A stretch of DNA of 34,100 nt from Acidobacteriota bacterium. GTDB lineage: Bacteria > Acidobacteriota > Thermoanaerobaculia > Multivoradales > J023. Shown here one piece after another: positions 1 to 34,100 of this stretch (position 1 is the stretch's first letter; each line of letters begins with the position of its first letter). The notes under the pieces were generated by a model that saw only the letters and a list, made by a program, of their open reading frames with translations, did no database searches and was not told where the DNA came from. The stretch covers positions 1-34,100 of the forward strand of contig RFGL01000139.1 in the NCBI GenBank assembly GCA_003697015.1. Direction: 5' to 3'. Position numbers and translations under genes: made by a program.

Positions 1-1
1 G

Positions 2-601
2 AGGGTGAGGCCCGGCTCCCTGCCGGCCGACGACGAGGGCGAGCTGTCCCTCGCCAGTCCGGCCCTGGCGCGGGTGGCGGCGAGCGTCGACAGCTTGCTG
101 CAGCCGCCGGTGGAGCAGCCTCCCGCTCCGGCGCCGGCCTCACCGCCGGCGATCGAGCAGCCCCTGACGAGTCCCCCGCCGGCCGCCGGCCTGGTGCCGG
201 AACCGCCGCCGCCGGCCGGATTGCTGGCGCGGTTGGCGGCGATGGTGATCGACCTCGGCTGGGGGGCGGTGCTCGGCGTCGGCGTGGCCTTCGCTCTCGG
301 CGTCGCCGACCAGCCGCAGGGCTGGCAGCTGGCCACCCTCGCCGTGGCGCCGATCTTCGCTCTGGTGATCCTGATCGGCTGGAGCGTCTGGGGCACCAGC
401 CCGGGCAAACGCCTGCTCAATCTCTACGTCTGCACCGCCGCCGGCCGGCCGGGCATCGGCCTGCTGCGCGCCGCGGTGCGGGGGGCGGGCTACCTCCTCA
501 CTCTCCTCACCCTGGGCATCGGCTTCCTCCTCGCCGCCTTCGGCGACCGCCGCGCCCTGCACGACCGCATCGCCGGCACCTACGTCGCCCGGCTGCCGTA
601 G
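2..601 (+). CDS. RDD-family membrane protein, 5' end outside the window
   Basis: The reading frame is open at the left edge, so the gene probably starts upstream; a GTG at 5 is the first possible start inside the window but has no visible ribosome binding site. Counting from that GTG, residues 1-70 are acidic, then Pro/Ala-rich, and look like a flexible linker. Residues 72-198 form an RDD domain: the ARLAAMVID segment (R76, D83), hydrophobic helices near 86-102, 108-127 and 160-178, the SPGKRL loop at 132-137, and the closing LHDRIAGTYV at 185-194 (D187). RDD proteins are small multi-pass inner-membrane proteins of mostly unknown function, some linked to ion transport. The missing N-terminus may hold another domain, as is common ahead of such Pro-rich linkers. 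The TAG stop lies 4 bases from the stop of the convergent gene, with no terminator between. Family call is firm; role is unknown. Confidence 0.85.
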   Translation, partial: RVRPGSLPADDEGELSLASPALARVAASVDSLLQPPVEQPPAPAPASPPAIEQPLTSPPPAAGLVPEPPPPAGLLARLAAMVIDLGWGAVLGVGVAFALGVADQPQGWQLATLAVAPIFALVILIGWSVWGTSPGKRLLNLYVCTAAGRPGIGLLRAAVRGAGYLLTLLTLGIGFLLAAFGDRRALHDRIAGTYVARLP

Positions 602-605
602 GCCC

Positions 606-2270
606 TCAGTCGCCGATCACCACCAGGCGGCGGTCCGCCGGCAGGTGGCGGTAGAGGGTGACGCCGCCGCGGGGCCAGCGGAGGCGGAGCGCGTCGGCGC
701 GGGTGCGGGGGCCGAGGCCGAAGGCCAGGACGAGCTCGTCCTGGGAGAGGAAGGAGGTGGCGGTACGCAGCTCGCGCAGCTGGCGGCGATCGCCGGTCTC
801 GAGCACGGTGCGGGTGCCGACGGCGAAACGGTCGCCGTGGCGGGCGCGGGGCACGACCTGCAGCCAGTGGCCGCCGGCGGTGAGGTTCTCGTAGACCTCG
901 GCGTGGTCGTTGGAGTTGACGAAGACCAGATCGAGGTCGCCGTCGAGGTCGAGGTCGGCGAGGGCCAGGCCGCGGCTGGCGCGCACCTCCGACAGGGTGT
1001 CGTCGGGCAGCTTGCGGAAGCGGCCGTTGCCGAGGTTCTCGAAGACGTGGTTGGGCTGTTTGTGGGGGGTGGGCGAGCCGAGCTGCTCGGCGTTGTCGTT
1101 GATGTGGCCGTTGGCCACCACCAGGTCGAGGTCGCCGTCGAGGTCGAGGTCGGCGAAGGCGACGCCGAAGCCCAGCACCAGCAGGCTGGGCTCGGCCAGG
1201 CCGGCGGTGAACCGGTTGTCGATGAACACCCCGCCGGCCATGTTGGCGTAGAGCCCGTTGCTTTCGAGCTCGAAGTTGGTCACCGTCAGATCGAGGTCGC
1301 CGTCGGCGTCGTAGTCGCCCATCGCCACCCCCATCCCCGCTTCCGGCCGCCCCTTGGGGCTGTAGCCGGTGCCGGAGAGCAGCGACAGGTCCTCGAAGCG
1401 GATGCCGCCGCCGTCGACGCGGCCGCGGTTGCGGAAGAGGAAGTTCGGCGTCAGGTCGTTGGCGACGTAGACGTCGGGCCAGCCGTCGTCGTCGAGGTCG
1501 CCGACCACCACCCCCAGGCCGTTGCCGACGGCGCCGTCGAGCCCCACCCGGGCGGTGGCGTCGGCGAAGCGCACGACGCCGCCGGGGCCGGGGCCGAGAT
1601 TCTCGTAGTAGCGGTCGGGCAGGGGGTTGTAGACGTCCGGAGGGCAGTAGGCCTCGATGCCGGTCGCCTTGTCGCTGCAGTCGACGTTGTTGTCGAGGGA
1701 GAAGTCGACGTAGTTGGTGACGTAGAGGTCGAGGTCGCCGTCGCGGTCGAAGTCGGCGAAGGCCGCCGACATGCTCCACAGGGGATCCCCCACGCCGGCC
1801 TCTTCGGTGCGGTCGACGAAGGTGCCGTCCCCCCGATTGAGCAGCAGGACGTTGGCGCCGAAGGCGGTGAGGTAGAGATCGAGATCGCCGTCGCCGTCGA
1901 CGTCGCCGGCGGTGCCGCCGGCGCCGTAGCCGTCGAAGGTGATGCCGGCCTCTTCGGTGCGGTCGACGAAGCGGCCGCCGTCGTTGCGCAGCAGGCGGGT
2001 GCGGGGCTTCTCGCCGCGGTAGCCGGGCAGGGGCGCACCGTCGGTGAAGAGGAGATCGGCGTCGCCGTCGCCGTCGTAGTCGAAGGCGATCACCCCGCCG
2101 GCGATGGTCTCCACCATGTAGTAGCGGCCGGAGCCGCCGTGGTGATGGCGTACCGCCAGCCCCCAGTCGGCGGCCACCTCGCGGAAGCCCAGGGTCGTCG
2201 CGGCCGCTGCGTCGACGGCGGGGAGGATCGAGGCCGGGGCCAGGAGCAGCAGGAGCGGCAGGTGCCGCAC
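606..2270 (-). CDS. Secreted FG-GAP/VCBS repeat protein with ASPIC/UnbV C-terminus (CRTAC1-like)
   Basis: The protein is 554 residues from a GTG start at 2270. That start gives a clean signal peptide (RHLPLLLLLAPAS, ending near AAAA at about 24) and sits 5 bases after the VWFA gene's stop. The open frame continues far upstream, but only as an Arg/Pro-rich shadow of the VWFA gene. At least seven Asp-rich calcium-type FG-GAP blades follow, such as FDYDGDGDADL (63-73), GDVDGDGDLDL, ADFDRDGDLDL, GDLDDDGWPDV, GDYDADGDLDL and two ADLDLDGDLDL copies, predicting a beta-propeller. The last 70 or so residues (VGTRTVLETGDRRQLREL, then FGLG and LRLRWPRGG) match the ASPIC/UnbV module. Such proteins are exported and may bind ligands or the cell surface; no enzyme activity is evident. 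No Shine-Dalgarno precedes the GTG, so translation is probably coupled to the VWFA gene. Confidence 0.85.
   Translation of the reverse strand: MRHLPLLLLLAPASILPAVDAAAATTLGFREVAADWGLAVRHHHGGSGRYYMVETIAGGVIAFDYDGDGDADLLFTDGAPLPGYRGEKPRTRLLRNDGGRFVDRTEEAGITFDGYGAGGTAGDVDGDGDLDLYLTAFGANVLLLNRGDGTFVDRTEEAGVGDPLWSMSAAFADFDRDGDLDLYVTNYVDFSLDNNVDCSDKATGIEAYCPPDVYNPLPDRYYENLGPGPGGVVRFADATARVGLDGAVGNGLGVVVGDLDDDGWPDVYVANDLTPNFLFRNRGRVDGGGIRFEDLSLLSGTGYSPKGRPEAGMGVAMGDYDADGDLDLTVTNFELESNGLYANMAGGVFIDNRFTAGLAEPSLLVLGFGVAFADLDLDGDLDLVVANGHINDNAEQLGSPTPHKQPNHVFENLGNGRFRKLPDDTLSEVRASRGLALADLDLDGDLDLVFVNSNDHAEVYENLTAGGHWLQVVPRARHGDRFAVGTRTVLETGDRRQLRELRTATSFLSQDELVLAFGLGPRTRADALRLRWPRGGVTLYRHLPADRRLVVIGD
931..960 (-). 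repeat. 30-bp direct repeat in the FG-GAP gene, first copy
   Basis: These 30 bases are identical to 1126-1155, 195 bases (65 codons) away. Both code for the calcium-type blade ADLDLDGDLD, so the last two propeller blades are a recent duplication or are kept alike by conversion. Confidence 0.85.
1126..1155 (-). repeat. 30-bp direct repeat in the FG-GAP gene, second copy
   Basis: Identical to 931-960 and in the same reading frame, one propeller blade apart. Confidence 0.85.
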
Positions 2271-2275
2271 GGTGC

Positions 2276-4390
2276 TCAGCGCTTGACCACCTCGAAGGGG
2301 ATCGAGCTCGATGCCGAGCCGTTGGCCGGATGGCGCACGGTGACCTGCAGCTGGTACTCGCCCGGCGACAGCCCCTTGGTGTCGAGCTCGCCGAGCAGCT
2401 GATCGCCCTGTTTGGTGCGCTTCGGTTGCTTGTCGACGGTCACCTTGCCGCCCTTGACCTCGTTGCCCTCGTGGTCGGTCACCCAGGCCTCGACCTCGAG
2501 CTTGTCGTCGAGGTTGTAGCCCAGCAGGCAGACCTGGGCCTTCTCCCGCGGCGCCAGCCGCGGCCGGGCGGCGGGCAGGAAGGGTTGATCGCCGAGCATG
2601 AAGGGGAAGTCGACCTGGCGCTCCTTCTGCGCCGCCTCGCCCTCGCGCACCATCAGCCAGGTGCCCAGGGGCTCGGGCACCAGGGGCGGCGAGAGGGAGG
2701 GGGCGGCGCTGTCCTCCTCCGGCACCGCGACCGTCGCCACCCGCAGGGCGAAGTCGCCGGTGGCGCCGTTGCGCACCAGGGCGCGCACCGAGTAGGTGCC
2801 GGGATCGAGGTCGAGGTGGCCGTAGAACTTGAAGCCCTTCTGCAGCAGGCTCGGCCCCAGCTTGGCCATGTCCATGCCGGCGATCTCGCTGAAGGTGTCG
2901 ATGATCTCGCCCTCGTCGTTGAGGGCGTAGCCGAAGATCTCGGCGTTCAAGGACTCGCCCTCGAAGCCGCCGACGAAGCTCGGGCCGTCGACCTCGATCA
3001 GCACCGGGACGTAGGCCGGCTCGCCGGGGACGCGGATCGGGGTCGCCAGGACGTTGGCCTCGACCGTGCCCTGGTCGTACCCCGACATCACCACCTCGGC
3101 GAGGTCGAAGCGCTGCTCGATCGGCAGCCGCTCGCTCAGCGGCTTGGGCGCGTAGTAGCCCGCCCGATGATCGATCCGGGCGCCCCGCGGGCCGTTCTTC
3201 AGCCGCACCTTGAGCTTGTGGTAGGAGCCGTCGGGTGCGAGGTCCTTGGGCTGGAAGGCGAGGAGGTAGGTGACCGAGGTCGACTGGATCATCTCCGCCA
3301 TCGCCTCGTCGAGGCGGTTGAAATTCTCGAAGAAGCCGCCGCCGGTGCCGCGGGCCATGGTCACCAGGCTGCCCTTGCCGTCGCCGCGCTGGCCGCGCAC
3401 GTCGCCGCCGGCCCGCAGGCCGCCGATGTCGACCGACTGGATGATGACGTCGGCACGGCGGAATTCCTCCAGCATGTCTTCGATGTCGTTCTGCAGCTCG
3501 GTGTTGCCGTAGCGCTCCTGGCTGTCGACCTCCCACAGGCGCCCGCTCTCCACCGCCCGGTTGCCGCCGCTGGCGCCGCCCTGGATCTGCTCGCCGGTGA
3601 GGAATTCGGTGGAGAAACCCTCCGATAGGAGCACCACGTGCTTGCGCCCCTCGACGCTGTCGAGCACCCGGGCGAGATCCTTCAGCCGCTTGGCGTAGGT
3701 CTTGGCCTCGCTGACCAGGGCCTCGCGGTCGGCCTGGGCGGCCAGCCGGTTCATCTCCTGGACGTGCTCCGCGGCCAGCGAGTCCATGTCTTCCGAGATC
3801 GAGCCTTCGTCGCTGCTCCCTTCCCGTTCGGCGATGGTCAGGGCGAGGGGGTCGCTGGAGCGTTGCTTGAGCAGCTCCGGCGAACCGAGGCTGCGGATCG
3901 CCTGCTCGACCTGCCAGCGGTCGCTGGTGAAGCTGATCACCAGGTCGGCGCCGTGCAGGAGGCTGTAGGTGGCCACCGCCACCAGGTCGGTGGGATGGAG
4001 GCCGCGCAGCAGGTCGAAGGCCGCCTGGCGGGCGCGGACGATCGAGTCGATCTGCGAGTTGGCCATGTCGAAGAGGAGCAGGAAGTGACGCCGGGCGGCG
4101 ATCGGTACCGGCTTCGGGCGCTCGGCGAGCTCGGCGCTCATCAGGTCGATGACCTCGAATTGGACGATCTCCTGCGGCTTCTTGCCGTCGAGGATCTCGA
4201 AGTCGGCGGCGGTCAGGCCGCGGATCGGGTCGCCGTTCTTGTCGGTGACCTGGACCGGCACCTCGACCAGCACCACGTCGGTGCTTTCGGAGAATTTCTG
4301 CTTCTGGCCGAGCAGCGGTGCGACCAGCCCCAGAGCGAGGAGGCCGAGGGCGAGGGGGATCCAACGGGCTTGGCGGTGGCGTTCGGACAT
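2276..4390 (-). CDS. Secreted VWFA-related Acidobacterial-domain protein, paralogue 1
   Basis: The protein is 704 residues. The start at 4390 is set by AGGAG eight bases upstream and gives a signal peptide (SERHRQARWIPLALGLLAL, mature from about GQKQ at 28); the frame opens earlier but without such signals. Next comes the family's beta-rich entry module (VVLVEVPVQVTDKNG at 39-53, RGLTAADFEILDGKK at 57-71), then a von Willebrand A fold starting RHFLLLFDMANS at 101-112. The metal site reads DMANS, not DxSxS, so it is degenerate. Further VWFA landmarks are HPTDLVAVATYS and GRKHVVLLSEGF. A C-terminal domain (ARPRLAPREKAQVCLLGYNL onward) is shared with the two paralogues at 4533 and 9721. These proteins are exported and presumed to mediate protein binding; function is unproven. 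It lies 142 bases after paralogue 2 and 5 bases before the FG-GAP gene. Confidence 0.88.
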   Translation of the reverse strand: MSERHRQARWIPLALGLLALGLVAPLLGQKQKFSESTDVVLVEVPVQVTDKNGDPIRGLTAADFEILDGKKPQEIVQFEVIDLMSAELAERPKPVPIAARRHFLLLFDMANSQIDSIVRARQAAFDLLRGLHPTDLVAVATYSLLHGADLVISFTSDRWQVEQAIRSLGSPELLKQRSSDPLALTIAEREGSSDEGSISEDMDSLAAEHVQEMNRLAAQADREALVSEAKTYAKRLKDLARVLDSVEGRKHVVLLSEGFSTEFLTGEQIQGGASGGNRAVESGRLWEVDSQERYGNTELQNDIEDMLEEFRRADVIIQSVDIGGLRAGGDVRGQRGDGKGSLVTMARGTGGGFFENFNRLDEAMAEMIQSTSVTYLLAFQPKDLAPDGSYHKLKVRLKNGPRGARIDHRAGYYAPKPLSERLPIEQRFDLAEVVMSGYDQGTVEANVLATPIRVPGEPAYVPVLIEVDGPSFVGGFEGESLNAEIFGYALNDEGEIIDTFSEIAGMDMAKLGPSLLQKGFKFYGHLDLDPGTYSVRALVRNGATGDFALRVATVAVPEEDSAAPSLSPPLVPEPLGTWLMVREGEAAQKERQVDFPFMLGDQPFLPAARPRLAPREKAQVCLLGYNLDDKLEVEAWVTDHEGNEVKGGKVTVDKQPKRTKQGDQLLGELDTKGLSPGEYQLQVTVRHPANGSASSSIPFEVVKR

Positions 4391-4398
4391 GGGGGCTT

Positions 4399-4403
4399 CT
4401 CCT
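4399..4403 (-). promoter_or_regulatory. Ribosome binding site of VWFA paralogue 1
   Basis: The minus strand reads AGGAG, then eight bases, then ATG at 4390. It selects this ATG, which opens a signal peptide, over an in-frame ATG at 4522 that would add 44 Pro/Arg-rich residues. Confidence 0.8.
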
Positions 4404-4532
4404 GGGCTGCACGCGGGCGGCGCGGCGGGCCGCTGGCAGCCGGTACGACGGTCGGTCTCCGCCTGCCGCTCAGGGGGCGAGGGCAGGCGGGCTCCAGGGT
4501 CTTCGTGCATGGCGCGCTTCACGTCGCCCTTC

Positions 4533-6758
4533 TCATCGGGCGCCGCCCTTCGCGGCGTCGCCGGGACGCTCGATGGCGAACGCTACCACGCTCGACGAGC
4601 GCCGGCCGCTGGCCGGATCGGTGGCGGTGATCTCCAGCCGGTAGTCGCCCGGCGTCAGCCCGCCGGTGGCGAAGCGTACCGCCAGCTGGTCGCCGAGGAC
4701 GTGGCCGAGGCGTTCGCCGAGAGCCAGCGCCGCCGCCCCGATCGGCCGTCCGTCGGCGGCCAGTACGCGGCCGTCGATCTCGGCGCCGGCGAGGTTGCGG
4801 CCGAGGAGGTAGAGCGGCACCTCGATCCCCGGCCGCAGGCGCGGCCGGACGATCGGCGCGTAGGGGGTCTCGTCGCCGTGGGTGAAGACATAGGGGATGT
4901 CGCGCTCGGCGACCTGGCTGTCGCCCTCGCGCACGGTCAGCCAGCGGTCGGTGGCCTCGGGCACCAACGACGCCACCAGCAGCGGCCCGTCGTCCAGCGG
5001 CGCCGGCACGTGGAGCGGCCGCACCCGCAGGGCGTAGTCGCCGCTGCCGCTGTTGCGCACCAGGACCCGCAGGGTGAAGTCCCCGGGCGGCAGGTCGAGA
5101 TGGCCGACGAAGCGCAGGCCGGAGGCGGCGAGGAGGGGCTCCACCTTGGCGACGTCGAGCTCCAGGAACTGGGTGAAGAAATCGGCGAAGCTGCCGCCGG
5201 CGTCGTTGGCGTAGGCGAAGATCTCGGTTCGCAGCACGCTGCCGGCATAGTCGCCGAGCAGGCTGGTGCCGCCGACCTCGATCACCACCGGCACGTAGGC
5301 CGGCTCGCCTTCGACGGGGAAGGGAGTGGCCAGCACCGACAGCTCGAGGCTGCCCCGGTCGCGGTCGCTGAGCAGGAGCTCGGCGGTGTCGAGGCGGCGC
5401 TCGAGGGCACCGCGCTGGTAGGCGGGCTTTGGGGCGAAGTAGCCCGGGCGGTGCTCGAGCCGCACCCCGGGATGCCCCTTGAGCTTGACCTGCAGGCGGT
5501 GGTAGGCGCCGTCGAAGGCCAGGTTCTTGGGGCTGAAGCTCAGCACGTAGGTGACGCTGGTCTTGCTCAGCAGTTGCCCCATGGCGTCCTGCAGGTCGTT
5601 GAAGTTGTCGTAGAAGCCGCCGCCGGTTCCCGCGGCGATGGTGAGGAGAGAATTGCGCCCCGAGCCGCCGAGGCTCTGCAAGTCGCCGCCGCCGGTGAAG
5701 GCCAGGTTGGCGGCCTCCAGCTCCTGGGTGTCGGCGCCGACCACCGCGGCGCCGCCGACGTTGACCGTGTGGACGACCACGTCGCTGCGACGGAAGGCCT
5801 CGAGCATCTCCTCGACGTCGCGGGCCAGACTCGAATCGCCGAAGGTCTGATCGAGACCGGCGTCCCAGTACTGGCCGGTTTCGATCTTGCGGTTCTCCTC
5901 GTCGGTCTTGGCCTCGCCGCTGATCAGGGAGCTGTCGAAGCCCTCCGACAGATAGACCACGTGCTTGCGCCCCTCGACCGCGTCGAGGAGCGCCCCCAGG
6001 TCGCTCATGCTGCGGCTCATGGCGGCGACCCGGCTGGCGTCGAACCGGCGGTCGCTGCGCCGCCGTTGCTGGTTGATGGACTCCAGGTACTGCTGGAGCT
6101 CGCTCTCGAAGTCGACGTCGCCGGACGCCGGGCCCGAAGGAGAGACGTCGGGTACCCCCTGGGAGATCTCGCGGCTGAGCAGATTGCCCTCCACCCGGGT
6201 CAGGACGATGCCCAGGGGGTCGGCCTGCAAGCCGGTGAGCTTGTGCATCCCGAGGCTGGCGATCGCCGTCTCGACCTGGTTGCGGTCGCTGGTGAAGCTC
6301 AGCACCAGGCGCGGCCCCTGGCTGTGGCTGTAGGTCGCCACCGCCACCAGGTCGGAGGGGTGGAGGGCGTTGCGCACCAGATCGACGGCGGCGGTGCGCG
6401 CCTTGAGGATCGACTCCGGCCGGGAGTAGGCCAGGTCGAAGAGGACCAGGAAGTGGCGCCGGGCGGCCATCGGCAGCTCGCCGCCCGGTCGTCCGGTGCC
6501 GACCCCGAGCTCCAGGTCGACGACCTCGAAGCCGGTGATGCGCTGCTTTTTCTTGCCGTCGTAGATCTCGAAGTCGGCGGCGGTCAGGCCGCGCACCGGG
6601 CGGCCGTTCTTGACCGCGTAGACCGGTACCTCGACCTCCACCACGTCGCTGCGGCCGGTGAAGATCTGGCCCTGGCCGGCGGCGCCGGCGGCCATCACCA
6701 GGGCCAGCAGGGAGCCGGCGGCAGCGGCGGGACGGAGAGAGCGGGGCCAGGGTTTCAT
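4533..6758 (-). CDS. Secreted VWFA-related Acidobacterial-domain protein, paralogue 2
   Basis: The protein is 741 residues with a signal peptide (KPWPRSLRPAAAAGSLLALV, mature near GQGQ at 29). It has the same order as its paralogues: entry module (VVEVEVPVYAVKNG at 39-52, RGLTAADFEIYDGKK at 56-70), VWFA domain from RHFLVLFDLAYS (101-112), HPSDLVAVATYS, GRKHVVYLSEGF, TYVLSFSPKNLAFDG, then the shared C-terminal domain (RPRLRPGIEVPLYLLGRNL) and a final DYRLEITATDPASG strand. As in paralogue 1, DLAYS lacks the first MIDAS serine. The start at 6758 is preferred to the ATG two codons earlier because of ribosome-site spacing. It follows the transglutaminase-like/TPR gene by 10 bases, so the two are very likely co-transcribed. 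No enzyme activity is suggested; the VWFA and C-terminal beta domains imply binding outside the cytoplasm. Confidence 0.88.
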   Translation of the reverse strand: MKPWPRSLRPAAAAGSLLALVMAAGAAGQGQIFTGRSDVVEVEVPVYAVKNGRPVRGLTAADFEIYDGKKKQRITGFEVVDLELGVGTGRPGGELPMAARRHFLVLFDLAYSRPESILKARTAAVDLVRNALHPSDLVAVATYSHSQGPRLVLSFTSDRNQVETAIASLGMHKLTGLQADPLGIVLTRVEGNLLSREISQGVPDVSPSGPASGDVDFESELQQYLESINQQRRRSDRRFDASRVAAMSRSMSDLGALLDAVEGRKHVVYLSEGFDSSLISGEAKTDEENRKIETGQYWDAGLDQTFGDSSLARDVEEMLEAFRRSDVVVHTVNVGGAAVVGADTQELEAANLAFTGGGDLQSLGGSGRNSLLTIAAGTGGGFYDNFNDLQDAMGQLLSKTSVTYVLSFSPKNLAFDGAYHRLQVKLKGHPGVRLEHRPGYFAPKPAYQRGALERRLDTAELLLSDRDRGSLELSVLATPFPVEGEPAYVPVVIEVGGTSLLGDYAGSVLRTEIFAYANDAGGSFADFFTQFLELDVAKVEPLLAASGLRFVGHLDLPPGDFTLRVLVRNSGSGDYALRVRPLHVPAPLDDGPLLVASLVPEATDRWLTVREGDSQVAERDIPYVFTHGDETPYAPIVRPRLRPGIEVPLYLLGRNLAGAEIDGRVLAADGRPIGAAALALGERLGHVLGDQLAVRFATGGLTPGDYRLEITATDPASGRRSSSVVAFAIERPGDAAKGGAR

Positions 6759-6765
6759 GCTCATT

Positions 6766-6770
6766 CTCCT
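6766..6770 (-). promoter_or_regulatory. Ribosome binding site overlapping the previous gene's stop codon
   Basis: On the minus strand the upstream gene's TAG stop (6771-6769) runs into AGGAG (6770-6766). ATG codons follow at 6764 (1 base away, too close) and 6758 (7 bases away). This favours 6758 as the start and suggests that a ribosome terminating on the TPR gene can restart on the VWFA gene. Confidence 0.75.
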
Positions 6771-7908
6771 AGGAGGACGGCTGCTGCAACAGACGCGCCA
6801 GCTTGAGGGCCTCGGCGTTGGTGGCGTCGAGCTTGAGCGCCCGCTCCAGGTGATGCCGCGCCCGGTCGAGGTCGCCCAGGGCCATGTAGGTCTTGACCAG
6901 ACCGAGGTGGATCTCGGGGATCTCGGTCTCGCGACGGAAGGCCTGGCGCATGTACTCGAGGGCCTCCTCGGGACGGTTCTCGGCCAGGGCGAGCTCGCCG
7001 CGGTAGAGGAAGAAGAAGGGGTTGGTGTTCTGGAAGCTCTCGATCTTCTCCAGCGTCGCCTCGGCCTCGGCGTGGCGGCCCAGACGCTGGTAGGCGCGCA
7101 CCATGTTGCTGAGGATGGCGACGTCGCCGGGGTCGACCTCGAGCCCCCGCTGGTAGGCATCGAGGGCCTCCTCGACCCGGCCCATGCGGGCGAGGGTGAC
7201 GCCGTAGTTGTTGATCGCCTTGGTGAACTCGGGGGCGATGCGGGTCGCGATCTGGACCCACTCGAGGGCCTTCTCGTCGTCGCCCCGCATCAGCGCCTCC
7301 GCCGCCAAGTTGTTGTAGTAGTGGGCGGCGGCGGTGACGTCGTCGATCTGCTTGAATTCCTTGTAGGTCTTGGGCCGGTAGGGCAGGAAGTCGTAGGTGT
7401 GGAGCTTGCCGTCGACGTAGAGCCCGGCGACGATGTGTCCCTGGCTCAGCACCATGCCGTCGCGATAGTTCCAGCGGTTGAAGTCGGTGACCTCGACGTA
7501 GAACGGATCGAGCCGCATCTCCCGCGCCACGCCGATGAAGAGGTTGGTGAACGACATGCAATTGCCCTTCGCGTCGTGGAAGGTCTGCACCGCGTTGCGG
7601 GTCGGCGTGAGCTCGTACTCCAGGCCGAGGTAGTAGTGGATGAACTCCTGCACCTGCTCGATGCGTCGGTCGACGTCGGTCGAGGGCTTGATCCGCTGGT
7701 GCACCAGGGCGCGCAGCTCGTCGCTGAGCTCGAAGGGGACCTCGAGCTTGTCGGCCACCGGCGGCTCCAGTCGCTTGTGGTACTGATCCTTCAGGTAGTC
7801 CCCCGAGTCGAAGGGTTCGTAGGTGGTGCAGGCGGCAAGCCCCAGGGCGGGGATCAGGAGCGCGGCCAGGAGCCGCGCGGCGACGTTCGGGAACGGGCGG
7901 TCGGACAT
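6769..7908 (-). CDS. Lipoprotein with transglutaminase-like domain and TPRs
   Basis: The protein is 379 residues. The N-terminus is a lipoprotein signal with lipobox LAAC (Cys27), so the mature protein should be anchored on the periplasmic side. Residues about 80-185 look like a transglutaminase-like (papain-fold) domain: Cys117 in GNCMSFTNLFIGVAREMRL, His158 in SQGHIVAGLYVDG and Asp173 in HTYDFLPYRPK are in the order of a Cys-His-Asp triad. Residues about 195-379 hold repeated TPR units, for example AINNYGVTLARMGRVEEALD and HLERALKLDATNAEALKLAR. The family suggests peptide or amide-bond chemistry, or a pseudo-enzyme scaffold; the substrate cannot be told. It ends 10 bases before VWFA paralogue 2, and 179 bases separate it from the glycosyltransferase gene upstream. 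Confidence 0.82.
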   Translation of the reverse strand: MSDRPFPNVAARLLAALLIPALGLAACTTYEPFDSGDYLKDQYHKRLEPPVADKLEVPFELSDELRALVHQRIKPSTDVDRRIEQVQEFIHYYLGLEYELTPTRNAVQTFHDAKGNCMSFTNLFIGVAREMRLDPFYVEVTDFNRWNYRDGMVLSQGHIVAGLYVDGKLHTYDFLPYRPKTYKEFKQIDDVTAAAHYYNNLAAEALMRGDDEKALEWVQIATRIAPEFTKAINNYGVTLARMGRVEEALDAYQRGLEVDPGDVAILSNMVRAYQRLGRHAEAEATLEKIESFQNTNPFFFLYRGELALAENRPEEALEYMRQAFRRETEIPEIHLGLVKTYMALGDLDRARHHLERALKLDATNAEALKLARLLQQPSS

Positions 7909-8087
7909 GGCGATGGGAGGCCTCCTCGGCGGCTCGTCCGGCTCGTCCGGGCGCCGCCGCCGTCTGTGATCGGCTCAAGCCGCATTCTAGTGGAAAGCGA
8001 CGGGGCGGGAGCAGGGTCGAGCCCCGCCGGCGGACGGTTCGGCCCGGAGGCGCCGCCGCTCGCCCGCGGCACGGCTCCCGCCGCCCC

Positions 8088-9602
8088 TCAGCGGTAGCCG
8101 GCGAAGGTGATGGTGACCGGCCGGTCGTCGATGATCAGGCCGCGCTCGTCGCGCTCGCCGTCGAGGAGGTAGCGGCGGTCGCGGAAGGCGGTGAGGTGGA
8201 AGGCGGCGAGGAGGACGAGGAGGGCGGCGAAGAGCCGCGGCGGAGTGAGGGCGCGGTGCAGGCGGCCGGCGACGGCGTGCAGGCCGGTCGAGAGCAGGAG
8301 GAGCCAGAAGGGGGAGACGATCATCATGCTGCGCAGGTACGGGAAGAAGGCGACGTTGACCGCCAACCGGTAGGCGAGGAGCACGCCGCCGGCGAGGAGC
8401 AGGGCGCGTTCGGCGCGCAGCCGCCAGGCGCCGGCGGCGATCAGGGCCAGGACGGCGAGGAGGTAGGGCGGGTTGGAGGAGATGGCCATGTCGACCGGCG
8501 GCCGCAGCCAGCGGCCGGGATTGGGCAGGTCGCGCCAGGTCCAGCCGTAGCCCAGGGCCTGGAAGGAGAAGGCGAGCTTTCGGGCGCTCCTTCTGACGAA
8601 GCGCAGGGGGTCGCGGGCGATGGTCTCGAGACCGATGCGGTAGCCGTGCAGGATGAGCTCGTTGTGGGGTGGAAAACGCGGGTCGAGGGCGCTCATCCCC
8701 GCCGGCGCCGGCGGCAGGGTGCGGCGGGCGAAGAAGACGTCCTCCTCGCGCTGGGCGAGGGCGAAGTTGAGCGGGCCGTAGAACGACACCGGCACCAGGG
8801 TCGGCAGCTCCTCCGGCAGCTGGCCGGCGTGGCGGGCGTTGTAGTCCGAGAGTGCGGCATGGGTGACGACGGCGTAGGGCAGCAGCACCAGGAGCAGGGC
8901 GACGGCGGCGCTGCGCAGGGCCGGCCCGCGCCACGCCGGGCGGGCGGCGGCGACGGCGAGGAGCAGCAGGGCGAAGGGGAGGTGTTCGGCGCGGCAGAGG
9001 GCGGCGGCGCCGTGCAGCATGCCGGCGAGCCACGGCCGCTCGAGGCCCGCCGCCAGCAGCGCCAGGAGCAGCAGGCGGTAGACCGCCTCGCTGCCGGCCG
9101 CCGCCGACAGCAGCATTTCGCCGAAGGACAGGGGCAGCAGCAGGCAGATCCACAGGGCGTGGGGCACCCGGCGGCGTACCAGGAGGAAGAAGAGGGCGTA
9201 GCCGGCAGCGTTGATCAGGCTCATCAGCAGCTTCGCTGCGACGTAGGCCCGCGGCGCCTCGAACAGCCACCATACCGGCAGCATCAGCCAGCCGACCAGC
9301 GGCGGATGGTAGGGCAGGCCGGCGTCGAGGTGCTGGCCGAGGAGGGCCAGGCGTGCGCTCTCCAGAAAGCGCACGCTGTCGCCGAAGAAGAAGGCGCTCA
9401 CCGGCGTCGTCAGCTCCGGGCTGGCGAGGAGAAAGACCAGGTGGACGAGGAAGCCCCAGGCGAAGATCGCCGGCGCCTGCCAGGAAGCCGGCCAGGGCCG
9501 GCGCGCGCCGCCGGCGGTCTTGCGGGCCGCGCCGCCGGCGGTCTTGCGGGCCGCGCCGCCGGCGGTCTTGCGGCGTCCCTTGCGCCTTCGTCTCGCCGTC
9601 AC
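8088..9602 (-). CDS. GT-C fold (family 39/PMT-like) membrane glycosyltransferase
   Basis: The protein is 504 residues, read from a GTG at 9602, the only sensible start, with a weak ribosome site. Residues 1-40 are strongly basic and carry three copies of KTAGGAAR/KTAGGAR. The rest is hydrophobic with roughly ten membrane helices (first at about 44-60). The first external loop has Asp75 in FFFGDSVRFLESARLALLG and a YHPPLVGWLMLP motif at 98-109, the arrangement seen in polyprenyl-phosphate-sugar-dependent GT-C enzymes, where the acidic residue is catalytic. The C-terminal 25 or so residues form a small soluble tail (DDRPVTITFAGYR). Such enzymes transfer sugars from lipid-linked donors to lipids, glycans or proteins on the outer face of the inner membrane. 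Acceptor unknown; the neighbouring secreted VWFA and TPR proteins are possible targets (inference). Confidence 0.72.
   Translation of the reverse strand: MTARRRRKGRRKTAGGAARKTAGGAARKTAGGARRPWPASWQAPAIFAWGFLVHLVFLLASPELTTPVSAFFFGDSVRFLESARLALLGQHLDAGLPYHPPLVGWLMLPVWWLFEAPRAYVAAKLLMSLINAAGYALFFLLVRRRVPHALWICLLLPLSFGEMLLSAAAGSEAVYRLLLLALLAAGLERPWLAGMLHGAAALCRAEHLPFALLLLAVAAARPAWRGPALRSAAVALLLVLLPYAVVTHAALSDYNARHAGQLPEELPTLVPVSFYGPLNFALAQREEDVFFARRTLPPAPAGMSALDPRFPPHNELILHGYRIGLETIARDPLRFVRRSARKLAFSFQALGYGWTWRDLPNPGRWLRPPVDMAISSNPPYLLAVLALIAAGAWRLRAERALLLAGGVLLAYRLAVNVAFFPYLRSMMIVSPFWLLLLSTGLHAVAGRLHRALTPPRLFAALLVLLAAFHLTAFRDRRYLLDGERDERGLIIDDRPVTITFAGYR
9507..9573 (-). repeat. 24-bp tandem repeat in the glycosyltransferase gene, 2.8 copies
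   Basis: Two perfect 24-base units (9507-9530 and 9531-9554) are followed by the first 19 bases of a third. They encode the in-frame basic octapeptide KTAGGAAR. Perfect identity at the DNA level suggests recent slippage and a variable cytoplasmic N-terminus. Confidence 0.9.
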
Positions 9603-9720
9603 CGCGACGCCCCCGCGCTCCCGCCCCGGGGCGAAGGGGGGGAGCGATCAGCCCCTCCGCCGCGGCCGGCGGGGGGGCTGGAGGGGTGCTCTCCTCCTCG
9701 GGCGGCGGCGGTCACCGGCC

Positions 9721-11907
9721 TCAGTTGAGGACGCTGAAGGGGATGGAGTTGATCTGCCAGTCGCTCGACGGCCCGCGCAGCGCCACCTCGAGGGTGTAGT
9801 CGCCGCTCTTCAGGCCGCGCGGCTGGAAGGTGGCGAGCAGCTTGTCGAGGCCGGAGATGCCGGTGGCGGTGCGCTCGATCAGGGATAGGTTGCCCCCCTC
9901 GACCTCGTTGCCGGTGGGATCGAGAATCCGCCCGCGCAGCTCCAGCTGCCCCTCGCCGAGGTTGTAGACCACCAGACAGAGGTCCGCCGCCTGCCTGCGC
10001 TTGAGCCGCGGCCGGGCGGCGGGGATGTAGGGCTGGCCGTTGACGATGAAGGGGTAGACGACGGTCTCCTGGCGGGTCTCGCGCTGGTGTTCCTTGACCA
10101 GTACCCAGCGGCCGGGTTCGTCGAGGAAGAGCGGCGGCAGCATGTGGGGCGGCCCCTCCTCGCTCAGCGCCGGCACCCGCACCCGGGCGGTGCGTACGCC
10201 GGAGCGGCCGGTGTCGGCGTTGCGCACCAGCACCCGCACCAGGTAGTCGCCGAGGCCGAGGTCGAGGTGGCCGTAGTACTTCAGGCCGACGTTCTCCATC
10301 GCCTTGCGGTTGCCGGCGAGATCGACCTTCAAGGTGTCGGAGAAGAAGTCCTCCACCTCGCCGCGGTCGTTGGTGACGTAGGTGTAGATCTCGACGTTGA
10401 TCGCGTCCTCCGCGTGACCGGCGAGCAGGCTCTCGCCGCTGACCTCGAGGATCACCGGCACGTAGGCGGTCGCCGCCGAGGCCATGAACGGCACCGCCAG
10501 CAGGTCGAGGTCGAGGTCGGCGAGGGGCGCCGCGCTGGCGATGGCGTCGGAGGCGAGGAGGGTCTTCTCCAGCGGATGGAGCTCCTTGAACGGGCGCGGC
10601 GCGTAGTAGCCGTCGCGGTGCGACACCCGGCCGCCGCGGCGGTTCGTCACCTTCACCCGCAGCTTGTGGTAGGAGCCGTCGAAGTCGAGGTCACTGGGGC
10701 GGAAGGTCAGCAGGTAGGTGACCTGCGAGCGCTGCAGCATCAGCCCCAGCTGGTGGTCGAGATCGTTGGCGTTGTCGAAGAGCTCGCCGCCGGTGCCGTC
10801 GGCGATGTAGAAGAGGGACTCCTGCCCCTCGTCGCCGATGTTGTCGAGCACGTCGCTGCCGGCGCGCAGGCCGCCGATGTCGATCGCCTGGATCACCGCG
10901 TCGGCGCGGCGGAACTCGCGCAGCATCTCGTTGACGTCGTTCTGCAGCCGGGTGTTGCCGAAGATGTCGTCGGTGTCGACCATCCAGCTCTGGCCGGAGA
11001 TGATGCGCTGGCGGTCGTCGACGTCGCGGACGTCCTCGGCGTCGGGTTGGCGGCCGAGGAGCAGACGGCCGTCGAAGCCCTCGGAGAAGTAGAGCACCTG
11101 CTTGCGTCCCTTGACGCTGTTCAGGGCCCTGGCCAGATCGGCGAGGGCCTGGGACCAGGCGCTGATCTCGGCCCGCTCGAGGCGTTTCTCGGTGACCTCG
11201 AAGCGGCGCGCCAGCACCCGTCGCGCCTCGCCGGCGGCGTCGAGCGCGACGGTGCCCACCCGCTCGGCGCCGGCGGCGCGGTCGGTGGCGCTGGCGTTCA
11301 GCGCCTGGGAGCGGCGCAAGGCGCTCTCCGAGATGACGAAGCGCAGCGGGTCGGCGTTCATGCCCCGCACCTGCTGGCCGACGACGTCGAGGGCGCGCGC
11401 CAGCTGGGCGCGATCGGGGGTGAAGGTGACCAGCAGCTGGGGGCCGAACTCGGTCGAGAAGGTCGCCACCGCCGCCAGGTCGGTGGGATGGAGCTGCTCG
11501 AGCACGAAGCTGCGCGCCGCCTGCCGCGCCTTGCCGATCGAGGTGGCGTTGGCGAAGGAGAGGTCGAAGAGCAGCAGGAAGTGACGCCGGGCGGCGGAGG
11601 GCATGGCCTGCTCCAGCGGCTTGAGCCGCCCTTCCTCCGCCACCAGCTGCTCGAGGTCGATGACCTCGAAGGCGGCGATCTCCTGGCGCTTGCCGTTGTC
11701 GTAGATGGTGAAGTCTTCGGCGGTCAGGCCCTTGACCGGGTAGCCGTCGCGGCCGGTGACGGTCACCGGCACGTTGACCTCGACCACCTGGGTACGGCCT
11801 TCGAAGGTGGTCCGGGTCTGGGCCCAGGCGGCGGCGGCGAGGACGGCGGCGGCGGCGAGCACGATGCCCCGACGGAAGAGGGGGAGGCGTCGGCGAAGTA
11901 GGTTCAT
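9721..11907 (-). CDS. Secreted VWFA-related Acidobacterial-domain protein, paralogue 3
   Basis: The protein is 728 residues. The ATG at 11907 is preceded by GAGGAG at a spacing of 6 and starts a signal peptide (RRRLPLFRRGIVLAAAAVL, mature near AQTR at 30). The domain order matches paralogues 1 and 2: entry module (VVEVNVPVTVTGRDG at 41-55, KGLTAEDFTIYDNGKRQ at 59-75), VWFA fold from RHFLLLFDLSFA (108-119), HPTDLAAVATFS, GRKQVLYFSEGF, QVTYLLTFRPSDLDFDG, then the shared C-terminal domain (RPRLKRRQAADLCLVVYNL). Here the metal motif is DLSFA, losing the last serine rather than the first. This is the first gene of the leftward block, 631 bases from the divergent TonB-receptor gene, with a TATAAT box about 170 bases upstream. 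Presumed exported binding protein; no catalytic site seen. Confidence 0.88.
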   Translation of the reverse strand: MNLLRRRLPLFRRGIVLAAAAVLAAAAWAQTRTTFEGRTQVVEVNVPVTVTGRDGYPVKGLTAEDFTIYDNGKRQEIAAFEVIDLEQLVAEEGRLKPLEQAMPSAARRHFLLLFDLSFANATSIGKARQAARSFVLEQLHPTDLAAVATFSTEFGPQLLVTFTPDRAQLARALDVVGQQVRGMNADPLRFVISESALRRSQALNASATDRAAGAERVGTVALDAAGEARRVLARRFEVTEKRLERAEISAWSQALADLARALNSVKGRKQVLYFSEGFDGRLLLGRQPDAEDVRDVDDRQRIISGQSWMVDTDDIFGNTRLQNDVNEMLREFRRADAVIQAIDIGGLRAGSDVLDNIGDEGQESLFYIADGTGGELFDNANDLDHQLGLMLQRSQVTYLLTFRPSDLDFDGSYHKLRVKVTNRRGGRVSHRDGYYAPRPFKELHPLEKTLLASDAIASAAPLADLDLDLLAVPFMASAATAYVPVILEVSGESLLAGHAEDAINVEIYTYVTNDRGEVEDFFSDTLKVDLAGNRKAMENVGLKYYGHLDLGLGDYLVRVLVRNADTGRSGVRTARVRVPALSEEGPPHMLPPLFLDEPGRWVLVKEHQRETRQETVVYPFIVNGQPYIPAARPRLKRRQAADLCLVVYNLGEGQLELRGRILDPTGNEVEGGNLSLIERTATGISGLDKLLATFQPRGLKSGDYTLEVALRGPSSDWQINSIPFSVLN

Positions 11908-12078
11908 GGTCAGCTCCTCGGTCGGTAGTAGCCCCGGGATCGGCGATCGCCTCCCGCGGTTCAGAGGTCGTCGCAGCACCGCGCGGTCGCCCCGCGCGCT
12001 GGTCTCGGGGCCCGCCATCCGAGCTCCCGCGGGCCCTGGGAAGCTCGCCGCTCGGGGTTGATCTCCATCCGCCGATCG

Positions 12079-12084
12079 ATTATA
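12079..12084 (-). promoter_or_regulatory. Possible -10 box of the leftward VWFA promoter
   Basis: The minus strand reads a perfect TATAAT about 170 bases before the VWFA paralogue 3 start. No convincing -35 hexamer lies 16-18 bases upstream; an A7 tract at 12140-12134 is about 50 bases further upstream. It could be an activator-dependent promoter, or chance. Confidence 0.4.
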
Positions 12085-12357
12085 CACCGCCTTCGATGAC
12101 CCGGGCGCTCGGAACCGGGGAGAAGTCGGTCCATTTTTTTGGAAGGGTTGGTTCAACAGGGCGGATCGGCCGCCGGCCGGGATCGTCCCGAGGTCCACCG
12201 CCGCTCCGGCAAGCCGCGCGTAAGTCCATTAACCTAAACGACTTGCGGGCCGGCAGGAGAGCTGGGGCCGACCCCTTCCCCACGCCCTCGCGGCTGGCAT
12301 CATCTTTGCTCCCTTCCAAGGCGTTCGGAAACCACGCTGAGGCATCGAAACTCGGAT

Positions 12358-12387
12358 TTGACTGCATAGGGTCACAGCGGGTACAAT
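12358..12387 (+). promoter_or_regulatory. Sigma70-type promoter of the TonB-receptor gene
   Basis: TTGACT (12358-12363) and TACAAT (12382-12387) are separated by 18 bases, each one mismatch from the bacterial consensus. Transcription would begin near 12394, leaving an untranslated leader of about 145 bases. Confidence 0.65.
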
Positions 12388-12390
12388 GAC

Positions 12391-12538
12391 AGACTCTCGT
12401 CTAACCACGCACCGGTACGTCCACCTCCAGAGACGGACTCGAAAAGGTGGAACGACCGTGCGCGGCCCATATTCGTTCTCCGAAGAAGCCCCGGCGATAG
12501 GCGCCAGGGCCATGTAAAACCAACATGGAGGTTGGAGC
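12391..12538 (+). promoter_or_regulatory. Structured 5' leader of the TonB-receptor mRNA
   Basis: By eye, four stems can form in this leader. A 14-bp interrupted hairpin pairs CGCAC (12408-12412), GGT (12414-12416) and CCACCT (12421-12426) with AGGTGG (12445-12450), ACC (12455-12457) and GTGCG (12458-12462). A second pairs GCCC/GGGC and GGCG/CGCC between 12488 and 12510. Close to the start, CCATGT (12510-12515) pairs with ACATGG (12523-12528). As an alternative, CCAAC (12520-12524) pairs with GTTGG (12531-12535). The last two exclude each other and both involve the ribosome site GGAGG (12527-12531). I do not recognise a known riboswitch family; high GC makes some stems likely by chance. Confidence 0.4.
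12527..12531 (+). promoter_or_regulatory. Ribosome binding site of the TonB-receptor gene
   Basis: GGAGG lies seven bases before the ATG at 12539. It sits in the loop, or at the edge, of two alternative small hairpins, so access to it could be regulated. Confidence 0.8.
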
Positions 12539-15502
12539 ATGAATCGTTTGAAACTGCCTCGCGTGATCGCGATCGCGAGCATCCTGCTCTTGGCCACGAC
12601 TGGCGCGGTCTGGGCTCAGGCGACGTCCGGCAACCTGTACGGTACGGTCGTCGACAACGAGGGGAATCCCCTGCCCGGCGTCACCGTGACCGTGAGCGGC
12701 CAGGGTGCGCCGCAGGTCCAGATCACCGACAGCAAGGGCGCTTTCCGTTTCCTCGGTCTGTCGCCCGGCACCTACGAGGTGAAAGCGGAGCTCGACGGTT
12801 TCTCGACCATCGACTACCCGAACGTGCGCATCAACGTCGGCCGCAACACCACCATCGAGATCCAGATGTCGGCGGCGATCGAGGAGACCATCACGGTCAC
12901 CTCCGAGAGCCCCCTGCTGGACGAGCGCAAGGTGTCGACCGGCGCCACCGTCACCCAGGTGGAGCTGGAGAAGATCCCGACCGCCCGTGACCCGTGGGTC
13001 ATCCTGCAGTCGGTTCCCGGCGTCCTCGTCGACCGCATCAACGTCGGCGGCAACCAGAGCGGCCAGCAGTCGAACTTCGTCGGCGGCGGCTCCGGTCGTG
13101 CCAGCGCGGTGTGGAACGTCGACGGCGTCGAGATCACCGATCCGGCGGCCCGCGGCGCCTCGCCGACCTACTACAACTTCGACGCCTTCGAAGAGATGCA
13201 GGTCTCGACCGGCGGTACCGACATCGGTGCCCGCACCAACGGCGTGCAGCTCAACCTGGTGACCAAGCGCGGCACCAACGAGTGGCGCGGCTCGGGCCGG
13301 TTCTTCGACACCGGCTCCGGCCAGGCGGATCCGAGCGTCTCGCGCGGCGATCTGGCCAAGCCCGGTCCGTGGAACAACTTCACCACCCAGACCGACCTTG
13401 AGAAAGGCAACATCACCGACAGCGTCGAGGAATACGGCGCCGACGTCGGCGGCCCGATCATCAAGGACCACCTGTGGATCTGGGGCTCCTACAGCTTCCA
13501 GGACATCAAGGTGCTGGCCTTCGGCGGCACGCCGGACGCCACCGAGCTCGAGAACTGGGCGCTGAAGCTCAACGCCCAGCTCACCGGCAGCAACTCGCTG
13601 ACCGCCTTCTACCACTACGGCGACAAGCGCAAGTTCGGCCGCGGCGCGGCCCGGACCCGGCCGCCGGAGACCACCTGGAACCAGACCGGTCCGACCGACA
13701 TCTACAAGCTGGAAGACACCCACATCTTCAACAGCAACTTCTACCTGACCGGGCTTCTGTCCTACGTCGGCGGCGGCTTCGCGCTGGCGCCGGTGTCGGG
13801 CCTGAACGCCCCGGACATGGTGCTCGACCCGGGTGGCGTGTGGCGCAACAGCTTCCTCCACCACGAGACGACGCGGCCGCAGGACCAGGCGAAGATCGAC
13901 GGCAGCTACTTCTTCAATACCGGCAACGCCAACCACGAGCTGAAGTTCGGCGTCGGCTTCCGGGACAATGAGGTGACGTCGAATACGACCTATCCGGGCC
14001 ACGGCCTGATCGGTCTCGCCGGTTTCACCGGCTTCGGGCCCAACAACGGCGCCCTGACCTACGCCGTGCACGGCGGTCGGACCAACGACACCTTCACCCA
14101 GACCAACGTCGTCCTGCAGGACACGATCACCACCGGCAACTTCACCATCAACGCCGGTCTGCGTTACGACCTGCAGGAGCCGGAGGCCGGGTCCTTCACC
14201 ATCCCGGCGCAGCAGCTGTTCCCCAACGAGATGCCGGCGATCACCCGCCCCGGCGGGCCGATCCCCTTCGAGTGGGAGTCCCTGACCCCGCGGGTCGGCG
14301 TGACCTACGCCCTCGGCGCCGAGCGCAAGACCCTGCTGCGGGCCAGCTACTCGCAGTTCGCCGATCAGCTGGGGACCGGCTTCTTCAGCGATCTCGGCGT
14401 GTCGACGTTCCGCCAGGGCTACCTCTACTGGTACGACAACGGTGACAACGTCATCGATCTCAGCGAGTTGTCGCCCTTGCAGTTCATCGGCGGCGAACCC
14501 GGCACCGCCAACTCCAACCGGGTGGATCCGGGCCTCGACCCGGCGATGACCGACGAGATCATCCTCGGCGTCGAGCACGCCTTCCTGCCCGAGTTGGTGG
14601 TCGGCCTGTCGATCACCCTGCGCAACAACTCCGACTTCGTCAGCTCGGAGATCCTGGTGGTCGATCCCGACACCGGCCAGCTGCGCCCGCATCGGCGCAG
14701 CGACTACGTGCAGCGCGGCTCGATCGTCGGCACCCTGCCGAACGGCCAGCAGTTCAACATCCCGACCTTCGGTCTCGCCGTCGATCGGGATCCGGCGCGC
14801 GGCTTCTTCCGCACCAACGAGGGGCTGGAAGAGGACTACCTCGGCATCAGCTTGACCTTCAACAAGCGCCTGTCGAACCGCTGGATGCTGCGCGGTCACT
14901 TCACCGCCCTCGACTGGACGAACGAGAACATCAACGCCGAGACGCTCGAGGATCCGAACCGTTTCGTCAACTCGATTCCGGGCAGTCAGGTGCTGGTGCA
15001 GAGCGCCGGCTCGGGTTCGTTCAGCGAGACCTGGATCTCCAGCACGTGGTCGTTCAACATCGCCGGCATGTACCAGGTGGCCCCGGATCGTCCGTGGGGC
15101 TTCAACGTCGCCGCCGACATCAACGGCCGTGAGGGCTACGCCATCCCCTACCGGGTGGCTCTCTCCGGCCGTAGCGCAGTGTTCGGCAGAGACGGCATCA
15201 ACCGCACCATCCTGGTGGCGCCGGAGAACGACACCTTCCGTCACGACGACCCGATTCTGGTGAACTTCCGCATCGAGAAGGAGTTCACCTTCAACAGCTT
15301 CGGGCTGACGGTCGGTGCCGACGTCTTCAACGCCTTCAACGACAACTCCACGTTGCAGCGGGATGGAGTTCTCTCGGCCGATCTGTTTGATGCAAACGGC
15401 AATCCACTAACTGAGAACATCGACAACTCTGGGGCCGACTTCGTCACCGAGACGGTCAGCCCGCGGGTGTGGCGCTTCGGCGTCCGCCTGAGCTGGAACT
15501 GA
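12539..15502 (+). CDS. Oar-like TonB-dependent outer-membrane receptor
   Basis: The protein is 987 residues with a signal peptide (NRLKLPRVIAIASILLLAT, mature from AQATS at about 26). Residues 31-110 are a carboxypeptidase-regulatory-like beta domain (GTVVDNEGNPLPGVTVTV, then FRFLGLSPGTYEVKAELDGF). Residues about 120-260 are the plug domain (VELEKIPTARDPWVILQSVP, VWNVDGVEITDP, GVQLNLVTKRGTNEWRGSG). The remainder is a large beta-barrel rich in alternating aromatic strands. This is the layout of Oar/OmpA-related TonB-dependent transporters common in Acidobacteriota and Myxococcota. They import or bind large substrates at the outer membrane with energy from TonB. The chain ends SWN rather than on a terminal aromatic residue. 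Synonymous codon choice looks more selected than in neighbours, suggesting high expression. It is a single-gene unit with its own promoter, leader and terminator. Substrate unknown. Confidence 0.88.
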   Translation: MNRLKLPRVIAIASILLLATTGAVWAQATSGNLYGTVVDNEGNPLPGVTVTVSGQGAPQVQITDSKGAFRFLGLSPGTYEVKAELDGFSTIDYPNVRINVGRNTTIEIQMSAAIEETITVTSESPLLDERKVSTGATVTQVELEKIPTARDPWVILQSVPGVLVDRINVGGNQSGQQSNFVGGGSGRASAVWNVDGVEITDPAARGASPTYYNFDAFEEMQVSTGGTDIGARTNGVQLNLVTKRGTNEWRGSGRFFDTGSGQADPSVSRGDLAKPGPWNNFTTQTDLEKGNITDSVEEYGADVGGPIIKDHLWIWGSYSFQDIKVLAFGGTPDATELENWALKLNAQLTGSNSLTAFYHYGDKRKFGRGAARTRPPETTWNQTGPTDIYKLEDTHIFNSNFYLTGLLSYVGGGFALAPVSGLNAPDMVLDPGGVWRNSFLHHETTRPQDQAKIDGSYFFNTGNANHELKFGVGFRDNEVTSNTTYPGHGLIGLAGFTGFGPNNGALTYAVHGGRTNDTFTQTNVVLQDTITTGNFTINAGLRYDLQEPEAGSFTIPAQQLFPNEMPAITRPGGPIPFEWESLTPRVGVTYALGAERKTLLRASYSQFADQLGTGFFSDLGVSTFRQGYLYWYDNGDNVIDLSELSPLQFIGGEPGTANSNRVDPGLDPAMTDEIILGVEHAFLPELVVGLSITLRNNSDFVSSEILVVDPDTGQLRPHRRSDYVQRGSIVGTLPNGQQFNIPTFGLAVDRDPARGFFRTNEGLEEDYLGISLTFNKRLSNRWMLRGHFTALDWTNENINAETLEDPNRFVNSIPGSQVLVQSAGSGSFSETWISSTWSFNIAGMYQVAPDRPWGFNVAADINGREGYAIPYRVALSGRSAVFGRDGINRTILVAPENDTFRHDDPILVNFRIEKEFTFNSFGLTVGADVFNAFNDNSTLQRDGVLSADLFDANGNPLTENIDNSGADFVTETVSPRVWRFGVRLSWN

Positions 15503-15508
15503 TCCGCT

Positions 15509-15520
15509 CTCAGATCTGAG
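15509..15520. repeat. 12-bp perfect palindrome after the TonB-receptor stop
   Basis: CTCAGATCTGAG reads the same on both strands and lies between the receptor stop codon and the terminator. It could be a small operator or chance; there is no second copy nearby. Confidence 0.4.
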
Positions 15521-15530
15521 TCGGTAGCGA

Positions 15531-15564
15531 GCCGCCGGGGCTTCGGCCCCGGCGGTTTCGTTTT
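15531..15564 (+). terminator. Intrinsic terminator of the TonB-receptor gene
   Basis: An 11-bp GC-rich stem (15531-15541 with 15546-15556, one G-T pair) closes on a TTCG tetraloop. It is followed by TTCGTTTT. It begins 28 bases after the stop codon. Confidence 0.88.
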
Positions 15565-15591
15565 GGCCGGGGCGAGGGGGCGGAGTAGAAT
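15563..15591 (+). promoter_or_regulatory. Candidate promoter of the TPR/sulfatase-fold operon
   Basis: TTGGCC (15563-15568) and TAGAAT (15586-15591) are 17 bases apart, directly after the preceding terminator and 111 bases before the first start codon. The -35 matches only its TTG; the -10 has one mismatch. Confidence 0.5.
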
Positions 15592-15702
15592 GGCCGCTGC
15601 CGGATGGCTGACGACGCCTGGCATAGTCCTTGCCAGAACCACCGGTGAGCACGCCGCCCCGGCGCCGGGGCCGGCCCGAACCATTCCCGCCCGGAGAGAA
15701 CG

Positions 15703-16737
15703 ATGAAGACCCGCACCTTCACCATCTTCGCCCTCGCCCTGGCCGTCGTTCTGGCGTCGGCCGCCGTCGCTCAGGATTGGAAGGGACGCGGCCGCGTCCA
15801 GGGCCAGGTGTTGACCAAGGACGGCCAGCCGATCGAGGGCGCCACCGTCACCCTCTACTTCGGCGAGCCGGGGCATGGCCCGGAGGCCATCAAGACCAAG
15901 AAAAACGGCAAATGGGGCTATCTCGGCCTGACCGGCGGCAACTGGAACTTCGTCATCGAGAAGGACGGCTACGTGGCGGCCGAAGGCCAGCTGCCGATCT
16001 CCGAGTTCAAGCCGGCCTCCCTGGTGATCAACCTGCGCCCGGCGGAGGAGGCCGCCGCGCCCCTCGACGAGGAAGCGCAGGAGGCGCTGAGCGGCATCCA
16101 GAAGGCCAACGGCCTGCTCGCTCAGGGGCAATACGCCGAAGCCCGTGCCCTCTACCAAGCGGCGATCCCCCACCTCGACGACGAGAGCCGGCCGCTGGTC
16201 GAGCGCGGCGTCGCCCAGACCTACCTGCTGGAAGAGAATTGGGACGCCGCCCTCAGCACCCTCGAGCAGGTGCTGGCGGCGTTGCCGGAGGATCTCGAAT
16301 CGTTGAAGATGAAGGCCCAGGCCCTGGGCCACAAAGGGGACGTCGACGCCGCCATCCAGACCCTCGATCAGCTGGCCGCCGCCGGCGACGTCGCCGCCCT
16401 GCAGTTGATCATCAACCTGCTCCTCGACGCCGGCCGTGAAGAGGAGGCCCAGGCCTACATGGCGAAGCTGCCGGAGGGCACCAAGGTCGACCCCAACGCC
16501 CTGCTCAACACCGGCATCGACAAGTACAACGCCAACGAGCTCGACTCCGCCCTGTCCTACTTCGACCGCGCGGCGCAGGAGAACCCCGACCTGCCCGACG
16601 TCTACTACTACCGCGGCCTGGCCTACCTGGCGAAGGGCGACGTCGAGGCGGCCAAGGCCGACTTTCAGAAGCTGCTCGACCTGGCGCCGGACCACCCCAA
16701 GGCGGGGGAGGCGAAGGAGTTCCTGGCGGCCCTCTGA
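15703..16737 (+). CDS. Secreted carboxypeptidase-regulatory-like / TPR protein
   Basis: The protein is 344 residues; the ATG is preceded by GGAGAG. Residues 1-24 form a signal peptide (KTRTFTIFALALAVVLASA, cleaved near AVAQ). Residues 31-113 are a carboxypeptidase-regulatory-like beta-sandwich (GQVLTKDGQPIEGATVTLYF, then GKWGYLGLTGGNWNFVIEKD), here the N-terminal part of a soluble protein rather than of a receptor. Residues about 125-344 are TPR helices (GLLAQGQYAEARALYQAAI; LSYFDRAAQENPDLPDVYYY; LAKGDVEAAKADFQKLLDL). It probably acts as a periplasmic or surface binding scaffold. Its TGA overlaps the next gene's ATG (TGATG at 16735-16739), so it is the first gene of the operon with the four sulfatase-fold lipoproteins and is translationally coupled to them. 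Confidence 0.85.
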   Translation: MKTRTFTIFALALAVVLASAAVAQDWKGRGRVQGQVLTKDGQPIEGATVTLYFGEPGHGPEAIKTKKNGKWGYLGLTGGNWNFVIEKDGYVAAEGQLPISEFKPASLVINLRPAEEAAAPLDEEAQEALSGIQKANGLLAQGQYAEARALYQAAIPHLDDESRPLVERGVAQTYLLEENWDAALSTLEQVLAALPEDLESLKMKAQALGHKGDVDAAIQTLDQLAAAGDVAALQLIINLLLDAGREEEAQAYMAKLPEGTKVDPNALLNTGIDKYNANELDSALSYFDRAAQENPDLPDVYYYRGLAYLAKGDVEAAKADFQKLLDLAPDHPKAGEAKEFLAAL

Positions 16738-18857
16738 TGGACGGCCGTGGCGCCCTGGCGCTTCTCGGCGCCGCCCTGGCCCTGGCGGCTTGTGGCGGCG
16801 CGCCGCCGCCGGGGTCGTCCTCGGGCGAGGACGGTGCGGCGGCGGGCGGCCCGCCGGCGGCCTTCGACCGCGCCGCCGTGCCCGCCGGCCTCGACGTGCT
16901 GCTGATCACCATCGATACCCTGCGTCACGACGCCCTGGGCTACGCCGCCGGTCACGACGCCACCCCGACCATCGATCGCCTGGCGGCCGGCGGCCGGGTC
17001 TTCACCAACGCCCACGCCCACAACGTCGTCACCCTGCCGTCCCACGCCAACGTCCTCACCGGGCTCTACCCCTACCAGCACGGGGTGCGCGAGAACAGCG
17101 GCTTCGAGCTGCCGCCGGCGGTGCCGACCCTGGCCACCGTCCTCGGCGACGCCGGCTACCGCACCGCGGCGGTGGTCGGCGCCTTCCCCCTCGACGCCCG
17201 CTACGGCCTCGACCGCGGTTTCGAGCTCTACGACGACCACTACCCGAAGGGCTCCCACGCCAGCGACTTCGTGATGGCCGAGCGGCGCGGCGACGAGGTG
17301 GTCGAGCGGGGTCTCGCCTGGTGGCGCCGGCACGCCGGCGACAGACGCTTCCTGTGGCTTCATCTCTACGATCCTCACGCCCCCTACGAGCCGCCGGAAC
17401 CCTTCGCCAGCCGCTACCCCGGCGATCCGTACCGCGGCGAGGTAGCGGCGGTCGACGGCTTTCTGGCGCCGCTCCTCGAGCCGCTGCTCGACGGCCGTGA
17501 GGAGCCCACCCTGGTGGTGTTGACGGCGGACCACGGCGAGGCCTTCGGCGACCACGGCGAGCTCACCCACGGCCTCTTCGCCTACGAGGCCACCCTCAAA
17601 GTGCCGCTGGTGATCTGGGGCCCGGGCATCGCCGCCGGCGAGGACCGGCGCCCGGTGGGCCACGTCGACCTCATGCCGACGGTGCTCGACGTCCTCGGCC
17701 TGGCGCCGCCGGCGGAGCTTCCCGGCCGCTCCCTGCTCAGCGGCCGTCTGGGGCGGCGCGAGCTCTACTTCGAGGCCCTGTCGGCCTACCTGAACCGCGG
17801 CTGGGCGCCGCTCTACGGCGTGCTGCGCGGGGCCGACAAGCTGATCGACCTGCCCCTGCCCGAGCTCTACGACCTCGTTGCCGACCCGGCGGAGCTCGAC
17901 AACCGCATCGAGCGCGAGCGCCGGTTGGCCCGCCGGCTGCGCGACGCCGTGCCGGCGGCGGCGCGGCAGGTGACCAACCGCCGCACCATCAGCGAGGAGG
18001 AGGCGGCCCACCTGCGCAGCCTGGGCTACCTGAGCGGCGATGCGCCGCGTCGCGACAGCTTCACCGCCGCCGACGATCCCAAGAACCTTCTCGCGGTCGA
18101 TCGCAAGATCCACCAGGTGGTCCTCCTCTACGGCCAGCGCCGGCTGGCGGAGGCCGAGCGCCTGGGGCGCGAGATCGTCCGCCAGCAGCCGCGCATGACC
18201 CGCGGCTACACCCTGCTGTCGGAGGTGCTGCGCGAGGCGGGCAAGATCGAGGCGGCGATCGCGGTGCTGCGCAGCGCCCTGGCGTCCGGGGTGCGCGACC
18301 CCTCGATCCTGCGCCAGCTCGGTCTGAGCCTGGCGCAGGCCGGGCGCGGCAGGGAGGCGGTGGAGCTGCTCGAGCCGCTGGCGGCGGACGACGATCTCGA
18401 CGTGCTGAACTCCCTCGCCGTCGCCTACTTCGCCAGCGGCCGGCCGGCGGCGGCGCGCGCCGCCGTCGAGCGGGTTCTGGCGCGCGACGAGGACAACCCC
18501 AAGGCCCTCGAGACCCTCGGTGCGGTGGCCCTGCAGGAGGGCCGCCCGGCGGAGGCGGTGCGCCACCTCGAGCGCGTCCTGGCCCTCGATCCGAACCTGC
18601 CGATCAGCTGGAATTCCCTCGGCGTGGCGCGTCAGCTGCTCGGCGATACCGGCGGCGCTCTGGCGGCGTGGCAGAAGGCGGTGGAGCTCGATCCCGACTT
18701 TCTCGACCCGCTCTACAACCTCGGCCGGGTGGCGGCCCAGGCCGGCCGCCCCGAGCTGGCGCGCAGCGCCCTCGAACGCTACGTCGCCATCGCGCCGCCT
18801 GCGGCCGCCGACGTCGCCGTGGCGCGCCGCATCCTGGGTCAGCTGGAGCGCCGATGA
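16737..18857 (+). CDS. Sulfatase-fold/TPR lipoprotein, paralogue 1
   Basis: The protein is 706 residues. A lipoprotein signal ends at Cys19 (LALAAC) and a Gly/Pro/Ser-rich spacer follows. Residues about 52-410 are an alkaline-phosphatase-superfamily sulfatase domain: LLITIDTLRHD with metal-ligand Asp60, HNVVTLPSHANVLTG with Thr99 where sulfatases have Cys or Ser, HLYDPHAPY (His214), and LTADHGEAFGDHGE (Asp265, His266). Residues about 440-706 are TPRs, for example ISWNSLGVARQLLGDTGGA. Metal-dependent hydrolysis or transfer of a sulfate or phosphate ester on the outside of a membrane is expected; Thr favours phospho-substrates (inference from the superfamily). Its catalytic domain differs more from paralogues 2-4 than those do from each other. 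It starts on TGATG and ends on ATGA. Confidence 0.85.
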   Translation: MDGRGALALLGAALALAACGGAPPPGSSSGEDGAAAGGPPAAFDRAAVPAGLDVLLITIDTLRHDALGYAAGHDATPTIDRLAAGGRVFTNAHAHNVVTLPSHANVLTGLYPYQHGVRENSGFELPPAVPTLATVLGDAGYRTAAVVGAFPLDARYGLDRGFELYDDHYPKGSHASDFVMAERRGDEVVERGLAWWRRHAGDRRFLWLHLYDPHAPYEPPEPFASRYPGDPYRGEVAAVDGFLAPLLEPLLDGREEPTLVVLTADHGEAFGDHGELTHGLFAYEATLKVPLVIWGPGIAAGEDRRPVGHVDLMPTVLDVLGLAPPAELPGRSLLSGRLGRRELYFEALSAYLNRGWAPLYGVLRGADKLIDLPLPELYDLVADPAELDNRIERERRLARRLRDAVPAAARQVTNRRTISEEEAAHLRSLGYLSGDAPRRDSFTAADDPKNLLAVDRKIHQVVLLYGQRRLAEAERLGREIVRQQPRMTRGYTLLSEVLREAGKIEAAIAVLRSALASGVRDPSILRQLGLSLAQAGRGREAVELLEPLAADDDLDVLNSLAVAYFASGRPAAARAAVERVLARDEDNPKALETLGAVALQEGRPAEAVRHLERVLALDPNLPISWNSLGVARQLLGDTGGALAAWQKAVELDPDFLDPLYNLGRVAAQAGRPELARSALERYVAIAPPAAADVAVARRILGQLERR

Positions 18858-21040
18858 GCCCCGCGCTCCGCCGCACCGCCTTCGTCGTCGCCGTCGCCCT
18901 CGCCGCCTGCGGCCGCCCGTCGCCCGACGGTGCCGGGCTCGCCGGCGCCTTCCCCGGCGCTCCGGTGGTGCTGATCTCGATCGACACCCTGCGCGCCGAC
19001 CGCCTGCCGGTTTACGGCTACGGCGGCGTCGCCACGCCGGCGATCGACGCCCTGGCAGCCGACGCGGTGGTCTTCGAGCACGCCTACACCCACGTCCCCC
19101 TGACCCTGCCGGCCCACTCCTCCCTGCTCTCCGGCCTGCTGCCCGGCGAGCACGGCGTGCGCGACAACGCCGGCTACCGCCTGCAGGCGGCGGACGGCCC
19201 CTACCTGCCTTCCCTGCTGGCCGCCGCCGGCTACGCCACCGGCGGCTTCGTCTCGGCCTTCGTCCTCGACCGTTCCACCGGCGTGGCGGCGGGCTTCGAC
19301 CGCTACGACGACCGCATCGTCCGCGCCGGCGCCCACGGCATGGGGGACGTGCAGCGCCCGGGGACCGAGACCCTGGAGGCGGCGCAGGCCTGGCTCGACG
19401 AGGTCGCCGGCCGGCCGTTCTTCCTCTTCCTCCACCTCTACGAGCCCCATACTCCCTACACCCCGCCGGAGCCCTTCGCCAGCCGTTACGCCGAGCATCC
19501 GTACGACGGGGAGATCGCCGCCGCCGACGCCCGCGTCGGCGAGCTGCTCGCCCGTCTGCGGGCGGACGGCACCTACCAGCGGGCGCTGATCGTGCTGGTC
19601 TCCGACCACGGCGAGGGATTGGGGGACCACGGCGAGATCGAGCACGGCATCCTGCTCTACCGCGAGGCGCTCCACGTGCCCTTGCTGCTCAAGCTCCCCG
19701 GCGGCCGGCTGGCCGGGCGGCGGGTGGCGTCGCCGGCCCAGCTCGCCGACGTCGCCGGCACCGTCCTCGAGCTCCTCGGCAGGGAGGTGCCGGCCGCCCT
19801 CGCCGGCCGCAGCCTGCTTCCCCTGCTGGCGCCGTCGCCGTCGCCGCGGCCGATCTACGCCGAGACCTACCACCCGCGCTTGCGCTACGGTTGGAGCGAG
19901 CTCCTGTCGCTGATCGACGGCCGATTCCATTACCTCCAGGGGCCGGATCCGGAGCTCTACGACCTGCGGACCGACCCGGAAGAGCGCCACAACCTCCTGC
20001 GCCGCGAGCGCCGGCGGCTGGCCGCGATGCGGGAGGCGCTGCAGGGATTCGTGCGGCCGCTGGCGCGGCCGGGGGAGGTCGACGCCGAGACCGCCGCGCG
20101 CCTCGCCGCCCTCGGCTACGTCGCCACCGCCGCGCCGGAGCCCGAGGGGCCCCTGCCCGACCCCAAGGCGCGGGTCCACCTGCTGGCGCGGCTGGCGGCG
20201 GCGCGCCAGCTCGACGCCGCCGGCCGTCACGCCGAGGCGGCGCAGCAGCTGCGCGTCCTGCTCGGCGAGGAGCCGCGGATGACCGACGCCTGGATCGCCT
20301 ACGGCCTGGCCCTGGTGCATCTCGGGGAGACGCGGCCGGCGATCGACGCCTACGAGCGGGCGCGCCAGCTCGGCGGACCGACGCCGCAGCTCGTGGTGCG
20401 GCTGGCGACCCTCTACGTCGCCGCCGGCGAGGCCGAGCGGGCGGTGGCGCTGGTCGAGGAAGCGGTAGCCCGCGGCCTCGACACGCCCGCGGTCGTCGCC
20501 CGCCTGGGCATCAGCCTGGTCGAGGCCGGCCGGCCGCGGCAAGCGATCGAGCAGCTGGCGCCGCGGGCGACCGACCCCGAGGTGCAGAACGCCCTCGCCT
20601 TCGCCCACTACCGCCTCGGCCAGCTGGCCGAGGCCGAAGCCCTCTACCGCCGGGTGCTGGCCGCCGATCCCGGCGACGCCAAAGCCCTCGAAGGGCTCGC
20701 CGTCCTCGCCCTTCACCGGCGCCGGCCGGCGGTGGCGCGGGAGCGCGCCCGCCGCGCCCTGGAGCTCGACGACCAGCTGCCGATCGCCTGGAACACCCTC
20801 GGGGTGGCGGAGCAGCTGCTCGGCCGTACCGACGCCGCCCTCGCCGCCTGGCAGCGCGCCGTCGAGCTCGATCCGCGGATGCTCGACGCGCTGTACAATC
20901 TGGGGGTGACGGCGGCCGCCGCCGGGCGTCGCGCCCTGGCGCGCGACAGCCTCGAACGCTTCATCGCCGCGGCGCCGGGCACGCCGTACGCCACCGACGT
21001 CCCGCGCGCCCGGGACCTGCTGCACAACTTGGGGCCGTGA
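18854..21040 (+). CDS. Sulfatase-fold/TPR lipoprotein, paralogue 2
   Basis: The protein is 728 residues with a lipobox ending at Cys19 (VALAAC). The catalytic domain (about 36-430) shows VVLISIDTLRADRLP (Asp44), THVPLTLPAHSSLLSG (Thr84 at the nucleophile position), FLHLYEPHTPYTPPEPF and LVSDHGEGLGDHGEIEHG. A conserved joint follows (VDAETAARLAALGY), then PLPDPKA and about ten TPR helix pairs up to the end (LPIAWNTLGVAEQLLGRTDA near the C-terminus). It is closest to paralogue 3 along its full length and shares a 26-base identical stretch with it. The ATG overlaps the previous stop (ATGA), and its own TGA overlaps the next GTG. It is expected to be anchored by lipid, outer-membrane sorted (no Asp after Cys), and to act on an ester substrate outside the cytoplasm. 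Confidence 0.86.
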   Translation: MSPALRRTAFVVAVALAACGRPSPDGAGLAGAFPGAPVVLISIDTLRADRLPVYGYGGVATPAIDALAADAVVFEHAYTHVPLTLPAHSSLLSGLLPGEHGVRDNAGYRLQAADGPYLPSLLAAAGYATGGFVSAFVLDRSTGVAAGFDRYDDRIVRAGAHGMGDVQRPGTETLEAAQAWLDEVAGRPFFLFLHLYEPHTPYTPPEPFASRYAEHPYDGEIAAADARVGELLARLRADGTYQRALIVLVSDHGEGLGDHGEIEHGILLYREALHVPLLLKLPGGRLAGRRVASPAQLADVAGTVLELLGREVPAALAGRSLLPLLAPSPSPRPIYAETYHPRLRYGWSELLSLIDGRFHYLQGPDPELYDLRTDPEERHNLLRRERRRLAAMREALQGFVRPLARPGEVDAETAARLAALGYVATAAPEPEGPLPDPKARVHLLARLAAARQLDAAGRHAEAAQQLRVLLGEEPRMTDAWIAYGLALVHLGETRPAIDAYERARQLGGPTPQLVVRLATLYVAAGEAERAVALVEEAVARGLDTPAVVARLGISLVEAGRPRQAIEQLAPRATDPEVQNALAFAHYRLGQLAEAEALYRRVLAADPGDAKALEGLAVLALHRRRPAVARERARRALELDDQLPIAWNTLGVAEQLLGRTDAALAAWQRAVELDPRMLDALYNLGVTAAAAGRRALARDSLERFIAAAPGTPYATDVPRARDLLHNLGP
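20777..20802 (+). repeat. 26-bp direct repeat, copy in sulfatase-fold paralogue 2
   Basis: These 26 bases, coding for the TPR segment LPIAWNTL, are identical to 22999-23024 in paralogue 3, which suggests recent duplication or gene conversion between the two genes. Confidence 0.85.
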
Positions 21041-23265
21041 GCACCTGGACGAGACATCCCCTGCGCCGGCGGCCCGCCGCCTTCGCCCTGCCCGCCGTCC
21101 TCGCCCTGCTGGCGCTGGCCTGCCAGCGACCGCCGTCGCCGGCGGTGCGGCCGCAGGCGCCGGTGGTGCTGATCTCGATCGACACCTTGCGCTCCGACCG
21201 CCTGCCGGCCTACGGCTACGACGGCGTCGCCACCCCGGCGCTCGACGCCCTGGCGGCGGACGGCATCGTCTTCGAACGGGCCTACGCCCACGTGCCCCTC
21301 ACCCTGCCCTCCCATGCCTCCCTCCTGAGCGGCCTGCTGCCGACCGAGCACGGCGTGCGCTACAACGTCGGCTACGACCTCGAGGACGCCGCCGAGCTGC
21401 CCTACCTGCCGGCGTTGCTCAACGCCGCCGGCCACGCCACCGGCGGCTTCGTCTCCTCCTTCGTGCTGCGCCGCGACACCGGTCTGGCGCGGGGCTTCGA
21501 GGTCTACGACGACGATCTGCCGCGCGCCGGCGACGAGCTCGCGCCGGTCGCCGGCTCGGCCATCGGCAACGTCCAGCGCCGCGGCGCCGACACCCTGGAG
21601 CGGGCCCGGGCGTGGCTCGCCACCGTCGCCGAGCGGCCCTTCTTCCTCTTCTTCCACATCTACGAGCCCCATTCGCCCTACGAGCCGCCGTCGCCCTTCG
21701 CCGAGCGCTACGGCGATCCCTACGACGGCGAGGTGGCGGCGGCGGACGCGGTGATCGGCGGCCTGCTCGACGAGCTGCGGCGGCTCGGCGTCTACGACCG
21801 CGCCCTGGTGGTGCTGCTCTCCGACCACGGCGAGGGGCTCTTCGACCACGGCGAGCCGGAGCACGGCCTGCTGCTCTACCGCGAGGCCTTGCAGGTGCCG
21901 CTGATCCTCAAGCTGCCGGGCGGCGAGCTGGCGGGCAGCCGTTCGCCGGTGCCGGTGCAACTGGTCGACGTCGTGCCGACGGTGCTCGAGCTCCTCGGCC
22001 GGCCGCTCCCTCAAGGCCTCGCCGGCCGTTCCCTGCTGCATTCGCTGGCGCCCGGGGCGCCGCCGCGGGCGCTCTACGCCGAGACCTACGTGCCGCGCCT
22101 GCACAAGGGGTGGAGCGAGCTGCTGTCGGTGATCGAGGGCGACTACCACTACATCCAAGGGCCCGATCCCGAGCTCTACGACCTGGCCGCCGATCCCGCC
22201 GAGCGCCACAACGTGCTGCGGCGGGAGCGGCGGGTCCTGGCGCGCTTGCGCGCCGCGCTGGACGACGTCGAGCAGCGCTTCGCCAACCCCGGCGCGGTCG
22301 ACGCCGAAACCGCCGCCCGTCTCGCCGCCCTGGGCTACGCCACCCTCTCCTCGCCGCCGCCGGCCGCCGGCCCGCTGCCCGACCCCAAGGCCGAGATCGC
22401 CCGTCTCGAGGGCCTGTGGCGCGGCCAGCATCTGATCAACCGCGGCGAGCTCGAAGCGGCGGTCGAGGTCCTCGCCCCCTTCGTCGCCGCCCATCCCGAG
22501 ATCCAGGAAGGCTGGCTGTCCTACGGCTTCGCCCTCGACCGCCTGGGGCGGAGTACGGCGGCGCTGGAGGCCTTCGAGCAGGCGGCGCGGCGCGGTGAGG
22601 TCAGCGGCGCGGTGGCGATGCGCTTGGCCCATCTCTACGCCGCCGCCGGCCGCCCCGGCGATGCCGTCGAGGTGCTCGAGCGAGCGCTGGCGAGCGGTCT
22701 CGATCGTCACCGGGTGCTGCACCAGCTGGCGCGGGTGCTGCTCGACGCCGGCCGGCCGGCGGAGGTGGTCGACCGCCTGGCGGCGGAGGACGGCGATCCG
22801 GCGCTGCTCAACGCCCGCGCCGCCGCCTACTTCCAGCTCGGCAGGCTGCAGCGGGCGGCGGACGACTACCGGCGGGTGCTGGCGCTCCAAAGCGACAACC
22901 CCAAGGCCCTCGAAGGGCTCGGTGCCGTCGCCCTGCGCGCCGGCCGGGCGCAGGAGGCGCGGGAGTTGCTGCGCCGCGCCCTGGCCCAGGACGAGCACCT
23001 GCCGATCGCCTGGAACACCCTCGGCGTCGCCGAGCACGCCCTCGGCCACCTCGAGGAGGCCCTCGCCGCCTGGCAGCGCGCCCTGGCGCTCGACGCCGCG
23101 ATGTACGACACCCTCTACAACCTCGGCGTCACCGCCGCCCGCGCCGGCCGCCGGCAGCTCGCCCTGGACGCCCTCAGGCGCTTCGTCGCCGAGGCTCCAC
23201 CGCGCACCTACGGCGACGACGTCCGCCGTGCCCGCCAGCTGCTGGCGGAGCTGGAGACCTCCTAG
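21037..23265 (+). CDS. Sulfatase-fold/TPR lipoprotein, paralogue 3
   Basis: The protein is 742 residues from a GTG at 21037 that overlaps the previous stop (GTGA). The frame is open far upstream only as an Arg-rich shadow. The start gives a positively charged N-terminus and a lipobox ending at Cys29 (LALAC). The catalytic domain has VVLISIDTLRSDRLP (Asp49), AHVPLTLPSHASLLSG (Thr89), FFHIYEPHSPYEPPSPF and LLSDHGEGLFDHGEPEHG. The joint VDAETAARLAALGY and PLPDPKAE precede TPRs such as LPIAWNTLGVAEHALGHLEE. It matches paralogue 2 in every module. An extra loop (EVYDDDLPRAGDELAPVAGS) sits between the substrate-side strands. Presumed surface hydrolase with a TPR partner-binding half; substrate unknown. 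Confidence 0.86.
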   Translation: MSTWTRHPLRRRPAAFALPAVLALLALACQRPPSPAVRPQAPVVLISIDTLRSDRLPAYGYDGVATPALDALAADGIVFERAYAHVPLTLPSHASLLSGLLPTEHGVRYNVGYDLEDAAELPYLPALLNAAGHATGGFVSSFVLRRDTGLARGFEVYDDDLPRAGDELAPVAGSAIGNVQRRGADTLERARAWLATVAERPFFLFFHIYEPHSPYEPPSPFAERYGDPYDGEVAAADAVIGGLLDELRRLGVYDRALVVLLSDHGEGLFDHGEPEHGLLLYREALQVPLILKLPGGELAGSRSPVPVQLVDVVPTVLELLGRPLPQGLAGRSLLHSLAPGAPPRALYAETYVPRLHKGWSELLSVIEGDYHYIQGPDPELYDLAADPAERHNVLRRERRVLARLRAALDDVEQRFANPGAVDAETAARLAALGYATLSSPPPAAGPLPDPKAEIARLEGLWRGQHLINRGELEAAVEVLAPFVAAHPEIQEGWLSYGFALDRLGRSTAALEAFEQAARRGEVSGAVAMRLAHLYAAAGRPGDAVEVLERALASGLDRHRVLHQLARVLLDAGRPAEVVDRLAAEDGDPALLNARAAAYFQLGRLQRAADDYRRVLALQSDNPKALEGLGAVALRAGRAQEARELLRRALAQDEHLPIAWNTLGVAEHALGHLEEALAAWQRALALDAAMYDTLYNLGVTAARAGRRQLALDALRRFVAEAPPRTYGDDVRRARQLLAELETS
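22999..23024 (+). repeat. 26-bp direct repeat, copy in sulfatase-fold paralogue 3
   Basis: Identical to 20777-20802 in paralogue 2. The two copies lie at the same place in the two TPR domains. Confidence 0.85.
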
Positions 23266-23266
23266 C

Positions 23267-25429
23267 ATGAGCCGTCGCCCCCTGCGTCTCGCAGCGCTCC
23301 TCGTTCTCGTCCTCGTCGCCGGCTGCCGCCGCGGCGGCGACCTCGACGCCACGTTCCCCGGCGCGCCGGTGATCCTGATCTCGATCGACACCCTGCGCTC
23401 CGACCGCCTGCCGGCCTACGGCTACGGCGGCGTCGCCACCCCGGCGATCGACGCCCTGGCGGCGGACGGCGTACTCTACGAACGCGCCTACACCCACGTC
23501 CCCCTCACCCTGCCCGCCCACGCCTCGCTCCTCACCGGCCTGCTGCCGACCGAGCACGGGGTGCGCGACAACCAGGGCTACGACCTCGAGCTCGGCGACG
23601 ACGTTCCCTACCTGCCGCGCCTGCTGCACGACGCCGGCTACGCCACCGGCGCCGCGGTCTCCGCCTTCGTGCTGCGCGCCGCCACCGGCCTGGGAGCGGG
23701 CTTCGACTTCTACGAGGACAGCCTCGAGCAGGGCGACGCCGAGAGCATCGGCGAGGTGCAGCGGCCGGGGCAGGTCACCCTCGACCGCACCCTGGACTGG
23801 CTCGAGTCGGTGCGCGACCGGCCGTTCTTCTTGCTCTTCCACCTCTACGAGCCCCACACCCCGTACCACCCGCCCGAGCCCTTCGCCTCGCGCTACGACG
23901 ACCCCTACGACGGCGAGATCGCCGCCGCCGACGCGGTGGTCGGCAGGCTCCTCGACCACCTGCGCCGGCTCGGCCTCTACCGCCGCTCGATCATCGTCCT
24001 GCTGTCCGACCACGGCGAGGGCCTGGGCGACCACGGCGAGCGCGAGCACGGCATCCTGCTCTACCGCGAGGCGCTGCAGGTGCCGCTGATCCTCAAGCTT
24101 CCGGAGGCCCGCCTGGCCGGCCGTCGCAGCGCCCATCCGGCGCAGCTGATCGACGTCGTACCCACCGTCCTCGATCTCCTCGGTCAGCCGCGGCCGGATC
24201 GGCTCGCGGGCAGCTCCCTGCGCGCTCTCCTCGCCGGCGAAGCCCCCGAGCGGGCGCTCTACGCCGAGACCTACTACCCCCGCCTGCACATGGGTTGGAG
24301 CGAGCTGACGTCGCTGATCGAAGGTCGTCTGCACTACATCGCCGGACCCGATCCCGAACTCTACGACCTGGTCGCCGACCCGGCCGAGCGGCGCAACGTC
24401 CTCGCCGAGGAGCGCCGCGCCCTGAGCCGCATGCGCGCCACCCTGGCGGGGCTCCAGCGCGAGCTGGCGGCGCCCTCGGCGGTCGATGCGGAGACCGCCG
24501 CCCGTCTCGCCGCCCTGGGCTACGCCGGCGGCGGCAGCCTCACCCCGGCCAGCGGCCCGCTGCCCGACCCCAAGGCCGAGGTCCACACCCTCGAGCGCCT
24601 GGGGAAGGCCCACCGGCACATGGGCCGCGGCGCCTACGCCGAGGCGCTCCAGATCCTGCGGCCGCTGGTGGAGCAGAACCCGCGCATGGCCGACGCCTGG
24701 ATGGCGGTCGGGGTGTGCTTCAAGCGGCTGGGCCGGCCGCGACCGGCGATCGAGGCCTACCGTCAGGTGGCGGCGATCCGCGGCATGCGGCCCAACCTCG
24801 CCCTGATCATCGCCGAGCTCTACCGCCAGAGCGGCGATCTCGAGCAGGCCCGATCCCACGCCGAGCTGGCGCTGGCGGAAAACCCGGTCGACGCCCACCT
24901 GCAGCTCTCCGAAGTGGCGCGCGAGGCGGGCGACCTCGGCGCCGCCGAGCGCCACGCCCGCCAGGCCCTCGCCGCGCGCGATGGGGCCGTCGCTCCCCTG
25001 GTGCAGCTGGCCAGGATCCAGATCCTGCGCGGCGACCTGGAAGCGGCGCGGCAGACCGTCGACCGGGCGCTGGCGGAGCTGCGCCGCGACGGCGCCGAGC
25101 CCCCTCCCGGCCTCGACTTCGTGCGCGGCGACCTCCTGGCCCGCGAAGGTCGTGCCGACGAAGCCGTCGCCGCCTTCCGCGCCGAGATCGAGCGCTTCCC
25201 CAAGAACCTCGACGCCCACGCCCGCCTGGCCTTCCTGCTGGCGGTCGAAGGGCGGCCGGACGAAGCCCTCCAGACCCTCCGCGCCATGGTCGAGCACAAC
25301 GACCAACCCCCGGCCTACGCCGCCGCCGTCAAGACCCTGCGCGGCCTGGGGGACGAACGCCAGGCCCAGGCCCTCCTCGACTACGCCCGCCAGCGCTTCC
25401 CCGACGCCGAGGTGCTGGCCGGTCTGTGA
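23267..25429 (+). CDS. Sulfatase-fold/TPR lipoprotein, paralogue 4
   Basis: The protein is 720 residues; its ATG is one base after the previous stop, with GGAG ten bases upstream. The lipobox ends at Cys20 (LVAGC), followed by Arg-Arg. The catalytic domain is very close to paralogues 2 and 3: VILISIDTLRSDRLP (Asp41), THVPLTLPAHASLLTG (Thr81), FHLYEPHTPYHPPEPF, LLSDHGEGLGDHGEREHG, and the joint VDAETAARLAALGY. After PLPDPKAE the TPR half departs from its siblings: it lacks the IAWNTLGVAE repeat and instead has other TPR units (ELYRQSGDLEQARSHAELAL; GDLLAREGRADEAVAAFRAE). The catalytic half is therefore conserved while the putative partner-binding half differs. It is the last gene of the operon; 262 bases follow before the next one, with no clear terminator. 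Confidence 0.86.
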   Translation: MSRRPLRLAALLVLVLVAGCRRGGDLDATFPGAPVILISIDTLRSDRLPAYGYGGVATPAIDALAADGVLYERAYTHVPLTLPAHASLLTGLLPTEHGVRDNQGYDLELGDDVPYLPRLLHDAGYATGAAVSAFVLRAATGLGAGFDFYEDSLEQGDAESIGEVQRPGQVTLDRTLDWLESVRDRPFFLLFHLYEPHTPYHPPEPFASRYDDPYDGEIAAADAVVGRLLDHLRRLGLYRRSIIVLLSDHGEGLGDHGEREHGILLYREALQVPLILKLPEARLAGRRSAHPAQLIDVVPTVLDLLGQPRPDRLAGSSLRALLAGEAPERALYAETYYPRLHMGWSELTSLIEGRLHYIAGPDPELYDLVADPAERRNVLAEERRALSRMRATLAGLQRELAAPSAVDAETAARLAALGYAGGGSLTPASGPLPDPKAEVHTLERLGKAHRHMGRGAYAEALQILRPLVEQNPRMADAWMAVGVCFKRLGRPRPAIEAYRQVAAIRGMRPNLALIIAELYRQSGDLEQARSHAELALAENPVDAHLQLSEVAREAGDLGAAERHARQALAARDGAVAPLVQLARIQILRGDLEAARQTVDRALAELRRDGAEPPPGLDFVRGDLLAREGRADEAVAAFRAEIERFPKNLDAHARLAFLLAVEGRPDEALQTLRAMVEHNDQPPAYAAAVKTLRGLGDERQAQALLDYARQRFPDAEVLAGL

Positions 25430-25453
25430 GGCCGGCGAGCCGGCGAGCAGCGA

Positions 25454-25482
25454 TTGCCCGGGGCTGCGGGGTGCGGTATGCT
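25454..25482 (+). promoter_or_regulatory. Candidate promoter of the Hsp70-type operon
   Basis: TTGCCC (25454-25459) and TATGCT (25477-25482) are 17 bases apart in the 262-base gap before the operon, leaving a leader of about 200 bases. An AT-rich island at 25584-25605 is an alternative site. Both hexamers are partial matches only. Confidence 0.4.
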
Positions 25483-25691
25483 TGAGCGCCAGCACAAGGG
25501 TGTGCAGCGATCGGCCGAAAGAAGGTGCCGGAAGAGACGCGTTGGGCGGCGTCGTGCATATTCGCCCATGGCCGCGTATGGCAAGTAATTTATCGAAGTA
25601 TTCGCGTTCCCCGGCCGCGGGCGGCAAAGGCGAGTGTACGGGCTGGGGGCGCCGAGCACGATGACCGAAGAATCATGAGAGCGTACCCCCG

Positions 25692-26780
25692 ATGAAATCG
25701 GCTGCGAGAGAATCCGCACCGAGCAAAGACTTCGAAGGCTTCAAGAGCCACGCCGAGCCGCAGATCCGCGACGGCTTCCTCGACTGGAAGGAAGAGCGCG
25801 GTCTGATGAAAAAGGCGCTCGAGTTCGGCCTCTCCGGCGACGAGGCACAGCTCTGCCTGATCGCGTTGTGCGAGAGTTCCGGGGCGACCATCGAGCGCCT
25901 GGCGGCGGAGGAGTTTCGCCGGCTGGTGCGCTGCGCCGTCGCCGATCGCTTTCTCGATCGGAACGAGCATCAGGCGCTCGAGGGATACGGCCTCAAGCTG
26001 TTCGAGCGGCGGCCGGAGCGCGGCGCGATGGTCGATGCCCTGATCCGCGAGGTCCTGGCCGCGCAGCACGCCCTGAGCGAAGCGGAGCTCCGCCGCGACG
26101 TCGAGCGCCGCCTCGCCACCCTCGGCCCGCCGGAGAAGCCCCTGCGGCCGGCCGACTGGCGGGCGGTGCGCGAGCACCACCTGCGACGGGCGCGGGAGCG
26201 CGGGGTCGACCTGGAGGAGAACGACGTCGGAGCGATCCTCGACCGCTGTCTCGCCGATTCCCACCGTACCCTGAAGCGGCCGTCGCCCCGCCGCCGCTGG
26301 CTGCTCGCGGCCGCCGTTCCGCTGGTGGCCGCTCTGGCGCTCGGCGCCTGGCTGTTCAAGCCGGCGGAGGTCGTCAGCTTCCCCGTCCCGCCCTGCGACG
26401 TGGCCTGTGAGCAGGAGCTCAAGGATCTCTTCAACCGCATGACCGCCAGCGCCGCCGGCCGTCGCTTCATCGCTCCGGCGGACGACAGCCTGCTCTTCTG
26501 GTCGGGGCGACTGGACGAGCGCTGCATCCCCTACACCGAGCTGACGCCTGAGGAGCGCCGGCTGGCGCGGGAGCGCGAGCCGGCGTGGCGATGGTGCGAG
26601 CACCCCGACCGCGAGCGCCTCTTCGAGCAGGGCGAGGCCTACTACGTCGAGCGACTGGAGAATCTGGCCAGCGGTGCCGATCCTTGCGATCCGGTGCGCC
26701 GTTGCCTGCAGCTGAAGGCGAGCAGCAACCGCTGCCTCGCCCTGGCGGAGGAGCTCGGCTGCCGGAAGGACGGTTCATGA
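25692..26780 (+). CDS. One-pass membrane protein with duplicated helical N-domain and Cys-rich exported domain
   Basis: The protein is 362 residues and I do not recognise a named family. Residues 1-195 are charged and helical. Two segments look duplicated, IRDGFLDWKEERGLMKKALE (25-44) and VADRFLDRNEHQALEGYG (83-100). This D-x-FLD-x-x-E pattern recalls TerB-like helical domains, a weak comparison. RPSPRRR (197-202) precedes a membrane helix at 203-222, so by the positive-inside rule the N-domain is cytoplasmic. The exported C-terminal domain has eight cysteines (235, 239, 278, 302, 332, 338, 348, 357), enough for four disulfides. The start at 25692 has only a weak ribosome site. The stop overlaps the next ATG (ATGA), making it the first gene of the Hsp70-type operon. 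Topology suggests a sensor or adaptor linking the periplasm to the chaperone (inference). Confidence 0.75.
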   Translation: MKSAARESAPSKDFEGFKSHAEPQIRDGFLDWKEERGLMKKALEFGLSGDEAQLCLIALCESSGATIERLAAEEFRRLVRCAVADRFLDRNEHQALEGYGLKLFERRPERGAMVDALIREVLAAQHALSEAELRRDVERRLATLGPPEKPLRPADWRAVREHHLRRARERGVDLEENDVGAILDRCLADSHRTLKRPSPRRRWLLAAAVPLVAALALGAWLFKPAEVVSFPVPPCDVACEQELKDLFNRMTASAAGRRFIAPADDSLLFWSGRLDERCIPYTELTPEERRLAREREPAWRWCEHPDRERLFEQGEAYYVERLENLASGADPCDPVRRCLQLKASSNRCLALAEELGCRKDGS

Positions 26781-28285
26781 GCGCGCGCGACGAGCGGCCG
26801 CTGGTGGTGCTCGGCGGTGGCGTCATCGCCTGGGGACGGCCCTCGGGCGCGGTCGCCTTCGGCGCACCGTGGATCGCCGGGCGCTTTCGCGACGAAATCG
26901 CCCTCGACGGCGAGGAACCGCGGCTCGATGCCGCTTCCCCCGGCGTCTGGGTGCGGCTCGGCGACGAGATCGAAGGCGAGGCGGCGCGCGCCCACGACGC
27001 GGTGCGCCGGACCTTCCTCCGGCCGGCGTCGAGGCGGCGCCGGCCGAAGGTCAAGATCGAGGCCCGGGCGACGGTGGCGACGCCGCCGATCCTGCCTTCC
27101 TTCGCCGCCCTCGCCGCCGCTCAGGTGCGGTGGATCGAGAAGCAGCTCGGCGCCGCCGGGGTGGTAGTGGCGCCGCGCGACTGGCTGCGCCTGCCGCGCG
27201 GCCGCGAGCTGCTCAGCGCCTTCGCCGAGAGGGGATGGCAGATGACCCCCCTCGACGAGGCGCTGCCCGCCGGCGGCCGGTGCTACGCCGGCGGCAGCGA
27301 TCTCTGGCTGCGCTTGCGGGCGGCGGAGCTTGACCTGGTGCTGCCCAACGGCCCCCTGGCCAACCGGGCCCTGGCCGTGGCCGACGGCATCCTCGAGCGC
27401 ATCGTGCGCCACGCCCTGCCCCCCGCCACCGCCGAGCGCTGGTGGCGGGAGGAGGAGCCGAAGAGCGGCTGGTTCGCCCGCCAGCAGCTCCTCCACGCCC
27501 TTCTCGCGGCGGCCCGCGACGGCGGCGGCAAGGTGGAGATCGATCCGAAGTCGTCCGTCCTCTTCCGCTTCTCGGGCCGCCCGGCGTTGACCGACTTCGT
27601 CGAGCTGGCGAAGCGGCGGCTGGTGATCGACCTGCCGCCGGTGGGCTCCCCGGAGAGCTGGTGGCGTCAGGCCGGCGAGCCCGGCGGGATGCTCGCGCAG
27701 GGCATCCCCTGGCAAGGCCGGTTCGCCTTGCTCAAAGGCGCGGCGGCCGACGAGCTGCGAGCGGTGGCGAGCGGCCTGGGAGCCGAGGTCGACGAGATCG
27801 ACCCGGCGGCGATGGCGGATGCCCGCGCCCGTGCCACCTCGATCCGGACCCTGCTCGAGGCGGAGAAAGACCTGCTGATTACGAATCGCCCGGCGGTTCC
27901 GGCCGCCGCCGGCGGGACGGAGGCCGAGGCGGAGGAGGACGGAGCGGAGGTCGAGGCGGACGAAGAGCCCTTCCACGCCGCTCCGCCGCCCCCGAAAGCG
28001 GAAGGACCGCCGCCGGTCGAGGAGCCGCCCCAGCCCGCCGTACCGCCCGATCTCGAGGGCTACGATCCCCACCTGCTGGTCGTCGACCTGCCCCATCGGC
28101 CGAGCCAGGTGCGGGTGCACTACGGCGACCGGCAGCTCACCGCCGGCAGCCTGCGCTACGTCAAGGACCAGGACGGGGCCAAGGTCTACCGCCTCGAGGG
28201 GGTGACGATCCCCCGCGGTGCCCTCCTGCGGGTGGAGATCGATGCCCTGAGCGAGCAGGCCGGCGAGGCCGAGGACGCCGGATGA
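26777..28285 (+). CDS. Unrecognised protein of the Hsp70-type operon
   Basis: The protein is 502 residues and has no signal peptide or membrane segment; I do not recognise its family. The start at 26777 overlaps the preceding stop (ATGA), and the open frame further upstream is Arg-rich shadow. The N-terminus is a short hydrophobic, Gly-rich strand (RPLVVLGGGVIAWG). Residues to about 368 are mixed alpha/beta with paired Trp motifs (AERWWREEEPKSGWF, PESWWRQAGEPGG). Residues 369-428 are an acidic then Pro-rich linker (TEAEAEEDGAEVEADEEP). Residues 429-502 form a small beta-rich domain (LLVVDLPHRPSQVRVHYG; KVYRLEGVTIPRGALLRVEI). Its place between the membrane protein and the Hsp70-like ATPase, with overlaps at both ends, argues for fixed stoichiometry and a shared complex. 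A client-binding or adaptor role is a guess. Confidence 0.75.
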   Translation: MSARDERPLVVLGGGVIAWGRPSGAVAFGAPWIAGRFRDEIALDGEEPRLDAASPGVWVRLGDEIEGEAARAHDAVRRTFLRPASRRRRPKVKIEARATVATPPILPSFAALAAAQVRWIEKQLGAAGVVVAPRDWLRLPRGRELLSAFAERGWQMTPLDEALPAGGRCYAGGSDLWLRLRAAELDLVLPNGPLANRALAVADGILERIVRHALPPATAERWWREEEPKSGWFARQQLLHALLAAARDGGGKVEIDPKSSVLFRFSGRPALTDFVELAKRRLVIDLPPVGSPESWWRQAGEPGGMLAQGIPWQGRFALLKGAAADELRAVASGLGAEVDEIDPAAMADARARATSIRTLLEAEKDLLITNRPAVPAAAGGTEAEAEEDGAEVEADEEPFHAAPPPPKAEGPPPVEEPPQPAVPPDLEGYDPHLLVVDLPHRPSQVRVHYGDRQLTAGSLRYVKDQDGAKVYRLEGVTIPRGALLRVEIDALSEQAGEAEDAG

Positions 28286-31200
28286 GCGCCCGGCCGGCTC
28301 CCCGCCAGGCGCCCGCGCCGCCGCAATGCCCGCAATGCGCCCTGGCGGTCTCGCCGCTCCATCATTACTGCGGCGCCTGCGGCGAGGCGTTGGTGAAGCT
28401 GGAGTGGCAGCTCGAGGGCGAGAAGGACTGGCCGAGCAGCCCGCAGCTCGCCCTGGGGCCGGACATGGCGGCGGTGCGCCTGCGCATGCGCAATCAGGGG
28501 GTGGTGGCGGCGGGGGTGGTGCTGCGGCCGGAGTCCGAGGCCGCCCTGCCCCCGTGGGTCGACGCGAAGCGCTTGCAGAAGCTCCAGCCCCAGGTGCTGG
28601 ATCCGGGTGCGGAGCTCACCCTCGAGATCCCTCTCCTGCGCCGCGAGCTGCAAGCCCTCTTCCGCCGCAAACGCAGCGCGGAGAGCGAGCCCGAATTGCA
28701 GGCCAGGCTCGACTTCCTCACCAACCTCATCGAGGCGCGCGCCGGCGTCTGGGGCTACCGCATCTGCTCCATTTCGCTGGTGGTGGCGCGCCAGCCGTGG
28801 CTCAGCCCGGCGCGGGTCTACTTCCCCTTCCTGCCGCGCGAGCTCCTGGCCGCCGGCGTCGAGCAGGGGGTGCGCATCCACAACGAGGCGGTGACGTCGA
28901 TCGACGTCCGCCGCCACCCGCCGCGGGAGGACGTAACCCCCACCCCGCCGGGCTTCGCCCGCCTCTCCGCCGCCGAGCTGCTGGGCTCGCCGCCGTCCGA
29001 GGAGGCGGAGAGCATCCCCAACGGCCGGAGCATGGCGGAGGTATTGCTGCTGCGCCTCCAGTCCGACGCCGCGGCCGAGGACGACAAGCCCGCCTGGTTC
29101 TCCTTCTTCGTCGACTACGAATTCGAGCTCGACGACCGCCGGCAGCGCCTCGCCTGCCAGCTGCGCGGCGTCGTCGGCCGCGCGCCGCGGCTGGAATTCC
29201 TCGGCACCGAGATCACCGTGCTCGAAACCGAAGTCGACCGGGGCGCTACCGCCACGCTGCGCAATCCCGGCCAGGTGCCGGTCCAGGTGACCGCCGTCGA
29301 GATACGCCGCCAGGAGGGAGAGGCGCTGCCTGAGGGGCGCGACTGGCTGGAGGTCGAAGGGATCGGCGAGCTCCTCGCTCCCGGGGAGGAGCGCCAGATC
29401 ACGCTGCGCATTCATCCCGAGAGACGACCCTTCGCCGAGCGCGGCGAGGAGTGGAGCCGCCGCATCCTGCGCCTGGAGCACGACGGCTTCGCCCCCGCCG
29501 GCGGCGAGGCCGCCGCCGAGCTGGCGATCAACGTCCAGCTGGGGGTCTACGAAACCCGGAGCGTCGGCATCGACTTCGGCACCACCAGCTCGGTGGTGGC
29601 GCTCTTCGGCGAAGACCGGACCCGCACCCTGATCCTCGACCACGAGCCGCAGGGGAGCGACAAGCTCAAATCCTTGATGTTCTACGACGACAATCGCCCG
29701 CAGGCTGAGGCGCCGGTGCCGTTCCGATTCGGCAGCGAGGCCCAGGACTCCGCCCTGGTCGCCCCGGCCAACGTGGTGCGCAGCATCAAGACCATGGTGG
29801 CCCGCGATCCGGATAGCGAGTACGTTTTCTTGCGCCGGCGGGGTGGTGGCCAGCGGTCCCTGGTGCGCTACAAGCCGCAGCAGCTCCTCAACTACTTCAT
29901 CGCCGAGCTCCGCCGCCGGGCGGAGGACGGGGTGGGCGAGCTCGATCTCGACGATCAGATGGCCCTCGAGCTCCAGGGACGCAACGTCAGCTTCGACGAG
30001 GCCTTCTTCAGCCATCCCGTTGCGGTGCCGGAGGGCATGAAGCGCGCCCTGATGCAGGCCGCCCAGCAGGCCCACATCAACGCCGCCGACGAGAGCGCGG
30101 AGGACTTCTTCCGCCATCGCTGCATCGACGAGGCGAGCGCCGCGGTGCTGGCCTACGTCTACCGGCGGGTGCGCGACGCCGTCGACCGCAGGGAGCCGTT
30201 GACCGACGAGGAGCCTCTGACCGACGAGGAGCGCATCCTGTGCTACGACATGGGGGGCGGCACCACCGACGTCGCCGCCGTCGCCCTGGGGGATTTCGCC
30301 GCCTACCTGAAGGGCGAGAAGAAGAAGGTCCAGGTCGAGCTCCTGGCTACCGCCGGCAGCAACTTCGGCGGCGACGATCTCGACGTGATCCTCGCCGAGC
30401 TGGCCCTCGAGGGCCTCGCACCCCAGGCCGAGAAGCAGGGCTCCCCCCTCGCCGTCGACGAGCTCCGCCGGGCCCTCAGGGCGCGTTCCTTCGCCATCTA
30501 CGAGCGCGACCTGCGCCTGCGTCGCCGCCGGCGGCAGGCCGGGGCGGCCGCGCCCACCCTTCATCACCAGGAGGGGGAGCTCGACGAGCAGCAGAATGCG
30601 GCCACGCTGATCTACAACGAAGCCAGCAGGATCCTGCACCACATCGAAGGGATCAAGCGCGAGCTGTCGTCCGCGGAGGAGGCCGAGTGGACGGCGGAGC
30701 GGGCCGTCGACTGGCCGCGGTTGGCGCCCCTCAGCACCGAAGCCAGGAGCGCCCTGTTGCGCGTGACCCTGCGGCGGGAGGACTTCGAGAAGCGCCTCGA
30801 GGAGCGTCTCGGTGAATGCCTTACCCTGCTCGACAACGTGGTGCGCCGGGCGGACTGGAAGTGGCCGCAGGTGACTCTGCTGCTCTTCACCGGCCAGAGC
30901 GTGCGGGTGCCGCGGGTGCGCGCGGCGGTCAAGGAGCACGTGGCGGAGCAGCGCGGCGGATCTCTCGCCGGCCTGGCGGTGATCGAGCCCGGCGACGGCT
31001 CGGGCTTCGACCCCAAGAGCTGCGTCGCCGAAGGGGCGGCGATCTGGGGCGCGATGCAGGACGAAGGCTGGCTGGAGATCCGCTATCCGAGCCTCGAGCG
31101 GCTGAGTTTCAGCCTCCAGCGCCGCCGCGGTCCGGCGCAATTCGAGACCGTCGCCGGCCTGCAGAAGGGGGAGAAGCTGCCGGCGGAAGGGGAGGTCGTC

Positions 31201-31362
31201 TTCAGCCGCAAGCAGAAGAAACTGGTCCTCTTCCGGGACCGGAAGGCCTACGTCGAATTCTCTTTTCCCGCCGCCGAGAGGCTGCGGATCCGCGCCTTGG
31301 GGCCGGCGGAATTCGTCGCCGAGGCCGGCGGCGAGGAGGTGAAGGGCATGGTGAAGCGATGA
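28282..31362 (+). CDS. Zinc-ribbon / beta-sandwich / Hsp70-like ATPase fusion
   Basis: The protein is 1026 residues, against about 640 for DnaK. Residues 16-33 are a zinc ribbon (CPQC, then CGAC: Cys16, 19, 30, 33). Residues about 45-420 are beta-rich, with at least one Ig/ASH-like sandwich (ATLRNPGQVPVQVTAVEIRR, then LLAPGEERQITLRIHPERRP). From 428 an Hsp70-type actin-fold ATPase follows: phosphate-1 loop VGIDFGTTSSVVALF, phosphate-2 loop CYDMGGGTTDVAAV (654-667), GGDDLD (DnaK GGEDFD), the adenosine-site strand LLLFTGQSVRVPRVRAAV (866 on), and FDPKSCVAEGAAIWGA. The last 100 or so residues look like a short substrate-binding beta domain without a helical lid. All nucleotide loops appear intact, so ATP-driven client binding is likely. 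The ATG overlaps the preceding stop and its stop overlaps the next ATG. Confidence 0.88.
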   Translation: MSARPAPRQAPAPPQCPQCALAVSPLHHYCGACGEALVKLEWQLEGEKDWPSSPQLALGPDMAAVRLRMRNQGVVAAGVVLRPESEAALPPWVDAKRLQKLQPQVLDPGAELTLEIPLLRRELQALFRRKRSAESEPELQARLDFLTNLIEARAGVWGYRICSISLVVARQPWLSPARVYFPFLPRELLAAGVEQGVRIHNEAVTSIDVRRHPPREDVTPTPPGFARLSAAELLGSPPSEEAESIPNGRSMAEVLLLRLQSDAAAEDDKPAWFSFFVDYEFELDDRRQRLACQLRGVVGRAPRLEFLGTEITVLETEVDRGATATLRNPGQVPVQVTAVEIRRQEGEALPEGRDWLEVEGIGELLAPGEERQITLRIHPERRPFAERGEEWSRRILRLEHDGFAPAGGEAAAELAINVQLGVYETRSVGIDFGTTSSVVALFGEDRTRTLILDHEPQGSDKLKSLMFYDDNRPQAEAPVPFRFGSEAQDSALVAPANVVRSIKTMVARDPDSEYVFLRRRGGGQRSLVRYKPQQLLNYFIAELRRRAEDGVGELDLDDQMALELQGRNVSFDEAFFSHPVAVPEGMKRALMQAAQQAHINAADESAEDFFRHRCIDEASAAVLAYVYRRVRDAVDRREPLTDEEPLTDEERILCYDMGGGTTDVAAVALGDFAAYLKGEKKKVQVELLATAGSNFGGDDLDVILAELALEGLAPQAEKQGSPLAVDELRRALRARSFAIYERDLRLRRRRRQAGAAAPTLHHQEGELDEQQNAATLIYNEASRILHHIEGIKRELSSAEEAEWTAERAVDWPRLAPLSTEARSALLRVTLRREDFEKRLEERLGECLTLLDNVVRRADWKWPQVTLLLFTGQSVRVPRVRAAVKEHVAEQRGGSLAGLAVIEPGDGSGFDPKSCVAEGAAIWGAMQDEGWLEIRYPSLERLSFSLQRRRGPAQFETVAGLQKGEKLPAEGEVVFSRKQKKLVLFRDRKAYVEFSFPAAERLRIRALGPAEFVAEAGGEEVKGMVKR

Positions 31363-32399
31363 GATGGTGGACGCTGCGGCTGGTGCTCGCCGCCGCGCTC
31401 TGGGCGACGGCGGTGCCGTCGCCGGCGTGGTCCCAGCCGCCGGACGAGCCGGCGGCCGGGCAGCAAGGCGAGCCGCCGCCAGGCGACGGCGCGACCGGCG
31501 TCGAGCCCGCCCCACCGCCGGCCGGCGAGGTCGCCGGAAACGGCGGCGACCTGGCCCGGGACGCCCGCCTGCTGGGGCGCATCGCGCGGCTGGAGAACGA
31601 GCTCATGGCGCTCGACGGGCGGGTGGCCTGGCTCAAGGGGCTGCTGTTGTTGGTGGCCGTCGGCCTGGCACTCGTGCTGTGGTTTGGCTGGCGGCGGTTG
31701 CGCGAGCTGGAGGCGTTGGTCCAGAACACCCGCGATTTGGTCCAGAACACCCGCGATACGGTGTTCCGCAGCGACTCGACCGAGGCGCCAGCGGCCCCTT
31801 CCGCGCCGGAGTACGTTCCGCCGCCCGCGGAGCCGCCGCCGGTCCCGGCGCCGGCCGCCCCGCCACCGCCGCCGTTGGACGTCGGCGAGCTGCTCGACGA
31901 GTTGCGCGGCGCCGCCGCCGAGCTCGCCCGCGGCTTCGCCAGCGCCGAGGTGCGGCAGCGCTTCGTCGAGGACTTCGGGGTGGCGGGGGAGGCGCGTCTC
32001 GAGCGCTACCGCCAGGCGTCGTCGCTCGACGACAGCGCCGTTCTGCGGCGGCAGTGGGTGGCTCCCGACCTGCTCAACGTGTTGAATCTGCTGGCCCGCT
32101 ACTACTCCCAGGCGGAGGCGGATCACCGCCACGGCCACGCTCCGGCGGCGGCCCTGGCGGAGAGGTTGCGAGCGCTGCTCTACGACCGTTTCGACGGCGC
32201 CTGCCGGCGCCGCGGCTGGTTCGCCCTCGACCCGGTGGTGCCCTTCGAGGACGTCTTCGACCCGCGGCGTCACAAGGGGATCGGCAGCCGGGCGATGCCG
32301 GGCTTCACCCACCGGGTGGTGGCGGTACGCGCCGTCGGCCTGCGCAACGCCGGGAGCGGCGAGCTGGAACGCAAGGCGGAGGTGCTCGTCGGTGCCTGA
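31359..32399 (+). CDS. Membrane-anchored protein with GrpE-like C-terminus
   Basis: The protein is 346 residues. Residues 1-26 form a signal-like segment (RWWTLRLVLAAALWATAVP, then AWSQ), followed by a Pro/Gly-rich stretch, a short coiled coil (65-92) and a membrane helix at 94-111 (GLLLLVAVGLALVLWFGW). The heptad-like repeat LVQNTRDLVQNTRD and a Pro-rich linker (142-175) follow. The C-terminal 150 or so residues are predicted cytoplasmic and helical and end in a segment that lines up with GrpE: CRRRGWFALDPVVPFEDVFD then PRRHKG (FDPxxH at 300-305), then VRAVGL and a closing ERKAEVLVG. In GrpE this is the wing that contacts DnaK and promotes nucleotide exchange. The adjacent Hsp70-like gene makes that reading attractive; the match is by eye and short. 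Its ATG overlaps the previous stop. Confidence 0.78.
   Translation: MRWWTLRLVLAAALWATAVPSPAWSQPPDEPAAGQQGEPPPGDGATGVEPAPPPAGEVAGNGGDLARDARLLGRIARLENELMALDGRVAWLKGLLLLVAVGLALVLWFGWRRLRELEALVQNTRDLVQNTRDTVFRSDSTEAPAAPSAPEYVPPPAEPPPVPAPAAPPPPPLDVGELLDELRGAAAELARGFASAEVRQRFVEDFGVAGEARLERYRQASSLDDSAVLRRQWVAPDLLNVLNLLARYYSQAEADHRHGHAPAAALAERLRALLYDRFDGACRRRGWFALDPVVPFEDVFDPRRHKGIGSRAMPGFTHRVVAVRAVGLRNAGSGELERKAEVLVGA
31716..31757 (+). repeat. Perfect 21-bp tandem duplication
   Basis: Two identical 21-base units encode LVQNTRD twice, directly after the membrane helix of the GrpE-like protein. The insertion keeps the reading frame and a seven-residue helical period. Confidence 0.92.
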
Positions 32400-34089
32400 A
32401 CGTCGAGCTGCTGCCAGCCCCGCGGTCTACGATCGGGACAACCGGCGTTTCGTGGTGCCGTCCGCTTGCCCCTATCCGGATTGTGCCCGCGAGGTCGAAC
32501 CGGCCAACGAGCGCCATGCCCTGGCCTGGTGCGAGCACTGCCAGCGCCCCTACGAGGTGGTGCGGTTCGAGCCCGGCGGCGGCGCGCCGGCGGTCGAGCT
32601 CCACCGTCGCCCGCAGAGCCTCTATTGCAACTACACCGGCCAGCCGCTCAGAAACCACTCGCTCCTCGACTGGGGCGAGGCCGGCGGCGGCCCCGAACGC
32701 ACCTTCGCCGTCGCCGACGGCCGCAACGCGATCTTCGGGCCGCCGAAGGCCGAAGTGACGATCCGCCTCGTCGCCGGCTGGCCGCCGGTGAACGTGCTGG
32801 GGGAGCTGGAGGATCGCTACGACTACGTCACCTCCATGTCGGTGGTGCGGGGTCAGGTGGTGGCGGCGACCGCCCGCGGGCGCTTCGCCATCTTCGACGC
32901 CGAGAGCGGGCGCGCCCGCCTCGAGCGGCCGCTGGAGTGGCCCGGCCTCGCCCCCGATCCGCGGAAGGTGGATGAGGCGGTGCGCCAGCCGCCGGCCTTC
33001 CGTGGCACCCAGGCGGTATTGGTGGCACCGCGGCAGGCCCTCTTTCGCGATCTCAAGAACAGGCTCCTCGGCCGCCGCGACGAAGGCTCGGCCGGGGCTC
33101 CGACGCCGCGCCCGCGGCTGGTCGACGCCGGCGGCCGGCGGCGCGTCTTTCTCGGCCCGCCCCTCGGGGTCGACGTCGCCGATCCCGGCCGCATCGATCC
33201 CCAGGCGCCGGCGGAGAGCTTCTTCTGCCTGCTCGAAGGCCGGCCGGCGGCGGCGGCGATCGAAGACGCGACCCTGCGTTTCTTCACCCTCGACGGCGAG
33301 CAGGTGGCGCAATGCGAGGCGCCGGCGATCGCCCGGCCGCCGCTCTTCGATCGCCGGCTGAAGCGGGTGGTGTGGGTGGATTGCCAGGGCCTCGTCTACA
33401 GCCTGCCGGCGGAGCAGCTGCCGGCGGCGCTGGCGGGGGGCGAGAAGAATCTTGCGGTGGCGTCGTGCGTACCCTCGGAGATGCTCGCCCTCGCCCCGTC
33501 CACCCGGCCGCTGATGGCGGTGAGCCGCGATGCCGGCGGCCGCTCCGAGCTGTGGCTCCTGGCCCAGGACGCCGAGGGCCGGGCGAACTTCTACCGCACC
33601 GCCCTCGATCCGCTGTTCGCCGATCCGAGCGCGGTCTGGGCGTGGCGCGTCGACCCGCCGCCGCCGGGGGATCTGGGGCGCGTCCAGGGCTTCGCCATCG
33701 GCGCCTCGGCACGCGGCGAGGACCCGACCGCCCAGCTGCTGGCCCTGGCCACCGACCGCCAGGTCCTCTCCCTGCAGCGCGCCAACCCCACCGCCACCTC
33801 CCGCCATCCCCTGCGCGCCTCGGACTACCTCGCCGATCAGGGCACCAAGGAGCCGCCCCTGCTGTCGCCGGCGGGGATCATCGCCCGCCTGCCCACCGGT
33901 CTCTACCTCGACTCCCAGGGCCTCGACTGGGGCGGCTACCGCAGCAAGGTGGCGATCCCGGGTGCCTACGACCAGCCCCAGGGCCTGGCGATGTTCGGCC
34001 GCCGCATCTTCGCCGGCCACCGCCGCCAGGTGCACTGCTTCGAGCTGGTGCCGGAGCCGGCGGGGGACGGAGCGGAGGCGGGGTCATGA
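32392..34089 (+). CDS. Zinc-ribbon protein with propeller-like repeats
   Basis: The protein is 565 residues from a GTG at 32392. GGAGG lies nine bases upstream and the start overlaps the previous gene by eight bases. Residues 26-50 form a zinc ribbon (CPYPDC, then WCEHC: Cys26, 31, 47, 50), and a further Cys79 sits in SLYCNYTG. From about 130 the sequence shows short beta segments spaced like propeller blades, such as VVRGQVVAATARGRFAIFDA, RVVWVDCQGLVYSLPAE and LLALATDRQVLSLQRANP; no Trp-Asp signature is strong enough to assign WD40 or PQQ. No signal peptide or membrane helix is seen, so it is probably cytoplasmic. A second zinc ribbon in the operon, after that of the Hsp70 fusion, hints at shared partner recognition. 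Its stop overlaps the next ATG (ATGA). Confidence 0.8.
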   Translation: MPERRAAASPAVYDRDNRRFVVPSACPYPDCAREVEPANERHALAWCEHCQRPYEVVRFEPGGGAPAVELHRRPQSLYCNYTGQPLRNHSLLDWGEAGGGPERTFAVADGRNAIFGPPKAEVTIRLVAGWPPVNVLGELEDRYDYVTSMSVVRGQVVAATARGRFAIFDAESGRARLERPLEWPGLAPDPRKVDEAVRQPPAFRGTQAVLVAPRQALFRDLKNRLLGRRDEGSAGAPTPRPRLVDAGGRRRVFLGPPLGVDVADPGRIDPQAPAESFFCLLEGRPAAAAIEDATLRFFTLDGEQVAQCEAPAIARPPLFDRRLKRVVWVDCQGLVYSLPAEQLPAALAGGEKNLAVASCVPSEMLALAPSTRPLMAVSRDAGGRSELWLLAQDAEGRANFYRTALDPLFADPSAVWAWRVDPPPPGDLGRVQGFAIGASARGEDPTAQLLALATDRQVLSLQRANPTATSRHPLRASDYLADQGTKEPPLLSPAGIIARLPTGLYLDSQGLDWGGYRSKVAIPGAYDQPQGLAMFGRRIFAGHRRQVHCFELVPEPAGDGAEAGS

Positions 34090-34100
34090 GGTCGCCCGGC
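34086..34100 (+). CDS. Start of a further gene of the Hsp70-type operon, cut by the window edge
   Basis: An ATG at 34086 overlaps the preceding TGA in the ATGA arrangement used throughout this operon. Only five codons (MRSPG) are visible, so nothing can be said of the product. Confidence 0.5.

Follow-up and report, generated by a model that had tools for sequence, protein, structure and literature searches.

Gene content of the operon at the contig end

The analyzed stretch of DNA (the window) is an entire contig of 34,100 bases, labeled C290 here, and an operon on its forward strand is cut by the contig end at position 34100. Five complete genes (g1 to g5) and the start of a sixth (g6) follow one another with successive overlaps of 4, 4, 4, 8, and 4 bases, the overlapping sequences in gene order being ATGA, ATGA, ATGA, GTGCCTGA, and ATGA. 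An earlier sequence-only reading of this DNA had described the same arrangement of overlapping genes. It had described the products of g1 to g5 as a one-pass membrane protein with a Cys-rich exported domain, an unrecognized protein, a zinc-ribbon/beta-sandwich/Hsp70 fusion, a membrane-anchored protein with a GrpE-like end, and a zinc-ribbon propeller-like protein, descriptions that are borne out by transmembrane (TM) prediction, Pfam, structural models, and family profiles. The only gene recognized by family libraries is g3, which matches Pfam HSP70 at 1.3e-14 and falls far below the cut-off of the NCBIfam DnaK/HscA models. Judging by synteny, the first 15 bases of g6 (34086-34100) would open a gene for a VWA-type membrane protein whose remainder lies, across a gap not bridged by sequence, on contig C483 of the same genome. 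A plasmid-borne origin was considered and rejected, as PLSDB contained no g3 relatives.

An Hsp70 fusion, a membrane-anchored GrpE-like protein, and a propeller protein

The 1026-residue product of g3 (28282-31362, forward strand, as are all features given here) combines a zinc ribbon, an Ig-like beta-sandwich region, and a lidless Hsp70. The zinc ribbon (residues 16-34, CxxC...CxxC; 28327-28383) has one CxxC knuckle at residue 16 and another at residue 30. It is followed by a region at about residues 40-420 (28399-29541) that is beta-rich in the structural model and whose counterparts in relatives of g3 give sub-threshold matches to the Ig-like ASH/HYDIN/DUF1573 domains. The Hsp70 nucleotide-binding domain (29560-31065) is identified by Pfam HSP70, by conserved residues, and by profile and fold matches to the PDB. 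Across the 11 sequences of the g3 family D431, G433, T434, K503, E617, and D656 are invariant and T661 is nearly so. The C-terminal beta domain (31084-31359) is, on the family profile and the model, the probable counterpart of the Hsp70 substrate-binding beta subdomain. Alignment of the family profile to DnaK covers residues 3 to ~500 only, with a best E of 1.6e-65 to a DnaK in the PDB, and since the alignment ends at DnaK residue ~500 we read the helical lid as absent from this family. An AlphaFold model of g3 (mean pLDDT 71.5) matches DnaK/BiP at 6e-24.

The next gene, g4 (31359-32399; 346 aa), encodes a membrane-anchored GrpE-like protein with a predicted cytoplasmic C-terminus. Its N-terminal half comprises a hydrophobic leader, a predicted TM helix (residues 89-107; 31623-31679), and a Pro-rich linker, and its C-terminus (residues 269-346; 32163-32396) resembles the GrpE beta-domain on the family profile. 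GrpE chains are the only PDB matches of the C-terminal profile of the g4 family (best 3.7e-5), g4 itself aligns to its membrane-anchored protein family at 7e-4, and two g4 relatives (G267 and G361) pass the Pfam GrpE cut-off. The weak point of the assignment is that neither g4 nor its nearest relative alone matches Pfam GrpE, and the long N-terminal dimer helices and solubility of GrpE are not seen in g4. The last complete gene, g5 (32392-34089; 565 aa), encodes zinc-ribbon cysteines followed by a beta-propeller, with no TM helix. With the g5 family profile, designed propellers scored 2e-17 and BamB 1.5e-8, and g5 itself matches its copy in L167, a Myxococcota locus discussed below, at 2.5e-61.

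g1, g2, and the J-domain genes of the genome

The first gene, g1 (25692-26780; 362 aa), is predicted to encode a probable cytoplasmic N-terminal half, a single hydrophobic helix (residues 204-222) with arginines on its N-terminal side, and a Cys-rich exported tail. The sequence-only reading had reported no HPD motif in the complete genes, but g1 contains an HPD tripeptide at residues 304-306 (26601-26609), inside this predicted exported tail. As a J domain the region was rejected, with only E=0.038 and a probability of 1.4% against the genome's own J domains. Given its location in the predicted exported tail and this weak comparison, the simplest reading of the tripeptide is chance. No full-length relative of g1 was found among 149 genomes of the window's class, and a counterpart is absent from every other operon copy examined. 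We thus consider g1 at best a lineage-specific addition, and its membership in the system is doubtful because it is not conserved in related operons. For the same reason the earlier proposals that g1 senses the redox state of the envelope or replaces the J protein lose their support.

The second gene, g2 (26777-28285; 502 aa), encodes a predicted cytoplasmic protein directly upstream of g3, and Pfam, PHROGs, NCBIfam, and PADLOC assign it to no family. In two other genomes, L167 and L168, a homolog immediately precedes the Hsp70 fusion (matches of 5.7e-12 and 4.4e-5; 29% identity to the L167 copy), and a third, L159, has a C-terminal g2 fragment beside the Hsp70 fusion at a contig end. The AF2 model of g2 is poor (pLDDT 44.5) and gave no PDB matches below 0.2. 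A degenerate actin/Hsp70 fold, suggested by eye, was not supported by profile comparisons; the positional counterpart of g2 in G278/Desulfonema gave a weak Hsp70-fold hint (E=0.015) in a profile comparison. Comparison with the J domains of the genome revealed no J-domain similarity in g2. For the earlier suggestion that one of the unrecognized proteins stands in for the J protein, g2 offered no support beyond its conservation beside g3; it may act as a J-like stimulator or adaptor.

The canonical DnaK of this genome is encoded on contig C135 adjoining a DnaJ. Four J domains are present in the genome, the three J proteins besides that on C135 being encoded on C67, C184, and C316, and no DnaJ match was found on C290 or C483. 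The start of the Hsp70 in G267 gave a suggestive alignment only to a degenerate J domain (E=0.014, probability 3%).

Conserved neighborhoods contain VWA and tubulin-like proteins

Within the window's class, loci in three genomes (G278, G343, and G344) were reached through distant g3 relatives, and a search for Tubulin_2 added a fourth (G361). The gene order in all four is Hsp70 fusion, anchored GrpE-like protein, zinc-ribbon propeller, VWA protein, a small membrane protein (STM), and a tubulin-like protein of the Tubulin_2/FtsZl1 family (TUB), with a weak STM match in G361 and an extra protein between the Hsp70 fusion and the anchored GrpE-like protein in G278. In G267, a more distant genome of the same phylum, the order is propeller, VWA, STM, Tubulin_2, an ankyrin protein, Hsp70, and anchored GrpE, and the VWA protein matches Pfam VWA_2 only weakly (1.4e-3). 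An Hsp70 pair in G311 and the Hsp70s of G051, G116, G129, G130, G171, and G249 were examined and set aside as ordinary or other Hsp70 types outside this system. A Ser/Thr kinase gene lies upstream of the G278 locus; none was seen in the window operon or on C483.

A contig scan with g3 as query returned no confirmed relative, g3 probably being too diverged, and a scan with an alignment of six tubulin sequences succeeded, yielding 80 loci in which genes were found by an ORF-based HMM search. The closest of these, L167 from a Myxococcota MAG, carries g2-g3-g4-g5-VWA-STM-TUB unbroken on one contig, with 29-41% identity to the window proteins. Hsp70 relatives are present in the fetched flanks of 12 of the 80 loci, which belong to Myxococcota, Acidobacteriota, Thermodesulfobacteriota, Latescibacterota, Gemmatimonadota, and Pseudomonadota; the match at L082 is weak, and the true fusion there lies on the same contig (L171). 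The module set was also found in L106 and L082/L171, and in L159 g5 directly follows g3 with no g4 between them.

The Hsp70 fusion adjoins the same partner genes in at least six bacterial phyla. The distinct chaperone system postulated from the sequence survives in part: a gene set that includes an Hsp70 together with a GrpE-like protein anchored in the membrane does recur, and neither contig has a J-domain gene, but its constant partners, the VWA protein, the small membrane protein, and FtsZl1, had been missed. In Pseudomonadota (e.g., Janthinobacterium and Pseudomonas), Ignavibacteriota, and Cyanobacteriota, Hsp70 is missing from the vicinity of most FtsZl1/VWA loci, and it is therefore not essential to every FtsZl1/VWA system. 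Mapped onto a 73-row tubulin tree, the presence of Hsp70 requires 9 changes, compared to a mean of about 14.6 for shuffled labels with none of 500 shuffles as low, a clustering that extends across phyla and whose degree is inflated by near-copies.

Contig C483 as the likely missing half

From the linkage of Hsp70 and Tubulin_2 in the relatives, a Tubulin_2 gene was to be expected in the window's genome as well. Exactly one Tubulin_2 protein is encoded there, on C483 (PF13809, 1.6e-60). This contig of 6,939 bases carries the C-terminus of a VWA-like membrane protein, a VWA protein, an STM, and the Tubulin_2 protein, the last three each being 44% identical to their L167 counterparts (VWA 43.9%). 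The VWA protein retains the MIDAS-type residues, with DxSxS present as DYSGS, and matches the family HMM at 1.5e-167, an HMM that includes that same sequence. The GGTGSG loop of the tubulin-like protein is intact. The ends of C290 and C483 share no sequence overlap, and their join rests on synteny. On the strength of the contiguous run in L167 and the 44% identity of the C483 proteins, C483 very likely continues the C290 operon. If instead the tubulin and VWA genes of C483 belonged to an unrelated locus and the window operon ended soon after g5, the missing overlap would be explained, and two MAGs (L079/L080) do have STM-TUB away from the visible g2-g3 contig. This we find hardly credible: all seven genes stand in one run with the same partners in L167, C483 starts inside a VWA-like gene where g6 would be expected to continue, and no other Tubulin_2 locus turned up in the genome.

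Comparison with known systems

Operons combining FtsZl1 and vWA were predicted by Makarova and Koonin (2010; PMC2875224) to function in membrane remodeling. Shared with these are a Tubulin_2/FtsZ-like protein with a long C-terminal part, a VWA protein with intact MIDAS-type residues, and TM proteins. Partners that are frequent in those operons without being obligatory are a Ser/Thr kinase, a distinct GTPase, or an OmpA-type protein, of which a nearby kinase was seen in G278. Both Tubulin_2 and vWA proteins are found on C483 and in L167, and Tubulin_2 in five other genomes, which places the set among the FtsZl1/vWA systems, with the linkage in the window's own genome presumed from synteny. The main text of PMC2875224 does not mention DnaK or Hsp70, whereas the operons described here regularly include the zinc-ribbon/Ig/Hsp70 fusion, the anchored GrpE-like protein, and the zinc-ribbon propeller. 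Among the operon genes examined here, neither the distinct P-loop GTPase nor the OmpA proteins of those systems were recognized.

Tubulin, vWA, HSP70, GrpE, zinc ribbons, and a membrane location also occur in the DO-GTPase/GAP1-N2 class, in which tubulin and HSP70+GrpE are non-overlapping themes around DO-GTPase and GAP1 (Kaur et al. 2020; PMC7159879). In our operons, by contrast, the two themes stand together, the GTPase/GAP1 core is missing, and the phyla are different; at the G278 locus, none of the 10 genes matched DO-GTPase1. In gene content the set resembles a cross of the FtsZl1/vWA and DO-GTPase/GAP1 systems, but on these comparisons it does not belong to the latter. Hsp70 ATPase residues, a substrate-binding beta domain, and a GrpE beta-domain are shared with DnaK-DnaJ-GrpE, from which the present set differs in that the Hsp70 lacks a lid and has a zinc-ribbon/Ig-like front end, the operon encodes no J protein, and the exchange factor is membrane-fixed. 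The Hsp70-like proteins of CoCoNuT Type III-A/CnuD (PMC11090510) similarly occur as domains of large fusions in operons with VWA and zinc ribbons; CoCoNuT are McrBC-derived restriction systems, and no McrB/McrC or nuclease was recognized in the present operon. The combination of an Hsp70, an anchored GrpE, a tubulin-like protein, and VWA goes beyond the published versions compared here.

A possible role for Hsp70 at a membrane-docked tubulin-like assembly

The window probably contains the 5' half of an FtsZl1 (Tubulin_2)/VWA operon that is associated with the envelope and runs an Hsp70 cycle of its own. The gene composition of this system is well supported by the sequence comparisons. For its mechanism we infer an ATP-driven remodeling of a membrane-docked tubulin-like assembly. 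The VWA domain would face the periplasm and read an envelope signal, which the membrane proteins would pass on to the tubulin-like protein in the cytoplasm, and this protein would then assemble or change state at the membrane. Through its zinc-ribbon/Ig region g3 may bind the tubulin-like assembly and remodel it using ATP, with the tethered GrpE domain of g4 limiting nucleotide exchange on g3 to the membrane and the g5 propeller serving as a putative scaffold. A more far-reaching version, toward which we remain skeptical, is a chaperone-driven, membrane-docked cytoskeletal switch in at least 6 phyla, in which an Hsp70 that lacks the lid and carries Ig-like domains, possibly of the ASH/HYDIN type, would remodel a tubulin-like polymer under periplasmic VWA control, with a tethered GrpE keeping nucleotide exchange at the membrane and with J stimulation replaced by the unrelated g2.

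The same genes could form a biological-conflict system, for immunity or cell suicide, in which VWA, tubulin, and Hsp70 sense invasion at the envelope and an NTP-driven assembly is the effector. The GTPase-centric conflict systems of Kaur et al. 2020 (PMC7159879), which are membrane-linked and contain zinc ribbons together with tubulin+vWA or HSP70+GrpE, offer a precedent, and a paralog of g3 in G278 is fused to TIR_2 and HATPase_c_4 domains and also matches PADLOC pAgo models. We nonetheless judge a conflict role somewhat unlikely, considering that DO-GTPase2 is absent from 8 of the 9 genomes with the system and lies on another contig in the window's genome, that GAP1-N2 was found in none of the 9 in a search where the control genome was positive, that the core proteins tested had no convincing PADLOC match (best E 0.014), and that no nuclease or toxin gene was recognized as recurring in the operon.

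The Hsp70 fold of g3 might also act as an actin-like partner or anchor of a tubulin-like filament, with no chaperone involved, much as FtsA is an actin-like partner and anchor for FtsZ. The clustering of a g3-type gene with a tubulin-family gene in G278, G343, G344, G361, and G267 is consistent with such a role, as are secondary MreB and FtsA Pfam matches in G267 and L106 and the loss of the lid. Yet HSP70 is by far the best match everywhere, the substrate-binding beta domain is present, and a GrpE exchange-factor domain encoded next to it is in keeping with an Hsp70 cycle rather than an actin filament, all of which make this role improbable. Less probable still is the stand-alone inner-membrane Hsp70 machine that had been proposed, in which g1 senses envelope redox and g1 or g2 substitutes for J. 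It would account for the missing J-domain gene on C290 and C483, the conservation of g2 beside g3, and the Cys-rich tail of g1, but g1 is restricted as described above, g2 does not resemble a J domain, and the conserved partners are VWA, STM, and FtsZl1, so that synteny already contradicts most of this model.

Under the preferred reading, an FtsZl1/VWA operon with its own Hsp70 cycle, one branch of FtsZl1/Tubulin_2, widespread tubulin relatives without a known function, gains a concrete set of partners in the form of its own Hsp70 and a membrane-fixed GrpE. If the tubulin-like protein is indeed what g3 acts on, g3 would be a case of an Hsp70 reserved for a cytoskeleton-like assembly in bacteria, and one that apparently operates without a J protein. 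The set is also carried by a cultured organism, Desulfonema magnum 4be13, in whose complete genome it is spread over about 30 kb (L083/L170).

Variant fusion proteins and neighboring genes

A single polypeptide (L025:3458-7009, contig C50) of G278, a genome in the same class as that of the window, joins TIR_2, a Schlafen/RecG-type HATPase_c_4 region, a zinc ribbon, an Ig-like region, and a lidless Hsp70 of the type found in the operon's own Hsp70 fusion, g3, of which it is a possible conflict-system relative. In the more distant G267 of the same phylum, the first ~60 residues of the Hsp70 fusion (L031:9382-12576) are J-domain-like in layout, with LRKYNSKK where HPD is expected, and are followed by a zinc ribbon; sequence comparison lends a J domain there weak support.

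The Ig-like regions N-terminal to Hsp70 in the fusions of L092, L027, and L106 match eukaryotic ASH/HYDIN/Cep192-type domains weakly and below the cut-off. In eukaryotes, such domains are found on microtubule structures, and the matches may be simply general Ig similarity. The FtsZl1 protein of the window's own genome (L039:4-3798, contig C483) carries a GYF_2 domain (7.1e-6) on its C-terminal side, behind the tubulin-like and helical parts, and its gene is incomplete, extending past the contig end.

Inspection by eye points to TerD-like, TerB-like, and cation-exchanger genes in the neighborhood of g2-g3 in one MAG (L168:11322-13616) and around the pair of small membrane protein (STM) and tubulin genes in another (L080:19142-21070), which hints at a connection with Ter stress genes.

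Directly upstream of the operon, 4 successive proteins (window 16737-25429) that, again judged by eye, are of the sulfatase type have the common motif DTLR-D-RLP-YGY and are apparently tandem paralogues. Three minus-strand proteins (window 2276-11907) share the pattern VVEVEVPV..V....G.P(V/I)(K/R)GLT and appear to form a lineage-specific exported family.
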